The position numbers and the translations under genes are program-made. This document shows positions 1 to 64,000 of a DNA stretch of 64,000 nt, piece by piece. Under the pieces are notes generated by a model that ran no database searches, had not been told where the DNA came from, and saw nothing but the letters and a program-made list of their open reading frames with translations. The stretch comes from Phycisphaerales bacterium (GTDB lineage Bacteria > Planctomycetota > Phycisphaerae > UBA1845), in assembly GCA_020852275.1 (NCBI GenBank), contig JADZBE010000024.1:1-64000 (forward strand). Reading direction: 5' to 3'. Numbering within the stretch: the first letter of the stretch is position 1; every line of letters starts with the position of its first letter.

Positions 1-2
1 AG

Positions 3-1637
3 AGTCTGCGGTCGGTGCTCGGCGAAAACGTCCGGCGCGTGAGCGAGTCCAGCAAGCTCCTGGCCATCCGCGCAGACCGCAGAGCGTTTGAAGCCATCCG
101 GGAGACGGCGTCCATCAAGCGCGTCAGTTTCGACATGATGATGGGGCCGATGCTGGACAAGAGCCGGTTGAACATTAAGGCCGACAAGGTTCATTGCCCA
201 AACAGCGGTACGCCATACACCGGCGCAGACGTCAAAGTCGCCATCGTCGATTCCGGCATTGCCTATAATCACCCTCGGCTCCCCGCGGCCACAACAGGCC
301 ATGATTGGGATTTCTCAACTGATGACGACGACTGCAGGTTTCCTGGGAATTCCTGCGTGTACCAGGGGCACGGTACTCAGGTGGCGGGCGTGATCTTCTG
401 CCAACCGGACGCTGATCCTTGCGGCAACGAGGGCGATGGGCTTGTCGGAATCGCCTACGGGGCCACGCCTGTGAATGCAAAGGTCGCATACGGCAACCCG
501 GGTGGACAGGGTGGGAGCTGCTTCTTTTTCGACGGCTATTGCCCGCCCGAAGGCTGCTCGGGGCAGTACGAGACCGAGTCTTGGGCAAGGACCCTTCCAG
601 CCTTTTATTGGGCCGTGGCCGACGCGCAGGGTCCACAATCGCATGTCATCAACTACAGTAGAGGTTTCGTTGCGATTGGGGATCCCGACGAGGGAAGCGA
701 TACGTCGCAGGACAGTCCAAGCGCGTTATATGTCGACTGGCTTGTCAGCACGACCGGAGCATCGTTTGTACATTCCTGTGGGAACGCGCCAGCCGCTTCA
801 GAACTTTCTCCTCCTTCTGGCGCGTTCAATTGCATTTCTGTCGGCGCCTACGACGACATGGACCTTGATGCCGACGGTCGGGATCAGGCAGTTATTGCGG
901 ATTTCACGTCACCCGGACCAACTGACGACAATCGCCGCAAACCCGATTTGTGCGCCCCAGGCGTCGATATTTACACGACAACGTGGGATTATGTTTGCGA
1001 CGACTACGATCCGCCGCCGTGCATAAATTGTGAGGAGGTCTTCTACTTTACGAACAAGAGCGGCACGAGTTTCGCTGCCCCACACGTCTCTGGGACGGTG
1101 GCGTTGCTGCTTGACGCTCGCTCCAGCCTGACTCCAAACGAGATTCATGCGATCCTCGTAAACGCATCAGACTTTGCGCTGCTCCCCGAGCCCCAGTACC
1201 CGCCTCAAGAAGGATGGGACGACCAGGGTGGATATGGGATGCTAGCGACGAAGCGCGCCGTCCTCAATCGCAACGAGTTCCTCAACGACCAATTGGGCGT
1301 CAACGAAAGTGAAACGTACTACTTGGAAAGACCTTCCGCCGGTGATGATGTCGTCATTACGTGTGCATGGCTGCGCGCCATGATCAACGAAGATACACCA
1401 GTAGCCGACTCCCCGGGGAATCTGGACATCTTTCTCGAACGCCGACCCGTCGAAGGCGGCGATTGGGTTGAAGTGGCTTCCTCTGATTCTGATCTCGACA
1501 ACATTGAACAGGTGAGGTCTGAACAGCCATCAACTGGCCAGCAGTACGACTTTCGTGTTCGAGTTGAGCGGGTTGATGGCAGCTCGTCGCTTTCCCAGCA
1601 GCAATTTGCGCTGGCCTCGAGGCACGACTTTGTTTGA
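3..1637 (+). CDS. Subtilisin-like (S8) serine peptidase, 5' end beyond the window
   Basis: Secreted or cell-surface endopeptidase of family S8. The reading frame is open to the left edge, so the true start lies outside; the first internal start is GTG at 15. Counting from there, the catalytic triad is visible: Asp79 in VAIVDSG, His119 in GHGTQVAG, Ser352 in SGTSFAAPHVSGT. About 60 residues before Asp79 resemble the end of an I9-type propeptide. After the catalytic domain comes a roughly 110-residue beta-rich tail (LDIFLERRP ... ALASRHDFV) typical of exported peptidases. The Asp- and Cys-rich loops fit an extracellular calcium-stabilised enzyme. The tail is duplicated downstream as a fragment at 2691-2930. 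Substrate unknown. Confidence 0.9.
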   Translation, partial: SLRSVLGENVRRVSESSKLLAIRADRRAFEAIRETASIKRVSFDMMMGPMLDKSRLNIKADKVHCPNSGTPYTGADVKVAIVDSGIAYNHPRLPAATTGHDWDFSTDDDDCRFPGNSCVYQGHGTQVAGVIFCQPDADPCGNEGDGLVGIAYGATPVNAKVAYGNPGGQGGSCFFFDGYCPPEGCSGQYETESWARTLPAFYWAVADAQGPQSHVINYSRGFVAIGDPDEGSDTSQDSPSALYVDWLVSTTGASFVHSCGNAPAASELSPPSGAFNCISVGAYDDMDLDADGRDQAVIADFTSPGPTDDNRRKPDLCAPGVDIYTTTWDYVCDDYDPPPCINCEEVFYFTNKSGTSFAAPHVSGTVALLLDARSSLTPNEIHAILVNASDFALLPEPQYPPQEGWDDQGGYGMLATKRAVLNRNEFLNDQLGVNESETYYLERPSAGDDVVITCAWLRAMINEDTPVADSPGNLDIFLERRPVEGGDWVEVASSDSDLDNIEQVRSEQPSTGQQYDFRVRVERVDGSSSLSQQQFALASRHDFV

Positions 1638-1672
1638 CAATGGCCGGATGAAATGGACACTCCGATCACCGC

Positions 1673-1699
1673 GCCTATTGAGTCTGGCACTCAATAGGC
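1673..1699 (+). terminator. Perfect 11-bp hairpin after the peptidase gene
   Basis: Inverted repeat GCCTATTGAGT / ACTCAATAGGC with a 5-base loop, 36 bases after the peptidase stop and just before the ribosome-binding site of the next gene. There is no T-tract, so it may be an attenuator or mRNA-stability hairpin rather than an intrinsic terminator. Confidence 0.5.
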
Positions 1700-1721
1700 C
1701 CTTCTACGGGGAGACAATTCT

Positions 1722-2672
1722 TTGAAGACCTTCATCATACAAGCCATCCTGCTAGGTTTCTTAGGCATCGCAGCACCGCAGGTGTTCTCTGAAGTGCTGT
1801 TGGACAACCTGTGCATTGTGGATGCTCAGATTTACGATCGGCACTATATCAGCTACTGCGGGATGCGGGAATTCTTTGGGCTTTCCTATAGTTTGGAGGC
1901 CGCGGATCGCTTCTCAATCCGACGCTCTTACTTCATCACCAGGGTGACTGTCGATCAACTTACGGCGTATGGACGGCGGGCCGATTCGGTTTGCATCAGG
2001 TTCTTCGAGCAGCTTGGGCCAGGCTGCACTCTTAATGAGGAGCCCTACTGTGCGCACGATGTGGGCGCTGATGCAATCGAATGGGATGTCTTTGAGGACA
2101 CCGTGTATGGAGATTACATGGGGCTTCGACTGCGGCATGCGTTTTCTGGTCCTTGCCGCCTGCCTGCGAACTCTTGGTACCTGTCCGTGCAACCAGCAGG
2201 CGACAATGAGTATGGTGCGATCCCGGGAATCTCCTTTGACAAGGCCCTTAATTACGAATGCGTATCCATAGGTAACGTACAAACTCGAGAAGGCCGCGAC
2301 GATCAGCCGTGTTGCAGCGCCGATGGAGACTTCGGCTTGTGGAAGGACTGGACATGCGACGGTGCTTTCGAGACAGACACGTTGTCTATGCGCATCGAGG
2401 GCATCCCTGCCGGTGACTGCGCGGACGGTGAGCGGTTGCGGGCGAAGTGCAAGGTGCGCGATGGGGAGCGGGTCGGCGACGTGGTTGTCAAGGTTCTCGG
2501 CGGGCAGCCGAACGGGGGGGTGACGGCGCTGCTGGATCCGCCCGATCCGCGGTCGATGAGCATTTCGCTGGATGGCGCCGGCCGCGGCAAGGGTAAGTTC
2601 AGGAGCGTCCCGCTCGGCGAGCATCGCGTCTTCGTCTGCGATTCGATCGTGGACGTGACGTGCGCGCCGTGA
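1722..2672 (+). CDS. Secreted protein of unknown function, paralogue 1 of 3
   Basis: Starts at TTG, placed 8-9 bases after a GGGGAG ribosome-binding site. An N-terminal signal peptide (about residues 1-24, ending near VFSEV) is followed by a roughly 195-residue Cys-rich region, then a roughly 95-residue C-terminal domain (from LSMRIEGIPAGDC to VDVTCAP) that is nearly identical in the genes at 2986 and 4273. The N-terminal parts of the three proteins share only scattered motifs, such as DNLCIVDAQIYD, RISYFITRVTVDQLTAYG-like segments and a final SMR-EG motif. The 5' part is visibly less GC-rich than the 3' part. I recognise no enzymatic motif; an extracellular binding or structural role is possible but unproven. 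Confidence 0.8.
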   Translation: MKTFIIQAILLGFLGIAAPQVFSEVLLDNLCIVDAQIYDRHYISYCGMREFFGLSYSLEAADRFSIRRSYFITRVTVDQLTAYGRRADSVCIRFFEQLGPGCTLNEEPYCAHDVGADAIEWDVFEDTVYGDYMGLRLRHAFSGPCRLPANSWYLSVQPAGDNEYGAIPGISFDKALNYECVSIGNVQTREGRDDQPCCSADGDFGLWKDWTCDGAFETDTLSMRIEGIPAGDCADGERLRAKCKVRDGERVGDVVVKVLGGQPNGGVTALLDPPDPRSMSISLDGAGRGKGKFRSVPLGEHRVFVCDSIVDVTCAP

Positions 2673-2690
2673 GCGTCGAACGCTGCGGGA

Positions 2691-2930
2691 CCCACGGAGT
2701 TTCCAGCACATCTCAAGCTCTATCTCGAATTCAAGCCGGTGGGCAGTCAAACATGGGAGTTTTGTGCATCGTCAGAATCGGATGTTGACAATTTGGAGCA
2801 GGTAAGAGGTCAGCAGGCCGCTGGAGGGCAAACCCAGTACGACTTCCGTGTTCGAGTTGAGAGGTTGGACTCGTCGCCGAACTTCCTGTCGCAACCGTTT
2901 GTGTTGGCGTCCCGGCACGCCTTCCAATAG
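2691..2930 (+). pseudogene. Remnant of a second S8-peptidase C-terminal tail
   Basis: In this frame the translation (KLYLEFKPVGSQTWEFCASS ... VLASRHAFQ) aligns throughout with the last 75-80 residues of the peptidase at 3-1637: SDVDNLEQV against SDLDNIEQV, YDFRVRVERLD against YDFRVRVERVD, FVLASRHAF against FALASRHDF. Similarity begins about 20 bases after the stop of the preceding gene. No catalytic domain is present. The block peptidase-tail plus secreted protein was therefore duplicated in tandem and the second peptidase lost its body. An internal GTG at 2739 would give 63 residues, but I consider the fragment non-functional. Confidence 0.75.
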
Positions 2931-2985
2931 AAGGCTTGCGAATTGCAACTTTCCCCATGTCGCTGTATTGCTGGAGAAACTGACC

Positions 2986-3939
2986 ATGTTCAGATTATCG
3001 TTTCGCGAGTTTTGCTCGATTTCTGGGATCATATTGGTATGCGCCTGGATCCCTGCGACGGCTGACACTATTCACGACAACACGTGCATCACGGACATGG
3101 GAGCCTACGATCTCGTGTGGCCAAATGTGTGCGGAGGAGAAGGTGTGATGGGCGAGTCGAGCAATTACCAGGTCGGTGGCACCTTTGTCGTGCTAGAACC
3201 GATTTGGATCACCGCCGTTACGGCGGATTTTTTGACCGCTAATGGCAGCGCCCCTGAGAAGCTGTGCGTGCGGTTCTACCGAGGCTGTCCGCCGTTGGAA
3301 ATCGAGGAGATCACCCTTGACAGCTATCCCACAGATTTTCTCTGGCAAGCGTTCGATGACCCTGTTTATGGACTTCCAGGCCGCCGCGCAATCGTTCTGT
3401 TGGATTCGATTCCTCGTTTGGATGCCCGGTGCTGGGTGCTTTCAATCCAACCCGCTACCGAAGGGGAAGCCTACCTTCAGACCGGCGCCACGTATGGTAC
3501 GGCTTACAGTTTTGGTTGCGCTGCGGGGGGTCATACGTTTATTCGCGACGGGAGAGATTACAATCCGTGCTGCGTGGCGGGCAGCGAAAGAGGCTACTGG
3601 AGCCGCGAGTGGGAGGACACAACGGAAGGCACCTTTGAACCGGACGCATTGTCGATGCGCATCGAAGGCATCCCTGCCGGCGACTGCGTCGGCGGCGAGC
3701 GGGTGCGGGCGAGGTGCAAACTGCGCGATGGCGAGCATGTAGGCGACGTGGTGGTCAAGGTTCGCAGCGGTCAGCCGAACGGGGTGGTGACGGCGCTGCT
3801 CGACCCGCCCGATCCGAAGTCAATGAGCATTTCGCTGGACGACTCTGGGCGCGGCAAGGGGAAATTCAGGCGAGTTCCGATCGGCGATCATCGAGTGTTC
3901 GTCTGCGACGCGATCGTGGACGTGACGTGCGCGCCCTGA
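2986..3939 (+). CDS. Secreted protein of unknown function, paralogue 2 of 3
   Basis: The frame is open from 2848, but the ATG at 2986 gives a normal signal peptide (MFRLSFREF ... WIPATADT) and a length (317 residues) equal to the neighbour at 1722, so I chose it. After the signal peptide the protein starts with DTIHDNTCITD, the same pattern as DVLHDTLCIVD in the gene at 4273. It ends with the shared C-terminal domain (LSMRIEGIPAGDC to VDVTCAP). Multiple Cys residues fit a disulphide-bonded extracellular fold. Function unknown. Confidence 0.8.
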   Translation: MFRLSFREFCSISGIILVCAWIPATADTIHDNTCITDMGAYDLVWPNVCGGEGVMGESSNYQVGGTFVVLEPIWITAVTADFLTANGSAPEKLCVRFYRGCPPLEIEEITLDSYPTDFLWQAFDDPVYGLPGRRAIVLLDSIPRLDARCWVLSIQPATEGEAYLQTGATYGTAYSFGCAAGGHTFIRDGRDYNPCCVAGSERGYWSREWEDTTEGTFEPDALSMRIEGIPAGDCVGGERVRARCKLRDGEHVGDVVVKVRSGQPNGVVTALLDPPDPKSMSISLDDSGRGKGKFRRVPIGDHRVFVCDAIVDVTCAP

Positions 3940-4272
3940 GGCGCGGCTGATTTCCTTGAGCGGGAGAATGGGACCCCCGGCGCGCCGCTGGAGCGCCACG
4001 CGAAACACCGGCGGCGCTACGCCGCGGCGAACAGGGATCCTGAAGCCGTCCGTCAAGATGTCTCTGGGTATCGGCTGGCTCGAAGGCATTCAGGATGCAC
4101 TTGCGTATTTCGAGGGCATTCAGGAAGCGTTTTCGCCTGAAGAGTACCCGCGTGCGCGGCTGCCTTAGGTCAGGGAACATGCTCACGCGGAGTACCGCGA
4201 GAGCATGCCACCCGTCGTTGACAGTGCTGTTCCCGCAAACGCATGTGTTTGCGGATTCAAGGAGACCTAGCC
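3940..4272. other. 333-base gap between secreted paralogues
   Basis: No convincing gene. It contains GC-rich sequence, two imperfect copies of a GGCATTCAGGA motif around 4085-4125 and one palindromic element at 4178-4213. A 70-codon frame at 3956-4168 has no export signal or recognisable motif and I do not call it. Confidence 0.5.
4178..4213. repeat. Palindromic element, family D
   Basis: Core CGCGGAGTACCGCG flanked by CATGC and GCATGCCACC. An almost identical copy lies at 5243-5279. The same architecture (GGTGGCA, arm, ACTC loop, arm) recurs at 44152, 52055 and 60431. Confidence 0.6.
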
Positions 4273-5205
4273 ATGCAGGTTCGACCTTACTTAATGGTAG
4301 GACTTTTGTTTGCATCTTCTAGTACCCATGCCGCAGATGTGCTCCACGATACGTTGTGCATTGTGGATGATGGCTTATATTTGGGGAATGATATGCCGTG
4401 TTTCTGTGGCGGTCGCGACATCTATGGAGAGTCGTATAACTTCCAGGTTGCGGACGCGTTCAATCTTGAGGAGTCATATTGGATCACCGTCATCGCGGTG
4501 GATTTTTTGACGCTCAATGGATCGATGCCCGATCAGGTGTGCGCGGCACTGTACCTGGGAGCGCCGATGTGCAACGACAGCCGCAGCCCGTATATCAGTG
4601 ATGTATTGTACGACGGTCAATTCAGTTGGACCGAATTCCATGACACGGTGTACGAGACCTACCTCGGTCGTCGACTCTGGGCTGATCTAGAATTACCTTA
4701 CAGGCTTCCTACGGGGCGATGGTACGTGTCGCTTCAACCATCCACCGACGCCGATGTCTCCAGGGTTCCCGCGGCGCGGTCGCCTTTGGGATCTTGTGAA
4801 ATCGAAGGAAATGCGATAACTCGCTGGGTGGTCGACGACCCCGAGCCTTGCTGCTTTGCGGATCCCTTGAATGAATGGGACTGGTGGTGCGACGGCTCGT
4901 TTGAGCCCCCGATTATCAGCATGCGCGTCGAAGGCCTTCCCGCCGGCGATTGCGTGGGCGGAGAAATCGTCACTGCCAACTGCAGGCCGGGCGATGGCGA
5001 GCGACTGGGGAAAATCATCGTCAAGGTGCGCAGCGGTCAGCCGAACGGGGCGGTGACGGCGCTGCTGGATCCGCCCGATCCGCGGTCGATGAGCATTGCG
5101 CTGGACGATCGCGGCCGCGGCAAGGGTAAGTTCAGGATCGTTCCCCTCGGCGAGCATCGCGTGTTCGTCTGCGATTCGATCGTGGACGTGACGTGCGCGC
5201 CGTAA
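4273..5205 (+). CDS. Secreted protein of unknown function, paralogue 3 of 3
   Basis: ATG at 4273 follows an AAGGAGA ribosome-binding site by about 10 bases; the frame extends further upstream but that part has no signal. Signal peptide MQVRPYLMVGLLFASSSTHA, then DVLHDTLCIVD, a variable Cys-rich middle, and the shared C-terminal domain from ISMRVEGLPAGDC. The last 150 bases are almost identical to the genes at 1722 and 2986, including third-codon positions, which points to recent duplication or gene conversion limited to this domain. 310 residues. Function unknown. Confidence 0.8.
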   Translation: MQVRPYLMVGLLFASSSTHAADVLHDTLCIVDDGLYLGNDMPCFCGGRDIYGESYNFQVADAFNLEESYWITVIAVDFLTLNGSMPDQVCAALYLGAPMCNDSRSPYISDVLYDGQFSWTEFHDTVYETYLGRRLWADLELPYRLPTGRWYVSLQPSTDADVSRVPAARSPLGSCEIEGNAITRWVVDDPEPCCFADPLNEWDWWCDGSFEPPIISMRVEGLPAGDCVGGEIVTANCRPGDGERLGKIIVKVRSGQPNGAVTALLDPPDPRSMSIALDDRGRGKGKFRIVPLGEHRVFVCDSIVDVTCAP

Positions 5206-5242
5206 CCCAGGGAGACGCGACGAATCGCTTTGCGCACAAGCC

Positions 5243-5279
5243 CCATGCACACGCGGAGTACCGCGAGCGCATGCCACCA
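5243..5279. repeat. Palindromic element, family D
   Basis: Second copy of the CGCGGAGTACCGCG hairpin with GCATGCCACC on its right, downstream of the third secreted paralogue just as the first copy is downstream of the second. The two copies may have been duplicated together with the genes. Confidence 0.6.
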
Positions 5280-5386
5280 GCCGTGAAAGCGTGCCACCCG
5301 CCGGAAACGCGGTCGGTCTGCATCCCTCTCAATTGGGCGTGTCCGGCAGGATCGAGAGGACGCTTGCAGCGGCGCCCTCCCGCGGC

Positions 5387-6196
5387 ATGATGCGGCGCAT
5401 GGACGCGAAGCGCATCGGCGTGGACGTGGATGATTTCCGGCTGCCGGTCAGCGACGCCGTGTCGAAAGCGGCGAAGCTCGGGTTTCGCGCCGTCGAGCTG
5501 GGGCTTGCGTATCCTGAGCTTGCGCCCCGCGAGCTGAGTGAAAGCACGGCGCGGCATTTTGTGCGGTTTGTTCGCAACCTGGGGTTGGACCTTGCGGCGC
5601 TCACCGCGGATTTTCCCGGGCTGCGCCTGACGGACCCGGCGCGCGTCGAGGAGCGCGTGGACCGCACGCGGGCCGTGCTCGACGCCGCGGCGAGGATGCG
5701 CGTGCCGATCGTCACCGCCGCGGTGTCCGCCCTGACGCATCCGCAGTCGGGCGAGCCTTCCGCCCACGCGACAGAGGCGCTGCGACAGATTGCCGCGGAC
5801 GCCGGACGGCGCGGCGTGGTCTTCGCCGTGCGTCCCTCCGCCGATACCACTGAACACACCGCGCGAATAATCCAAGCTATCAACAGCGCGTCTGTAAAAA
5901 TCTGTCTCGACCCCGCGGCCCTGCTGATGTCGGGCAACGACCCTTCAAAACTGCTGTCCGCGTTGCCGCAGGAGATTGTGCTGTCGCACGCGCGCGACGC
6001 TACCGCCGGTGGCCCGCAACGCAGCGGCGTGGAGACAGCGCTCGGCGAGGGGGACTTGGACTGGCTCGGGCATTTAATGCTGCTCGAGGCCGCGGGCTAT
6101 CACGGTCCGCACATCGTGCGTCGCACTTCGTCGCAGCGCCCGGCGCATGACCTGGCGGCGGCGCAAGCCTACCTGCGATCCGTCGGCGACGCCTGA
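5387..6196 (+). CDS. TIM-barrel sugar phosphate isomerase/epimerase-like protein
   Basis: About 265-270 residues. The segments KRIGVDVDDF, AAKLGFRAVELG, RVPIVTAAVSAL, VKICLDPAALLMSGND and IVLSHARDAT follow the strand order of the xylose-isomerase-like/AP-endonuclease-2 barrel family, in which acidic and His residues at the strand ends bind a divalent metal. In GEGDLDWLGHLMLLEAAGYHG the usual GxGxVD-type end motif is visible. Start is uncertain: ATG at 5387, 5390 or 5399 all precede KRIGVD, while a GTG at 5291 would add 32 unlikely residues. Substrate cannot be named from sequence. Confidence 0.75.
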   Translation: MMRRMDAKRIGVDVDDFRLPVSDAVSKAAKLGFRAVELGLAYPELAPRELSESTARHFVRFVRNLGLDLAALTADFPGLRLTDPARVEERVDRTRAVLDAAARMRVPIVTAAVSALTHPQSGEPSAHATEALRQIAADAGRRGVVFAVRPSADTTEHTARIIQAINSASVKICLDPAALLMSGNDPSKLLSALPQEIVLSHARDATAGGPQRSGVETALGEGDLDWLGHLMLLEAAGYHGPHIVRRTSSQRPAHDLAAAQAYLRSVGDA

Positions 6197-6342
6197 TCCC
6201 AAAAAACAGGATGCAAGCGACGGCGTAAGCCGATAGAATGGTGACTCATGCTTGGCGCGGGCTTGCCGATCGAACCCCTCTGATCTCGGCAGGTTCGTTC
6301 GATCGGCGACGCGACGCCCGTCTCTTTTGCATCGAGGCGACC

Positions 6343-6996
6343 ATGACGAAGGTCAAACTTCTGCTCGTGGACGATCATGCCCTGGTTCTCGAAACCCTGC
6401 GGGAGCGCCTTTCGCGCGACGCGCGATTCACGGTGGCGGCCACGGCGTCCAACGGGGAAGAGGCCGTTGCCGCAGCGCAGGGCGTCCAACCCGACGTGGT
6501 GGTGATGGACGTGGACATGCCGGGACTGTCCGCGTTCGAGGCGGCGCGGCGGATCATCGCCATCAGTCCCGCGTCCCGCATCGCGTTCCTCAGCGCCTAT
6601 ACCTACGACCAATACATCGAACAGGCGTTGTCCCTGGGCGCGCTGGCCTACATCGACAAGCGCGATCCGCCGGAGGCGTTGGAGCAGGCCATCGTGGACG
6701 TGTCCGAGGGCCGAGCATGCTTCTCCCGGCAGGTGCGCGAGCGGCTCATCCTGGATGAAGCCGGCCCGCGCCTGGGCAAGCCCGGACGATCGAGGATTTC
6801 AACTCTGACCGCGCGGGAGCGCGAAGTGTTGGTGTACATCGCCGACGGGCTGGCGAAAAAGGAGATCGCCGAGCTGTTGAGCCTGAGCCTTAAGACCGTG
6901 GAAAAGCACGCGGACAACCTCATGGCCAAGCTCGACATCCACGATCGCGTCACGTTAACGCGGTTCGCGGTGCGCGAGGGGCTGGTGAGCGTGTGA
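6343..6996 (+). CDS. NarL/LuxR-family response regulator
   Basis: Receiver domain residues 1-120: acidic pair Asp10/Asp11 in LLLVDDH, phospho-acceptor Asp56 in VVMDVDMPG, switch Ser84 in FLSAY and Lys106 in AYIDKRD. C-terminal LuxR-type helix-turn-helix about residues 150-217 (LTAREREVLVYIADGLAKKE ... TVEKHADNLMAKL). I chose ATG 6343 because it directly precedes KVKLLLVDDH; the upstream frame to 6238 has no domain. It is a DNA-binding transcription factor. No histidine kinase is adjacent, so the partner is unknown. Confidence 0.9.
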   Translation: MTKVKLLLVDDHALVLETLRERLSRDARFTVAATASNGEEAVAAAQGVQPDVVVMDVDMPGLSAFEAARRIIAISPASRIAFLSAYTYDQYIEQALSLGALAYIDKRDPPEALEQAIVDVSEGRACFSRQVRERLILDEAGPRLGKPGRSRISTLTAREREVLVYIADGLAKKEIAELLSLSLKTVEKHADNLMAKLDIHDRVTLTRFAVREGLVSV

Positions 6997-7070
6997 GAGG
7001 CTGACGGCGCGACCCTCAGGCGAGTTCAGGATCAGCCCCAAACCGGAAATCCGTGCTGGACGCTGACGCT

Positions 7071-7212
7071 CCGTTATTCCCGCGCAGGCGGGAATCCAGT
7101 CCTGCCATTCCCGCGCAGGCGGGAATTCAGTGAGCACATGGCGCCTTCTGGACCCCCGCCTGCGCGGGGGTGACGAAGCCCTACGTCATCCCCGCGCGAT
7201 CGGGAAACCAGT
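7071..7212. repeat. Dispersed inverted-repeat element, family A
   Basis: Two TTCCCGCGCAGGCGGGAA hairpins, then a facing ACCCCCGCCTGCGCGGGGGT hairpin and GTGACG, with CCAG or CTGG at the inner ends. Further copies lie at 38232-38335, 49782-49882 and 52161-52298. All are in non-coding gaps. Confidence 0.75.
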
Positions 7213-7309
7213 CTCGTCGCGGAGCGACGAACTACCCGGAGCCCCGCCGCGAGGCGACGCACCACCTCCGGCATCGCCTCGGAGGAGTGATGAACAACCC
7301 GAGGCCCGG

Positions 7310-8170
7310 TCACGGTCCGTCGAACGCCGTCTGGAATGCCGCGATGTCCTGCAGGTCGATGTCGCTGTCACCATCGAAGTCAAACGGCAGGCACGCCAAA
7401 TCAATCGTGCTCGCGGCCGGACCGGTCAGGCAGTCGTGCAGGTCGGTGAAGTCGGCCAAGTCGATCCCGCCGTCGCGGTCGCTGTCGCCGGGCATGGCCT
7501 CATCGAGGGTCAGATACGGCTTGCTCCCGGACTCCGAGTCCAGCGCGTCGATGAACGCCTGCTGGCGGTCTTCCGCCGTGTCGGGATCGATCTGAAACCG
7601 CAGCGCGAGCCGGTCGTTGCCAAACTGAACGACTTCATTGGCGATCGCGGACACATTAAGCGTGTGCTCCCGCGGATCCTCGTACGCCTCAAGCCTCACG
7701 TATCCAAGGTATGTGACCGGACCGGCGGAATAGTCGGTAGTGGCCTCTCGACCGTCGGCGGGATAGGCGTATACGTGAACGATGGAATCCGGGAACGGGA
7801 AGATGGAAGGTCCGCGGAGGGTGAAGGTCAGACCGGCCTGCAGCGGAGGGATGGAGCGAATTCGGGTCAGGTCGTATTCCCAGACAACGCGGGTTTCGAG
7901 GCAGGACTCCTCGCGCTCGCAGGTCAGGGTGATGGCGCCTTCATAGCCGGACTCGTTGAACGTCCAGTCCCAATCATCCGCCGTGCCGTCGAACTGTCCG
8001 TAGGGCAGACCGTCCGCCAGGGTTCCGTCCGCGCCGGGGCGAACGACGTCCTGCGCGAGGGCAGGGAATGCGCCGACGGTCAGGAGGGCCACCGCTCCAA
8101 GGGCGCGCCCAATCCACGCGGGTCGCCCAAGGATGAATCGACATGCACGGCGAGAACGCAAGGTGAACAT
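7310..8170 (-). CDS. Secreted protein with C-terminal dockerin-type repeats
   Basis: 286 residues from ATG 8170, which is preceded by GGACGGAG; the upstream frame to 8317 adds residues with no signal. Signal peptide near residues 1-40 ending FPALAQD. A beta-rich middle (about 40-215) follows. Two EF-hand-like dockerin repeats end the protein, DSDRDGGIDLADF and DFDGDSDIDLQDI, separated by a Cys-containing linker (CLTGP ... LACLPF). In planctomycetes such repeats are common on exported proteins; a cohesin partner is not visible here. It lies convergent to the response regulator. Role unknown. Confidence 0.8.
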   Translation of the reverse strand: MFTLRSRRACRFILGRPAWIGRALGAVALLTVGAFPALAQDVVRPGADGTLADGLPYGQFDGTADDWDWTFNESGYEGAITLTCEREESCLETRVVWEYDLTRIRSIPPLQAGLTFTLRGPSIFPFPDSIVHVYAYPADGREATTDYSAGPVTYLGYVRLEAYEDPREHTLNVSAIANEVVQFGNDRLALRFQIDPDTAEDRQQAFIDALDSESGSKPYLTLDEAMPGDSDRDGGIDLADFTDLHDCLTGPAASTIDLACLPFDFDGDSDIDLQDIAAFQTAFDGP

Positions 8171-8388
8171 GATGGCCACTCCGTCCCGGGCGTCTGTGTT
8201 TGGTCTCCAGCTCCCCATCAACCGCCAAACTGAGAAAGCAGCTTCGCGGTTTCGAGAAATACCTTGCAGACGGCGTGCCAGGGGTCTTCGCCAGGTCCCT
8301 ATTGGTTTCTCGCGCAAGCTCTAGCGATGCGGACGTCGGAGCGGGCCGATCGCCGCGGGTCATCCGCCTTGCATTCCGGTGTGGAATG
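8171..8388. other. Gap upstream of the dockerin-protein gene
   Basis: Upstream region of the minus-strand dockerin gene. I see no further gene and no clear promoter boxes. Confidence 0.4.
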
Positions 8389-8422
8389 AAAAACGGCCCT
8401 GCGGGGGTTTCCCGCAGGGCCG
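8389..8422 (-). terminator. Rho-independent terminator of the 18-haem cytochrome gene
   Basis: On the minus strand: CGGCCCTGCGGG, short loop, CCCGCAGGGCCG, then TTTTT. It lies about 60 bases after the stop of the gene at 8480-11782, in the right orientation. Confidence 0.85.
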
Positions 8423-8479
8423 ATCGGTTGGACTACGCGTTGCCGAATCGCCGGCTGTCTGCCTGGCTATTCAGGCGGT

Positions 8480-11400
8480 CTATTTGCCGATCGAATCCAA
8501 GAGTTCGTCCGCCTTCACCAGGATGGCGCGAGCGTAGCCCGGATTGTGCGCTCCATAACTCGAATCGTAGAGCAGGTAGTAGTAGAGGAACCGGATCTTC
8601 TTGATCTCCGGAATGATGCCTCCCTGCTTGCCTTGACCCTGGCCCTCCGGCGGACCGCCGCAGCAGGAGTATTCCCACTCGCTGGGCGGACCCAGTCGCG
8701 TATAGACGTCGAGCAGTCCCGCCTGCATCTCGGTTTCGAGATCCTCGAAGCTCGTCTCGGCGTCGTGCGGAGTCGCATGGCAGCCGCTTCCGCTGCAACC
8801 TTCAAAGCTGAGGGCGAAGGTGTGTCCGGTGATGGCCGGGTCCTCTTCGCTTTCATACTCCTTCTCATACTTGTGGCACGTCACGCATTGCACCGGCACG
8901 CTCTCATGGATCGAGTCGGTGAATTCCACCAGCCGCGTCGGGTCGTCCACCGGAAGCGGCATCTCACCAATGTAGAAGTTCGCCTGTCCGCTGTGGTGCG
9001 GCGGGCGACTCGTCGTCTTCCACGTCGTGCTGCGGTTGTGGTGGCAGTGTCCGCAGAGGTTGAAGCGGTTAGGATCTTGGTTGGCAGTCAGGTCGTCCGT
9101 TGGCTCCGGATAGGCCGTTTCGGTCCACTTCAACTGGTAGTCACGCCCTTCCTCGGGTGCATACGCATTGTCCGTCTGCTCATGAGGATCGTGACAGGCA
9201 ACGCATTCCACGCTCAGATACACCGGCGGATCACCCTGAGTGCCCAGCGGAACGTGACAGACATAGCAGGAACTGGAGTGTCCGTTTTCCTGCGAGAAGG
9301 CGTGGCGGGACGTGCCCCACTCGTCATAGGTCGGGTGGTGCGAATCCGTATGGCACGTGCCGCACAGCGAGGCGGCCTTGTCCACGGAAATCCGCGACGC
9401 CGTCGGGCGGTTCAAGTGGTCCGAGGCTGGACCGTGACAATTCTCACACTGCACGTCGGCCAGGTGCGGCGTGGTCTGCTGATCCACATAGCCGCTGGAC
9501 TGGCCATAGCCAACCGTATGGCACGGCAGGCAGGCCGGATTGGCGCCGAAGCCAATGTTGTTCAGCGTCGCCCAAGCGTCCTTGTGCAGCGTTTCGCCCC
9601 ATTCTTCGTGCTTGTCGGTATGGCACACGCCGCATTTGTCGGCGCCGACGTACTCGCCCGAAGGCAGATTGCCCTCCTCGAACTCGAAGCTGTTGTGATG
9701 CTGGTGGCAATTTGTGCACTTCGGCATCCACGTCAGGCTGTGCTTCGGCTCCAGGCCCGTGTCGTCGGACGGATAGGCATGGCAGGCCTCGCAGACTCCG
9801 TACTTGTTGGGATCCGGGTCCACATAGGCGCCCGGCCCGACGCCGACACTGCTATCCGTAAAGACCACGGTCCGTGGACCGAACGCGTCGATCTCGCCGC
9901 GGATCAGCCACAGGTTGTCCGTCTCGCCGTGCGCGATGTGGCAATTCGTGCAATCGCCGTCGAACAGCTCGCCGTGGCGCTTCGGCGCGTCCGCTCCCAT
10001 GTGACAGCTCTCACACAAAGTAGCATCGTTGGTTGTGCGAAGCAGCTTTCCGTCGCCCAAGCCATTGTTGGCCCCGCCGGAATCCGCGTCGTGCAGATCG
10101 TGGCAGGTCATGCACTCCACGCGCCCATCCTTGAGCACCACGTGCTCGAGGATATCGTCCGCCACGAACTCATCGAGATTATCCGGATAGGCGATGCCCA
10201 CCGGGTGCGAGCCGCGGTTCTTCACCGGGTCATCGCGATACAGCCCCTTGTCGCGCGGCGTGTGGCATTCCTTGCACATCTGGTCGTGGTCGTTCTTCAC
10301 CCGCAGATAAGGAGACCCCTCTTGATTGTTGTGTTGATTGTGACAGGTGGCGCATTTCATGTTGCCGGTGTCGTCGAGGTAGCGGTTCACTTGTCCGCCC
10401 GTTTCGGGTCCGTCCGAACCCGCCTGCGCGTTGACCGCGGGCACTCCCCAGGCATGGGAGCGACCCATGAAATCCTGCGCTCTGGGATTCGTGCCGTACG
10501 GATCAGCCAGATCGGCTTCATGGACCGGCAGCTCCAGACCCTGGCCACCCGCGCTATGGCACGACATGCACAGCACTTCCTGACCTTCGACCAGACCAAC
10601 ATCGCCGCCGGGTTGGCCGTCGATGCCGTGGCAGCGACCGCAGATCACGCGACCGTCCACCATGTGCGGGCCTTCGTAGTCGGAGTTGGCGATCTGCTCG
10701 TAGTCGTCGCCCCACTCATCGGAGTCAAGGTTCTTGGGAAGGACAAGCTCGTCGCCGCCGACCGTTCCATTCTTGCCGTCACGGCACTTCCTGGCATGGC
10801 GGAAGAGGATGTCGTATACGGAGTCGTTCTTCACGCGCTCGCCGTCCTCGAATGCGCCGCCCTTGCCCTTCAAATCCTTGTCGCCGCCGTCGAATTGTCC
10901 CCAGGACGGCGTGGCGTAGATTTCCACGCTCGACGTGTTGGTGCTGACGACGTAGAGGAAACGGCCGTCCGGGCTGAGCGCCATGTCACACGGAATGCGC
11001 AGATCCCCGGCATCGTGCCCGTACTCAACGACCTTGCCCAGCTCGCGCCCGCGATCGTCGAACACGCGCACGGTGCTCATCAGGGCATCGGCCACGTAGA
11101 TGCGTCCGGCTTCGTCCGCGACCACGCCCTGCGTGCGCGGCATGAAGCCTTCTTCATCCCCGCCGCCGTATTTCATGCGGCTGCCGAAGCGCTTCAGAAA
11201 CACGCCGCCGGTGGTGAACATCTGCACGCGGAAGTTGTCGTGGTCCCCCACGAGCAGGTGCCCGCGGGCCTCGTCCACGCTGATGGCGCTGGGGAACTTG
11301 AGCTGTCCCACGCGCTCGCCGCGGATGCCGAAAATCAACGAAAGCACGCCGCCGGCGTCAAAGCCGTACACTCGGTCGGCTTCCGCATCGACGACGTACA

Positions 11401-11782
11401 CGTGCCCCGTGCCCGCGTCGACGTCAATGTCGGTGGGCATGACGAAGGTGACCGCGCCCTCGCCCAAGAACTCCATGAACGTGAAGTCGGCGGCGTACAC
11501 GCCGACCTGCGCGTCATCCCGGCGGGACACGAAGACGCGTCCGTCGGGGTGAACCGCCACGCCAATCGGACTTTCCGGAACCTCCCACGTGCCGAGGAGC
11601 GCCCCGGCCGAGTTGTAGCGGGCGATGAGATTAAGGTCCGGATCGGTGACAAAAACGGTCCCGTCCGCGGCGATGGACAGCCGCGCGGGACTGTGCAACG
11701 GGTCCGTCAGCGAGCCGACGTGTTCGAGCGGATTGATCCCATAAAGGGCAAGCCCCAGAACCAACAAACAACCCGGATTCAT
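8480..11782 (-). CDS. NHL beta-propeller fused to an 18-haem c-type cytochrome
   Basis: About 1100 residues. ATG 11782 follows a GGGAGG ribosome-binding site at 7-8 bases; a longer frame to 11857 is not supported. The N-terminus MNPGCLLVLGLALYGINP looks like an export or anchor signal. Residues about 30-310 form NHL-type blades (IAADGTVFVTDPDLN, IDVDAGTGHVYVVDAE, VVADEAGRIYVADA). The rest carries 17 CXXCH motifs and one CX4CH (CSGSGCH). A segment with CGVCHTDKHEEWGETLHKDA resembles cytochrome c554-type haem packing. The C-terminus (GAHNPGYARAIL) resembles the HNP helix of multihaem nitrite-reductase relatives. Exported electron carrier or reductase; substrate unknown. Sigma-54-like promoter upstream, strong terminator downstream. 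Confidence 0.9.
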   Translation of the reverse strand: MNPGCLLVLGLALYGINPLEHVGSLTDPLHSPARLSIAADGTVFVTDPDLNLIARYNSAGALLGTWEVPESPIGVAVHPDGRVFVSRRDDAQVGVYAADFTFMEFLGEGAVTFVMPTDIDVDAGTGHVYVVDAEADRVYGFDAGGVLSLIFGIRGERVGQLKFPSAISVDEARGHLLVGDHDNFRVQMFTTGGVFLKRFGSRMKYGGGDEEGFMPRTQGVVADEAGRIYVADALMSTVRVFDDRGRELGKVVEYGHDAGDLRIPCDMALSPDGRFLYVVSTNTSSVEIYATPSWGQFDGGDKDLKGKGGAFEDGERVKNDSVYDILFRHARKCRDGKNGTVGGDELVLPKNLDSDEWGDDYEQIANSDYEGPHMVDGRVICGRCHGIDGQPGGDVGLVEGQEVLCMSCHSAGGQGLELPVHEADLADPYGTNPRAQDFMGRSHAWGVPAVNAQAGSDGPETGGQVNRYLDDTGNMKCATCHNQHNNQEGSPYLRVKNDHDQMCKECHTPRDKGLYRDDPVKNRGSHPVGIAYPDNLDEFVADDILEHVVLKDGRVECMTCHDLHDADSGGANNGLGDGKLLRTTNDATLCESCHMGADAPKRHGELFDGDCTNCHIAHGETDNLWLIRGEIDAFGPRTVVFTDSSVGVGPGAYVDPDPNKYGVCEACHAYPSDDTGLEPKHSLTWMPKCTNCHQHHNSFEFEEGNLPSGEYVGADKCGVCHTDKHEEWGETLHKDAWATLNNIGFGANPACLPCHTVGYGQSSGYVDQQTTPHLADVQCENCHGPASDHLNRPTASRISVDKAASLCGTCHTDSHHPTYDEWGTSRHAFSQENGHSSSCYVCHVPLGTQGDPPVYLSVECVACHDPHEQTDNAYAPEEGRDYQLKWTETAYPEPTDDLTANQDPNRFNLCGHCHHNRSTTWKTTSRPPHHSGQANFYIGEMPLPVDDPTRLVEFTDSIHESVPVQCVTCHKYEKEYESEEDPAITGHTFALSFEGCSGSGCHATPHDAETSFEDLETEMQAGLLDVYTRLGPPSEWEYSCCGGPPEGQGQGKQGGIIPEIKKIRFLYYYLLYDSSYGAHNPGYARAILVKADELLDSIGK

Positions 11783-12125
11783 TGGAATGCCTCCCGGCAA
11801 AATAGCTGAACCAAGTCCTCGTCCGGGAAGTTGGGCAAGGAGTGTGCCATCGCACAATCAGGAGCGCGGCGCCTGCCCCACCCCTATCCTCGAATCTGTA
11901 TCCTCTTGAAAGCCTTGAAGTTACGCCGACTACGTCCGAGACACCGCTGGGCGTATTCTCGCTCTGCGTTCTCATTTCTCAGACAACGTCCTCCGATTTC
12001 CCCAACCTCAAGAAGCCCGCCACCCCCTCCGATCCGTTGCTGGAGTCCTTGCGGCATGGCTGCCGAACACAGGCGGCAGCGGCGGCAAGACGCGGCTCGA
12101 CGCCGGGTTCCTGACGGGAGTCACG
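11783..12125. promoter_or_regulatory. Divergent intergenic region between two cytochrome genes
   Basis: 343 bases between the minus-strand 18-haem gene and the plus-strand pentahaem gene. It contains the sigma-54-type site described separately. For the rightward gene only a weak resemblance (TGGGCGTATTCTCGC, 11948-11962) is visible. Confidence 0.5.
11835..11849 (-). promoter_or_regulatory. Candidate sigma-54 (-24/-12) promoter for the 18-haem gene
   Basis: Minus strand reads TGGCACACTCCTTGCCC, an exact TGGCAC-N5-TTGC with the 12-base GG-to-GC spacing. Predicted transcription start about 11823, leaving a roughly 40-base leader with a good ribosome-binding site before ATG 11782. Confidence 0.7.
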
Positions 12126-12857
12126 ATGCGACGAGCTGCTTTGACAGTCCTGTTCCTGCTGGGCGCTGCGGCATCCCGCGCCGGCGACGAAGCGGGCCAC
12201 CCGGCAGCGCCGTGGTCCGCGGGGCCTGGCGACATCAACCATCCCGTGGGCATCGTGCCCAGCGCCGCGGTGCGCATCCCCCGGAATTGGCCGCTCGATG
12301 GCGGCGGCGCGATCACGTGTCGCACCTGCCACCTCGAGTTCCCTTCGCGGGAGCGCGGCGCGAGCCTTCGCGGCGGTTTCGCCGATCAGATCGGCTCGCA
12401 TGACGACGAGGACCTTGCGGCGGGGAGCTTCTGTCAAAGCTGTCATGAATCGGCGTCGCGCGGCTCGCGCGTCGGGGCGCACTGGATGGCGATGGAGGGC
12501 GCTCATATCCGGGTGGGGCGCGACGCCGCCGCGAAGTCCGCGGCCTACTTGGATGAGATTTCGCGGCGCTGCCTCGAGTGTCACGACGGCGTCAGTGCGG
12601 GAGATGCGCCGGGCATGAAGAGCGCTTCATGGAGCGACGTGGACGATCATCCGGTGGGGATGCCGTACGCGACCGACGGCGAAACTTCTTCAGATGTCGG
12701 CCTGCGTTCAGTCTTGTCGCTTCCAAAGGCGGTTCGACTGCCGGGCGGCCAAGTCAGTTGCGTGTCGTGTCACAACCTCTATTCGGGGACGAAGGGGCTG
12801 CTCACTGTGTCGCTGCAAGGGTCGGCGCTGTGCTTCACGTGCCATGAAATGAAGTGA
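12126..12857 (+). CDS. Exported pentahaem c-type cytochrome
   Basis: 243 residues: signal peptide MRRAALTVLFLLGAAASRAG, then five CXXCH motifs (CRTCH, CQSCH, CLECH, CVSCH, CFTCH). The paired HPVG motifs (INHPVGIVP, DHPVGMPY) between haem pairs are also present in the proteins at 8480 (SHPVGIAY) and 20483 (DHPIGIEY), marking them as one structural family. Divergent to the 18-haem gene. Probably a small periplasmic electron shuttle working with it. Confidence 0.85.
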   Translation: MRRAALTVLFLLGAAASRAGDEAGHPAAPWSAGPGDINHPVGIVPSAAVRIPRNWPLDGGGAITCRTCHLEFPSRERGASLRGGFADQIGSHDDEDLAAGSFCQSCHESASRGSRVGAHWMAMEGAHIRVGRDAAAKSAAYLDEISRRCLECHDGVSAGDAPGMKSASWSDVDDHPVGMPYATDGETSSDVGLRSVLSLPKAVRLPGGQVSCVSCHNLYSGTKGLLTVSLQGSALCFTCHEMK

Positions 12858-12871
12858 GCGGGCTTGCGAAC

Positions 12872-12892
12872 CGCCGCGCTTCATGCGCGGCG
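12872..12892. terminator. GC-rich hairpin between convergent genes
   Basis: CGCCGCGC / GCGCGGCG with a 5-base loop, 15 bases after the pentahaem stop. It has no T-tract, so its terminator activity is uncertain. Confidence 0.4.
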
Positions 12893-12924
12893 AGGGGCGC
12901 CTTGCGCGGGACCGGAAACACCGC

Positions 12925-13101
12925 TCAACGATTTCCCGTGTCCGTTCGGATCTGATCAAACGCGAGCGTCAGCGCGCTGTCAAGGATGCTGCGGGTCGCC
13001 GTCTCGAAAGCGTCCGCCGTGGCGTTCTGCATCTGCTCCGGACAACCGCCCATCAGAAGCGGCAGCAAGGGCAGGATGATCAGCCCGCAGCCGACCCGCA
13101 T
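12925..13101 (-). CDS. Small lipoprotein of unknown function
   Basis: 58 residues from ATG 13101, which has AGGGG just upstream. It is a lipoprotein signal (MRVGCGLIILPLLPLLMGGC, lipobox LMGGC) plus a short amphipathic segment (FETATRSILDSALTLAFDQI). The same frame continues upstream to 13296, but the stretch around 13126-13150 is a copy of a dispersed repeat, so I regard longer versions as unlikely. It lies between the cytochrome and the sensor kinase. No function can be assigned. Confidence 0.55.
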   Translation of the reverse strand: MRVGCGLIILPLLPLLMGGCPEQMQNATADAFETATRSILDSALTLAFDQIRTDTGNR

Positions 13102-13574
13102 GCCCCTGGCGGCTGACGCAAAACCGAGCCGCGACCGCAAGGGAGCGGGTGCTTCCCAGCGACCCGGCGGGTTCCCTGACAGCGCGTTACTCCTGACGCT
13201 TCGTCTTTTCATATCGGAAAGCCTCCAGGCGAACGACTCTTCACGGTCCGCCGCCCCCTTGGACGCGTCACGCCACAGAGCGGCCGGGCCGGACAAAGTC
13301 TGCCCCCGAACGCCTTAATCATCGCGCGAATGACTTACAGTTCAACCCCTGTCCAGCGCTTGCCCTGCATGATTCGTACCCAATCGGGTCTGCAAAGGCA
13401 TCGCATCCCCTCCATGTCCGATTCGACGCCTGCTTGCTCCAATCCAAGCCCTCCTCCAGGCCGCTCTCCTGAGGCGGCACGGAAATTGCCGTCCGTGTGG
13501 GGCAACCGCCACCCCAAGCTGTGGCGGAACGGCGTTGACCCCGCCCACGCGGCGTGTGACGGGCGACCGCGGTC
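13102..13574. other. 473-base gap upstream of the sensor kinase
   Basis: No convincing gene. A repeat of family E (GAGCCGCGACCG, then GGGAGCGGG) lies at 13126-13150; similar copies occur at 51384-51409 and around 57786-57840. Several short frames cross the gap but none has an export signal or domain. Confidence 0.5.
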
Positions 13575-15041
13575 ATGCAGCAGCGAGTCGAGCGACCCAT
13601 GAATGGCGATGCGGCAAGCCTGACGAACCCGACGACTGAACTGGAAGTTCAGTCTCACGTCTGCTGCCGCCTCGCGGCCGAGCGGGCTGCGTCCGCCTCC
13701 CCTCCGGGAGCAGCGCGCCGTGGCGAATCGCCGGCGACGCAAGCGGGGCTGAGAGACCGGCTCACACGGTTCTTCACGTCTCGCAGGCAAAAAGGACGGG
13801 TCTCCGCGCTATGGGCGCCGCTGTGCTTTCTGACCCTGCTGCTCGCGCTGCTGGTCGGCGCAGAGGTTATCGAACGTCGATTTCTCCCCGATCTCGGCAT
13901 TGGCGGGCACCACGCCATCCTCACGATTCAGGCATGCCTGGCGACCGCCGGCGTGGTCGGGACGATCTACCTGTCGCTACGGCACGAACACGCCCAGCTC
14001 AAGCGGACCGCGGCGACCCTGACGCGCGCCCTGGAGTCATACCAGGGGACGCAGTCCTTCCCCACCCGGTTCGAGAACCCCCACCTGAAGAATTGCGGCG
14101 ACGTGCTGGACTGCCGGCAGGAGGACTGCCCGATGCACGACCTGCCGGGCGAGCGATGCTGGCAGGTGATGGCGCTGCGCCGCTCCGCGCATGGGCACAC
14201 GACGGTCATGGATGAACTCAAGAAATGCCTCAGTTGCGAAGTCTATCGCCAGTCCTGCCCCGACGCGCTGACCGAGCTGGGAGAGAGTTTCAACAACCTG
14301 ATGTTCCTGCTTGAAGAGGAGTCGCGCAAGGTCGGCGCGATGCGCGCGCACCTCGTGGAGAAGGAGAAGATGGTGGCCATCGGGCAGATCGCCTCGGGGA
14401 TCGCGCACGAGATCGGCAACCCGCTGTCGAGCATCTCTTCCGTGGTGCAGATGCTGAAACGCTCTCACGCGCCCGCGCTAAAGACCGAGCAGCTTGACCT
14501 GATCGAGACGCACATTCAGCGGATTTCGGCCATCGTCCGCCAACTGGTCACGCTGGCGCGACCCGCGCCGGCGAAGTGGGATCTGGTGGACCTCGGGCAG
14601 GTTCTCGACGAGGCCATCCGGCTGATCCGTTTCGACCGTCGGGCGCGCAACGTGGAGATCACGCTGGACCGTCCCTCGACGCTGCCGCGAAGCCACGGCA
14701 TCGCCAACGAGCTTCAGCAGGTGTTCATCAATCTGGCGCTGAACGCCCTCGACGCCATGCCCGACGGGGGCAAGCTGGCGCTCCGCGCGGTCAACCGCGG
14801 GCGTCACCTCGTGCTCCATGTCGAGGACACCGGCTCGGGCATCCTGCCGGAAGTCGGCCGGCGCGTGTTTGAGCCGTTCTTCACCACCAAGGAGCCTGGC
14901 TCGGGCACGGGGCTGGGGCTGGCGGTCAGCTACGGCATCGTTCAGAAACATGGAGGCACGATCGGCTTCGAATCCGTGCCGGGAAACGGCACGACCTTCA
15001 CCGTCCAACTGCCGATCCTGGACGGGCCCCCGGAGACATGA
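13575..15041 (+). CDS. Membrane sensor histidine kinase (NtrB-like) with Cys-rich cytoplasmic segment
   Basis: 488 residues. Two membrane helices (about 79-98 and 114-136) enclose only a short loop, so sensing is probably not periplasmic. Residues 174-228 contain eight Cys in the pattern NC-x5-C-x4-CP-x9-CW ... KKCLSCEVY-x3-C, a candidate metal or redox-sensing segment. Dimerisation/phospho-acceptor His278 sits in IASGIAHEIGNPL. The ATPase domain shows N-box NLALNALDAMP, G1 DTGSGI and G2 GSGTGLGLAV. It overlaps the next gene by 4 bases (ATGA), so the two form one two-component system. Likely ligand: redox state, or metal/oxidant status, by inference only. Confidence 0.9.
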   Translation: MQQRVERPMNGDAASLTNPTTELEVQSHVCCRLAAERAASASPPGAARRGESPATQAGLRDRLTRFFTSRRQKGRVSALWAPLCFLTLLLALLVGAEVIERRFLPDLGIGGHHAILTIQACLATAGVVGTIYLSLRHEHAQLKRTAATLTRALESYQGTQSFPTRFENPHLKNCGDVLDCRQEDCPMHDLPGERCWQVMALRRSAHGHTTVMDELKKCLSCEVYRQSCPDALTELGESFNNLMFLLEEESRKVGAMRAHLVEKEKMVAIGQIASGIAHEIGNPLSSISSVVQMLKRSHAPALKTEQLDLIETHIQRISAIVRQLVTLARPAPAKWDLVDLGQVLDEAIRLIRFDRRARNVEITLDRPSTLPRSHGIANELQQVFINLALNALDAMPDGGKLALRAVNRGRHLVLHVEDTGSGILPEVGRRVFEPFFTTKEPGSGTGLGLAVSYGIVQKHGGTIGFESVPGNGTTFTVQLPILDGPPET

Positions 15042-16423
15042 CCATGAGCCCGAAGACCATCCTGCTGGCGGACGACGAGCAGACGCTGCGCATGAATTTG
15101 GCCGAAGTGCTGCGCGAGGAGGGCTTCGACGTCATCGCCTGCGCAGACGGGCAGGAGGCGCTGAAAGCCCTCAAGGCCAACTCGATCGACGTGCTCATCA
15201 CCGACCTGCGTATGCCGGGGCTGAGCGGCATGGACCTCATCGACCGCGCGCGGACGCTGGCGCCCTCGGCGGGCATCATCGTCATCACGGCCTTCGGCGA
15301 GGTCGAGACGGCCGTCGAGGCCATGAAGAAAGGCGCCAAGGACTACCTCTGCAAGCCGCTGAACTTCGACGAGCTGATCTTCAAGCTCAAGCAGCTCCTG
15401 GCGCATGAAGACCTCGCGCGGCAGAACGAGCTGATGAAACAGCAACTGCGGCAGGGCAGCGACTCGACGGAGATCGTCGCGCGATCGTCCGTGATGAACG
15501 CCCTGCTGGAAACGATTCAGCGCATCGGGCAGACGATGAGCAACGTGCTGCTGTGCGGCGAGAGCGGAACCGGCAAGGAGGTGCTGGCGCGGGCGCTGCA
15601 CTACGGAGGCATCACGCGCGACCGCCCGATCGTCACGGTCAACTGCGGCGGACTGACGGAGACGCTGATCGAAAGCGAGTTCTTCGGCCACCGCCGCGGA
15701 TCGTTCACCGGCGCGGAAAAGGACCGCATCGGCTACTTCGAGGCCGCGGACGGCGGGACACTCTTCCTGGATGAGATCGGGAACCTGCCGTTCAAGAGCC
15801 AGTCGGTGCTGCTGCGCGCGATCGAGCAGCGCGCCATCATCCGCGTGGGCGACACGAAGTCCCGCCGGGTCAATCTGCGCATCATCGCGGCGACGAACAC
15901 GGATTTGGAGAAGGCGATCGCCGTGGGCGCATTCCGGGAAGATCTCTACTTCCGGCTGAACGTGGTGCGCCTCACCGTGCCGCCGCTGCGCGAGCGTCCT
16001 GAAGACATCCCGGCGCTGATCGAGCATTTTGTTCACAAGTACAACGCCGAGTTGTCCACGACCTGCCCGGGCGTGGACGAGGAGGCCATCGAGGCGCTGT
16101 GTGCCCACCCGTGGCGCGGGAACGTGCGCGAGCTGGAGAACGTGGTGGAGCGTGCGCTCATCTTCGCCGGCGGGCGGCGCGTGGGCATCGACGACCTGTC
16201 GTTTGTCGTGGGCAAGGGTCCACCCCGTGCCCCGGTGGCGCTCGACCTGCGCACCGCTACGCGGCACTTCGAGAAGCAGCACATTGTCAAGGTGCTGGCC
16301 AGCTTCGGCAACAACAAGAGCGCCGCGGCGGACGCGCTGGGGATCGGGCTTTCGAGCCTATACCGGAAGATGGACGAACTGGAGATCGCCAAGACGCTTT
16401 GCGAGGCGTCGAGCGGGGTTTAG
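15038..16423 (+). CDS. Sigma-54-dependent response regulator (NtrC family)
   Basis: 461 residues, translationally coupled to the kinase. Receiver domain 1-120 with the acidic pocket ADDE and phospho-acceptor Asp56 in ITDLRMPG. AAA+ domain about 140-380: Walker A GESGTGKE (about 174), the sigma-54-contact loop as GSFTGA (usual GAFTGA, about 221-226), Walker B GGTLFLDEIG, and the arginine-finger region. Fis-type helix-turn-helix at the C-terminus (FGNNKSAAADALGIGLSSLY). It activates transcription from -24/-12 promoters. Matching sites in front of nearby cytochrome operons make it the likely master regulator of this region. Confidence 0.93.
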   Translation: MTMSPKTILLADDEQTLRMNLAEVLREEGFDVIACADGQEALKALKANSIDVLITDLRMPGLSGMDLIDRARTLAPSAGIIVITAFGEVETAVEAMKKGAKDYLCKPLNFDELIFKLKQLLAHEDLARQNELMKQQLRQGSDSTEIVARSSVMNALLETIQRIGQTMSNVLLCGESGTGKEVLARALHYGGITRDRPIVTVNCGGLTETLIESEFFGHRRGSFTGAEKDRIGYFEAADGGTLFLDEIGNLPFKSQSVLLRAIEQRAIIRVGDTKSRRVNLRIIAATNTDLEKAIAVGAFREDLYFRLNVVRLTVPPLRERPEDIPALIEHFVHKYNAELSTTCPGVDEEAIEALCAHPWRGNVRELENVVERALIFAGGRRVGIDDLSFVVGKGPPRAPVALDLRTATRHFEKQHIVKVLASFGNNKSAAADALGIGLSSLYRKMDELEIAKTLCEASSGV

Positions 16424-16452
16424 CAGACTGCGGTGAGAACCTTCTCAGGCTG

Positions 16453-16475
16453 GGGCACCGGCTTTGCAGCCGGTG
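16453..16475 (+). promoter_or_regulatory. Sigma-54-like promoter overlapping a family B palindrome
   Basis: GGGCACCGGCTTTGCA fits GGCAC-N5-TTGCA with correct 12-base spacing; only the first T of the consensus is missing. The same bases are the left part of a CACCGGCT / AGCCGGTG palindrome that recurs elsewhere in the window with TTTCC in the loop. It lies 62 bases before the next gene, so it may be promoter, repeat or both. Confidence 0.4.
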
Positions 16476-16536
16476 ATCCCAGCAGCATCGTGGGGCTTGC
16501 CGGGCTTGGAAGGCGTTCCGAAGGGACCTCAAGGGA

Positions 16537-17748
16537 ATGAGTCAACGCATGATTCCAGTAGCTTCAAGGAGAGTAGGCACCGCTGTTCTCACCTTGCGAT
16601 GCCTGTCGGCGTTGGCGCTGCCCGCTACAACGGCGCTCGCGCAACCCCCACAAGGCCATGGCGCTCCGCAGGCGCCTCAGCCCTTCTACCTTCGCTGCGT
16701 ATCGGAAGCGGCGCCCGCGCCCATTGAGGTTGAACTTTCGATCCCGCGGAAGCTGTCCACGGCCCCGGTTGAACTGGATCAGCGACTTTCCCTCCCCTCC
16801 GGTTGGCCGAGCATTCGAGCGACTCGATTCCTGCCGCGCGCCACCGTGCGGCAATCGGCCGTCGCCGACGACGGAGAGCACGCCAGACCCGCGGTTTCGC
16901 TGCTGATTGAAGGACCAAGCCAGGAGATCAACCGCTGGCTGGTGGCCGACGATCCGGCGCGCAACAAGCTCACCAGCTTCATCGCGATGTGGCGTTACAT
17001 GGGCGTGGCGGACCGTGCGGCGCGCGACGAGCTGTTCAAGCAATTCACCGAGGAACTTACGCGGGAGCCGCGACTGGGCATCCGCGGTCTGCCGGACGGC
17101 GGCATGCACGAGTTTCCGCTGCGAACCGGCGAAGTTCAGACCCTCCAGGAACCCAACTGTCGGTTCACCGTGCGCGAGTTCTTCCCCCACTTTGCACTCG
17201 AAGCAGGCACGAGCACGCCGATCAACCAGTCGTCGAAGAACGTCAATCCGGCCGCGCGTGTTGCGATCGAAAAGGACGGTCGCTCGATCGACGTCTGGGT
17301 GTTCGCTCGCCATCCGGACCGAGGCGCGCGGGCCGCCAACGAACTCGGGCTGGAGCTGCGCCTTGACTGTCCCGCGGACGACCAGGCCAAGAGACCAGAC
17401 TACGTGATCGTCACGATTGCGGGCGGCGATCACGAAGCGTGGAGCCGCGTGGACGGCAGGGTCAACTCGGCGCCGATCAAACCTGATGAAAAAGTGGTGA
17501 TCCCAGGCTCAAAGTACACGTTCCGCCTGGCTCAATACCTGGCGAAAGCCCGCCTCGTGGAGGATTGGCTGCCCGGTGGCGGCGCGGAAGCGACGCCCGT
17601 GCTGTGCGTCGAGGTCGGGGATGGCGAGACGGCGCCGACGCCGGCCTGGTTGCCCCTGAACAAGCCCGGCCGCATCCCTCTGACCTCCCGGACGCTCACG
17701 TTGACTTTCACCTCACAGTCCCTTGCCGCGCAAGGAGCACATCCATGA
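16537..17748 (+). CDS. Exported protein with a ResB-like extracytoplasmic domain
   Basis: 403 residues, signal peptide ending TTALAQ. No haem motif and no membrane helix after the signal. The middle (FTVREFFPHFALEAGT ... SSKNVNPAARVAIEKDG) matches in order the extracytoplasmic domain of the ResB protein at 28872 (VLRYLPHAVVGPDKK ... SDQPVNPAIELEVAGP), so I infer a free-standing copy of that domain. Its stop overlaps the start of the 15-haem cytochrome gene (ATGA). It may assist haem delivery or assembly of that cytochrome, or be a structural subunit. This is inference from motif order; no family name is certain. Confidence 0.6.
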   Translation: MSQRMIPVASRRVGTAVLTLRCLSALALPATTALAQPPQGHGAPQAPQPFYLRCVSEAAPAPIEVELSIPRKLSTAPVELDQRLSLPSGWPSIRATRFLPRATVRQSAVADDGEHARPAVSLLIEGPSQEINRWLVADDPARNKLTSFIAMWRYMGVADRAARDELFKQFTEELTREPRLGIRGLPDGGMHEFPLRTGEVQTLQEPNCRFTVREFFPHFALEAGTSTPINQSSKNVNPAARVAIEKDGRSIDVWVFARHPDRGARAANELGLELRLDCPADDQAKRPDYVIVTIAGGDHEAWSRVDGRVNSAPIKPDEKVVIPGSKYTFRLAQYLAKARLVEDWLPGGGAEATPVLCVEVGDGETAPTPAWLPLNKPGRIPLTSRTLTLTFTSQSLAAQGAHP

Positions 17749-19121
17749 AATCGTCATGCATCGCCGCGATTCTGCTGCTCGCCTTTGTCGCGCCATCGCT
17801 CGCGCAGCGCACCAAGCCGCCGCCGGACTACAAGGGCACGTGCTCCGACGCGAACTGCCACGACGGCTACGCGCGCCGCACGTTCGTGCACGGACCCGTC
17901 TCCGCCGGCGCCTGCGAAACCTGTCACACGGAGGAGAACACGACGGACCACACGTTCAAGTTCAAGGGGGCCACCGCGGAAATGTGCTCGTTCTGTCATG
18001 AGGAAGGCCACCCCGGCAGCGTGCAGCACGGCCCGTTTTCCGAAGGGCAATGCACGTCGTGCCATGATCCGCATGCGGCCGACGCCGCCTTTTTCCTCAA
18101 GGCGGAAAGCACTTCGGCCCTGTGCGCGGACTGTCACGCCGACGCGCTGGAGGGGTTGACGCACCTGCACGGACCCGTCGCCGCCGGCGGCTGCACCGCC
18201 TGTCACGACGCGCACGCCTCAAACTTCGAGGCCATGCTGTTTGCGCCTAAGACGGAAACGTGCAACAAGTGCCACTCGGAGGTGCGCGATCAGGTCATGG
18301 ACCGAGCGTACATTCACCAGCCGGTCAAGGAGGATTGCACCCTGTGTCACAACCCGCACGGCGGAGCGAGCCGGATGCTGCTGAAGACTTCCGTCCCGCA
18401 GCTTTGCTACGAGTGCCATGAGGAGGTCGCCACGCAGGTCAAGGACGCCAAAGTCCCGCACGGCGCGGTGACCGAGGGACAGTCCTGCCTCAACTGCCAT
18501 GACCCCCATGCGTCCGACTTCCAGTTCTCGCTGCTGAAAGACCCGATGACGCTCTGCCTCTCCTGCCATGACAAGAAGATCGACACGCCGCACGGACCGG
18601 TGGCCGACATGAAGAAGCTCTTCGCGGAAAACCCGTCCGTTCACGGACCGATCGCGCAGCAGCAATGCTCCGGCTGTCACGTGACCCACGGCAGCCCGCA
18701 TTTCAGCCTGCTCAAAAAGGAATATCCAGAGAGCTTTTACACGTCCTACGCCGAGGAGCAGTACGCCCTGTGCTTTGAGTGCCACGAGGCTGACATGGTA
18801 AGGGACGAGCGCACGGAGAAGCTGACGAACTTCCGCAACGGCGATCAGAACCTGCACTACGTTCACGTGAACAAGGACAAGAAGGGGCGGACGTGCCGCG
18901 CGTGCCACGAAGTGCACGCCAGCAAGCAGCCGAACCACGTGACGGATTCGGTCAAGTTCGGCAAGTGGGACCTGCCCATTCACTTTGACAAGACGGAGAC
19001 CGGCGGCTCCTGTCAGCCCGGCTGCCACAAGCCTTACAAGTACGACCGATCCTCCGCCGTCGTGAACGTCACCAAACCCACGACGGACACCGGGCGATCC
19101 GCCAACCGCGAGGGAACTTGA
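17745..19121 (+). CDS. Exported 15-haem c-type cytochrome (copy 1)
   Basis: 458 residues from ATG 17745, with AAGGAG upstream and a clean signal peptide (MKSSCIAAILLLAFVAPSLAQ). Haem motifs in order: one CX4CH (CSDANCH), thirteen CXXCH, and a final CX3CH (CQPGCH). The spacing, with CHDPH, HGP and CLNCHDPHA pairs, is that of doubled-CXXCH cytochromes of the c3/DmsE-like type. The gene at 35131 is a paralogue with the same 15 motifs in the same order, including both unusual ones. Near the C-terminus both carry HYVHVNKDKKGRTCRACHEV or its variant. Likely periplasmic or surface electron wire. Confidence 0.9.
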   Translation: MKSSCIAAILLLAFVAPSLAQRTKPPPDYKGTCSDANCHDGYARRTFVHGPVSAGACETCHTEENTTDHTFKFKGATAEMCSFCHEEGHPGSVQHGPFSEGQCTSCHDPHAADAAFFLKAESTSALCADCHADALEGLTHLHGPVAAGGCTACHDAHASNFEAMLFAPKTETCNKCHSEVRDQVMDRAYIHQPVKEDCTLCHNPHGGASRMLLKTSVPQLCYECHEEVATQVKDAKVPHGAVTEGQSCLNCHDPHASDFQFSLLKDPMTLCLSCHDKKIDTPHGPVADMKKLFAENPSVHGPIAQQQCSGCHVTHGSPHFSLLKKEYPESFYTSYAEEQYALCFECHEADMVRDERTEKLTNFRNGDQNLHYVHVNKDKKGRTCRACHEVHASKQPNHVTDSVKFGKWDLPIHFDKTETGGSCQPGCHKPYKYDRSSAVVNVTKPTTDTGRSANREGT

Positions 19122-20122
19122 TGAAACTTGGGGCGATCCTTCCCACGATCTTCGGGTTGGCGCTGCAGCCCGTGCTGGCGTGGCTGCCGCAGCCGGTGGA
19201 GGAGCTGCGCAACGTGAAGACGGGCGACCCGCTGCCCGCGTTCACCGCGCAAGGATTAGACGGAAAACCCTGCGATTCCGCGGCTTTCAAGGGCAGGGTT
19301 TTCATCCTCGCGTTCGTCCGTCCGAATCAGAAGCCCTCCGAGAACACCCTGGAAATCATCCAGCGCGTCCTCGACGCCTGCCCGGAGCCCAAGCCCGCGG
19401 CGCTGGCCGTCTTCTCCAATCATGATGCCGCGGATTACGCCAAGCGCGTGGTTGCGGAGAAACGCCTCACCTTCCCCGTCGCGCTCGACGCAGAGCGGAA
19501 AATGTACGGCGACTTCGGCTTGATCGTCACCCCCACGACGCTGCTGGTCGATGAGACCGGCATCCTGCGCTTCGAGATGCCCCACGTGCCTCCCGAGTTC
19601 GAGCGTCGGCTGAAGCTGCACCTCGACCTGCTCATGAAACGCATCAATGCGCAGCAGCACGAGGAGGCGCTGAAGCAGACGGAGCAAAGCCCGTCGGGCT
19701 GGAACGACGCCTACCGTTCGCAGTTGACGCTGGCCCAGACGCTGATCGACCGCAAGTCGTTCGAGGAAGCCCTCAAGATGCTCCTGCAGCTCAAGGCGGA
19801 AAAGGAGACGCCGCAGGTCATGATCCTCCTGGGTCGCACCTGTCTGGCGCTGAACCGCGTCGAAGAAGCCGCGCGCTACCTCGATCCGCTGAAGGACGCG
19901 GGACCGCTCGCGCCGACGGCGCTGTTCGCCCTCGGCCAGCTCGAAGCGCGCCGCGGGAACGAGGACCAGGCCGAGGCGTACTTGGCGGAGGCGCTGAAAG
20001 GCTATCCCCAGAAAGCGCCGGTGCTCTTCGAGCTGGGTCGCCTGCACGAGCGGAAGGGCCGGTGCGACAAGGCCGCCGAGTGCTACCGCAAAGCCCTGGA
20101 AGAGCTGTTCCCCGTCCCCTGA
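19121..20122 (+). CDS. Exported thioredoxin-fold protein without redox cysteines, with TPR repeats (copy 1)
   Basis: 333 residues from ATG 19121 (a TTG at 19118 is also possible); it overlaps the cytochrome stop. Signal peptide to about residue 21. Residues 35-180 follow the AhpC/TlpA fold: GDPLPAFTAQGLDGKPCDSAAFKGRV-type start (only the pattern is used), strand FILAFVRP, and a cis-Pro loop VTPTTLLVDETG. The position of the usual WCxxC is occupied by RPNQKPS, so thiol-disulphide chemistry is not expected. Residues 210-330 contain TPR helices (GRTCLALNRVEEAARYLDPL, AEAYLAEALKGYPQ). A paralogue follows the second 15-haem cytochrome. Probably a scaffold or chaperone for the cytochrome. Confidence 0.8.
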   Translation: MKLGAILPTIFGLALQPVLAWLPQPVEELRNVKTGDPLPAFTAQGLDGKPCDSAAFKGRVFILAFVRPNQKPSENTLEIIQRVLDACPEPKPAALAVFSNHDAADYAKRVVAEKRLTFPVALDAERKMYGDFGLIVTPTTLLVDETGILRFEMPHVPPEFERRLKLHLDLLMKRINAQQHEEALKQTEQSPSGWNDAYRSQLTLAQTLIDRKSFEEALKMLLQLKAEKETPQVMILLGRTCLALNRVEEAARYLDPLKDAGPLAPTALFALGQLEARRGNEDQAEAYLAEALKGYPQKAPVLFELGRLHERKGRCDKAAECYRKALEELFPVP

Positions 20123-20250
20123 AGGTTCCCGCCGGGTGGAAAGCGCGACGAAGTTGTTCCCAACAGCGAGAATGACCGCGGCAACCGGGTCGATAACCCC
20201 GACCCCCTTCCGATGCCGTGAATCACACCTAAGTTCTTGTGCCTAATAAT

Positions 20251-20272
20251 GTTGCGCAGATTCTGCGCCAAC
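20251..20272. promoter_or_regulatory. Palindrome upstream of the tetrahaem gene
   Basis: GTTGCGCAGATTCTGCGCCAAC: arms GCGCAGA / TCTGCGC around one base, with near-symmetric flanks. It lies 210 bases before the tetrahaem start in an otherwise AT-richer gap (20123-20482) that holds no gene. It could be an operator or activator site; the partner is unknown. Confidence 0.35.
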
Positions 20273-20314
20273 CCTGCTGCAATTCTCATTCTTCGACTTT
20301 CTACCGGACATTCG

Positions 20315-20329
20315 CGGCACACGGTGTGC
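20315..20329 (+). promoter_or_regulatory. Weak sigma-54-like site before the tetrahaem gene
   Basis: CGGCACACGGTGTGC has the GG/GC pair at the correct 12-base spacing but differs from TGGCAC-N5-TTGC at two positions. It is also a small palindrome (GCACAC / GTGTGC). Predicted start about 20341, leaving a 140-base leader. Confidence 0.3.
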
Positions 20330-20482
20330 TTTGATTTCATCGCGGAGGATCAAGCCTCCAGGCAAGACTGCCCATGTTCAAGGGCGGCGATGAGGCGGAA
20401 CGCAGCAAGATTCTCCCGTAGGCGAGGTGAGGGCGACCAGGACGGCAAGGCGTCATGACGGGCATATCCCGAGGAGGAAGTC

Positions 20483-21127
20483 ATGAAACGGGCATGGGGT
20501 TTGGCGGTGGTGGCGGTGGTGGTGGCGGCTTTCACGCCGGCGGCGCTGGGGCAGTACGATCCGTATGACCCTAACACCTGGCCTCTGGAAAGCATCGTGA
20601 ATTCAGCGCACAACCTGAACAACTATCCGGGGATCGACATCCCGCTGAACCAGGTGTGCCTCCCCTGCCACGTTCCGCACAACGCGCTGCAGGCTGGCGA
20701 GGAGAACGTCCTTTGGAACCACGCGGAGACGGGGCAGACGTTTGAGATGTACTACAGCGGCGCGGGGCAGCCGGAGGGCACGAGTAAGAAGTGCCTCGGG
20801 TGCCACGACGGCGTCACCGCTCTGGACAGCTACGGCGGCACGCAAGGCTCCGTGGTCATCGATCCGGATTCGAAGGCCAACATGGGCACCGATCTTTCCA
20901 ACGACCATCCGATTGGAATTGAGTATCCTGCGCCGGGTGACGACTTCAACGACCCGAACGAGTTCATGTCGCGCGGCAACTCGCTGGGCGTGCGGCTGGT
21001 CAGCTTCAGCGGGGTGGAGCGCGTCGAGTGCAACTCCTGCCACAACCCGCATAACCCCGGTCTGGGCAACTTCCTCCGCGCTCCGCTGGAGGAGAGCGTG
21101 ATCTGCCTGGAGTGCCACAACAAGTAA
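20483..21127 (+). CDS. Exported tetrahaem c-type cytochrome
   Basis: 214 residues; strong ribosome-binding site GAGGAGGAAG before ATG 20483. Signal peptide MKRAWGLAVVAVVVAAFTPAALGQ. Four motifs: CLPCH, CLGCH, CNSCH, CLECH. The VCLPCHVPHN start, the WNHAETGQTFEMYYS segment and the DHPIGIEYP motif align with the N-terminal part of the 12-haem protein at 26785 (CIFCHAPHNTGGMRPLWNRQ ... DHPVSFFY), so the larger protein contains this module. Monocistronic between its own promoter region and a terminator. Confidence 0.85.
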   Translation: MKRAWGLAVVAVVVAAFTPAALGQYDPYDPNTWPLESIVNSAHNLNNYPGIDIPLNQVCLPCHVPHNALQAGEENVLWNHAETGQTFEMYYSGAGQPEGTSKKCLGCHDGVTALDSYGGTQGSVVIDPDSKANMGTDLSNDHPIGIEYPAPGDDFNDPNEFMSRGNSLGVRLVSFSGVERVECNSCHNPHNPGLGNFLRAPLEESVICLECHNK

Positions 21128-21194
21128 TGGAGGCCTGCCCGCTCAGGCGGCTTGCACGAGCCTTGCATCGTTTCGAGGAAGAGGGGAGTGCCGA

Positions 21195-21235
21195 GAGGGC
21201 GCGTCCTGAGCGGACGCGCCCTCTTGCGTTTCTTG
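21195..21235 (+). terminator. Rho-independent-type terminator after the tetrahaem gene
   Basis: Stem GAGGGCGCGTCC / GGACGCGCCCTC (12 perfect pairs, 5-base loop) followed by TTGCGTTTCTT, about 70 bases after the stop codon. Confidence 0.8.
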
Positions 21236-21519
21236 CTGTGATGGTGTGCAGGGCGCCCCTACGACGCGTGGCACGCGACTGCAGCAGCGGATGCGTGAGG
21301 CGTCTGCGGCAGTCTTTTCGTCCAAGCAGACCTCGGCTTGGCAAGCACGCCAGGCCGGGCCACCCATCGGAGCCTCGTTCCATGCTCCGGCCGATCTCCG
21401 CCGCGGCTGTCGGGCGAGTGGCGCTGTCGCTGGGCGCCCCCTCGCTTGGCGCGCGACTTGCCCAAACTCATTGAAGGAGCCGACACGGCTCGATACCCTC
21501 CCCTGCGGAGATTGAAACC
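21236..21519. other. Leader region of the NHL/porin/cytochrome operon
   Basis: No gene seen. It contains the sigma-54-type site at 21447-21461 and an AAGGAGCC run at 21474-21482 that is too far from ATG 21520 to be its ribosome-binding site; GCGGAG at 21506-21511 serves instead. Confidence 0.4.
21447..21461 (+). promoter_or_regulatory. Candidate sigma-54 promoter of the NHL/porin/cytochrome operon
   Basis: TGGCGCGCGACTTGC: TGGC, then an exact TTGC at the canonical 12-base GG-to-GC spacing; one mismatch in ten. Predicted start about 21473, 47 bases before the first gene of a five-gene operon. Confidence 0.65.
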
Positions 21520-22785
21520 ATGCACAGAGTCATGCGCGGAATCGGCGTTGGGCTTGTGTTCACCTCGCTCAGCGTTTTGAGCGCCGGCTGCCGCACCGCG
21601 CCGACCGAAACTCGGCAACTCCTGTTTTTCCCGTCCCCGCCGCAGGAGCCGCGCGTGCAGTTCCTCACCTGGGCGAGCGGCGCCGAGCAGGTCGAACCGG
21701 GGCGCACGTCCTTTCAGGAGTTCGTCCTCGGCGACGAGCCGGTCGTTCAGCGCGTCATCAACAAGCCCTACGGGCTGGCCGCGCGCGACGGCGTCGTGTA
21801 CGTCTGCGACACCAAGGACCTGAGCATCTGCAAGCTCGACTTCCGCAATCATGCGTACTCCGTCTTCGGGCATCAGGGTCCGGGGCGCCTGCGCAAGCCC
21901 ATCAACATCAGCATCGACGCGCTGGGCTACAAGTTCGTCGTGGATCCCTACCGCAAGCAAGTGGTCGTGTTCGGTCCCGACGATCATTATGTGACAGCGC
22001 TGGACGTGCCGGAACCCTGTCACCCGGTGGACGTAGCGCTGTTCGAGAACGAAGTGTTCGTACTCGACAACGACGAAACGTGTCAGGTCGTTGTGTTCGA
22101 TCGCACCACGTCGTCGGTCGTGCGGACGTTTGGAAGCCCGGGCCGCGAGCCGGGGCAGTTCAATCGCCCCAGCAGCCTGGCGATCAGCCCGACCGGCGAG
22201 GTGTACGTCAGCGACACGCACAACTTCCGCATTCAGAAGCTCTCGCGCGCCGGCGAGGTCATCTGGGCGAAGGGGGCGCCGGGCTTTCGGCTCGGCGAGT
22301 TCGGCAGACCCCGCGGCATCCGCGTGGGACCGGACGGCGTGGTGTACGTCGTGGATGGTGCGACGGAACTGGTGCAGATGTTCGACCCCCAGGGGCAGCT
22401 CCTGATGCGGTTCGCCGGTCCCGGGGACGTGCCCGGGGCGCTGGTGCTGCCCTCCACGCTGGCGATCGACGCGTCCTCCTTTAACGAGTTCTCTTCCTAC
22501 GTGCACAAGGACTTCAAGCCCGCCTATCTGCTCATCGTGGCCAGTCAGTACGGCCCGCGGCTCGTTAACGTGTATGCGTTCGGCTCGTTTCCCGAGGGGT
22601 TCAAGCTGTCGGAATCGTCACTGGCAACGCTTCCGCCCATCGAACCGAGCAAGGAAGTCGAGATCCCGGCCTCGGGCATGCCGCCGATCGTGACGCCGGT
22701 TGAGCCGACGGAAGAGGCCGGGCAGGCCGATCCGACGAAGAGCGAACCCCGGACATCGGAAGACCTCCCCCCGGAGGTCCGATGA
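21520..22785 (+). CDS. NHL-repeat lipoprotein
   Basis: 421 residues. Lipoprotein signal with lipobox LSAGC (Cys at about residue 25). Residues 75-340 hold NHL blades: KPYGLAARDGVVYVCDTKDL, KPINISIDALGYKFVVDPYR, RPSSLAISPTGEVYVSDTHN, RPRGIRVGPDGVVYVVDGAT. The last 70 residues are Pro/Glu-rich and probably disordered. No haem. First gene of an operon with a pentahaem lipoprotein, a barrel, a second NHL lipoprotein and a 12-haem cytochrome. A beta-propeller scaffold on the outer membrane is the likely role. Confidence 0.85.
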   Translation: MHRVMRGIGVGLVFTSLSVLSAGCRTAPTETRQLLFFPSPPQEPRVQFLTWASGAEQVEPGRTSFQEFVLGDEPVVQRVINKPYGLAARDGVVYVCDTKDLSICKLDFRNHAYSVFGHQGPGRLRKPINISIDALGYKFVVDPYRKQVVVFGPDDHYVTALDVPEPCHPVDVALFENEVFVLDNDETCQVVVFDRTTSSVVRTFGSPGREPGQFNRPSSLAISPTGEVYVSDTHNFRIQKLSRAGEVIWAKGAPGFRLGEFGRPRGIRVGPDGVVYVVDGATELVQMFDPQGQLLMRFAGPGDVPGALVLPSTLAIDASSFNEFSSYVHKDFKPAYLLIVASQYGPRLVNVYAFGSFPEGFKLSESSLATLPPIEPSKEVEIPASGMPPIVTPVEPTEEAGQADPTKSEPRTSEDLPPEVR

Positions 22786-22928
22786 CCGTTCATGGACGCC
22801 CCTTGGCGGCACGCGGGTTGCAATCACCCTAAGAGGCATCAGGCTTGGAGCCGTACGCAGAGCGGAAGGGTGGACGCGAGTCCGCGGGCAGCGCGGCGGA
22901 AGAACCCAGTTGCAAGGCGGGCCGGTCC

Positions 22929-23534
22929 ATGACGCGGCGGAAAACCAAGGCCGTCCTCATCAACCTTGCGGCGCTCGGCGTGCTGGGCGTCGCGTGTTCG
23001 CAGCCCGCTCGCTACCGCGTCCTGAACTTCTTCTTTGACGGAGTTCCACAACCCGGCGCGCCCCCGGCGGAGGCCGTCGGACCCTACGGATCTCGCGCGG
23101 AGCGAAAGGCCCAGACCGATGCGCGTCGCGCCAAGGTGCAGAAGCCCGTCTCGGTTCATGCGCCCTACGCGATCGAGCGCTGCGATTCCTGCCACGACAC
23201 CTTCAGCGGGCAACTCCACCGCACCGTCGAGGCCGGGCTGTGCGCGAGCTGCCACCCGACAATGCCCGCGCCGACTCCCTTCCTCCACGGGCCCGTCGCG
23301 GCGCGGGCCTGCCTGCAATGCCACCAGCCGCATTCGTCGCAGTTTGCAAAACTGCTCACGGCGGAGGATCCCGCGCTGTGCCTGCAATGCCATCAGCAGA
23401 CCGACCTGTCCCCCGATCCTCACGGCACGGAGGAAGCCGCCGGCCCCTGCCTGATGTGTCACGACGCGCATGGCGGCAACGATCGCTATTTCCTGAAACT
23501 CACGGACCTTGATGACGGCACGGACCCAGGCTGA
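22929..23534 (+). CDS. Pentahaem c-type cytochrome, probable lipoprotein
   Basis: 201 residues from ATG 22929; longer frames have no signal. Signal-like MTRRKTKAVLINLAALGVLG then VAC, a suboptimal lipobox, followed by RYRVLNFFFDGVPQPG. Five CXXCH (CDSCH, CASCH, CLQCH, CLQCH, CLMCH) of the doubled-CXXCH type (CHQPHS, CHDAHGG). Its 3' end overlaps the start of the beta-barrel gene by 23 bases, so the two are co-translated. A haem protein tied to a barrel is the arrangement expected of a porin-cytochrome conduit. Confidence 0.85.
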   Translation: MTRRKTKAVLINLAALGVLGVACSQPARYRVLNFFFDGVPQPGAPPAEAVGPYGSRAERKAQTDARRAKVQKPVSVHAPYAIERCDSCHDTFSGQLHRTVEAGLCASCHPTMPAPTPFLHGPVAARACLQCHQPHSSQFAKLLTAEDPALCLQCHQQTDLSPDPHGTEEAAGPCLMCHDAHGGNDRYFLKLTDLDDGTDPG

Positions 23535-25581
23535 TCGAAGTGCATCCCCGTTTCGATTCCGCCGCGCGGGACCGCCGTCGCGGACGCGGATCGTGCAGGG
23601 TCTGGTCTGCGGTTCCGCCGTGGCGGTCTCGCTGTCCGGCTGCGCGAGTCAGCCCCCCCCCCGGCGCGATGTGCGCGAGCTTCAGGTGACGGACGTCGAG
23701 GGGTACATCGAGCTTGTCGCGCGCCAGAACGAGCGCGACCAGCGCTCCAAGGTAGGAGGCACGGACGTTTCCACGAAGGAGACGATCCTGGAGGAATCGC
23801 TGGGGCTGGAGGTGGACGGCTACGCCTACCACCCCAACCTCTTCGAGTTCACGCTCGGCGGCGTTTTCGGGCTGCTGCAGGAGGACTTCGAGCAGCAGCG
23901 CGACGGCGTCAGCGCCTCCAGCAACGAGGACGGCAGCATCCTCGAATTCGACCTGAACGGCACGTTCCTCAAGAAGAAGAAATACCCCGGCAACGTGTAC
24001 GCGCGCCGTCACCGCTCCGTCGAACCCAGACCGTTCCTGCCCAGCCTCGAGTCCACGACCACCAGCTACGGACTGAAGTGGGAGTACCTCGACGAGAGGA
24101 TGCCCACCAGCATCGAGCTGGATCACACGGAGACGCTCTTTAATTCCCTCGGTTCCTCGCAGCAGGAAGGCTGGCAGCAGAGCGACTCCGCCCGCTTCGA
24201 CACCTCCTATAAGTTCACGCAGTGGAACGTGCTGTCTTTTCATTACAGCCGCCAGTCCGTGCAGCAGGAGCCGTTCGGCTTCAACTACGATTCCGACACG
24301 CTGACGCTCTCGCACCGGCTCCAGTTCGGCGAAGGGCACAAGCACCGGCTCAGCAGCGAGTTAAGCTATCTCGACCAGCGCGGCACGTTCAACCTTGAGC
24401 GGCTGCAACTGCGATCCCGGCTGGAGCTGGAGCACCTTTCCAACCTGCGCTCCTGGTATGAACTCGAAGCGCGCGACCGTACGCAGGGGAGCCTTTCCGG
24501 CGGCGACCCGATCCAGGAAAAGTCGCTCTTCCTCTCCGGCGCCGTCGAGCATCGGTTGTACGAGAGCCTCACGTCGCAGATCAACGCCAATGTTCAGCGG
24601 CAGGAGTTCGAGCCGGACGTGACCATCGACCGCCTCGCCTGGAGCGGCAGCCTCGACTACCGCAAGAAAAACCCGTGGGGCACCTTGTATTCGAACTACC
24701 GCTTCTCGTTTCAGCAGCAGGAGCGCACGGGCGGCGCGCAGCGCACCGACGTGGTGGATGAGCCGCACACCTTCCAGGACCCTGACCCGATCGTCCTTGT
24801 CGGGACGGCCATCTCCACCGCCTCGATCATCATCACCGACGAAAACGCCGTCACGCTCTTCCGCCCCGGCGGCGATTACCGCATCCGCACCATTGCCGAC
24901 CGCGTCGAGATCGAGCGCGTGCCCACCGGGCGCATCGCCGACGGCCAAACCGTGCTGATCGACTACGTCCTCGACCAGACTGGCGATTTCACGCTGGACA
25001 CGGTCGGCCATGTCTTCGGCCTGCGGCAGGCGTTTCGCTTCGGTTTGACGCCCTACTACCGCTTCCGCACGCAGGATCAGACGCTTTCGCCCCTGACCGA
25101 CAACGGCGTGACGCCGGAGGACGTCACGGCGCACATTCTCGGCGTGGAGTTCAACCGGTGGTCGCTGCGTCTGACGGCGGAGTATGAAACGCAGGAGTCT
25201 TCCATCCTCCCCTTCGACGCGCTGCGCCTTTCCGCCGGGTACAGTCACAAGTTCAACTTCGGCGGCACGGCGAGCGCCTCGGTGCGCTGGTCGGACACGC
25301 AATTCGACGCGCCGCGGCAGCGGTCGACCGAGTTCTTCACGGTCGAGGGGCGCTACCGCCAGCCGCTGACGCCTCGGCTGAACGTGGAGGGGGCGGTGCT
25401 GTACCGCACGCTTGCGGACACGCTCAGCGGCGACGACGAGGGCGTTGATGTGGACCTGTCGTTGGAGTATTCCGTGCGGCAGACGACGGTCATGGTCACC
25501 TACGAGTTCGGCACGTTTGTCGATGATTTCTCGGACAACGAGCACTCCTCGCTGTTCGTCCAGGTGCGGCGGAGGTTCTGA
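23512..25581 (+). CDS. Probable outer-membrane beta-barrel protein with lipoprotein-like N-terminus
   Basis: About 689 residues from ATG 23512 (TTG 23509 also possible). The N-terminus has a hydrophobic stretch and lipobox-like SLSGC. The body is rich in alternating amphipathic strands with aromatic girdles (YGLKWEYLDE, WNVLSFHYSRQ, RLTAEYETQES, ASVRWSDTQFD, VMVTYEFGTF), and the last residue is Phe after VQVRRR, the usual C-terminal signature of BAM substrates. There are very few Cys and no haem motif. Length and context resemble the barrel partner of porin-cytochrome systems, but I see no MtrB-like CXXC. It is the best candidate for the outer-membrane pore of the cluster. Confidence 0.75.
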   Translation: MTARTQADRSASPFRFRRAGPPSRTRIVQGLVCGSAVAVSLSGCASQPPPRRDVRELQVTDVEGYIELVARQNERDQRSKVGGTDVSTKETILEESLGLEVDGYAYHPNLFEFTLGGVFGLLQEDFEQQRDGVSASSNEDGSILEFDLNGTFLKKKKYPGNVYARRHRSVEPRPFLPSLESTTTSYGLKWEYLDERMPTSIELDHTETLFNSLGSSQQEGWQQSDSARFDTSYKFTQWNVLSFHYSRQSVQQEPFGFNYDSDTLTLSHRLQFGEGHKHRLSSELSYLDQRGTFNLERLQLRSRLELEHLSNLRSWYELEARDRTQGSLSGGDPIQEKSLFLSGAVEHRLYESLTSQINANVQRQEFEPDVTIDRLAWSGSLDYRKKNPWGTLYSNYRFSFQQQERTGGAQRTDVVDEPHTFQDPDPIVLVGTAISTASIIITDENAVTLFRPGGDYRIRTIADRVEIERVPTGRIADGQTVLIDYVLDQTGDFTLDTVGHVFGLRQAFRFGLTPYYRFRTQDQTLSPLTDNGVTPEDVTAHILGVEFNRWSLRLTAEYETQESSILPFDALRLSAGYSHKFNFGGTASASVRWSDTQFDAPRQRSTEFFTVEGRYRQPLTPRLNVEGAVLYRTLADTLSGDDEGVDVDLSLEYSVRQTTVMVTYEFGTFVDDFSDNEHSSLFVQVRRRF

Positions 25582-25585
25582 CGAC

Positions 25586-26788
25586 ATGAATCCCAAATGC
25601 ACGCGGAACACCGGGTTCACGCTTGGCGAGCCGCGGGCTGCAGCCCGCGCGAACTCGCCCGAGAGCAGACGGCGACCGCCGCGGAACGCCTGCCATACAC
25701 GCTTTAGTCGCGTCGTGTCGGCACGAGAACGTCTCCTTGCACGGATACACAGCCGATGCCTCCGCGCCTTCCTCGCCCTGCCGGCGGTGCTGCTGATGGG
25801 CTGCTCAGGCGCGCTGCGCCCCATCTTCGCGCCGGTCCCGGACGCGCCCACCTGGCCCGATCCGCCGGAGCCGACGCGCATCCGCTACGTCGGCGCGCTG
25901 AACACCTCCGCGGATTTGAAGCCCGCGCCCAAGCCATTTTCCGGATTGAGCAGCTTGTTAGTCGGTCCCGCCAAGCCGGACCCGCTGTACGGTCCGCGCT
26001 CAATCGCGAGCACGGACGACGGGAAGCGCCTCTGGGTGGCGGACGTGGGCGGGCGATGTCTCCACCTGCTGGACCTTGATCGGCGCGGGTATCGAAAGGT
26101 GACGCGCGTCGGCGACGCGAGCCTGCTTGCCCCGGTGGACGTGTGCCGCGGACCGGCCGCGTCCATCTTCGTGTGTGATTCGGAGGCCGTCGCAGTGCAC
26201 CGCATCTCGGCAGAATCCGGGGATGGGCTTGGGACGCTGCGGATTCCCGAGGAATTGCAGCGCCCCGCGGCGGTGTACTGGGATGACGCGGCGCGCGAGT
26301 TGTACGTCGCCGACACGGGGGCGCATGACATCAAGGTCCTCGACGAGAACGGCGCTCTGCTGCGCATCCTGGGGCGGCGCGGCGCAGGCCCGGGCGAGTT
26401 CAACTTCCCCTGCGACATCACCGGCGACGGCGAATCGCTCTGGGTCGTGGATGCCGGCAATCACCGCGTACAGCGCATCAGCCCCACGGGCGAAGTCGTC
26501 GGGGGCTTTGGACAGGCCGGCGACGCACTGGGCGATCTCGCGCTGCCGAAAGGTGTGGCTCTGGACGGCGATGGGAATGTGTACGTCGTGGACGCGCGGT
26601 TTGAAAACGTGCAGATCTTCGATCGCAGCGGGCAGCTTCTGCTGGCCTTCGGCGAAGAGGGCAACGAGCCGGGGCAGTTCTGGCTTCCGGCGGGGATCCA
26701 CATCGACGCGCACAACCGCATCTGGGTGTCCGATACATACAACGGACGGATCCAGGCGTTCGACTACCTGCGGAGCGACACCCCATGA
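25586..26788 (+). CDS. Second NHL-repeat lipoprotein
   Basis: 400 residues from ATG 25586, 9 bases after GGAGGT; 4 bases separate it from the barrel stop. The hydrophobic signal and lipobox (FLALPAVLLMGC) begin only near residue 57, so a GTG about 40 codons downstream may be the real start. NHL blades follow: GPRSIASTDDGKRLWVADVG, RPAAVYWDDAARELYVADTG, FPCDITGDGESLWVVDAG, LPKGVALDGDGNVYVVDA, LPAGIHIDAHNRIWVSDTYN. Like the gene at 21520 it has no haem. The stop overlaps the next start (ATGA). Confidence 0.82.
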   Translation: MNPKCTRNTGFTLGEPRAAARANSPESRRRPPRNACHTRFSRVVSARERLLARIHSRCLRAFLALPAVLLMGCSGALRPIFAPVPDAPTWPDPPEPTRIRYVGALNTSADLKPAPKPFSGLSSLLVGPAKPDPLYGPRSIASTDDGKRLWVADVGGRCLHLLDLDRRGYRKVTRVGDASLLAPVDVCRGPAASIFVCDSEAVAVHRISAESGDGLGTLRIPEELQRPAAVYWDDAARELYVADTGAHDIKVLDENGALLRILGRRGAGPGEFNFPCDITGDGESLWVVDAGNHRVQRISPTGEVVGGFGQAGDALGDLALPKGVALDGDGNVYVVDARFENVQIFDRSGQLLLAFGEEGNEPGQFWLPAGIHIDAHNRIWVSDTYNGRIQAFDYLRSDTP

Positions 26789-28605
26789 GGCAGAGGAAAG
26801 CGCACACTTCGTCACGCCCGCCGAGGTCGGCCGAGTTGGTGGCAGCAAACCTGTTTCAACCTCGCCGCCACGCCATCGCCCGAAGTTCGGTGCGCCTGGT
26901 GGGACGGCTTGTCGCCGCAACCGCACTGCTGAACCTCGGGCTGCCCCGTCCATCGTCAGCCCAGGAGTACGTTTCCGAAACCGTTCACAACCTGTCCGTC
27001 AGCGGACCGGGCGGGATTCGCGCTTCGTCCGAGCGGCAGGTCTGCATCTTCTGCCACGCGCCGCACAACACCGGCGGCATGCGCCCGCTGTGGAACCGGC
27101 AGATGCCCGTTTCCAACTACCGCATCTACCGCTCTTCGACCCTCGACGCGCGCCCCGGACAGCCCACCGGAAGCAGCAAGCTCTGCCTGAGCTGCCACGA
27201 TGGAACGATCGCGCTGGGCAGCGTGCTGAGCCGCGCGGACCGCATTCAGATGCGCACCGAGGACTTCATCCCGGCCGGTCTGACCAACCTGGGCACGGAC
27301 CTCTCCGACGATCATCCGGTCAGCTTCTTCTACACCTCCGGCATCGCCAACACGGACCGCCAGCTCGTCGATCCGCACGCGATCCCCGACCAGACCCGGC
27401 TCGATCCCTCCGGGCAGCTCCAATGCACGTCCTGCCACGACGCGCATCACAACCTCTACGGGAACTTCCTCGTGTTGCCCGAGCAGTTTGGCGAACTCTG
27501 CCTCGCGTGCCACAAGATGGACGGCTGGGAGCAGGGCGCGCATCAGCACTCTTCCGTATCCGTCGCCGCGACGAACACGGTGGACTGGCCCTTCGACAGC
27601 GTGGCGGCGAATGCATGCCGGTCGTGCCACCGCTCGCACACCGCCGGCGGACATGAGCGGCTGCTGCTGCACGAGGAAGAAGAGGCCAACTGCCTCAACT
27701 GCCACGACGGGCGCATCGCCGCAAGCAACCTGCGCGGAGAAATCGACAAGCCCAGCGCGCATGATCCGCGGCGGTGGCTGCGCGTTCACGATCCGGCTGA
27801 AGGAGCGCTCGTGGACGCCGAGCACGTCGAATGCGCCGACTGTCATAATCCCCACGCCGTCGAGTCCGCGCAGGAGCAATCGCCGCTGACCACCATCGGC
27901 GGCACGCTCTCAAGGGTCGCCGGCTTCAGCGCTGAAGGACTCCCCGTGGCGACCGCGCGCCACGAGTACGAGGTCTGTTTCCGGTGCCACGCCGAGACGG
28001 CCGTGCAGGTCCGCAGGGGCATCGCGCGGCAGGCGCAGTCGGCCAACCTGCGGCTGAAGTTCGGCCCGACCAGCCCCAGCTTTCACCCCGTCGTCGTGTC
28101 CAGCGGCGGGACTGAGACCGTCAGTCTTGCGCCGGGAATCTCGCGCGGCACGACTCTGCGCTGCACGGATTGTCACAACAACGACTCCGGCCCGCGCGCC
28201 GGCGGCAGCGGACCCGACGGACCGCACGGGTCCGTCTATCCCTTCCTGCTCGAACGAAACTACACAACGACCGACGACACGGTGGAATCCGACTTTGCTT
28301 ACGCGATGTGCTACAAGTGCCACCAGCGCAGCAGCCTCCTCGCCGACGAGAGCTTTCCGCTTCACCGGCTGCACGTCGTGGAAGCGCGGACCCCCTGCTC
28401 CGCCTGCCACGATCCGCATGGAATCGCCGTCGCCTCTCAATCCGTGGGCAGCGACCACACGCACCTGATCAACTTCGACACCACTCTCGTCCGCCCGGCC
28501 GGTCCGAGCCGGCGCATCCAGTTTCAGGATCTGGGACGGTTTGCCGGAAGCTGCACGATGACCTGCCACGGGAAGACCCACATCGAGACGGCTTACGGCC
28601 GCTGA
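26785..28605 (+). CDS. Exported 12-haem c-type cytochrome
   Basis: 606 residues; hydrophobic export signal near residues 36-58 ending SSAQEY. Eleven CXXCH plus one CX3CH (CTMTCH) near the C-terminus. The N-terminal 200 residues repeat the tetrahaem module of the gene at 20483 (CIFCHAPHN, CLSCHDGTIALG, DHPV, CTSCHDAH). The C-terminal part contains a CSACHDPHG pair and a HGKTH motif after the last haem. Last gene of the operon starting at 21520. Role: multihaem electron carrier, perhaps surface-exposed, working with the barrel and propeller lipoproteins. Confidence 0.88.
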   Translation: MRQRKAHTSSRPPRSAELVAANLFQPRRHAIARSSVRLVGRLVAATALLNLGLPRPSSAQEYVSETVHNLSVSGPGGIRASSERQVCIFCHAPHNTGGMRPLWNRQMPVSNYRIYRSSTLDARPGQPTGSSKLCLSCHDGTIALGSVLSRADRIQMRTEDFIPAGLTNLGTDLSDDHPVSFFYTSGIANTDRQLVDPHAIPDQTRLDPSGQLQCTSCHDAHHNLYGNFLVLPEQFGELCLACHKMDGWEQGAHQHSSVSVAATNTVDWPFDSVAANACRSCHRSHTAGGHERLLLHEEEEANCLNCHDGRIAASNLRGEIDKPSAHDPRRWLRVHDPAEGALVDAEHVECADCHNPHAVESAQEQSPLTTIGGTLSRVAGFSAEGLPVATARHEYEVCFRCHAETAVQVRRGIARQAQSANLRLKFGPTSPSFHPVVVSSGGTETVSLAPGISRGTTLRCTDCHNNDSGPRAGGSGPDGPHGSVYPFLLERNYTTTDDTVESDFAYAMCYKCHQRSSLLADESFPLHRLHVVEARTPCSACHDPHGIAVASQSVGSDHTHLINFDTTLVRPAGPSRRIQFQDLGRFAGSCTMTCHGKTHIETAYGR

Positions 28606-28823
28606 GCGGATCAGGCGTTGGGTTCCGCGATGAGTTCCACGGCGATCTGCCGGAAGCCGGCGGTGGACGCTGGGGCCGATCCCAACTTCGCCGCTGCGTC
28701 ATTTCCCGCGCGTGAGAGCGTGGATTCTCGCCATTGAGAGCCTCAGCCCGTGATCTGGCTCGATTGACTCGAAGCTGGCCGTCGCCTTCCCCGAACCGGC
28801 TGATGCAAACGACCTGCCGCCTG

Positions 28824-28838
28824 TGGTATGCCGTCTGC
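28824..28838 (+). promoter_or_regulatory. Possible sigma-54 site before resB
   Basis: TGGTATGCCGTCTGC followed by A: GG/GC at 12-base spacing, two mismatches from TGGCAC-N5-TTGC. Predicted start about 28850, giving a 22-base leader before ATG 28872. Weak on its own. Confidence 0.35.
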
Positions 28839-28871
28839 AATGACTCCCCGCAAACGGCAGCGAGAACAGAC

Positions 28872-30707
28872 ATGAACGACTCGAATCACCATCCGCATCG
28901 AATCCCGCGGGGGCTGTTTATCTTGATCAAACCGCTAGGTTCGCTGTGGTTCGGCGGACTGGCGCTGATGGCATGGCTCGTAGCGATGGCCTGCGCCACG
29001 ATTTATGAAACGCGGCATGGCACGGCCGAGGCGCTCGAGGCCTTCTACCTGGCGAACTGGTTCCGGTGGATTCTAGCGTTTCTCTGCCTCACGGTCCTCG
29101 CCACCGTCGTCCTCCGTTTTCCCTTCACGCGGAAGAACTTGGGGTTCGTCCTGACCCATGTGTCGGTGCCGCTCATCTTCGCCGGTGCGATGATCACGCA
29201 CCTCTGGGGCGTCAACGGACAGATCGGCGTGTCGGAAGGGCAGACCGTTTCCCAGTTCAGCACGGACCAGGATGCCCTCATCGTGAAAGGGCCCTCGGAT
29301 TCGACGCCGGTCTCGCTGGAGCTTTCCGACGACGAGCTTGCCCGATTGGACGCCCATGCGGGAGACACCGGGCCCACGCTGCCCGTCGGGGCGCTTCAAG
29401 TCCAAGTTCTCCAACACCTCGTAAGCAGCAGGTTTGAGCGCTCCGTCGTCAACGACAATCCGCTCCTCCACCCGGCCCTGGAGTTGTCCGTCGGCCCCGG
29501 TTCCGCCGCTCACACGGAGTGGCTCTTCGCCGATCAGGAGCTTGAGATCGGCGAATCGAGAGTCGCCTTCAGGACCGTCGCCGATGCGGCCGAGTGGGAA
29601 AAACTGCTGGCTCAGCCCGCAGACAACAAATCTTCCGCAACCGATGGTCTTATCAAGATCACCCTTGCTGGCGTGGTGCACGAGGTTCGGCTGGCGGACT
29701 GCACGGGCAAGGCGGTCGCAGTGGGCAACACGGGTTTGACGGCGCAGGTCCTGCGCTATTTGCCCCACGCGGTCGTCGGCCCGGACAAGAAAGTTGTGAG
29801 CGGATCGGATCAGCCGGTCAACCCGGCCATTGAATTGGAAGTCGCCGGTCCACAGGGAACGGATCGTCGCTTTGCGTTCGCCAAGTTCCCGGATTTCCAA
29901 CATGCCAAGTCGGCCATCGAGGGATTGGAAGTTCTCTTCATCGCGCCGCAGACGGGCGATGGCGCGGCTGTTCAACTCCTGGCCGACCCCTCCGGTGAAC
30001 TTTATGTGCGGTTCAACCCCAAGTCCGGGCCGCAGGTGACGAAAAAACTGACACTGGGTGAGCTGGTTGTATTGCCCGGCGCCGCCAGACCGTTCTCCGT
30101 TCTTCGCAAGTATGACCATGCGCGCATCGACTGGGCAATGGTCCCTGCCGATCCGGATTCCAAGCAGCAGAAACCGGGCATCCAAGTTGCGCTGATTGCC
30201 GGCAGTGAGCGGCGAAGCTTGTGGCTTCAGAAATATTCTCCGCGCACGGAGTCGATCGCCGGCGCCTCTTATGAGTTCATGTACGGCGACAAGCCGACTT
30301 CGCTGGGTTTTGACGTCAGGCTGGAGAAGTTTCGCATCGGCACCTACCCGGGCACCGGCAGACCTCGCTCCTTCGAAAGCCACGTCACGTTCATGGATCC
30401 GGCTTTCGGCGGGCAGCAGAGCCGCGTGATCAGCATGAATCACCCGGCGAAGTTTGGGGGTTACACGTTTTATCAGTCGAGCTACCGTCAGGAGGAGGGC
30501 AAGTCGATCAGCTTCCTCAGCGTCGCGCGCGACCCAGGCCAGCCCGTCGTGTTCGCGGGTTACATTGGATTGCTTGCGGGCATGCTTCTGGTGATGCGTG
30601 CCCGCATTCTGGATCATCGCCGCCCGTCGGCGTTCCAGGTGGCTCGCAGGCCCGTCAAGCGCGATGCGCCCAGTCACGCCCGTCAGGAGGAGTTGGTGGC
30701 GGTATGA
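28872..30707 (+). CDS. resB: Cytochrome c maturation protein ResB (Ccs1), System II
   Basis: 611 residues from ATG 28872; the frame extends upstream to 28734 without signal. Three N-terminal membrane helices (about 25-45, 65-85, 95-115: LFILIKPLGSLWFGGLALM, ILAFLCLTVLATVVL, FVLTHVSVPLIFAGAMI), a long extracytoplasmic region (130-555), and a final helix (GYIGLLAGMLLVMRARIL) preceded by KFGGYTFYQSSY, a typical ResB motif. With CcsA it moves haem across the membrane and ligates it to CXXCH apocytochromes. Coupled by ATGA overlap to ccsA. Its presence inside the cluster fits the large haem load. Confidence 0.85.
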   Translation: MNDSNHHPHRIPRGLFILIKPLGSLWFGGLALMAWLVAMACATIYETRHGTAEALEAFYLANWFRWILAFLCLTVLATVVLRFPFTRKNLGFVLTHVSVPLIFAGAMITHLWGVNGQIGVSEGQTVSQFSTDQDALIVKGPSDSTPVSLELSDDELARLDAHAGDTGPTLPVGALQVQVLQHLVSSRFERSVVNDNPLLHPALELSVGPGSAAHTEWLFADQELEIGESRVAFRTVADAAEWEKLLAQPADNKSSATDGLIKITLAGVVHEVRLADCTGKAVAVGNTGLTAQVLRYLPHAVVGPDKKVVSGSDQPVNPAIELEVAGPQGTDRRFAFAKFPDFQHAKSAIEGLEVLFIAPQTGDGAAVQLLADPSGELYVRFNPKSGPQVTKKLTLGELVVLPGAARPFSVLRKYDHARIDWAMVPADPDSKQQKPGIQVALIAGSERRSLWLQKYSPRTESIAGASYEFMYGDKPTSLGFDVRLEKFRIGTYPGTGRPRSFESHVTFMDPAFGGQQSRVISMNHPAKFGGYTFYQSSYRQEEGKSISFLSVARDPGQPVVFAGYIGLLAGMLLVMRARILDHRRPSAFQVARRPVKRDAPSHARQEELVAV

Positions 30708-32527
30708 TTCTTACTTGGCTTCAACTTGTGTCCGCGTGCTTGTGGCTCCTGCCCTCTGAAGACGGCGCGGCGCCCGCCCTGGACCTCACCGTCATGGCTC
30801 AACTGCCCGTGCAGCACGACGGGCGCTGGATGCCGCTGGACACGCTGGCGCGCGACGTGGTGGAATCGACCACGGGGACGATGCACTATGAGGGGCGCGA
30901 TCCTGTTTACCACCTCCTGGCCTGGACCTTCGATCCGCAGACGGCCATGAAGGCGCCGCTGATTCCCATCAAGAATGCCGAGCTGCGGCGGGAACTGCAA
31001 CTGTCCGACTCCGCCACCTGGTTCTCCTATGACGAGCTGATGAAGCACAAGCCTCTGCAGGACATTATCGCCGGGCTTTCCAACATGGAGGAGGGACACA
31101 AGCCCGATCCGCTTGAATCCAAGGCCGGCGATATCAGTGAAAAACTCGAACTGCTTCGCAGCGTATTTCGCGGCGAAATGATACGGCTCATCCCGGATCC
31201 CAAGAACGCGGGCGGCGCGTGGCGCGCCATCCGGCCGCCGCAGGCACAGGCTTCCGAAACCCCGCGCACGCCCTCCGCCGTATGGGGGGATGTCAAGGCG
31301 TCTTTTCTGGCGGCTGAGCCTGCGCGTTTCCGCGCCGCCTGTGACGAATTGGCCGCCCTCCTGCGCTCCATGCCCGCTGCCTATCGGCCCGACCCGGCCC
31401 TCCTGGCCCGCGAGATTCAATACAACAAGTTGCACGCCTTTCGCTATGCGTGGATCATCATGCTCGCGGCGGCACTTGTTTCAGCCCTGTCGCTTCGAAT
31501 GCAAAGCCGCTGGCCCCGCGCCGTGGCGCTGATCGCGCTGCTGGCCGGCTTCGGAGTCTTGACTCTGGGAATGGCCATGCGCTGGCAGATCGCGGGGCGC
31601 ATTCCGGCTTCCAACATGTTCGAGTCGCTGTTGTTTCTGGGTTGGGGCACCGGCGCTTTCGCCATCCTCTCCATGCTCGTGATGCGGGATCGGCTCGCAC
31701 CTCTCACGGCCTCGGCCATGGGCGCCGTCGCGCTGGTGCTGGCGGACGTGCTTCCGCTGGATTCCTTTGTGCGACCCATTGCCCCCGTCCTCCTCGATAC
31801 CGTCTGGATGTCCATTCACGTCCCCATTATCATGCTGTCGTACTCCGTGCTCGCGCTGGCCGTCCTCATAGCCCATGCGCAGTTGATCGCTCTGGCCTTT
31901 TCACCTTCCAATACTGAGCTTGTCCGGAAGATCGACACCTTGCACTATTGGTATGTTCACGTAGGTTCCATTCTCCTCACGGCTGGCATCATTACGGGAA
32001 GCATGTGGGCGGCGTCCTCGTGGGGGCGGTACTGGGGCTGGGACCCGAAGGAGGTCTGGTCGCTGGTGGCGCTGTTGGGCTACCTCACAATTCTGCACAT
32101 CCGAATCCCCCATGACCGCATCCCCGCGTGGGGCTATGCGGTGGGCGCCCTGGTGATGATAGCGCTCGCTTTTGGAATTGCGATGACATTCGCTTCCATT
32201 ACTTTGACGCTGATAGGCGCATTGGCCGCGACCGTGCTGGCTGTCGCGTATTTCATCGTCGCATCGGGGTGCTTTGCCACGGCCGTCAAGAGCATTGCGG
32301 CATTCTGGCTTATTTTGATGACCTACGTCGGCGTGAATTACATTTTGGGAACCGGGCTCCACAGTTACGGATTTGGCACCGGCGCGATGGCCCGCTTGAT
32401 GCTCATGGCGGGCACGGCGGACCTGCTCCTTATTGCGGTCCTCTGGGTTGTGCATTTCTGGAATATTCGGCGGCGCGGCAGTGGAATGACTCTTCCGCGA
32501 TCCGACGCGGCGCATGCGGTTGCGTGA
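30704..32527 (+). CDS. ccsA: Cytochrome c assembly protein CcsA (System II haem handling)
   Basis: 607 residues. The C-terminal 330 residues form about eight membrane helices with the WWD-type haem-binding signature (SWGRYWGWDPKEVWSLVALL, about residues 443-462) and external His positions (SIHVPIIMLSY, LHYWYVHVGS). An unusual N-terminal extension of about 230 residues, with one signal-like helix and a soluble domain (PVQHDGRWMPLDTLARD), is seen in fused CcsA forms of some phyla. Partner of ResB. Its stop is 12 bases before the next cytochrome gene. Confidence 0.9.
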   Translation: MILTWLQLVSACLWLLPSEDGAAPALDLTVMAQLPVQHDGRWMPLDTLARDVVESTTGTMHYEGRDPVYHLLAWTFDPQTAMKAPLIPIKNAELRRELQLSDSATWFSYDELMKHKPLQDIIAGLSNMEEGHKPDPLESKAGDISEKLELLRSVFRGEMIRLIPDPKNAGGAWRAIRPPQAQASETPRTPSAVWGDVKASFLAAEPARFRAACDELAALLRSMPAAYRPDPALLAREIQYNKLHAFRYAWIIMLAAALVSALSLRMQSRWPRAVALIALLAGFGVLTLGMAMRWQIAGRIPASNMFESLLFLGWGTGAFAILSMLVMRDRLAPLTASAMGAVALVLADVLPLDSFVRPIAPVLLDTVWMSIHVPIIMLSYSVLALAVLIAHAQLIALAFSPSNTELVRKIDTLHYWYVHVGSILLTAGIITGSMWAASSWGRYWGWDPKEVWSLVALLGYLTILHIRIPHDRIPAWGYAVGALVMIALAFGIAMTFASITLTLIGALAATVLAVAYFIVASGCFATAVKSIAAFWLILMTYVGVNYILGTGLHSYGFGTGAMARLMLMAGTADLLLIAVLWVVHFWNIRRRGSGMTLPRSDAAHAVA

Positions 32528-32539
32528 GGAGGGATTGCA

Positions 32540-34876
32540 TTGTGCATCGTGCATCGCTCAATCCTCAACGAAATGAGACCGGCGCCGGCGATCTGCCGTG
32601 ACGGCCTGGCAGCGCTGCACGCCTGCGCCTTTCTCATCCTGCTTAGCTCGACTTTATCAATCAGCCTTGCCGTGCCGACGAACGGCGCTGTGCCTGCCGC
32701 CTTGACGGTCGCGCCGACCGCTGGCGAGCGTCTCACGGGGCGCATCATTCAGACGTTTGAGGCGCCGGCGGGCGATCTCCTGCTGATGCCTTCCGACGTG
32801 GTCGCCGAGCCGGATGGCGGCGTGGCCGTGGCGGACGGAGTCAATGATCGCGTCGTGCGGTTCGACTCTAGCGCTGCCGTGCGAGGCGTGCTCGCGGCTT
32901 GCGACTCCGGCGACCTCAAGCGACCCATGGGCCTGACCGTCGATCGCGCGGGAAACCTCTGGATTGCGGATACGGGGAACGCCCGCATCGTCGTCTGCAC
33001 TCCGCGGGGCGAGTTCGACCGCGCCATCGCCCTGCCCGATGCACCCGCGGGCGCCGACTACACCGACCTGGTCCTCAGCAACGACGAGCGCAGCGCGTGG
33101 GCCGTGGACAATGACGGTCACCGACTTGTCAGGATCGATCTTTCCTCCGGCACGGCCGTCTCGCATGGCTCACAGGGGTCGGCGGGCGACCAGTTTCATT
33201 ACCCCTTTCTTATTGCCGCGGACGCGAGCGGCCACCTTTACGTTTCAGATGTGGCAAACGGCCGCGTGAGCGTCTGGCTCGACGACGCCAGACCGGCCGG
33301 GCATTTGGGCGCGTACGGCGTGGACCTTGGCCAACTCTATCGGCCCAAAGGGATTGCCTGCGATCCGTCGGGCCGTGTCTGGATCAGCGATGGGCGACTG
33401 GGAGTCATTCAGGCGTTCGCGGCTGACGGAACCTTCATCGATGTATTGCGCAACGAGGAAGGCGAACCGCTGCTCTTCACAACTCCATCGGGATTGGCAG
33501 CCGGCGAGGACGGCGATCTTTACGTAGTTGAGGTCAAACCGGGGCGCATACAGCGCGTCCGCATCACCACCGCGCCCGCGACGGCCGTGCGCGCGAAAGC
33601 TGATCCGGTCTTTAGCGGTCAGCAACCGCAGGCTTGCACGGTCTGCCACATCGAGTGGATGAAACCGCTGGTGGACGGCCGGGGCACGGAACTGATCGAC
33701 CGTCCTGAGAATCCGATCGACCATCCGCTGGTCAGCCGGGAGGCGAACTGCTTTTCATGTCACGACGGCTCGATCGCGGATTCGCGACGGCGCATCTGGA
33801 TGCAACATGGCCACGCGTCCGGCGTGACGCCTTCGGAGCACATCGCCGTGCCGGCGGATCTTCCGCTTTCGCAGGGACAGGTGGTCTGTCGCACGTGCCA
33901 CACCGCGCACACGCGCGGCGGATCCGGCAACGCGATGAAGGACGCCGTGTTTCTGCGCGTGCAGAGCGAGCCCGGCGAGTTGTGCACGCGCTGCCACGCG
34001 GACCTCGCGCTGGGACCCGGCGCGGGCATGCACCCCATCGAAAGTCTGAGAGCGGGCACATCCAAGGGGGCACGCCGCCGACCGCGCCAGTCAGCCGAGC
34101 AAAGCCCGCAGTGCCTCACCTGCCACAACCCGCACGGCTCTTCGCGCAATGCGCTCCTGACGCAGGCTGCTTCGTCTCCGCAGGGGTGCATCCAATGCCA
34201 TGCGGGCATGACGGAGCTGGACGGCTGCGCGCCGGGCGAGACGCCGCATCCGGTCACTGGCTTGCAGGTCGCGGCGCGCTTCAGCGCCGGCGGGGACAAC
34301 TTCGGGATCCACGACGACGAAGCGGGCGCGCCCAGTTGCCTTGCGTGTCACACCATGCACCACGCCGCGGCGACGGATAACCTCCTGGTCGCCGAGCAGC
34401 AGGACAGTTCGCTGTGCCTCGCCTGCCACGCGTCGCAGGCCGGCCTGATCGGCACGGCACACGACCTGCGCGGCTCCCGCCCGGACGAGCCAAATGCGCG
34501 CGGAGAACTCAGCGACGCATCGGGCCCATGCGGCGCATGCCACGGCGTACACTCCCTGGCGCGCCCCATCGACCTGGCAGTGCCGACCGAGAGCAACTGC
34601 ACCACGTGCCATCGCGAGGACGGCTGTGCTGAGGGGATGGGCGGCCAGCCCTTCGCGCACCCCGTCGAGATTCCGGAGGACCAACTCGCAGCGGCGCTTG
34701 CGAAGATCGCCCCGGCCGCGGAAGGCCTCCCTACTGACCGGCTCACATGCGTCGTCTGCCACGACCCGCATCAGACCGCGCACAGCCACTATCTTCGCGC
34801 TGCACCCTACGAATTGTGCATTGCCTGCCATACCAGTTTCTCAACTCGACGGGATTCCCAATCCCTGACGCCTTGA
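32540..34876 (+). CDS. NHL beta-propeller fused to a 12-haem c-type cytochrome
   Basis: 778 residues. TTG 32540 follows GAGGAGGG by 8 bases; ATG 32573 is the alternative. Signal region ALHACAFLILLSSTLSISLA. Residues 65-355 are NHL blades (MPSDVVAEPDGGVAVADGVN, RPMGLTVDRAGNLWIADTGN, RPKGIACDPSGRVWISDGRL, TPSGLAAGEDGDLYVVEV). Then come twelve CXXCH motifs with doubled spacing (CFSCHDG, CLTCHNPHG, CVVCHDPHQ). Same overall plan as the 18-haem protein at 8480 but shorter and without unusual motifs. Exported; the propeller probably docks it to a partner or surface. Confidence 0.9.
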   Translation: MCIVHRSILNEMRPAPAICRDGLAALHACAFLILLSSTLSISLAVPTNGAVPAALTVAPTAGERLTGRIIQTFEAPAGDLLLMPSDVVAEPDGGVAVADGVNDRVVRFDSSAAVRGVLAACDSGDLKRPMGLTVDRAGNLWIADTGNARIVVCTPRGEFDRAIALPDAPAGADYTDLVLSNDERSAWAVDNDGHRLVRIDLSSGTAVSHGSQGSAGDQFHYPFLIAADASGHLYVSDVANGRVSVWLDDARPAGHLGAYGVDLGQLYRPKGIACDPSGRVWISDGRLGVIQAFAADGTFIDVLRNEEGEPLLFTTPSGLAAGEDGDLYVVEVKPGRIQRVRITTAPATAVRAKADPVFSGQQPQACTVCHIEWMKPLVDGRGTELIDRPENPIDHPLVSREANCFSCHDGSIADSRRRIWMQHGHASGVTPSEHIAVPADLPLSQGQVVCRTCHTAHTRGGSGNAMKDAVFLRVQSEPGELCTRCHADLALGPGAGMHPIESLRAGTSKGARRRPRQSAEQSPQCLTCHNPHGSSRNALLTQAASSPQGCIQCHAGMTELDGCAPGETPHPVTGLQVAARFSAGGDNFGIHDDEAGAPSCLACHTMHHAAATDNLLVAEQQDSSLCLACHASQAGLIGTAHDLRGSRPDEPNARGELSDASGPCGACHGVHSLARPIDLAVPTESNCTTCHREDGCAEGMGGQPFAHPVEIPEDQLAAALAKIAPAAEGLPTDRLTCVVCHDPHQTAHSHYLRAAPYELCIACHTSFSTRRDSQSLTP

Positions 34877-35130
34877 GTCGAGTTCAGCTCGCCGCTGACT
34901 CCTGTTTCTCAAAGCAGAGAATCTCGCGGGGTCGACCTCTCCCGATTGCGAGAATTCACTGCTCCGGAGCCTCCGAAATGTGCTGGTGCGGCTGAAGCAC
35001 GGCTGGTCCAGGTGCGCTTTTGCACTGATTCAATCGCCGCAGGCCCCAGTAAAGGTAATCCAGAAACGCCCCGTCGGCGGCGCGCAAGACCTGCAATCCT
35101 CTGGTATGCGGGTTGCCCGACGTGAGGTCA
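34877..35130. other. Gap between two cytochrome genes
   Basis: 254 bases without a convincing gene. It includes an imperfect palindrome around 34908-34956 (TCTCAAAGCAGAGA and CTCGCGGG / CCCGATTGCGAG-like halves). A sigma-54-like string near its end is too close to the next start codon to act as its promoter. Confidence 0.4.
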
Positions 35131-36516
35131 ATGCTCAACAATGGGAATCTGTGGTGGATCGTGCCGTTTGCGAGTCTCGCGGGCCGGGCGAGCGGGCAGG
35201 ATTCCCCCGCCCCGCCGCCCGCCACCGCACAAACCGGATGCGTCAGCGGCGACTGTCATGGTTCGGTCCTGGGGCGATCGTTCATGCATGCCCCGACCGC
35301 CCAGCAGAAGTGCGCTGCGTGTCACGTCGCCACGGACGCAGCCAAGCACGAATTTCAACTTGCGGCCGCCCCGGATCAGTTGTGCGTGACGTGCCATTCA
35401 ATCAAGAAGTTCGATTTCTCCCACGAACCGGTCAAAGCCGGGCAGTGTATCGGGTGTCATGACCCACACGGTTCGCAGTTCCGGTCGCTGCTGAAAGCCG
35501 ATCCGCTCGGCGACCTCTGTCGCTCGTGCCATGACGCGGGCGCATACTCCGATCGCCGCTTTGTACACGAGCCGGTTGCCTCGCAGGCGTGCATTCTGTG
35601 CCATGAATCGCACGGGTCGTGGAGGCCGCACCTGCTGGCATCCGACACGCGCTCCCTGTGTCTTTCCTGCCATTCCGCCGTCGCTGAAGGCGTCTCGTCG
35701 GCACGGCACGTTCATTCGCCCCTGCTAAATACCCCGTGCACGCGATGCCATGATCCCCACGCATCGGACCATGCCGCTCAGCTCAAGGAGAATCCGCAGA
35801 GCCTCTGCCTTTCCTGTCACACGGGCATGGCCGAACAACTCAGCACATCCTCCACCGTGCATGGGGCCGTCGCGCAGGAGCAAGCCTGCCTCAATTGTCA
35901 CTCCGGTCACGACGCTGAGTTTCCGGCGCTCCTGGAACGCCGACCCATTGACCTGTGCCTTCAGTGCCACTCGCAGCCGCTTTCCGACGCCAAGGGTCGC
36001 ACTCTGCCGAACATGGCGGCTTTGCTCCAGGATAACCCCTTCCACCACGGCCCCATCCGGGAAGGCGACTGCACCGCCTGCCACGACGCCCATGCTTCAT
36101 CGCACTTTCGACTGCTCGAACACGAGTACCCGCCGGAATTTTACGCACCGTTCACGCTCGACCGATACGCGCTGTGCTTTAATTGCCACGTCCGTGAAAT
36201 GGTGCTCCAGCCATTCGGCGCCGGCATTACGGGCTTTGCGCAAACCACACCGGATGGTCTGCTCAATCTGCACTATGTGCATGTTCACAAAGAGAAAAAG
36301 GGCAGAACCTGTCGCGCGTGCCACGAAGTCCACGCCTCCCAGCGCCCCTTTCACATTCGAGAGAGCGTGCCCTTCGGAGAGGAGGGGTGGGCCTTGGAGC
36401 TTAACTTCACACAAACGCAGACGGGCGGGAAGTGCGCGCCGGCGTGCCACGATCCCCAAACCTATGTTCGCCCCGGCAAAAGCTTGCTCAAGACCGATTC
36501 GGAGGACCTGCCGTGA
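35131..36516 (+). CDS. Exported 15-haem c-type cytochrome (copy 2)
   Basis: 461 residues from ATG 35131, preceded by GAGGT; TTG 35113 is possible. Signal region LWWIVPFASLAGRASGQ. Motif order equals the gene at 17745: CX4CH (CVSGDCH), thirteen CXXCH, final CX3CH (CAPACH). Shared landmarks include HGPI-REGDCTACHDAHAS against HGPIAQQQCSGCHVTHGS and HYVHVHKEKKGRTCRACHEV. The less biased codon use in places and moderate divergence indicate an old duplication. Its stop overlaps the next start (GTGA). Confidence 0.9.
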   Translation: MLNNGNLWWIVPFASLAGRASGQDSPAPPPATAQTGCVSGDCHGSVLGRSFMHAPTAQQKCAACHVATDAAKHEFQLAAAPDQLCVTCHSIKKFDFSHEPVKAGQCIGCHDPHGSQFRSLLKADPLGDLCRSCHDAGAYSDRRFVHEPVASQACILCHESHGSWRPHLLASDTRSLCLSCHSAVAEGVSSARHVHSPLLNTPCTRCHDPHASDHAAQLKENPQSLCLSCHTGMAEQLSTSSTVHGAVAQEQACLNCHSGHDAEFPALLERRPIDLCLQCHSQPLSDAKGRTLPNMAALLQDNPFHHGPIREGDCTACHDAHASSHFRLLEHEYPPEFYAPFTLDRYALCFNCHVREMVLQPFGAGITGFAQTTPDGLLNLHYVHVHKEKKGRTCRACHEVHASQRPFHIRESVPFGEEGWALELNFTQTQTGGKCAPACHDPQTYVRPGKSLLKTDSEDLP

Positions 36517-37610
36517 GCAGTGTACTTGTCGGACCATGCAGCTTATGGATACTGCAGAATTGCAGGCACACCAAGGGAAGACGCCTCAGCATCGTGCTCG
36601 TGGCTGGATTGACCACGAGCCTGGCAGCCATGGCGCAAACCTCTCAAGAGCGGCCCCAGTTAGAAACCGGAATACCAGCGCCGGCGCTGAGCTGCACCGC
36701 ATTGAACAATCAGATTCCTGACTTGCGCGCCGCGCTGGGGCACCCGGTGATCCTGTTGTTCGGCGAGTTGTACAACGATCGAAGCGTTGCCGCGGCGTCC
36801 GATGTGGCGAAAATCGCTGCCCTTCAGGAATTTGCTCAATGCACACCGCAGGTCTGGATGATTGCCGCCAATCAACCCGCCGCAACGGAGTCTGGTGACG
36901 CAAACAAGGCGCAGCGGCCAGAACTTCCCATCTGCAGGGATGCCAAGCGCCAGACCTACGCCGACTACGGTGTTCATGTCCTTCCTACAACCGTCGTCAT
37001 TGACACGGCCGGCAAGGTGCTCTACGTGCTTTCTGGCAAGCCATTCAATTATGCAGACCTTGTGGCGGACGCCTGCCGTGCCGCGGCCGGACTCCTCTCT
37101 CCTGAAGCGTTCAAGTCTGCGCTGGCCGCGCAAGCCAACACGAAAGCACTGGCGGCGCATCAACAGGCGGAGACCCTTGCACAAATGGCGCAACGCCTTC
37201 AGCGTCTCGGCAAGCACGGTCTGGCCGAGGACAAGTTCAAGGAAGCCCTCAAGCTCGCGCCCGCCTCCCATGCAGCCCGAAGTGGTTTGGGCAGGTGTTA
37301 CCTTGAACAGGCACGACTCGCCGAAGCCGAGGAGCAGTTCCGCCAAGTCCTGGCTTCCGCGCCGGAGGACGCTGACGCAAATCTTGGGCTGGCCGCCATT
37401 GCTCTCGCAAGAGGCGGAGACGAGGTCCCGCGGGCGGGCACAGCCCTCGCGGCGCTATTGGCGCGCCGCCCCCGCGATGCGGAACTCAATTTTATGATGG
37501 GGCGCATCGAGGAGGTGCAAAACCACACGGCGGAGGCGATGGAATTCTATAAGAGAGCGGCGCAGGCATTGCTGGAGCAACCGAACACGCCCGAAATCGG
37601 CGGTCGATAG
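36513..37610 (+). CDS. Exported thioredoxin-fold protein without redox cysteines, with TPR repeats (copy 2)
   Basis: 365 residues from GTG 36513, overlapping the cytochrome stop; the frame upstream lies inside the cytochrome gene. Signal peptide ends SLAAMAQ. Thioredoxin-like part: PVILLFGELYNDRSVAAASD replaces the CxxC active site, with the cis-Pro loop VLPTTVVIDTAGKVLYV. C-terminal TPRs: GLAEDKFKEALKLAPASHAA, AEAEEQFRQVLASAPEDADA, AMEFYKRAAQALLEQP. Same order and coupling as the pair at 17745/19121. Retention of a Cys-less fold in both copies suggests a binding role, for example in cytochrome assembly, rather than disulphide chemistry. Confidence 0.8.
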   Translation: MSSVLVGPCSLWILQNCRHTKGRRLSIVLVAGLTTSLAAMAQTSQERPQLETGIPAPALSCTALNNQIPDLRAALGHPVILLFGELYNDRSVAAASDVAKIAALQEFAQCTPQVWMIAANQPAATESGDANKAQRPELPICRDAKRQTYADYGVHVLPTTVVIDTAGKVLYVLSGKPFNYADLVADACRAAAGLLSPEAFKSALAAQANTKALAAHQQAETLAQMAQRLQRLGKHGLAEDKFKEALKLAPASHAARSGLGRCYLEQARLAEAEEQFRQVLASAPEDADANLGLAAIALARGGDEVPRAGTALAALLARRPRDAELNFMMGRIEEVQNHTAEAMEFYKRAAQALLEQPNTPEIGGR

Positions 37611-37718
37611 GAGCGCCCGCCCGGCGCCCATATGGATCCGTCGAACGACCGGGTGCATGTTCAATGGTTACATTTGCGACCTTCCAACATGGGAGGCGCC
37701 AAGCGAGGCAGAATCCGG

Positions 37719-38195
37719 ATGAACCGAGCACCTCAACCCACACAACCCGGCGCGCCTGAGGAGGCGGCCGCCACCGCGCCGGACGATGCAGGGCGCCGCT
37801 GCTTTTTGCACGCCTGCATGGGCGGCATGTCTCTTGTGTCGGCGGGAACGGTCGCCTACCCGATCGTTTCGTTCATGCGCCTGCCGTCCACACTCGCCGA
37901 GTCGCAGGTCTTGCGCATTCCGCTTGCTTCGCTCAGCGAGGACCAGGCGCTCTATCACGATCACATGGGGCAATCCCTTGTGGTTTTGTACACCAATAAG
38001 ACGCCCAAAGTTTTTGACGCGGCCTGCACGCACCTGGGTTGCATTGTCGCCTGGGATGGGGTTCAACGCACGTTTCGCTGTCCCTGTCATGGCGCCATTT
38101 TTGATGACGAGGGCAAGCCGGTCAGCGGTCCTGTCAGCCGCCCGCTGGTCCGCGTTGGCTTTGAGATTGCCAATAATGAAATTGTCGTGTCTTGA
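37719..38195 (+). CDS. Rieske iron-sulphur protein of a bc-type complex
   Basis: 158 residues from ATG 37719, with GAGG 9 bases before; ATG 37689 or 37632 would lengthen it. N-terminal Arg pair and hydrophobic segment (RRCFLHACMGGMSLVSAGTVAYPIV), as in Tat-anchored Rieske proteins. Cluster motifs C103-T-H105-L-G-C108 and C121-P-C123-H124, the full set of 2 Cys + 2 His ligands and the stabilising disulphide pair. It takes electrons from quinol and passes them on from the periplasmic face. First of four bc-module genes. Confidence 0.92.
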   Translation: MNRAPQPTQPGAPEEAAATAPDDAGRRCFLHACMGGMSLVSAGTVAYPIVSFMRLPSTLAESQVLRIPLASLSEDQALYHDHMGQSLVVLYTNKTPKVFDAACTHLGCIVAWDGVQRTFRCPCHGAIFDDEGKPVSGPVSRPLVRVGFEIANNEIVVS

Positions 38196-38431
38196 CAAAC
38201 CGTGGTGGAACTTGAAGCCGGGCAGGGAACCCATCACCTTCGCGCAGGCGGGGGTCCAGTCCGCGCCAGAAGACCGCTGGATTAGCACATTGCTGGAAAC
38301 CGGTGGCGGGGTTCCCGCCTGCGCGGGAATGACGAACGCCGCCCTTTACCATGGACTGTTTACAGGTTGCCGCCTTGCTCGGGAAAGCTGGAGCTTTTCG
38401 TAAGGCATGTCGCATCGCCGGAGGCCATTGC
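38196..38431. repeat. Gap with an inverted-repeat element, family A (38232-38335)
   Basis: TCGCGCAGGCGGGGGTCCAG at the left faces TTCCCGCCTGCGCGGGAA and TGACG at the right, the reverse orientation of the copy at 7071. It separates the Rieske gene from cytochrome b inside the module; the rest of the gap shows no gene. Confidence 0.7.
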
Positions 38432-39091
38432 ATGCTCGTCCTTCGAAAAATATATGACTTCTTTGACTCGCGGTACCACGTCACGCCGGCGCTTGAGGTC
38501 AACGTGACGAAGAAGCTGGTGCCGCGCACGCTCGGGTGGGCAGGCTGCTTCGGGGGGCTGGCGCTGTTTACGTTCCTCACCCAGGTGTTCACCGGAGCGC
38601 TTCTGCTGATGTTCTACAAGCCGGACCCGGCGCGGGCCTGGGACAGCGTGATGTTTGTAAAGTCCAACGTCAGCATGGGATGGCTCGTGCAGCGCATTCA
38701 TGCCGTCGGCGCGAATGTGATGATCCTCCTTGTCTTGTTACACATGGCGCGCGTGGCGTATTACCGCATCTTCAAGCCTCCGCGTGAGCTTCATTGGGTC
38801 AGCGGCGTGGTGTTGTTTTTCTTGACAACCGCGCTGGCGTTCACCGGATATCTGCTTCCTTGGACGCAACTGAGCTTTTGGGGTGCGAAGATCGGGACTG
38901 AAATCCCGAGAGCAGTTCCTGGCTTTGGCCCCATGCTCGTCGAATGGGCCCGCCGCGGCAAGACCCTGGGCCCTGAAACGCTGGGATTCTTCTTTTCCCT
39001 CCACGTTTGGGTGTTGCCCGCCATTATCAGCGGGTTTATGGCCATGCACTTTGTTATGATCCGGCGCACCGGAATCAGCAAACCCTTGTGA
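38432..39091 (+). CDS. Cytochrome b, N-terminal (b6-type) subunit
   Basis: 219 residues from ATG 38432. Four membrane helices. Haem b ligands His90/His104 in RIHAVGANVMILLVLLHMAR and His191/His206 in SLHVWVLPAIISGFMAMHF. The second pair has 14 intervening residues, the b6f spacing, rather than 13 as in bc1. The Qo-side helix GYLLPWTQLSFWGAKI is conserved. It oxidises quinol together with the Rieske protein and the PEWY subunit encoded 8 bases downstream. Confidence 0.93.
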   Translation: MLVLRKIYDFFDSRYHVTPALEVNVTKKLVPRTLGWAGCFGGLALFTFLTQVFTGALLLMFYKPDPARAWDSVMFVKSNVSMGWLVQRIHAVGANVMILLVLLHMARVAYYRIFKPPRELHWVSGVVLFFLTTALAFTGYLLPWTQLSFWGAKIGTEIPRAVPGFGPMLVEWARRGKTLGPETLGFFFSLHVWVLPAIISGFMAMHFVMIRRTGISKPL

Positions 39092-39099
39092 TTCTTGCC

Positions 39100-40140
39100 A
39101 TGGGCGTAAATTATCGCGAACAATATGAGAGGCGACAACTCGAGCCGTTCTGGCCCAACGAGATCATCAAGATGACTTGCGCCGTCCTGTTCACAATGGC
39201 GGTCATCATGTTCTTCGCGGTGCTGCCGGTATTGCTTGAGCTGGCCAGCGTGCACGGGGTCATGGAGCAGGAGGAGCCGGCGAATGCCCGGATTACGCCG
39301 CCGCATATTCGACCTGAGTGGTACTTTCTGTCTGTTTATCAATACTTGAAGCTCATGCCCGCCCAGCTTGTCGGCATTGAAGGCAGCGCGCTGGGAGTGC
39401 TTACGCAGGGCGTGGGGATCGTCGTGCTGCTTCTGCTGCCGTGGTGGCATCAGGTCGCGGATGCCGGACTTGACCGCAGGGATCTGCGTCGTGCCGTGGC
39501 CGCGCTGGCGGTTGCCTTCGTGACGTTTGTCGTTGCATCCACCGCAGTCGTCGGAGCTTACCAGAGATGGTCCGCCAACATCGGTCCCTGGCTTCACCCG
39601 GCGTTCTGGCTGCCGGCGCTGGCGGTATTCAGTTGGGCGGGCGTTTACCTTGCTTTCCGGCGCGCGGGCTTTGTTGCCGTCGGCTCGTGGTTACGCGTGC
39701 TCTCCGTGGCGCTGCTGTTCGTTGTGTTTCAAGGGGTCGTATATCTGATCGTCCTGGGCCAGGGGCTTTCCCATGTGGTGGGCGCGTGGGCGGGGTACGG
39801 ACTGGGAACCGTGCTGTTCCTGACCGCCTGCGCATGGATGCTGTCGCAGCTTTCCGCCCAGTGGACCCCGCGGGCCGGAGCGGGCAGGACGTTGTTGTTC
39901 TGGTTCGTGGTTACCGAGAACATTGCGCTGTTCCTGGGTCTGATGTTGTGGGCGCGTTGGCCGCAGGGAGGGTGGCTGGACGAAGCCGGAGCGCTGACGC
40001 ACGAGGCTCGGCAACTGCTGATGATGGGCGCCGTCGTCTTGATTGTATTGCTCGTTTTTTCGCTGCTCATTGCCATGGAGCGGCGCAGCATTCGCCGCGT
40101 CCTTGGCGCTCCCACTGCAACGGGGAGGGCCAAGGGATGA
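39100..40140 (+). CDS. Enlarged subunit IV-like cytochrome b C-terminal subunit (PEWY)
   Basis: 346 residues from ATG 39100; the frame to 39007 overlaps the previous gene. The first 120 residues match subunit IV/the C-terminal half of cytochrome b, with PPHIRPEWYFLSVYQYLK carrying the quinol-site PEWY motif. Then follow about five to six additional membrane helices (for example FVTFVVASTAVVGAY, LSVALLFVVFQGVVYLIVL, VVLIVLLVFSLLIAMERR), giving about eight in all. Normal subunit IV has three, so the extra helices are an added domain of unknown use. It overlaps the pentahaem gene by ATGA. Confidence 0.88.
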   Translation: MGVNYREQYERRQLEPFWPNEIIKMTCAVLFTMAVIMFFAVLPVLLELASVHGVMEQEEPANARITPPHIRPEWYFLSVYQYLKLMPAQLVGIEGSALGVLTQGVGIVVLLLLPWWHQVADAGLDRRDLRRAVAALAVAFVTFVVASTAVVGAYQRWSANIGPWLHPAFWLPALAVFSWAGVYLAFRRAGFVAVGSWLRVLSVALLFVVFQGVVYLIVLGQGLSHVVGAWAGYGLGTVLFLTACAWMLSQLSAQWTPRAGAGRTLLFWFVVTENIALFLGLMLWARWPQGGWLDEAGALTHEARQLLMMGAVVLIVLLVFSLLIAMERRSIRRVLGAPTATGRAKG

Positions 40141-41075
40141 CGCCCATGATTTACATGGTGAGCCATGCCGTGTGGCTGCTCGCTTCTCCGCAAGCCGGCG
40201 ACTCGCCGGATGTGTTCGCGCGCAACGCCTGCGTGCTGTGCCACCGGGATCTCGCGGGCCGCTCCAGCGAAATCGTGGATCTGGAATGGAAGCGCAGTGT
40301 TCATTACGCAAGCGGCGTGGGCTGCGACGGATGCCACGGCGGCAACGCGTCCGTGCTTCGCGAGCAGTTTGACGACGAGGAGGCCTGGAAGACTGCCGCC
40401 CACCTGGAGCGAAACCCCGAGTTCCTCAGCGTCGGTCCGCGGGAAGACCGGTTCGTCAGCGGCACGCGCGGCAGGAGCGTCTCATACTTCTGCGGGCGCT
40501 GCCACGCGCTGATCAAGGAAAAACACCTCGGCAGCCCGCACGGCGACTTCGGCGACCCCAGTTGCCTCTACTGCCACGGACAGGGATCCCACGCCATCCT
40601 GCCCGCGTCGCTGGACATCATCGACACGCGCCCGCGACTGGAGAGCGGGCGGTGCTCTCCCTGTCATCAACAGAGCACCATGACCGCGGTCGCCTCCATA
40701 CGCAAGACGCTGGACGACACGTCGCGCCTCATCGACGAATCCGGCCGCCAATATCGCGAGTTGGAGGAGGCCGGATACCACAATCTTGAGCTTGAGTCCA
40801 TGCACCACCACAGCGGCGAGGTGCATTCGCAACTTCGGAGGGTGTTCCACAGCTTCAACATGCGCGAGATCGGCGACTTTGCCGGGGAGATCCGCTCCAT
40901 TGCCGAACGCACCTCCAGAACGCACCAGCTCGTCTCGCGTTTGCGCGAGGCGCGCAACCACCAATCTCTGATCGGGCTGCTCGGCGCTGTCTTTCTCGTG
41001 CTATTCGCCACTATCCTGCTCCACTACAAGCGCCGTTTTTGCCGCGACGAGCACGACGGCGCGGTTGACGCCTGA
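40137..41075 (+). CDS. Membrane-anchored pentahaem cytochrome of the bc module
   Basis: 312 residues from ATG 40137, coupled to the PEWY subunit. A signal-like start (MIYMVSHAVWLLASPQ), five CXXCH motifs (CVLCH, CDGCH, CGRCH, CLYCH, CSPCH), then about 100 residues of predicted helix or coiled coil with the His-rich MHHHSGEVHSQL, and a C-terminal anchor (SLIGLLGAVFLVLFATILLHYKRR). It occupies the place of cytochrome c1/f, so it likely accepts electrons from the Rieske protein and hands them to the periplasmic multihaem proteins. Confidence 0.88.
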   Translation: MTPMIYMVSHAVWLLASPQAGDSPDVFARNACVLCHRDLAGRSSEIVDLEWKRSVHYASGVGCDGCHGGNASVLREQFDDEEAWKTAAHLERNPEFLSVGPREDRFVSGTRGRSVSYFCGRCHALIKEKHLGSPHGDFGDPSCLYCHGQGSHAILPASLDIIDTRPRLESGRCSPCHQQSTMTAVASIRKTLDDTSRLIDESGRQYRELEEAGYHNLELESMHHHSGEVHSQLRRVFHSFNMREIGDFAGEIRSIAERTSRTHQLVSRLREARNHQSLIGLLGAVFLVLFATILLHYKRRFCRDEHDGAVDA

Positions 41076-41215
41076 CCCGCGAAGGCTCGACATCGAGACT
41101 GGAGAATGTTGGAAGCGCGACGTGGTGCGAACGCTCGGTGGACTGGCACCTGCTGCTTACAACATAATGGCCGGAGGGGCTGAGGAAAACCGTTTTCGCG
41201 CGGGATGGCGTCGGG

Positions 41216-42412
41216 TCATGCGGATCCACTCCCATCCGGCGGATGCGCCGTGGACGGCGCGAATGCGTAGTTTCGGCTGAAGTGGAAATTCGCCATCGTG
41301 CCCGCCCCAATCCCCGCGGCGCAAAGCAGGGCGTAGGCGCTTTGCCAAGCCGGGAACGCCCAATACAGCGCATTGGAAACGGACCAGCTCACCAGCAATC
41401 CGATCGAGCAAGCCCCCACGAAACGAAGGAACTGCGCCCCCACCGCGCCGATGCCCGCGCTGCCGCAGCCGCGGAACGTCCAGCGCCGGTTCAACAGGAA
41501 ATTCACGGGCAGCGCGGTCAGAATGCTCCACGTGCGCGCCGCGGGAAAGCGCAGCCCGATGGAGACGAGCAGCGCCATCATCCCAAGATCGACCAGCATG
41601 CCACACGCGCCGACGCAGCAAAACCTCAGAAACTGCGTCAGCGCGCCGTAGCGCCAGCCGTACAGCCGAGCGAGGTGTTGCACGTACTTGCCCTGCTCGC
41701 GCAGCGTCATCTTGCTGGCGCCGGCGTGACGCGCGCCGAAGGTAATCGGCGCCTCGACAACCCGGACGGGGTGCGTCTTCACCAGCAGTTCAAGCCCGAT
41801 CTTGTATCCCGTGGCGCGCAAGTCGGCGGCGACGGCCGCTTCGCGCAGGCAGCCGAAGAAGCCCGACATGGGATCCGTCACCCGCGCATGAAGCAGGGGG
41901 CGACACAAGAGCGAGGCCCCCCAACTGTTCAGCCGCCGCAGTGCACTGAACCGCGGCGCGCCTGCCCCAGGCACATGACGCGATCCGATCACGAAATCCG
42001 CGCCCTCGCGCAGCGCGCGGACCAGATCGGCAATCGACTCCGGCGGATGCTGCAGATCCGCGTCCATCACCAGCACGAACCGCCCCCGCGCCTCGCGAAT
42101 CCCCTCCATGACCGCCTCGGACAAGCCCCTTGCACCCGAGCGTCGAATCGCGCGCAACGGAATGGACAGCGGCGCGGCCCGCGCGGCCTCGACCGTCTCC
42201 GCCGAAGGGCTGTCGTCCATCACGAGGATTTCGCAGGCAATCGCTTTCCCCACGACCGCGGCCTCGATCCGCCGAAGCAGCGGCCCGATGCTGCCCGACT
42301 CGTTGTACGTCGGAACGATGATGGACACCTCGGGGCCGCCGCGCGTGGAAGCCGCGTGAGGGTTTGCAGCAGAGGCCGCGCCCGACAGGTCTTCCGTCAA
42401 CGTGCTGTTCAC
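41216..42412 (-). CDS. Dolichol-phosphate-mannose-synthase-like glycosyltransferase fused to a GtrA domain
   Basis: 398 residues from GTG 42412, overlapping the upstream stop (GTGA). GT2 domain about 25-250: VSIIVPTYNESGSIGPLLRR, acidic MDDSPS, VMDADLQHPPESI, and the conserved RDPMSGFFG-like DPMSGFFGC. GtrA-type domain about 260-390 with four helices (LRFCCVGACGMLVDLGMMAL, TALPVNFLLNRRWTFRG). It makes polyprenyl-phosphate hexose and may flip it for glycosylation of envelope material. Last gene of a minus-strand operon with the two membrane-protein halves upstream. Convergent to the bc module. Confidence 0.9.
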   Translation of the reverse strand: MNSTLTEDLSGAASAANPHAASTRGGPEVSIIVPTYNESGSIGPLLRRIEAAVVGKAIACEILVMDDSPSAETVEAARAAPLSIPLRAIRRSGARGLSEAVMEGIREARGRFVLVMDADLQHPPESIADLVRALREGADFVIGSRHVPGAGAPRFSALRRLNSWGASLLCRPLLHARVTDPMSGFFGCLREAAVAADLRATGYKIGLELLVKTHPVRVVEAPITFGARHAGASKMTLREQGKYVQHLARLYGWRYGALTQFLRFCCVGACGMLVDLGMMALLVSIGLRFPAARTWSILTALPVNFLLNRRWTFRGCGSAGIGAVGAQFLRFVGACSIGLLVSWSVSNALYWAFPAWQSAYALLCAAGIGAGTMANFHFSRNYAFAPSTAHPPDGSGSA

Positions 42413-43374
42413 GGCGATTTCGCTCCCACTTCAGGCGTCGCATCGGCTCGCACGAACACGACCGCGACCGGGTCCGCATACTCCACGCGCCAACCGTTTT
42501 GACGCGCCAGCCAATAAGCCATCGGTTGCCCCGCTCCGATGATCGCCGATTGTATCCCGTTCCGATCCAGCAAGGCCTCCGCGTGGTCTTGCGGTTGGCT
42601 GACGGCCTCGGCGTATTCCACGATGAACGCGTCGCCGTACACCTCGAAGCGGTCATCCACGAAGACCGGCGTGTCAGGCGTTTCGAGGATGAGCTGCCCG
42701 CCGAAGTTGATGTCGTTGAAGACCGGTTGCGGGGGTGGATTGCCGCGCAGGTGAGCGATCAAGCCCGCCGAGTACCGGTCCGACGGCGGGCCCGCATCCG
42801 CCAGCCCAAGGGCTGCGCCCGTTGGATCAAGCGCCAGCATGGCCAGCGCGGCGAGCGCCGCCACCGGCGACAAGCCCTCGCGCCGCGCCTGCCGTTCGCG
42901 TGTGCGGATCGCGTCGCTGAAGAGCGGCAGCCGCGACGCCCACTGCCACAGACCGCCTTCGCGAAGCTTGACGTCCTTCAGCAAGGGCGCCGCCTGCATC
43001 GCGACCAGCAAGCCGAGGATCGAGACGTGCCGCCCGCTGCCAATCGCCTGCACCAGCCAGAACCCCGTCACCAGCACGATCACCGCACTCGGCTTTTCCC
43101 GGCGCAGCACATGTGCCATCGCCAGCAGCGCGAGCAGCATCAACGCCGCCGCCGCGTCAGGTTCGGTCCAGTCCGTCGGCCGCCATTCGTCCACCAGCGA
43201 AGAGAGCGCCCGCATCTGCATCAGTCGCCATATCCACCGATGCCAGTCAATCCCATGCGGGTTCAGCAGCGTCGCCGCGCCCATGAGCGCCGCCACGAAG
43301 AGCAGCACCAGCGAGCGCCCCGCGTGATCGAGCTTCTGCTCGGAGGAAGCCTGCAGACGAATCGCGTCGATCAC
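42409..43374 (-). CDS. Membrane protein, C-terminal half of a probable split gene
   Basis: 321 residues from GTG 43374, which overlaps the stop of the upstream half. Helices in the first 150 residues (SLVLLFVAALMGAATLLNPH, AAALMLLALLAMAHVL), then a soluble tail with VFNDINFGGQLILETPDTP and VFVDDRFEVYGDAFI, motifs of polytopic envelope proteins related to glycosyltransferases of the GT-C type. The junction lies in a run of six G; one extra G would join it to the gene at 43371-44033 into a single protein of about 540 residues. No catalytic motif identified. Confidence 0.7.
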   Translation of the reverse strand: MIDAIRLQASSEQKLDHAGRSLVLLFVAALMGAATLLNPHGIDWHRWIWRLMQMRALSSLVDEWRPTDWTEPDAAAALMLLALLAMAHVLRREKPSAVIVLVTGFWLVQAIGSGRHVSILGLLVAMQAAPLLKDVKLREGGLWQWASRLPLFSDAIRTRERQARREGLSPVAALAALAMLALDPTGAALGLADAGPPSDRYSAGLIAHLRGNPPPQPVFNDINFGGQLILETPDTPVFVDDRFEVYGDAFIVEYAEAVSQPQDHAEALLDRNGIQSAIIGAGQPMAYWLARQNGWRVEYADPVAVVFVRADATPEVGAKSP

Positions 43375-44033
43375 CCCCCAACGGCCATCAGACCCACGGT
43401 TGCTATGCCGCCCAACACACCCGGGTGAATCTTGATCCAGATCATCGAAAGGATCGCAAGCAGCGCGATCCGCCGGCAGGACAGCGCGCCTTCAAGGAAC
43501 CGCCGCGCAATCGCGTAGCAGACGGGAATCCCCACCAGCGTCATCAGCAGCGGCCGAGCCAGGAACTGCGCCGACGCCGCCGACGCCGCGAGCATCGTCG
43601 TCACGATCGCCCAGATCGGCCACGCCCCGGCCTCCACGCTCGCGCGATACATCCATCGAAACAGCGCCGCCAGACACAACGCCCAAAGGAACGCGATGAA
43701 CGCGTACCCCCCCCACTCATACGCCGCGGCCAGCACCTGATCACCCTGAAACTGCGTGGCGACAAACGGCTCGCCGGCGCGCGTCCAACTGAACGACTCC
43801 ACGCGGGACGGCACCGCCGCCGCCAGCGAATCCTGCCCAATGCGGATGTGCCAGCCGGTGCCGGGATCGTTGAACAGCGCGGAGGCGCCCAACTGCATCA
43901 CGCGCAGGAAGATGAGCACGAACACCGCGTCCGCCAGCGTCGGAGCAAATCGCGCCAACCCTCGAACGGCAGGCAGCCCGTGGGCGCATGCTGCACGGTT
44001 TTCGGACGACGGAAGGGACGCGGCTTGGCTCAT
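43371..44033 (-). CDS. Membrane protein, N-terminal half of a probable split gene
   Basis: 220 residues from ATG 44033. Several helices, with DPGTGWHIRIGQDSL and SRVESFSWTRAGEPFVATQF in the first loop, and ending inside a helix (ATVGLMAVGG) rather than at a domain border. Together with the gene at 42409 it makes a complete polytopic protein of a kind often found beside glycosyltransferases. The pair could be a real two-gene arrangement with GTGA coupling, a frameshift mutation, or a sequencing error in the G run. Confidence 0.65.
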   Translation of the reverse strand: MSQAASLPSSENRAACAHGLPAVRGLARFAPTLADAVFVLIFLRVMQLGASALFNDPGTGWHIRIGQDSLAAAVPSRVESFSWTRAGEPFVATQFQGDQVLAAAYEWGGYAFIAFLWALCLAALFRWMYRASVEAGAWPIWAIVTTMLAASAASAQFLARPLLMTLVGIPVCYAIARRFLEGALSCRRIALLAILSMIWIKIHPGVLGGIATVGLMAVGG

Positions 44034-44151
44034 GTTGGCACCGCGTAACCCATCGGCAGCCGCTCCCTCCAACATGGCGAAATGTGCAGTGATCGGAGCC
44101 GAGCCGAACTGATCGGACCGGAGTTGCGCTAAGTCGCGCGGTTTGTCGTGG

Positions 44152-44243
44152 GGTGGCACGGTCCGGCGCACTCGCCGGGCCGTGGAGGGTCGGCCAGCGG
44201 TGCCTCTCCTCGCACCCCACGGGTCCGCTGCTGCGGACCCGTG
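44152..44243. repeat. Two adjacent palindromes before oleC
   Basis: A family D element at 44152-44185 (GGTGGCACGGTCCGGCG, CACT, then CGCCGGGCCGTG) and a perfect CACGGGTCCGC / GCGGACCCGTG hairpin at 44218-44243. The 300-base gap 44034-44334 holds no gene otherwise. Confidence 0.6.
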
Positions 44244-44334
44244 CCACCCGGCGCGCCGCCTGTGCCTCGACGCGCCTCTGCCTCGCCGTCCCACCCATGC
44301 CTCACTGCAGGCTTGTCGGTATCATGCGCGCGGC

Positions 44335-46089
44335 ATGGCAACCCTGATGGCAGATCCACCAGTTGCGGCGCGGCGCACCTTCAACATCGCCTCGCACCTG
44401 CCGCGCATGGCTGACCTCGTGCCGCAGCAGGCCGCGGTCATCGTGCCTTGGCAACGCCATCCTGACGCAGCGCCCGGCTGTGCCGCATGGACCTTCAGCG
44501 AGCTGGAGCTTGAGTCGAACCGCATCGCCAACGGCTTTGCGTCCATCGGCATCGAGCGCGGTACGCGAACCGTCGTCATGATCCGCCCCGGCCTGGAGTT
44601 CACGGCGGTCGTCTTCGCCTTGTTCAAGGTCGGCGCGGCGCCGGTGATGATCGACCCGGGCATGGGCGTTTCGCGCATGGTGGATTGTATCGCGGAAGTC
44701 GAGCCAGAGGCCTTTGTGGGGGTTCCGCTGGCGCAGCTTGTCCGCGTGCTGAATCGGCGGCGTTTTTCGAAACTCCGCGCCATCGTCACCGTGGGTCGGC
44801 GCTTCGGCTGGGGCGGCGCCACGCTCCAGGAATTGCGCTGTGCCGGTTCCCCCCGCTACACGATGGCCGACACCGCCGCCGACGAAGTGGCCGCCATACT
44901 CTTCACCACAGGCAGCACGGGCCCGCCCAAAGGCGTGGTGTACGAGCACGGCATGTTCGACGCGCAGGTGCGGCTCATTCAGGCGTGGTACGACATGCAG
45001 CCCGGCGAGATCGACATGCCGGCGTTTCCTCTCTTCGCCCTCTTCAGCACGGCCATGGGCATGACCTGCGTCATTCCTGAGATGGACCCGTCGCGCCCGG
45101 GCCGATGCGACCCGGCGAAGCTGGTGCGCGACATCGTGGCCCATCGCGTGACGACGAGCTTTGGTTCACCGGCGATCTGGCGGCGGGTCGGCGAGCACTG
45201 TGTTTCGCGCGGCATCCGGCTGCCGACGCTGAAGCGCATCCTCACCGCCGGCGCGCCCATTCCCTGGCGCGTGATCGAATCCCTGCATCGCGTGCTCCCG
45301 GACGACGGCGACGTCCACACGCCGTACGGCGCGACCGAATCGCTTCCCGTCGCGTCAATCAGCGGGCGTGAACTGTTCAGCGGCGGGTTTATTGCGCAAT
45401 CACGGCGCGGCGCGGGAACGTGCGTCGGCAGGCCTTTCCCCGGTATCGACGTGCGCATCATCCGTCTCAGCGATTCCAAGATTGCAACCTGGTCCAGCGC
45501 TTTGGAAGTTCCCCCCGGGCAGCACGGCGAGATCGTCGTCGCCGGCGACGTGGTGACCCGGCGCTACGACCACAACCCCGGCGCGACCGCGCTGCACAAG
45601 ATTTACGACGGCGCTCGCGTCTGGCATCGCATCGGCGACGTAGGATACATGGACCGGGAGGGGCGGCTGTGGTTCTGCGGGCGCAAGGCGCACCGCGTCG
45701 AAACGAGTGAACGCACTTTGTTCACCATCGAATGCGAAGCGATCTTCAACGAGCATCCCGATGTCGCCCGCTCCGCACTCGTGGGAATACGGCGAGCCGC
45801 GGACTTGAGTCCGCGCGGACCGACCCCCCCGCCCGCGGCGGACGTTGGACCCCACTCTCCCTGCACATCTGAACCGGTCATCCTCATCGAGCCGAAGCCG
45901 GGGCGCATGCCGCGCGGCCGCAGGAGGGCGGAGTTCGTCGCGGAGCTTATCGAACGGGCGCAGGCCGACCCGCGCACCCGCCTGATCCGCACCGTGCTGT
46001 TCCATCGCGCGTTTCCCGTGGACATCCGCCACAACGCCAAGATCTTCCGCGAGAAACTGGCCGTCTGGGCGGCGGAGCGACTCGCATGA
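44335..46089 (+). CDS. oleC: OleC-like AMP-dependent synthetase (beta-lactone synthetase of olefin biosynthesis)
   Basis: 584 residues from ATG 44335. ANL-superfamily signatures: AMP/P-loop motif LFTTGSTGPPKGVVYEHG (about 190-207), the OleC-typical FPLFALFSTAMGMTCVIPEM and MDPSRPG, FGSPAIW, YGATES, and GDVGYMD. In OleABCD, OleC adenylates a 2-alkyl-3-hydroxyalkanoic acid and closes it to a beta-lactone that OleB decarboxylates to an olefin. Coupled by ATGA to oleD. Around residues 487-513 an extra Pro/Ala-rich segment is encoded by a palindrome-containing insert (45800-45820). oleA and oleB are not in this window. Confidence 0.88.
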   Translation: MATLMADPPVAARRTFNIASHLPRMADLVPQQAAVIVPWQRHPDAAPGCAAWTFSELELESNRIANGFASIGIERGTRTVVMIRPGLEFTAVVFALFKVGAAPVMIDPGMGVSRMVDCIAEVEPEAFVGVPLAQLVRVLNRRRFSKLRAIVTVGRRFGWGGATLQELRCAGSPRYTMADTAADEVAAILFTTGSTGPPKGVVYEHGMFDAQVRLIQAWYDMQPGEIDMPAFPLFALFSTAMGMTCVIPEMDPSRPGRCDPAKLVRDIVAHRVTTSFGSPAIWRRVGEHCVSRGIRLPTLKRILTAGAPIPWRVIESLHRVLPDDGDVHTPYGATESLPVASISGRELFSGGFIAQSRRGAGTCVGRPFPGIDVRIIRLSDSKIATWSSALEVPPGQHGEIVVAGDVVTRRYDHNPGATALHKIYDGARVWHRIGDVGYMDREGRLWFCGRKAHRVETSERTLFTIECEAIFNEHPDVARSALVGIRRAADLSPRGPTPPPAADVGPHSPCTSEPVILIEPKPGRMPRGRRRAEFVAELIERAQADPRTRLIRTVLFHRAFPVDIRHNAKIFREKLAVWAAERLA

Positions 46090-47081
46090 GAGCGCTCATC
46101 ACCGGCGGCGGCGGGTTCCTCGGCGGGCGCATTGCACGAATGCTGCATGAGCGCGGCGACGAGGTCACCGTGTTCGGGCGCAGCGCCTATGCGCACATGG
46201 CCGCGCTGGGCATCCGCTGCGTGCAGGGCGACGTGCGCGACGGCGAGACGGTGCGCCGCGCGTGCGCGGGCATCGACGCCGTCTTCCACGCAGCGGCGCT
46301 TCCTGGAATCTGGGGGCCTGACGACCTCTACTATCAAACCAACACCGTCGGCACGGAGAACGTCATCCGCGCCGCGCAAGCCTGCGGAGTCGGAAGGCTG
46401 ATATACACCAGCTCGCCGAGCGTGGTCCTCGGCGCCGCTGCGGTGCGCGGGGGGAACGAATCGCTGCCGTACCCGGGGCGCTACCTTGCCCCCTACCCGC
46501 GAACCAAGGCGCTGGCGGAGCGCAAAGTTTTGGCGGCAAGCAGCGGCCACCTGCGCACCGTCGCCATTCGCCCGCACCTGATCTTCGGTCCGGGCGATCC
46601 GCACCTGCTGCCGCGCATCGTCGCCCGGGCCCGGCGGCATCGCCTCGTGCGCATCGGCAACGGCGAGAACCTCGTGGACATCACCTACATCGACAACGCG
46701 GCGCAGGCGCACGTGCAGGCCGCGGATGAGCTTAGCAGCCCCGGGCGCTGCGCGGGCCGGGCGTACTTCGTCTCCCAGGGTGAGCCGGTGAAGTTGTGGG
46801 ATTGGATCGGCGAAGTCCTCGCACGCATCAGCGCGCCGCCGATCCGCAGACGCCTGTCGCACCGCACGGCGCGCTGCGCCGGCGCGTGCATGGAAGGCCT
46901 CTACCGGATGCTCCGCATTCGCGCCGAGCCGCCCATGACCCGCTTCCTCGCCGATCAGCTCGCTCACGATCATTACTTTGACATCAGCGCGGCCCGGAGG
47001 GATTTCGGCTACACGCCCGTCGTGTCAACCGCTGAGGCGACCGATCGCCTCGTGGAGTGGCTCAAGGCATTGAATCTCTAA
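46086..47081 (+). CDS. oleD: OleD-like NAD(P)-dependent 2-alkyl-3-oxoalkanoate reductase
   Basis: 331 residues. Extended short-chain dehydrogenase (3-beta-HSD/epimerase type): Rossmann motif ITGGGGFLGGRIA at the N-terminus, HAAALPGIWG, IYTSSPSVV, catalytic YxxxK as Y-P-R-T-K in LAPYPRTKALAE, and the substrate-side FGPGDPHLLPRIV. In the Ole pathway it reduces the beta-keto acid made by OleA to the beta-hydroxy acid used by OleC. Gene order oleC-oleD with a 4-base overlap supports the assignment over other epimerases. Confidence 0.85.
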   Translation: MRALITGGGGFLGGRIARMLHERGDEVTVFGRSAYAHMAALGIRCVQGDVRDGETVRRACAGIDAVFHAAALPGIWGPDDLYYQTNTVGTENVIRAAQACGVGRLIYTSSPSVVLGAAAVRGGNESLPYPGRYLAPYPRTKALAERKVLAASSGHLRTVAIRPHLIFGPGDPHLLPRIVARARRHRLVRIGNGENLVDITYIDNAAQAHVQAADELSSPGRCAGRAYFVSQGEPVKLWDWIGEVLARISAPPIRRRLSHRTARCAGACMEGLYRMLRIRAEPPMTRFLADQLAHDHYFDISAARRDFGYTPVVSTAEATDRLVEWLKALNL

Positions 47082-47127
47082 CCTCGACTCTTTGCCAATT
47101 TTCCAGAGAGGATCAGACTCCGCGAGC

Positions 47128-47360
47128 CATCCCCGCAGGGGATGCACATGAATAGCCGCGGGCGCAGCCCACGGAAAGCGGAGGGTGGATGCCCCAACCC
47201 CGAAGGGGTTGTACGATTCCCGCAGCGGCGTTCAAGCAGGCCCACCACGTCGTGGGACCATTTCCATCGGTTCGCGATGGAAGCAGGGCGAACGCGGGTA
47301 CGACCCTTTCGGGGTCGAATGAACCTCAAACAGCTTCGCCCCGTGGGCTTGCGCCCACGG
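47128..47360. repeat. Block of at least five short hairpins
   Basis: Within the 426-base gap after oleD: CATCCCC/GGGGATG (47128-47144), CCGCGGGC/GCCCACGG (47156-47174), AACCCC/GGGGTT (47196-47210), CGACCC/GGGTCG (47301-47317), and CCGTGGGC/GCCCACGG (47341-47360, perfect). Frames crossing it look like spurious translations. It may be a degenerate mobile or REP-like array. Confidence 0.55.
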
Positions 47361-47507
47361 CTACCCACGTGGTTCCTCATCGGGGAACAAGCCGCGACCT
47401 CCCCGGATGAGAGTCGAATGTCCCGAGAAGGTTCGCGGTTTCGAGACAGCCGGCAAAACACGCGGGTGACGCGCTCCGTAGCTGGTTTCGAGTTCCACCC
47501 CGGGCTG

Positions 47508-48344
47508 TCACGGTCGCGGCTCTGCAGGTGTCGCCTCGCGGCGAGGCGATTCGGGCTTCTCGCCGTCCAGCTTGCGCGGCTTCTCGCTGGAATCCACCTT
47601 GTCGCCGGAATCCGCTTTGCCGCCGGAATCCACCTTGCCCCCGCGCTCGGGCTTGTCGGAGGTTCCCGCGGGATTCAGCCGCGCTTCGACTTGGCGTTCG
47701 ATGATGCCGTCGCGGTTGCGCGACTTCTCGTCCATGAGCTTCTTGAGGGAAAGCAGACGCTCCTCGAGGCGACTGATGTCCAGTCGCCGGCGCTCCTGCG
47801 CGGCGTCGAACTGCTTGCTCATCAGCTCGCGCAGCTTCTGACGGAGCTTGTCGCGTCGCTGCTCGTCCTTGTTCTGCAGGAACTCGCCGACCAAAACTTG
47901 AATGCGGTACTCGAGTTGCTTTTCGCGGATCAGGATTTCCGTGCGCGGCGCGTTCTCGGCCTGCTCCTCCATGATCGGCACCAGCTCCACCGCCAGCTTC
48001 TCCATCCGCGTGTTGTACGCGCGGTTGTCTCCCGCCTGCAGCGGCTGCACCTCGTTCCACACTTCGGGGAAGTTCTGCTGGATGAACGCCTCCAGCGCGC
48101 GACGCTCGCGCGCCGCCATATGCCGCCAGTCGCGCACGCTCGGCACGAAGGCCCCGTCGGCGTAGCCCAGCTTACGCAGGGTTTCTTCCTGCACGCTGGA
48201 AGCGCTCGATTCCGGCGCCGCCGGCGGCGCCGGCGGACCTGTCGATTCCTGCGACCAAGCGGTCCGCGCCGGCAGCGCGGCGAGGCTCCATCCGGCAAGA
48301 GCCATGACCATCCACGCGCATCGGGCGATCATCTTCGGTTCCAT
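47508..48344 (-). CDS. Exported coiled-coil protein of unknown function
   Basis: 278 residues from ATG 48344 (ATG 48332 possible). Signal peptide MIARCAWMVMALAGWSLAALPARTAWSQ, a globular part with VPSVRDWRHMAARERRALEA and NFPEVWNEV, then about 100 charged residues predicted as coiled coil (LEYRIQVLVGEFLQNKDEQR, DISRLEERLLSLKKLMDEKS), and a low-complexity Lys/Asp/Ser tail with imperfect GGKVDSG repeats. It follows the sigma/membrane-regulator pair at a 19-base distance and is probably their co-transcribed target. Periplasmic, function unknown. Confidence 0.75.
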   Translation of the reverse strand: MEPKMIARCAWMVMALAGWSLAALPARTAWSQESTGPPAPPAAPESSASSVQEETLRKLGYADGAFVPSVRDWRHMAARERRALEAFIQQNFPEVWNEVQPLQAGDNRAYNTRMEKLAVELVPIMEEQAENAPRTEILIREKQLEYRIQVLVGEFLQNKDEQRRDKLRQKLRELMSKQFDAAQERRRLDISRLEERLLSLKKLMDEKSRNRDGIIERQVEARLNPAGTSDKPERGGKVDSGGKADSGDKVDSSEKPRKLDGEKPESPRREATPAEPRP

Positions 48345-48363
48345 CCTCGCTTGCCCCCGTAAA

Positions 48364-48951
48364 TCACGTGTCGACCTCGTCCGCCAATTCATCCATCAAC
48401 CGGTCCAGCTCATCCGTCACCCCGTGCAGCATCGCGTCGTCCGCCGGCAGGGCATCGGGCTCTGCGAAGCTGCTTTCCAGCGCCGTCATCTCGCGATCAA
48501 GCGCTGAAAGATCAAGGTCGTCCTGCGAGGGCCTGACCTGAAGCGACGCGATCAGAAGTTCGCTGGGCGCCACGCGCGCCGCGGAACCCGCCGAGGAGCC
48601 TCCGCGGTTGCGCAGCGGCGATTGCACGACGCACAGGAACGCGATCGCGGCCGCTGCGGCGAGACCCTTACGCATCCACGTGTTCCATCGTGCCAGCGCC
48701 GGGACCGGGCGAACGGGGATCAACGCCTGCTTAGTCGCAGCAGGCTTCAACTCCTCGCGCATGCGTGACTTGATCCGGCCGGCAAGGTCGGCCGGCGCCG
48801 CCATATCGAGCCTGGAACCGAGCCACCGCTCACTCAACTCGACCCGCACGCGCAGCTTGATGAGCTGCGCGTCCGCGGCCGGGTCGCACAGCCGGTCGGC
48901 CAGCCATGCCTCGTACCGCGCGATGTCCGGTTGAATCTTGTCGTCGTGCAT
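48364..48951 (-). CDS. Membrane protein, probable anti-sigma partner
   Basis: 195 residues from ATG 48951, overlapping the sigma-factor stop by one base. The N-terminal 95 residues are cytoplasmic and helical (DIARYEAWLADRLCDPAADA, LAGRIKSRMREEL), one membrane helix follows (MRKGLAAAAAIAFLCVVQSP), then an acidic periplasmic tail (LDRLMDELADEVDT). It has no zinc-type HxxxCxxC motif. Position and topology suggest it holds the ECF sigma factor, but the assignment rests on context. Confidence 0.65.
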   Translation of the reverse strand: MHDDKIQPDIARYEAWLADRLCDPAADAQLIKLRVRVELSERWLGSRLDMAAPADLAGRIKSRMREELKPAATKQALIPVRPVPALARWNTWMRKGLAAAAAIAFLCVVQSPLRNRGGSSAGSAARVAPSELLIASLQVRPSQDDLDLSALDREMTALESSFAEPDALPADDAMLHGVTDELDRLMDELADEVDT

Positions 48952-49550
48952 CAGGCGCCACCTTCCATCCACTCGCGAAGCTTCGCCAGCCCGCGGTGCG
49001 ACCGCGCCAGCGCCGTTCCCAAGGGTGTGCCCATCATCTCCGCTATCTGCGCGAAACTCATCTCCGTGTAATGCCGCAGCAGAATCACCTCCCGCTCCGG
49101 CTCAGGAAGCCGGGCCAGCGCATCCGCAAGCCGACCCATGTCCTCCTTCAACTTCATACCGGCGTCCGGGTCCGCGGCATCATCCGACTCCGCCCGCTCC
49201 AGCCCGAACCCGCCTTCGGATTCCCCGTCTTCCCCCCGACCCGCCGAGAACGAGGTCGTGCTGATTGATCGCTTCACCCGGCGGATCCGATCCCGAGCCA
49301 AGTTTGTGGCGATCCGGAACAACCACGCCTCGAACCGCCCGTCGTCCTCGTACCGCTCCAACGTCCGAACCAGCCGGACAAAGACCTCCTGAACCAGATC
49401 CTCGGCCTCTTCTCGATGCCCTGTCAACCTGTAGAGGAATCCGTACAGCCGTGCAGAATACAGGTCAACCAGCTCGTCGAACGCCTCGACCACGCCGGCC
49501 TTGGCGCGCAAGACCACGGCCGACGGGTTTGCCTGCGCGATCTGAGGCAT
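48951..49550 (-). CDS. ECF-type RNA polymerase sigma factor
   Basis: 199 residues from ATG 49550. Region 2: FDELVDLYSARLYGFLYRLT and DLVQEVFVRLVRTLERYEDD with FEAWLFRIATNLARDRIRR. Region 4: LPEPEREVILLRHYTEMSFA followed by QIAEMMGTPLGTALARSHRG. Ends WMEGGA. Co-transcribed with the membrane regulator and coiled-coil protein, so probably an envelope-stress-type switch. Confidence 0.9.
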   Translation of the reverse strand: MPQIAQANPSAVVLRAKAGVVEAFDELVDLYSARLYGFLYRLTGHREEAEDLVQEVFVRLVRTLERYEDDGRFEAWLFRIATNLARDRIRRVKRSISTTSFSAGRGEDGESEGGFGLERAESDDAADPDAGMKLKEDMGRLADALARLPEPEREVILLRHYTEMSFAQIAEMMGTPLGTALARSHRGLAKLREWMEGGA

Positions 49551-49920
49551 CCTCTGGTTCAACGCCACGATGACACGTCCATTGCCGAAGGAGCGTCCGA
49601 TCAAGCGGACTGCAGGGTCAGGTTTGAAATCCTTCGCGCATCGAGGGATGACATCCGCACGCCGACTTCAGGCCGACGCCCCGCATATTCTAGCTCAAAG
49701 CTGAGCGACCTGCGCCCACCGGACGAGGCGGCGCGGTGTGCGTCATTCGCCACGCCCGTCCGCGATGAACTGCGATGCTTGCGTCATTTCCGCGCAGGCG
49801 GGAATCCAGACGGCGCCTTGTGAGGAGGAATCTATCAGGCGGGTCTCCTGGGCCGACTGGACCCTCGCCTGCGCGGGGGCGACAGGGTCCACCTCTGGTT
49901 TCGAGGTCCAGCACAGGTCG
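49551..49920. repeat. 370-base gap with inverted-repeat element, family A (49782-49882)
   Basis: The left arm (CCGCGCAGGCGGGAATCCAG) and right arm (CTCGCCTGCGCGGGGGCGAC) lie 45 bases apart. The rest of the gap shows no gene. Confidence 0.65.
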
Positions 49921-52062
49921 CTACGGGTTCATGCCCTGGTCCGTTCGGAATTCGAATATCCGCCAGCCCTGGGAGCAAGTTGGCGGGTCGCGGGCAACAA
50001 GGTTGAGCCGATCCACCACAGCAGCCATGTCTGGCTGCCAAGCGCTTCGCCAGCGATTGTCGGGATCGAAGATGAAAAAGACCTGGTCCTGCGAGATGCC
50101 GCGGTGATCGGCGATCGCCGACACCCATCGGCGGGCTGTCTCCACATCCGGCGGCAGCGGGTATGTCGGCAAGTGAGTTTCGAAGCTCAGGAACTCGTGG
50201 AAATTGCTGAACAGGATCAGCTCGTGGGGATCCTCCTGCGCGAGCCGGGCATAAAGCGATGGCGCGCCAGGAGAGAACGCCTGCGCCCAAGCGCCCGAGG
50301 GTCCGTGCTCCTGCGGCGTGGCGCGCCACTTCCGATAGCTTTGCGGCCAAGCATGGGTGGCATTCCAGTGCAGAAGAACGACCAGCGCGGCCAGGATGGC
50401 CGATCGAAGCCCCATGGCATAGCAGCCCTTAAAGGAAGGCGTTCTCACATGGGGCGCCGGCTTTCCAATCGGTGAGTGGCGCACCGGCTTTCCAGCCGGT
50501 GACTCTCCTGTGCCTAAGCGGACGCATTGATCCGGTTCACGCCGGCAGAGCGAAACGGCGCCCGCGATGCACAGGGAAAGCAGCAGCGGCCGCACAGGCT
50601 CGTAATAGCGCCCCAGCGAAACATAGTCGTACTTCGTGCCGAACAGCGCCGTGGCCAGCACCAGCTCGACGAGCAGCGTGATGACCAGCCCCAGCCCCAG
50701 CGCCACCTCCACCCGCCCGAGCACCTCCGCAAGAAGCCGACGGCCGCTGCGCAGCGGCAGCCAGATCGCCAGCGCGATCGGCAGGCCCGCGCATAACCAG
50801 CGCGCTTCGGGTCGATGAGCGTAGAACCCGAAGTCCGTCAGCGTGCGCCAACCGGTGAGCAGCAGAGCAGGGTCCATCCGGGCGCGAACGCCCTGCCCAA
50901 GATTCAGACTCGACTGCACGCCTTCCGCGACGCCCCAGGCATGGTTGATCGCGAGCAACGCGAAGATGGGCGCTGCGCCGCCCATGATGAATGCCACCGC
51001 CGGGCGCAACGTGCGACCATTCCGCCACGTCATGCACACCACGATCGCGCCGGCGCCGAGCGGCACGAACACCGCCGCGTACCGGATCCACACCAACGAC
51101 CCGCACAGCAGACCCAACAGGCCGTGCAGCGCGACCGCGTGATGTCGCGCACGGTGATTCGACTGCTTCGGCGCAGTCGAACCCGAGGCGTGGTCAAGAG
51201 CGGATTCCGTTGAGCTTCGCAACGCGCCAGCGGCCAGCAGCAGCAGCCAGGGCAGTGCAGCCGTGACAATCGTGTCGGTGCGCGGATGAAGCAGCCCGCC
51301 TGCCGACACGCTGCACGAAGCCACCACCAAGCCCGCCAGGATCGACGTCCACCTTCCGCTGGTTGAGACGCTGCCGCACAACTGAGCCGCGACCGTGAGG
51401 GAGCGAAGGTTTCCCAACGAACTCGCGGCTTCCGAAACAGTGTGCAGGCGCCAAGTCCACGCAAACCAGCCCACCAGCGCGCTCGCGCAACACGCAACCG
51501 CCAACCAACTCGCGGCCTGCAGCGTCGTGCCGCCGACGAGCAGGCGGACCAGCCAGACCAGCAGCGGATATCCCACGGGCCACTTCGTGAGGAACGCAAA
51601 GTCCGCGCGATAGTCCCACGGCTGGAAAGGCGCGACCGGATCGAGACTGGTCAAACCCTTCCCCTCCGCGAAGCGCTCCGCGGCCAAGAGGCTGTAGCAG
51701 TAGTCGGACTCGACCTGCGGAGCGATAGCGGTCCTTCCGGGGAGGAATGCCAGGAGCGCGAACACGACGAGGAGCGCGAATGCATGTGGGAGTGCGCGTG
51801 AGAATGCACTCGGGACAACCAGAAGAGAGGGATCCGCAGATGACGCAGATTGCGCAGATTCAGGCTTCGCGGCGAGAACTTGGCACTGATTCTGGATTGC
51901 TGGTACGCAGGCTGCCGATGCCGCGCGGATCGGAGCGGACTCGATGACCGCGAGGGCGGCCGGGAATGAAGCCGGCGCTGCGAGCGGAACCTCATCGAGA
52001 GCAACGCTATGCGGTAGTGCTTTCACCGAATGGAAGCTCACTGAAGGGAAACTGGGTGGCAT
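49921..52062 (-). CDS. Polytopic membrane protein, GT-C/ArnT-type glycosyltransferase candidate
   Basis: About 713 residues from ATG 52062; ATG 52086 lies inside a palindromic repeat, and the first helix begins only near residue 96, so the true start may be further in. About ten helices. The first extracytoplasmic loop has an acidic pair region (VESDYCYSLLAAERFAEGKG, then SLDPVAPFQP and KWPVGYPLLVWLV), the layout of PMT/ArnT enzymes that use polyprenyl-linked sugar. A hydrophilic interruption (GESPAGKPVRHSPIGKPAPH) is encoded by family B repeats at 50454-50505, and a family E copy lies at 51384. Donor and acceptor unknown. Confidence 0.7.
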   Translation of the reverse strand: MPPSFPSVSFHSVKALPHSVALDEVPLAAPASFPAALAVIESAPIRAASAACVPAIQNQCQVLAAKPESAQSASSADPSLLVVPSAFSRALPHAFALLVVFALLAFLPGRTAIAPQVESDYCYSLLAAERFAEGKGLTSLDPVAPFQPWDYRADFAFLTKWPVGYPLLVWLVRLLVGGTTLQAASWLAVACCASALVGWFAWTWRLHTVSEAASSLGNLRSLTVAAQLCGSVSTSGRWTSILAGLVVASCSVSAGGLLHPRTDTIVTAALPWLLLLAAGALRSSTESALDHASGSTAPKQSNHRARHHAVALHGLLGLLCGSLVWIRYAAVFVPLGAGAIVVCMTWRNGRTLRPAVAFIMGGAAPIFALLAINHAWGVAEGVQSSLNLGQGVRARMDPALLLTGWRTLTDFGFYAHRPEARWLCAGLPIALAIWLPLRSGRRLLAEVLGRVEVALGLGLVITLLVELVLATALFGTKYDYVSLGRYYEPVRPLLLSLCIAGAVSLCRREPDQCVRLGTGESPAGKPVRHSPIGKPAPHVRTPSFKGCYAMGLRSAILAALVVLLHWNATHAWPQSYRKWRATPQEHGPSGAWAQAFSPGAPSLYARLAQEDPHELILFSNFHEFLSFETHLPTYPLPPDVETARRWVSAIADHRGISQDQVFFIFDPDNRWRSAWQPDMAAVVDRLNLVARDPPTCSQGWRIFEFRTDQGMNP
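50454..50505. repeat. Two family B palindromes inside a reading frame
   Basis: GCGCCGGCTTTCCAATCGGT and CACCGGCTTTCCAGCCGGTG in tandem, read in frame within the membrane glycosyltransferase gene and producing GKP-type peptides (SPAGKPV, SPIGKPA). Confidence 0.7.
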
Positions 52063-52298
52063 GGCCTGGCGTACTCGCCTGGCCATGACGGACGAGGCAA
52101 GACCGTGGATAACGGAGTACGGTCAACCACGCCATTCACCGCGTCCAACGGCAAGCTCCGTCATTCCCGCGCAGGCGGGAATCCAGTGCCCTGCCACTGC
52201 GCCCTGGACCCCCGCCTCCGCGGGGGTGACGAAGTCGTCCGTCATTCCTGCGCGGGGGTGACGAAGTGGTCCGTCATTTCTCCGCGGGAGCGACGGGG
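52055..52298. repeat. Family D palindrome followed by a family A element
   Basis: Family D at 52055-52089 (GGTGGCATGGCCTGGCG, TACT, CGCCTGGCCATGAC) overlaps the putative start of the minus-strand gene. Family A at 52161-52298 carries the left arm, the right arm and two further degenerate right arms (GTCATTCCTGCGCGGGGGTG). The remaining gap to 52429 holds no gene. Confidence 0.7.
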
Positions 52299-52429
52299 CC
52301 AACGCACGTCTCCGAGTTCGATCGCAGCCCGCCACGTTCGATCACAACCCGCTACGAGTTATCGGCCCATTCGCGATGCGGATGCAGGCATTCAACCCGC
52401 CTTCGTCGCAGGTCGATGATTATGGGAAC

Positions 52430-53803
52430 ATGCGCTTAACCATCGTCATCCCCGCCCTCAATGAAGAGGACGCCATCGCGGACATCATCGAGCGGACCGT
52501 GGCCGCGCGCGGCTTCATCTGCGAGCACTCGCCGGTTCGGGAGGTTGAGATCGTCGTCGTCAGCGACGGGTCCACCGACCGCACGGCGGATATCGCCGGC
52601 GCGTACGCGAAGGCGGGCGCGATTCAGCTCATCATCTTCGAGCACAACCGCGGATACGGCGCGGCGATCAAGGCGGGTTTTGCGCGAGGTCAAGGGGAAC
52701 TCGTCGGCTTCCTCGACGCCGACGGCACGTGCGAGCCGCGCTTCTTCGCGGAACTGTGCCGGTCGCTGGTTGCGGGGAGCGCGCACGTGGCGATCGGCTC
52801 GCGTCTGCACGGCGAAAGCCGGATGCCGCGCGTGCGGCGCTTCGGCAATCGCGCGTACGCCGCGATCCTGGGGATGCTTTCGAACCGCCGGGTCACCGAC
52901 ACGGCCAGCGGGATGAGAGTGATCCGCCGGGACGCGCTGCCGAGGCTGTATCCGCTGCCGGATCGGCTGAACTTCACGCCGGCGATGAGCGCTCGCGTGC
53001 TGATGGACGATTCGCTGCGCATCATCGAGCGCCCCATGCCCTATCGGGAGCGCGTGGGTCGATCGAAGCTGTCGGTGCTGCGCGACGGCGCGCGATTCCT
53101 GCAGACGATCGGACAGATGGCGCTGGTATGGAATCCGCAGCGCGTGTTCGGCGCCGGCGCGGTCGCGTGCTTTGCGGTGATGATGCTGCTCGCGCTGCAC
53201 CCCGTGGAGCAGTGGATTCGCGCGGGGCGGCTGGGGGAAGACACGATTTACCGGCTGCTTTTCTGCATGTGGTTGGGCTGCGTGGGCGGGACGCTGCTGG
53301 CGGGAAGCGCCGTGATGCGCACGCTTGGATCGTGGCTCGGCGCGGAGCCTGCCCGCGATTTCGATCATCGGCGGGAGAGCGTCGGGCCGCAACCGACGGA
53401 AACCTATGTCGGCCATGTCCTCGACCGCCTGTACACGTTTCGCACCGTGGGCACGCTCGGCGTGCTGTCGATCGTGCCGCTCGGCTGGCTTGTCGGGCCG
53501 GGGTTGTGGACGCGGGTCACTTCGGGGCACATGGAGATTCACTGGTCGCGCGTGGTGCTCGCGGGGCTGATCGCTTTCACGATGGTGCAGTTGCTCACAA
53601 CGACGCTCGTGGCCAACGTCGTCCGATTCCACCGCCATCGCCATTGCATCACGGACGAAACGGCGCGTGCCGCCATGGATGCGCCGCCGGCGAACATGAG
53701 TACCTCCGAAGTTTCATCGCCATCACGATTCGCGGAACCGATGACCCTGCCAGCAACCGGTCTGCCCTCAACCCTTGTCACTCCGCAGCTCCGCCCAGAA
53801 TAG
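52430..53803 (+). CDS. GT2 glycosyltransferase with C-terminal membrane domain
   Basis: 457 residues from ATG 52430, immediately before LTIVIPALNEEDAI. GT2 motifs: EIVVVSDGSTDRT, EHNRGYGAAIKAGFARGQGE, GFLDADGTCEPRFF, TDTASGMRVIRRDALP. After residue 235 there are four to five membrane helices (VACFAVMMLLALHPV, FCMWLGCVGGTLLAG, VGTLGVLSIVPLGWLVG, VVLAGLIAFTMVQLLTTTLV). It resembles polyprenyl-phosphate sugar transferases of envelope polysaccharide pathways. Its 3' end overlaps waaA on the other strand by 26 bases. Confidence 0.88.
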   Translation: MRLTIVIPALNEEDAIADIIERTVAARGFICEHSPVREVEIVVVSDGSTDRTADIAGAYAKAGAIQLIIFEHNRGYGAAIKAGFARGQGELVGFLDADGTCEPRFFAELCRSLVAGSAHVAIGSRLHGESRMPRVRRFGNRAYAAILGMLSNRRVTDTASGMRVIRRDALPRLYPLPDRLNFTPAMSARVLMDDSLRIIERPMPYRERVGRSKLSVLRDGARFLQTIGQMALVWNPQRVFGAGAVACFAVMMLLALHPVEQWIRAGRLGEDTIYRLLFCMWLGCVGGTLLAGSAVMRTLGSWLGAEPARDFDHRRESVGPQPTETYVGHVLDRLYTFRTVGTLGVLSIVPLGWLVGPGLWTRVTSGHMEIHWSRVVLAGLIAFTMVQLLTTTLVANVVRFHRHRHCITDETARAAMDAPPANMSTSEVSSPSRFAEPMTLPATGLPSTLVTPQLRPE

Positions 53804-55145
53804 CCGTCAGCCGCTGAACGGTTCGCGCCGTGGCGCCCTGCTGGGCGAGAACGACTTCGCGCCCTCGTTGCCCAAACGCGACCGCATCCGCGCTGGATCG
53901 CATCAGAGAATCAATCTCCCGGCAAAGCTGCGCGGCGTCGGTCACGGTTCGTATCGCGCCGACGGCGCTCAAGGCGCTGACCGGCTCCTGGAAATTCTCC
54001 ATGTGCGGTCCGCAGAGCATGGGCTTTGCGAGGGCCGCGACTTCGATCGGATCGGAACCGCCCATGGGCACCAGCGACCTGCCGACAAAGACGATCGCCG
54101 CCAGCGCGTAGATCTTGCGCAGCTCGCCGAGCGTGTCGCCGAGGATGACGGAGTCCGCAGCCTGGCCGGCCCGGTTCTCCTTCTGGGCCTTGAGATCCTC
54201 CGCTGCACCGCCCATGAGGACCGGGTTCGAGCCGTCCGCGGTCCGCGTCGCGCTGTCCGGGCATTGCGTGCGTCGCAGGCATCGCAGGCCTTGCGCTTCG
54301 ATGAGCCGCGACACTTCGTCGAACCGCTCCGGCTTGCGCGGCACGATGACGAGCCGGAGGTTTTGACCGTTCTCAAGCAACATGCGGTACGCGTCGAGGA
54401 GAATCTCCTCCTCTCCGGGTCCCGTGCTGCCGCACACCCACAGCGGGACGCGCGGGTCGATCCGCAGGGCGGCGCGGAGCGACTCCATCCCCGGCACGTC
54501 GTCCGTCACCGCCGCCGTGTCCCACTTCAGCGAGGAAGTGACCTCGACGCGATCCTTGCTCGTACCCAGGGCGAGGAAGCGAACCGCGATGGCGCGGTCC
54601 TGCGCGCCGACCCACGTCAGCCGCTCGAACATCGACCGGGCCAGCCCGCCCAGCCAGGCGAGCCGTCGCGCGCTGCGCGGCGTCAGTCGACCGTTGACGA
54701 CCGCCACGGGAATGCCGCGGCGATGCGCCTGATGCACGAGGTTGTACCAGACCTCCAGCTCGACCAGCACGATCAGCGTCGGACGAATGCGGTCGAGGGC
54801 GCGGTTGATCGCCACGCTGAAGTCGAGCGGAAAGCGGAAGACGCGCTGCGCTCCGTAAAGCTGCGTCGCGCGCGCACAGCCGGTGTCGGTGGTTGAGGAA
54901 ACGACGACCTCCACGTCGGGGCGCGACTCCGCCAGACCCTTCACCAGCGACGGCGTGCAGTTGACCTCGCCCAGGGAGACGGCATGAATCCACACGCGAG
55001 GCCGCTCCGGGGCAAAGCGCGGGACGCCGCCGAACCGCTCGCGCCAGCCGTGCCGGTTCTTCTTCAGGGCGAGCGCCTGATACAGGGCAAACGGAAGATA
55101 GAGCAGCCCCGCAAGGAGATAAACGAAGTCCGCCAGCCAGCGCAT
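53778..55145 (-). CDS. waaA: Kdo transferase (3-deoxy-D-manno-octulosonate transferase)
   Basis: 455 residues. N-terminal anchor (LADFVYLLAGLLYLPFALYQ), then the GT30 domain with RPRVWIHAVSLGEVNCTPSL (catalytic Glu of the GE motif), VVVSSTTDTGCARA, IRPTLIVLVELEVWYNLVHQ and VNGRLTPRSARR. GT-B C-domain: LWVCGSTGPGEEEILLDAYR, FVGRSLVPMGGSDPIEVAAL, KPMLCGPHMENF. It transfers Kdo from CMP-Kdo to lipid A at the inner membrane, so the organism makes LPS-type lipid A. Normal length. Confidence 0.93.
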   Translation of the reverse strand: MRWLADFVYLLAGLLYLPFALYQALALKKNRHGWRERFGGVPRFAPERPRVWIHAVSLGEVNCTPSLVKGLAESRPDVEVVVSSTTDTGCARATQLYGAQRVFRFPLDFSVAINRALDRIRPTLIVLVELEVWYNLVHQAHRRGIPVAVVNGRLTPRSARRLAWLGGLARSMFERLTWVGAQDRAIAVRFLALGTSKDRVEVTSSLKWDTAAVTDDVPGMESLRAALRIDPRVPLWVCGSTGPGEEEILLDAYRMLLENGQNLRLVIVPRKPERFDEVSRLIEAQGLRCLRRTQCPDSATRTADGSNPVLMGGAAEDLKAQKENRAGQAADSVILGDTLGELRKIYALAAIVFVGRSLVPMGGSDPIEVAALAKPMLCGPHMENFQEPVSALSAVGAIRTVTDAAQLCREIDSLMRSSADAVAFGQRGREVVLAQQGATARTVQRLTAILGGAAE

Positions 55146-55186
55146 CGCGACATCCTAACGAAGCCGCACAACCGCAGGCAACCGCG

Positions 55187-55482
55187 GCATGTGACACCGG
55201 TTTCCCAACCGGTGTGTGTGGCACCGGTTTCCCAACCGGTGTCTGTGGCACCGGTTGCCAACCGGTGTCTGCAGCACAGGTTTCCCAACCTGTGCGGAAT
55301 CAGGGCAGCTTCCCTCAGTCGCGGCGTGTGGCACCGGTTTTCCAACCGGTGTCTGTAGCACAGGTTTCCCAACCTGTGCGGAATCAGGGCAGCTTCCCTC
55401 AGTCGCGGCGTGTGGCACCGGTTTTCCAACCGGTGTCTGCAGCACAGGTTTCCCAACCTGTGCGGAATCAGGGCAGCTTACC
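55187..55482. repeat. Array of family B palindromes with an 84-base tandem unit
   Basis: The 22-base palindrome CACCGGTTTCCCAACCGGTG (variants TTTTCC, TTGCC) occurs at least five times and GCACAGGTTTCCCAACCTGT three times. From about 55240 the sequence repeats with an 84-base period (anchor GTCTG[CT]AGCACAGG at 55267, 55351, 55435). Each unit ends in CCTCAGTCGCG, which is also the last bases of the neighbouring gene (stop at 55483). The unit therefore includes the gene's 3' end. No spacers, hence not CRISPR. Confidence 0.85.
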
Positions 55483-57660
55483 TCAGTCGCGCAGCTCCGC
55501 CCCTCGTTGCTCGTACTGCCGACGCAGCGGCGATCCCGGCTCGCACCGTCCCGCCAGTTCCTCGAACAGCGCCGCCGCCTCCGCCGACCTGCCGCAGGCC
55601 GCCAGCACTTCCGCGAGATTCACGCGCAAATCCCAGTGCGCGGGGTTGAATCCGACGGCCTGGCGGGCATGAACGACCGCCGCATCGCAGTCGAAGTGCT
55701 CGCGATCCGTGCGGTCCATGAGCATCAGCGCGAGGTTGGCATGCGCGGCGAAATCCTCCGGCCAGCGAGAAAGCACGTATCGCGCCGCAGTGATCGCCTC
55801 TGCACGATTTCCCGCCATCTCGCAAACGCGCGAAAGCTCGTTCCACGCCGCCGGGTCATCACCGTCCAGCTCCGTCAGGCGACGATGCGCATCCACTGCC
55901 TCCGCCAGGTCCACGGCCTCCGCCGCATCCGCCCACGCCCTGCAAAGCTCCGCATTTGACGGATCCGACTTTGCTGCAAGGCGCGCTGCGACCAGACTCT
56001 CCACAGGATTCGCGCCGGCGAGCTGCTGACGCGCCCTCGCCAGCGTCATCGCCGCGTCCGCTCGCCTCGGGGCAAGTTCTCTCGCTCGCTCGAGCGCCGT
56101 GACCGCCTCGCGCGTACGACCCGCCTCCAGATAGGATTCGCCCAGCGCGAGGTAGTAATCCGGGTAGTCCGGAAACAGGTCGATGGCCTCGCGCAGCAGT
56201 GCTTCCGCCCGCGCGGCGTCGCCTTCCTGGGATGCAAACTGTCCGACGAGGTAGCACAGGTGCGCGCTGCGCTGCCCGGGCGCCATGCTGACCAGGTCGT
56301 GCTTCGCCAGGGTCGGCGTGTCCTTCCATTGGGGATTGCGCAGAGCCGTCCGCGCGGTGAGCATCGCCACGACCCCCGCCAAGGCGGCAAGCCACGCGCG
56401 ACGCCGCGTCCAAGGTGCAACCGCATCCGTCTCCACCGCTCCCCTCCAGGCTTGTGCCCCCGCGCCCATCGCCAGGCACACCCACACGGAAGGACTGTAG
56501 AACAGCCGTTCGGCAAGCAGCACGTCAATCAGCACGAGCGTGTTGCTCGCGAGGAAGTACGATGCCGCGAAGCCGACAACGAGAAATGCCGCGAGGCGCT
56601 GCCGCCGGATCGAGCGGGCTGTCGCAATCACACCCGCCGCGACCGCGGCCGCGCCGATCATCGCATACGGCTCGAAAGCGGACCGCACAGGAGAGATGAC
56701 GTTGATCGAGTAGTCGGACAGCAGCCGGTCCGGGTACGCGATGAGCGCAAGGTACCTCCCCAGCACCGCGAATGGCGTCCATAGCCGCACATCCCAGCCC
56801 GCCTGCCGAAGCAGATTGCCGGGTCCATACCGGCTCCCTTCAGTCCAAAGCCTCCCGGCGCAAACCTCGTATCGCATCAGAAGGTACGCCGCGGCCAAAA
56901 TCACGAGGGGAACGGCCGTTCGGGCCAGCGTCGCTCGAAACCACCGGACCGGGCGATTCACCGCATCACGCGAGACCGCGACCTTTGCGACCAGGAGCTG
57001 CCGCCATCGACAGGCCGGCAGGATGACAACCGCCGCCAGGCCGCTCTCCTTGCTGAACATGGCCACCCCCGAGGCGATGAGCATGACGAAGGTCGTCAGC
57101 CCATACGCCGGCGAAGTCGCGTGGTGCGAGGCTTCCATGTCCACGCGCCGCTGCTCCGCAATCATGGCGACCAGCAGCCCCAGCGCGGAGAGAATCTCCG
57201 CGCGGCCCACCACGTTGGCGACGGCCTCTACGTGGATGGGATGCGCGGCAAAGACCAGCGCCGCCGCCGTCGATCCGAATGCCCCCAAGCCCATGCGTCG
57301 CGCCGCCGCCCAGAGTGACGCACCCACGAGCGCGTGAAGCACGATGTTCACAACGTGCGGCGGAAGGGGGCTTAGGCCGAAGAGCCGGCGCTCCCACGCG
57401 TAAGTCTGGACGGCCAGCGGGCGGTAGAGCACGTCCAGCTCATCCCGCTGGTTGCTGCCGGGCCAGTACGGATGGGTCCAAGCCGCCCACCAGGGCTGAT
57501 CGTCAGCAAGGATCGGGTTCCGCCCGATGATCGGGCCGTCGTCGTAAGTGTACTCGTTGCCCAGCGCGGACAAGTACGCCGCCGCCGAGACGGCGAGGAT
57601 GAGCGGGATGATCCTCTTAGCGCGCGGACTCAAACCGTGGCCCTCGGAAACCTGCAACAT
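55483..57660 (-). CDS. TMTC-like membrane protein with C-terminal TPR repeats
   Basis: 725 residues from ATG 57660; upstream codons to 57954 are repeat-derived and rejected. About ten helices. The first loop has NEYTYDDGPIIGRNP and LYRPLAVQTYAWERRLFG; FAAHPIHVEAVANVVGRAEI is the hallmark His-Glu-Arg loop of TMTC/PMT-type (GT-C) proteins. From about 500, at least five TPRs: FASQEGDAARAEALLREAID, YYLALGESYLEAGRTREAVT, NLALMLMDRTDREHFD, LAEVLAACGRSAEAAALFEE. Possible protein O-glycosyltransferase; family function in bacteria is not established. The final codons coincide with the 84-base repeat unit downstream. Confidence 0.8.
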   Translation of the reverse strand: MLQVSEGHGLSPRAKRIIPLILAVSAAAYLSALGNEYTYDDGPIIGRNPILADDQPWWAAWTHPYWPGSNQRDELDVLYRPLAVQTYAWERRLFGLSPLPPHVVNIVLHALVGASLWAAARRMGLGAFGSTAAALVFAAHPIHVEAVANVVGRAEILSALGLLVAMIAEQRRVDMEASHHATSPAYGLTTFVMLIASGVAMFSKESGLAAVVILPACRWRQLLVAKVAVSRDAVNRPVRWFRATLARTAVPLVILAAAYLLMRYEVCAGRLWTEGSRYGPGNLLRQAGWDVRLWTPFAVLGRYLALIAYPDRLLSDYSINVISPVRSAFEPYAMIGAAAVAAGVIATARSIRRQRLAAFLVVGFAASYFLASNTLVLIDVLLAERLFYSPSVWVCLAMGAGAQAWRGAVETDAVAPWTRRRAWLAALAGVVAMLTARTALRNPQWKDTPTLAKHDLVSMAPGQRSAHLCYLVGQFASQEGDAARAEALLREAIDLFPDYPDYYLALGESYLEAGRTREAVTALERARELAPRRADAAMTLARARQQLAGANPVESLVAARLAAKSDPSNAELCRAWADAAEAVDLAEAVDAHRRLTELDGDDPAAWNELSRVCEMAGNRAEAITAARYVLSRWPEDFAAHANLALMLMDRTDREHFDCDAAVVHARQAVGFNPAHWDLRVNLAEVLAACGRSAEAAALFEELAGRCEPGSPLRRQYEQRGAELRD

Positions 57661-57664
57661 ATCC

Positions 57665-57918
57665 GAGCCGCGCACGTAGGGAAGTGGGTTCCGCACGCAC
57701 AGCCGAGCCGCACACGCAGGGAAGCGGGTTCCGCACAAACCACCGTAAAGCGCCCCTAAGATGAGGCGGGTTCCGCACAAACACCAGAGCCGCGACCGTG
57801 CAGCCGAGCCGCGACCGTGCAGCCGAGCCGCGACCGTCAGCAGTGCATCCCGGTGTGCCACTGCTCTGTGAGCAGTGTATCCCGGTGTGCCACTGCTCTG
57901 TGAGCAGTGCATCCCGGC
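57665..57918. repeat. Composite repeat cluster upstream of the TMTC-like gene
   Basis: Three copies of GGGTTCCGCAC (57687-57778), three copies of a 19-base unit GAGCCGCGACCGTGCAGCC (family E, 57786-57840), and three 32-base units starting AGCAGTG at 57839, 57871 and 57903 (family C: CACTGCTC, TGT, GAGCAGTG hairpin plus CATCCCGGTGTGC). Family C recurs inverted at 61888-61984. The gap 57919-58020 shows nothing further. Confidence 0.75.
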
Positions 57919-58020
57919 GTCTCCCTGGAGGAAACAGGCGACGAGCATCGGCACTGAAAGAAGCGGTGCTTCACCGAGCCGCGCCCCTGCCCGACCCCGG
58001 TCAGCGGCGTGCAGCCGCCG

Positions 58021-59058
58021 TCAGCGCCCCTTCTTGGCCATGCGGCGATTCTGCTGCTTCTGCTCCTCGCGTTCTTCGAGGGTGAGCAGGCGGGTGACGG
58101 TCTTGATCTTCTGCTCGAGTCGCATGGGCACGGCGCTGCCCTTTTCGTCACCGGGGACGGTGAGCTGCATCACGCCTTCCTCCTTCTCATCCACGTATTG
58201 CCCAAGCTTCGAGTCGAATCTCGCCTTTCCTCGAAATGTACCGGAGAGGTTGGAGGCGAAGTTCGCGGGAACCGGCGCGCCAGGCTTCGGGGGTTTCTGG
58301 GAAAAACTCGCCTCGTACTCGACATGGGCGACTGCGTGGTCCTTCCGCGCCTCCACGTCGCTCAGCTTGCACTGAAGTCGCATCTCCAGGTCACCCGTCG
58401 GGAAGGGTTGCACCATCGTCCGTTGCCACGCGTCTCCAAGGTTGACCTCCTTGAAGGCATACATCGCCAGCCGCGCCTCGCCCCACATGACCCTCGCGGA
58501 TTCGTCGCCGAACGTGTACTTGAGCCGCTCCAGCTTCCCGAGCAGCATCTCGCGCGAAGGATCCTTCTCGATCTTCCGCGAGATGTCGTCAAAGACGGAG
58601 CTTAGCCCTTGAAAGGCGACAATCTTGCCGTCGCGGTCCACTGTCATGTGCATGGACGCGCCGACCAGCGGACCGTAAAGCTTGGCCATCGGATGTTCCG
58701 ACCGGCCGGATTCCTCCACGTCGCTGTCAAACCTCTGGATGATCGTCCCGGCCTCGAACTCGTGGAACATGCGGTCGATCGTCAGGCGGATCTTCACCTG
58801 CCCGTCTGGAGCGACGGACTCAACCGTTTCGAGGATGCCGACAATCTGGCGGAACTTGCGCGTGGCGTCCTTCTCCGCTTTGGCATCGACGCGCGTGGAA
58901 ATCGTGGCCTGATCCCACTCGCAGTAGTGCGCCACGCCGGCCTGGAAGCGCGGAGCGATCAGCACCTTCTCGTCGCCCGCGTAGGCGCCGCCGGCGACGA
59001 CGGCGATCCACGCAAGGGCCAGAGCTTGATTGCCTTGATAGCGATCCCGTAATGTCAT
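58021..59058 (-). CDS. Exported protein of unknown function
   Basis: 345 residues. Signal-like start (ALALAWIAVVAGGAYAGD). No Cys-rich or catalytic motif. The body alternates strands and short helices (VKIRLTIDRMFHEFEAGTII, ASMHMTVDRDGKIVAFQGLS, ARVMWGEARLAMYAF) and ends in a basic, Gln/Lys-rich tail (EEREEQKQQNRRMAKKGR). The layout recalls secreted planctomycetal proteins of the DUF6263 type, which I cannot confirm. Stands alone between a repeat cluster and a small dockerin-like gene. Confidence 0.7.
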   Translation of the reverse strand: MTLRDRYQGNQALALAWIAVVAGGAYAGDEKVLIAPRFQAGVAHYCEWDQATISTRVDAKAEKDATRKFRQIVGILETVESVAPDGQVKIRLTIDRMFHEFEAGTIIQRFDSDVEESGRSEHPMAKLYGPLVGASMHMTVDRDGKIVAFQGLSSVFDDISRKIEKDPSREMLLGKLERLKYTFGDESARVMWGEARLAMYAFKEVNLGDAWQRTMVQPFPTGDLEMRLQCKLSDVEARKDHAVAHVEYEASFSQKPPKPGAPVPANFASNLSGTFRGKARFDSKLGQYVDEKEEGVMQLTVPGDEKGSAVPMRLEQKIKTVTRLLTLEEREEQKQQNRRMAKKGR

Positions 59059-59215
59059 CAGCCTTCGACTCCCCCCGACCCACGTTTCGGTTCAGCTCGC
59101 CGCTGCACAGTCGGCCCGGGCTTGCCAACCAGTAGATCGTAAGGGAGAGCAATGGCGAATGCGTGTAAAATGTTGTGACAAGAAGGCTCACCCCACGGGA
59201 CATCGGGTGCGGGCC

Positions 59216-59626
59216 TTACTGAGGCTGAGTGCGGGAAGCGAGTTGCACCTGGCGGAAATCGAGCATGTCCACGTCGCCGTCCGAGTCGAGGTCGAACGCG
59301 GAGCAGCCTTCCGACGCGGTGGCGCCAGGACCGGCAAAGCAGTCCTCCAGACCCACCATGATCTCCAGCGGATTCGTCCACGGATCCGCGGCAGGATCAG
59401 AGGACAACCGCAAGCGCCCTTCCTTCCAAAACGGCAGCAGGAGCAGCGCGACCGCCGCCGCCGCCGCGAGCCATGCGAGCGAGGAACGCTTGAGGCGCGA
59501 TTCCGAGGCAACGAGTGACCCGGGCGAACCCCGCCGAACAGCCTCGACGGGGGTCGGCCGAAGAACACCCGCGCGCACGGCCTCCTCATAGGCCACAAGT
59601 CGCTGGTCTAAAAGCTCTTCCTTCAC
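59216..59626 (-). CDS. Small membrane protein with a single dockerin-like repeat
   Basis: 136 residues. N-terminal about 50 residues cytoplasmic (EELLDQRLVAYEEAVRAGVL), one membrane helix (LAWLAAAAAVALLLLPFW), then an external tail with CFAGPGATASEGCSAFDLDS and the calcium-loop motif DLDSDGDVDMLDFRQ. Only one of the two usual dockerin repeats is present. Located 170 bases downstream of a sigma factor gene on the same strand, where an anti-sigma-like membrane protein would be expected. Confidence 0.65.
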   Translation of the reverse strand: MKEELLDQRLVAYEEAVRAGVLRPTPVEAVRRGSPGSLVASESRLKRSSLAWLAAAAAVALLLLPFWKEGRLRLSSDPAADPWTNPLEIMVGLEDCFAGPGATASEGCSAFDLDSDGDVDMLDFRQVQLASRTQPQ

Positions 59627-59798
59627 GGGCTACCTCGGTTCGCGCTCAATTGCCTGCTGATTGCCGCGGAGCAGCCTCCGAGCGGCGATTCGTTCGCACG
59701 CTTTCCAAGAAAGCAGTCGCCCGCGACCGCCCCGGGCGCGAGGCGCCTCCCGAAATCCACGTAGACGCCCCTCGGCCACGCGTGAGCGATGCGGCCGA

Positions 59799-60368
59799 TC
59801 ATGGGTCGATTCCCATCACCCTGCGCAGGCGTTTCAGTATGCGTTGCCATTTTGAACGGAGGGTGGATTCTGCCATGCCCAACACCCGGGAAGCCTCTTC
59901 CCAGCGTTTGGCCGTGACAAGGGTGGCCTGCGCGAGGATTCGCTGGTCCTCCGGGTCGAGTGAGCCGACCGCGGCATGAAGACGCTCGATGTCCTCCAGT
60001 TCGACCAACAAATCGGCAGGGGCCGCTCGATCGTCTGCTTCCTCGGGCTTGTCGGTGGTCATCGCCGGCAAGGTGCGCTGGGCCGCGCGGATTGCGGACA
60101 CGGTCTTGTGCCGCGCGATCGAGACGAGGTAGCTCTTCAGCGCTGAGTCCGGGCCGCGTCCGATCGTGAACGACCGCAGGAACGCCGTCCATGTGTCGGC
60201 GGCGATCGTATCGAGCCAGTCGGGATCCCGCAGACTTCGGCTTCTCGACGCGCGAAAGATGGCGAAACGCACCAGCCGATCGTATCGCTGCATCAGCACG
60301 CGCAGGGCGTCGTGATCACCCCCGGCCGCCTTGTGCGCAAGCTGGATGTCCGCGGGGTCGATTCCCAC
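59799..60368 (-). CDS. ECF-like sigma factor
   Basis: 189 residues. Region 2-like segment (DALRVLMQRYDRLVRFAIFR, DTIAADTWTAFLRSFTIGR, LKSYLVSIARHKTVSAIRA) and region 4-like helix-turn-helix (LDPEDQRILAQATLVTAKRW, EEASRVLGMAESTLRSKWQR). More divergent than the sigma factor at 48951, and of a type common in planctomycetes. Probably acts with the small membrane protein downstream. Confidence 0.78.
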   Translation of the reverse strand: MGIDPADIQLAHKAAGGDHDALRVLMQRYDRLVRFAIFRASRSRSLRDPDWLDTIAADTWTAFLRSFTIGRGPDSALKSYLVSIARHKTVSAIRAAQRTLPAMTTDKPEEADDRAAPADLLVELEDIERLHAAVGSLDPEDQRILAQATLVTAKRWEEASRVLGMAESTLRSKWQRILKRLRRVMGIDP

Positions 60369-60702
60369 GAAGGCGATTCTAGTCGTGCGGCGCGCCGGTA
60401 ACTACCGGCAGCAGAACCTCGCCGCCCGCCCCACGGCCTGGCGACCAGGCCAGACCGTGCCATCCTCAAATTTGGACCGTTCCGCCCTCAGATGATGCGA
60501 TCATGCAGGCACCCTGCCCGCCCCTTCCTCGCGCCGGTGCAGAGCTTTCGCCGCGTGCGCATTCCGGATAACCTACGCGTCGGTTGCGTTGGCGCGGGCG
60601 CTCCGTCTTCGTGGGCGCGGGTCCGGGCGCGTGCGTCCCGCGCAGCCCGGCGGGGCGGTTCCGTGAGCAGGGTTGTGCCTCTCAAGCGGGCAGGCGCTCA
60701 AC
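60369..60702. other. Divergent gap with a family D palindrome (60431-60464)
   Basis: CCACGGCCTGGCGACC / AGGCCAGACCGTGCC hairpin close to the sigma gene start; no gene otherwise seen between the minus-strand sigma gene and the plus-strand bamD-like gene. Confidence 0.5.
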
Positions 60703-61773
60703 ATGATCAATTGCATGGATTTGACGTACAGGAGAAGAGCGGGCGTGGCGCTCATGCTCGGGGTCACTGCGTGTCTCGCCACGGAAGCGTGTCTTGCAGC
60801 AAGGCTCTCCCTGGATCCGTGGCTTCCCGCGCAGGAAACGCGATCCCGCACAGTGACGCGCGATGCAAAGACTGGAGAGTGGACGGAGGAGCGTCCGCCT
60901 GAGCCTGGAACGTCCACCGGCGATCTTCATTTTCTCCGCGAGGCCGTGAAGGACGGTCTGTACCGGCAGGCGCTGTCCGGCGCGAAGCGCTGGGAGCAGA
61001 CCTATGGAAAGGGCGACGTGAATTACCCGGACGCGGTCCTCGTGCGAACGCAGGCGATGATCGCGCTGCGCCAGTATGACCCGGCGCACACAATCCTGCT
61101 GGAGTTCCTCAACGAGTTCGACGGCACGTCCTATGTGCATGAAGCGCTGCGGCAGGAGTTTATGATCGCGGAAGCGTATCTCGGCGGTGCGAAGCGCCGG
61201 TTCCTGTGGATCAAGATGCTGCCGGCCGAGGACGTGGCGCTGAAGATCCTCGACGACCTGTCCACGGGCTTTCCGGATGACAAGCACGCGGAGCTGGCCA
61301 TCAAGACGAAGGGCGATCACTTTCAGCGCACCGGCGAAAACGAACTGGCCGAGCTGGAATACGTGCGGCTGATGAACGATCATCCGCAGAGCCGCTACCT
61401 GCAATATGCTCTGCGCCGCGCGGCGGACTCTGCCGCGGCGACGTTCGGCGGCGTCGAGTACGACGAATCGCCGCTGATTGAAGCGGAGAATCGGTACGAG
61501 GAGTACGCCAGGCGCTACCCGGACGCCGCGGAGGAGGAAGCCGTCAGCGCGATTCTCGAGACCATGCGCGCCAAGCGCGCGGACAAGGCGCTGAGCATGG
61601 CGCAGTACTACGAGCGATCACGCCATCCGCGGACGGCGATCTTTTATTATCAGCTCGTGGTGCGCGACTGGCCGGGAACCCTCGCCGAGCAGAAGGCGCG
61701 GGAGCGGCTGAACCTGCTGGGGGCGCCGCTGGAGTCGCAGGCGGCCGTGGAAACCGGAGCCGTCGGACAATGA
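60703..61773 (+). CDS. bamD: BamD-like TPR protein of the outer-membrane assembly machinery
   Basis: 356 residues from ATG 60703 (ATG 60715 or TTG 60673 possible). Signal peptide around VALMLGVTACLATEACLAAR; Cys are present but the lipobox is imperfect. Repeated TPR helices of the BamD type: HFLREAVKDGLYRQALSGAK, VRTQAMIALRQYDPAHTILL, AELEYVRLMNDHPQSRYLQY, AENRYEEYARRYPDAAEEEA. Linked by ATGA overlap to an lptE-like gene, which supports an outer-membrane biogenesis role. A generic YfgL/BamD-family tetratricopeptide lipoprotein is the alternative. Confidence 0.7.
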   Translation: MINCMDLTYRRRAGVALMLGVTACLATEACLAARLSLDPWLPAQETRSRTVTRDAKTGEWTEERPPEPGTSTGDLHFLREAVKDGLYRQALSGAKRWEQTYGKGDVNYPDAVLVRTQAMIALRQYDPAHTILLEFLNEFDGTSYVHEALRQEFMIAEAYLGGAKRRFLWIKMLPAEDVALKILDDLSTGFPDDKHAELAIKTKGDHFQRTGENELAELEYVRLMNDHPQSRYLQYALRRAADSAAATFGGVEYDESPLIEAENRYEEYARRYPDAAEEEAVSAILETMRAKRADKALSMAQYYERSRHPRTAIFYYQLVVRDWPGTLAEQKARERLNLLGAPLESQAAVETGAVGQ

Positions 61774-62522
61774 GACGCATCAAGACCGTCGTCTGGCAAT
61801 CGTCAGGTCGAGGGACGCTCCGCGGATGCGGCGCCGCCGCGGCATCGAGCAGGCTGCCCGGATGCGCCGCTCGCGGCCACCGCTTCCTCACAGAGGAGTG
61901 GCACACAGGGATGCACTGCTCGCAGAGCAGTGGCACACCGGAATACACTGCTCGCAGAGCAGTGGCACACCGGGATACACCGCTGACGGGCGCGGCTCTG
62001 ACGGGCACGGCTCTGAAAGAAAACTGTTTCCTTGCGGGGGCGGCGCTGATGGTGGCCGCGTGCACTGCGTTGCTGGGCGGGTGCCGCTACTCCACGGAGA
62101 GGCCCTTCTCCCGCGAATTTCAGACGATCCACGTGGAGATGTTCGACTCGCGGGAGTTCCGCCGCGAGCTGGAGTTCCGCCTGACGGAGGCGCTGGTCAA
62201 GCGGATCGAGATGGACACGCCCTACCGCATCTCGGAGCGTGAGACGGCGGACGTGCTCCTCACGGGCGAGATCCTCAGCGTGGGCAACCGCACCTTCGGC
62301 ACCGACTTCGAGACCGGGCTTCCGCGCGAAATCGGCTCCAGCGTGGCCGTACGCTTCCAGGTGAAGGATCTGCGGACCGGCGCCATCCTCGTGGACCGTC
62401 CGCGATTCGTTTATCAGACCCATTACATCCCCCCCGTCGGCGAGTCGTTCGATAAGGGAATGGTGCGCGGTCTGGACGGGCTGGCCGAGGCGATGGTGGA
62501 GACGATGGAAACGCCGTGGTGA
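61770..62522 (+). CDS. lptE: LptE-like LPS-assembly lipoprotein; 5' part contains a repeat insertion
   Basis: The frame from ATG 61770 (overlapping bamD) encodes 250 residues, but residues 45-75 are translated from 32-base family C repeats. The recognisable protein begins at ATG 62049 (MVAACTALLGGC, lipobox LLGGC), giving about 157 residues. Core: GCRYSTERPFSREFQTIHVE, EFRRELEFRLTEALVKRIEM, ISERETADVLLTGEILSVGN, all in LptE order. LptE plugs LptD in the outer membrane. Which start is used after the repeat insertion is unclear. Confidence 0.75.
   Translation: MRRIKTVVWQSSGRGTLRGCGAAAASSRLPGCAARGHRFLTEEWHTGMHCSQSSGTPEYTARRAVAHRDTPLTGAALTGTALKENCFLAGAALMVAACTALLGGCRYSTERPFSREFQTIHVEMFDSREFRRELEFRLTEALVKRIEMDTPYRISERETADVLLTGEILSVGNRTFGTDFETGLPREIGSSVAVRFQVKDLRTGAILVDRPRFVYQTHYIPPVGESFDKGMVRGLDGLAEAMVETMETPW
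61888..61984. repeat. Three 32-base tandem repeats, family C, inside the lptE 5' region
   Basis: Units beginning CGCAGAGCAGTGGCACACCG at 61921 and 61953, with a degenerate unit before them. Reverse complement of the units at 57839-57918. The frame stays open through them. Confidence 0.8.
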
Positions 62523-62598
62523 ACGTCCTAGAATCTACCAATCTGAAGCATGACCACGATGCACTCGCCCTCTCGCGGACCCAGGGGCCGCTTTGCGG

Positions 62599-64000
62599 AT
62601 GACGAAAGACAACGGATCGCCATCGAAACCGCCGGAAGGCAAGAACCCGGAGCGCCCGGGCGCGCCGGGGTTTCGCCCGTCGCGCAACCTGATCAGTTGG
62701 CTGGTGCTGATGGGCACGGCGATGGTGCTGCTGATCTTCCTGCAGCAAAGCTCGCAGTCGTCCAAGCCGGTGCCGATCAGCGAGTTCCTCAAGTACGTCG
62801 AGGATCAGCAGGTCACCGCGCTGGTGATCCGCTCGACGGAGGGCAAGCTGGAGGGCGAGCGCAAGCCGAACGCGACGGATCCGCCCGGGGTCCGCGCCGT
62901 GTACTTCACCGTCGCCTACCCGGCGGCGGCAATCGACCATGCCTTCATTCAGCAGATGCGCGAGAAGCTGCCGGACGCCAAGATCGAGGAGAAGCAGCAG
63001 AGCCTGTACCTGCCGATCCTCATGAGTTTCCTGCCGTGGCTGCTGGTGTTCGGGTTCATCTGGTTTTTCATCTTCCGCCAGATCCGCAACGTCAGCGGCG
63101 GCGCGGGGATGCTGGGCAGCTTCGGACGCTCGCGTCACCGCGTCACCACGAAGGAGCACACCAACGTCACGTTCGCCGACGTGGCCGGCATCGAGGAAGC
63201 GAAGGACGAGGTGCTCGAAATCGTCGAGTTCCTGCGGTCGCCGAAGAAGTTCTCGCGCCTCGGCGGGCGCATCCCGCGCGGCGTGCTGCTGATCGGCGAG
63301 CCGGGCTGCGGAAAGACGCTGCTGGCAAAGGCGATCGCCGGCGAGGCCGACGTGCCGTTCTTCTCCATCAGCGGCTCGGATTTCGTGGAGATGTTCGTGG
63401 GCGTGGGCGCGTCGCGCGTGCGAGACCTGTTCAAGCAGGCCAAGGACAGCTCGCCGTGCATCATCTTCCTGGATGAGATCGACGCGGTCGGTCGGCGTCG
63501 CGGCACGGGCTTCGGCGGCGGCGGGCATGACGAGCGGGAGCAGACGCTCAACGCCATCCTCGTCGAGATGGACGGCTTTGACACCAACGATCAGGTGATC
63601 GTCATCGCCGCCACCAACCGGGCGGACGTACTGGACCCGGCGCTGATCCGCCCCGGCCGCTTCGACCGGCAGGTGTACGTCCCGCTGCCGGACATGAAGG
63701 GCCGGTACGAGATTCTGAAAGTCCACACGCGCAAGGTGAAGCTGGGTCCGAACGTGGACCTGAAGCGCATCAGCCGCGGCACCCCCGGCTTCTCCGGCGC
63801 GGAGCTGGCGGCGCTGGTCAACGAGTCCGCGATCATCGCGGCAATGACGGACAAGGACTACATCGAGCACGAGGACCTTGAAGAGGCCCGCGACAAGGTT
63901 CGCTGGGGTCGCTCCAAGCGCAGCCGCATCATCGACGAATCGGAGAAGAAGGCCACGGCGTTTCACGAGGCGGGTCATGCGCTGGTTCAGGCGCTGGAGA
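62599..64000 (+). CDS. ftsH: ATP-dependent zinc metalloprotease FtsH, 3' end beyond the window
   Basis: 467 residues visible from ATG 62599. Two membrane helices ([20 protein letters not shown] about 31-50; [20 protein letters not shown] about 138-157) flank the periplasmic loop. AAA+ domain: Walker A GEPGCGKT (about 234), pore loop [17 protein letters not shown], Walker [31 protein letters not shown]. The zinc site HEAGH appears at the very end (about 454-458). Membrane-bound quality-control protease. Normal arrangement; only the C-terminal protease domain is missing because of the window edge. Confidence 0.95.

Follow-up and report, generated by a model that had tools for sequence, protein, structure and literature searches.

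A gene cluster in a Phycisphaerales bacterium probably encodes a Uet-like electron conduit across the outer membrane, coupled to cytochrome filaments of the OmcE type. We give this reading a probability of roughly 0.6. The cluster lies in a stretch of 64,000 nucleotides, here called the window. At its centre stand a tetrahaem cytochrome (c4), a first NHL-propeller lipoprotein (NHL1), a pentahaem lipoprotein (c5), a large outer-membrane barrel, a second propeller lipoprotein (NHL2) and a 12-haem cytochrome (c12). The module they form is real, functionally coherent and widespread.

The Gene Cluster

The genes of the cluster are co-directional and their spacing is mostly tight (Table 1). Relatives of the barrel fall into type A (40-60% identical) and type B (23-29%), and the genome from which the window comes carries both, the second at G000:C11. 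Type-A barrels stand in the almost invariable order c4-NHL1-c5-barrel-NHL2-c12. The neighbours of type-B barrels come from the same six families, with c5 divergent or absent.

Table 1. Features of the cluster, with positions in the window.
Feature	Position	Strand	Evidence
Histidine kinase	13575..15041	+	Pfam HisKA and HATPase_c; conserved 5' of type-A loci
Sigma-54-activator response regulator	15038..16423	+	Pfam Response_reg, Sigma54_activat, HTH_8
Exported protein, no Pfam match	16537..17748	+	Conserved in type-A loci, 34-41% identical
MHC13, 13-haem MtrA/DmsE-family cytochrome, predicted periplasmic	17745..19121	+	13 CXXCH
Redoxin-TPR protein	19118..20122	+	Pfam AhpC-TSA and TPR
c4, OmcE-family tetrahaem cytochrome, candidate nanowire subunit (UetA-like)	20483..21127	+	4 CXXCH; 7tfs E=8.3e-17
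NHL1, NHL-propeller lipoprotein (UetH/I-like)	21520..22785	+	Pfam NHL; lipobox LSAGC
c5, pentahaem lipoprotein, half-MtrA-like	22929..23534	+	201 aa from ATG 22929 to the stop at 23534; 5 CXXCH; Cys23 lipobox invariant
Outer-membrane barrel	23512..25581	+	AlphaFold2 pLDDT 88; outside every curated family
NHL2, NHL-propeller lipoprotein (UetH/I-like)	25586..26788	+	Pfam NHL; lipobox LLMGC
c12, 12-haem cytochrome, OmcE-like N-terminal domain and octahaem part (UetJ-like)	26785..28605	+	
ResB-like cytochrome c maturation protein	28872..30707	+	Pfam ResB 7e-24
CcsA/ResC-like haem lyase	30704..32527	+	Pfam Cytochrom_C_asm 2.5e-28

A preliminary description, made from the sequence alone, had read this region as an operon in which c5 and the barrel overlap and which adds two propeller lipoproteins and a 12-haem cytochrome. 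The 23-base overlap and the five haem motifs of c5 are as it gave them. The Pfam NHL matches, the lipoboxes and the 12 haem sites of c12 bear out the rest. In type-A loci NHL1 is 52-69% identical and NHL2 50-60% identical; the true start of NHL2 may lie downstream of the ATG at 25586.

The two-component system stands at the 5' end. Homologues of its response regulator in syntenic position are mostly 60-71% identical. A search for sigma-54 promoters gave 30 matches against 31 expected and hence no signal, and putative sites 5' of c4 in relatives are few and inconsistent.

MHC13 matches the family model TIGR03508 at 8e-40, which lies under the curated cut-off, and the chain 6r2q_A at 5e-22. This chain we take to be MtrA, although the structure record is labelled cystathionine beta-synthase. 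The redoxin-TPR protein is probably a ResA/CcmG-like helper of cytochrome c maturation. It and a counterpart at 36489-37610 show weak CcmH-TPR similarity and are possibly dedicated maturation helpers. The CcsA/ResC-like protein is 52-56% identical in syntenic loci.

Several other features of the window were observed in passing. Just 3' of the haem lyase genes, a single protein (32540-34876) joins an NHL propeller to 12 haem sites. Further multihaem proteins, with 17, 5, 13 and 5 CXXCH, lie in the flanks at 8480-12857 and 35113-41075, so that the whole forms a large cytochrome island. Exported proteins are encoded at 1722-5205; those at 1722 and 4243 share a segment beginning LCIVD and look like paralogues, and those at 1722 and 2848 have no Pfam match. 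Tandem repeats occur at 55190-55491, 57839-57917 and 61887-61984, and the 32-base units of the last two look alike on opposite strands.

The Outer-Membrane Barrel

The barrel gene starts at the ATG at 23512 (a TTG stands at 23509). Its product therefore has 689 residues counted from the ATG, where 690 had been given before, and it ends in Phe as described. Most type-A barrels end in RRRF or RRSF. The lipobox-like start that had been remarked on is a conserved feature, with Cys44 kept in 17 of 17 close (type-A) homologues; the distant type-B paralogues have no lipobox. The window barrel contains no CXXC, again as first described, and its homologues likewise have none, with one exception.

An AlphaFold2 model built with 37 homologues as input (pLDDT 88) puts about 28-30 strands across the membrane, with a small beta domain as an insertion at residues ~421-489; the strand count hinges on whether strands 410-420 and 480-489 are placed in the wall. 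Standard barrel geometry, with the strand count approximate, predicts a backbone diameter of ~49-55 A and a pore of ~39-45 A inside the side chains. For MtrB, with its 26 strands, the same geometry gives ~46-48 A. The preliminary description had held that a pore too narrow for a haem protein would speak against a conduit; as modelled, the pore is wide and has room for one.

The sequence of the window barrel matches nothing in Pfam, NCBIfam or the PDB. The 37 homologues give at most sub-significant matches to generic barrels in Pfam, and one of them matches the MtrB/PioB family (TIGR03509/PF11854) with an E of 0.009. Neither TIGR03509 nor PF11854 matches the window barrel itself, and a TIGR03509 search of the window's own genome returned nothing. 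Profile comparison with the MtrB and PioB families had been proposed as a check. When two TIGR03509 members from Rhodocyclales and Rubrivivax genomes are used as stand-ins for them, hhalign returns a probability of 1.8% against the barrel profile, and no search placed the barrel in an unrelated transporter family.

Structural comparison finds many large barrels. MtrB ranks third among the Foldseek matches listed (E 1.6e-8), behind two LptD chains. On VIA-align it scores Z 16.6 and aligns over 441 residues, farther than any other match listed, and TonB receptors equal it in Z. Pilus ushers are also matched. The LptD, TonB-receptor and usher matches were dropped as indications of identity, being unspecific for any large barrel. 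Because the matches are tied among large barrels, the fold suits a wide conduit and does not prove membership of a family.

The level structural scores of LptD and TonB-dependent receptors with MtrB are what could be said for an unrelated transporter (LptD-, TonB-receptor- or FadL-like) that stands in a cytochrome operon by chance. This is highly improbable. No plug, TonB or LptD family is matched, and the barrel is closely tied to c12 in occurrence and keeps its gene neighbourhood from phylum to phylum.

The inserted domain shows, among the homologues, a weak likeness to the phage tail tube family NF052337 (best 2.3e-07, under the cut-off), as in the barrels at L109:5868-7916 and L105:5862-7922. 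One planctomycete genome (G107) matches the barrel by this inserted domain only.

Filament-Type Cytochromes

The cytochrome c4 belongs, by sequence homology, to the OmcE family. Its residues 38-214 match 7tfs, which is the OmcE filament of Geobacter sulfurreducens (the structure record says only cytochrome c), with about 38% identity over 171 aligned residues. All eight of OmcE's haem-binding positions, that is four haem His and four distal His, are kept in c4. At one other locus (L052:5214-6527) the OmcE-like c4 gene is tandemly duplicated.

The N-terminus of c12 keeps the same eight His, and residues 57-244 of c12 match 7tfs with E=2.9e-25. Beyond this domain lie eight more haem sites, the last of them a CX3CH (CTMTCH) at the C-terminus that is invariant across 46 homologues. 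Eleven CXXCH and this site make up the 12. By homology, then, c12 joins an OmcE-like domain to an octahaem part. That c4 and the c12 N-terminus are homologous to OmcE had gone unremarked in the preliminary description. An AlphaFold2 model of c12 from 46 homologues was poor (pLDDT 56) and was set aside for fold search.

Conservation and Co-occurrence

A mixed alignment of type-A and type-B barrels was too diverged to serve as a scan query, and an alignment of c12 was used in its place. Scanned against 84,980 species genomes, it yielded at least 546 confirmed relatives. The best 80 of these include Planctomycetota, Hydrogenedentota, Verrucomicrobiota, Nitrospirota, Nitrospinota, Bacteroidota/Chlorobiota, Calditrichota, KSB1, Desulfobacterota and Alpha-, Beta- and Gammaproteobacteria.

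Where a c12 locus has enough flanking sequence, the barrel and NHL genes are in most cases close by and, as a rule, in unchanged order. The order c4-NHL1-(c5)-barrel-NHL2-c12, rearranged in some cases, is found in Phycisphaerae, Hydrogenedentota, Verrucomicrobiota, Nitrospirota, Bacteroidota/Chlorobiota, Calditrichota, KSB1, Desulfobacterota and Proteobacteria. The module is conserved in about a dozen phyla. Since the order recurs in dozens of genomes, the arrangement is more than chance.

Loci found with c12 contain c12 by construction, so the link between barrel and c12 was tested separately. Starting from the barrel, eight of eight relatives without a barrel were also without c12. Among 246 evenly drawn Planctomycetota genomes, nine have both barrel and c12, one has c12 alone, one has the barrel alone and 235 have neither (Fisher p ~1e-14, a value that ignores kinship, genomes of a single phylum not being independent). 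In the one c12-only genome, c12 lies at a contig start; in the one barrel-only genome, the match is of 83 residues to the inserted domain. The constant haem partner of the barrel is c12, not c5.

The Pentahaem Lipoprotein

The preliminary description had taken c5 and the barrel together as a porin-cytochrome unit. In such a classical pair c5 would thread the barrel as a short MtrA and c12 would dock outside. The junction between the two genes is mostly tight in relatives, so that they are closely coupled in most loci, although the exact 23-base overlap is not kept. The c5 profile matches the chain 6r2q_A twice (whole-sequence E=5e-22) and so resembles either half of MtrA. In two loci c5-like proteins with nine or 19 haems are encoded immediately 5' of the barrel.

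This sequence likeness to MtrA is suggestive rather than decisive, homology between proteins with doubled CXXCH being generic. Five haems, against the ten barrel-spanning haems that are the hallmark of MtrA/DmsE, would cross the membrane only if extended, and c5 is lipid-anchored. Furthermore, no adjacent c5 was found in six of six beta- and gammaproteobacterial loci that have upstream sequence, while c4, NHL1, the barrel, NHL2 and c12 are present there; one of the six (L108) has a c5-like 8-haem protein farther away. Nor was c5 found at the Desulfobacula locus or at several planctomycete loci. Its absence from these loci, with barrel and c12 present, makes a threaded c5 rather unlikely.

Across 104 barrel-bearing loci, which are partly redundant (several were fetched twice), a 5-haem c5 is nearby in 67 and an expanded c5-like protein in four. 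In seven others NHL1 is fused to an octahaem domain, and none of these has c5 (Fisher p 2e-4); some of the remaining 26 end at contig edges. All seven (L028, L029, L036, L039, L040, L128 and L134) are type-B loci with the fusion at the C-terminal end. In some planctomycetes the octahaem domain fused to NHL1 seems to take the place of c5.

The lipoprotein is therefore not essential to the module. That it is missing or swapped across loci suggests an exchangeable outer-membrane relay rather than an invariant pore wire. Of the porin-cytochrome logic first proposed, a barrel with a multihaem outer-membrane system stands; c5 and the barrel as the conduit unit do not.

Likeness to Known Systems

The closest known system is Uet (undecahaem electron transfer), described from Candidatus Tenderia electrophaga and Gallionella (Eddie et al. 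2022, according to PMC10734462). In that account, Uet comprises the undecahaem cytochrome UetJ, the tetrahaem UetA, the barrel UetC, the NHL proteins UetHI, the PPIase UetB and the trihaem cytochromes UetDEG. UetJ with a porin also occurs in Leptothrix-group genomes (PMC13386937).

Compared with this description, c12, with 11 CXXCH and one CX3CH, matches the c3-family cytochrome of UetJ type (11-12 motifs) as a member of the doubled-CXXCH family, c4 matches UetA, and NHL1 and NHL2 match UetHI. The window barrel fits the operon context of UetC, which was compared by description only, and homologous barrels occur in beta- and gammaproteobacterial loci. No PPIase was found among the scanned proteins of 13.5-37.6 kb, and the gene set called in the window has no 3-haem ORF that could be a trihaem cytochrome. 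Instead, relative to Uet as outlined there, the cluster has the lipoprotein c5 with its five haems, the 13-haem MHC13 of the MtrA family, ResB/CcsA and a two-component system of sigma-54 type, and its host is a planctomycete, unlike the hosts given for Uet. Because UetB and UetDEG were not found, we call the cluster a variant of the Uet core rather than a Uet system. It had been put forward as a distinct class; that part falls, since PMC10734462 already reports the core from other phyla. What appears to be added to the known core is the extra five-haem lipoprotein.

MtrCAB/MtoAB (PDB 6R2Q) likewise combine a large barrel with MtrA-family haem proteins. The window barrel differs in having no detectable MtrB/PioB sequence homology and no N-terminal CXXC, and a pentahaem lipoprotein is encoded where MtrCAB/MtoAB have the soluble decahaem MtrA. 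Compared with OmcE (7tfs), c4 and c12 residues 57-244 share the four haem sites and four distal His, a likeness known from sequence, and c12 differs by the fusion to eight further haems.

The OetABI conduit of syntrophic sulfate reducers, with its OmcS/OmcX-like cytochromes, is also encoded beside filament-type cytochromes (PMC10553843). Those are OmcS-like and OmcX, however, and the OetI barrel was compared by description only. In Geoalkalibacter ferrihydriticus an MtoA-like cytochrome, an OmcE homologue and two NHL-repeat proteins are encoded together (Ga0056053_02426-02431); unlike the window, no barrel is reported there and the organism is said to lack mtoB (PMC12016550).

A Proposed Mechanism

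The homologies, the synteny and the co-occurrence are observed, and the barrel is predicted. In the Uet-like conduit that we propose, MHC13 would carry electrons through the periplasm and hand them to c5, which is lipid-anchored and may sit at the barrel's inner opening. The candidate pore protein, c12, would thread or occupy the barrel with its haem chain, and its OmcE-like domain might dock end-on to a c4 filament; because the c12 model is poor, this docking idea is drawn from sequence only. The two lipid-anchored propellers would hold the barrel-cytochrome assembly together, and the octahaem domains fused to propellers in seven loci place them next to the electron path. ResB/CcsA and the redoxin would mature the cytochromes, and the two-component system would switch the cluster on. 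The conduit could then charge or drain OmcE-type filaments, serving either the respiration of minerals or the uptake of electrons. Where the parts are localised, what occupies the pore, that filaments form and which way electrons flow are steps that we infer.

Alternatively, the barrel could be an export or assembly portal for OmcE-type cytochromes, comparable to ushers or CsgG, with the propellers as assembly factors and conduction secondary. The inner diameter, roughly 40 A, is about what a folded cytochrome would require, the structural comparison also brings up pilus ushers, type-A barrels have a conserved lipobox, and nanowire secretion and anchoring are unresolved in the literature (PMC12307469). 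Matches between large barrels are unspecific, however, and no chaperone-like gene was recognised. As c5, MHC13 and the octahaem-NHL1 fusions indicate an electron path through the complex, we consider a portal unlikely.

A more specific form of the conduit can be proposed tentatively, and it may well prove wrong: in about a dozen phyla, the module would anchor OmcE-type nanowires in the outer membrane. In it c12, part filament subunit and part wire through the barrel, would plug the barrel and nucleate the c4 filament.

Significance

The Uet core, until now recorded only in a handful of bacteria that oxidise iron or electrodes, now appears in about a dozen phyla, and Uet-like extracellular electron transfer is extended to Phycisphaerae. 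The barrel family, for which neither Pfam nor NCBIfam has a model, is a possible marker. The anchoring, secretion and outer-membrane charging of cytochrome nanowires are stated to be unresolved (PMC12307469). With an OmcE-family subunit, an OmcE-like/octahaem fusion and a wide barrel in one conserved cluster, the question of anchoring becomes directly testable. If the tentative anchor is real, it would provide a continuous haem chain from the periplasm to the extracellular space, the missing link for cytochrome nanowires.
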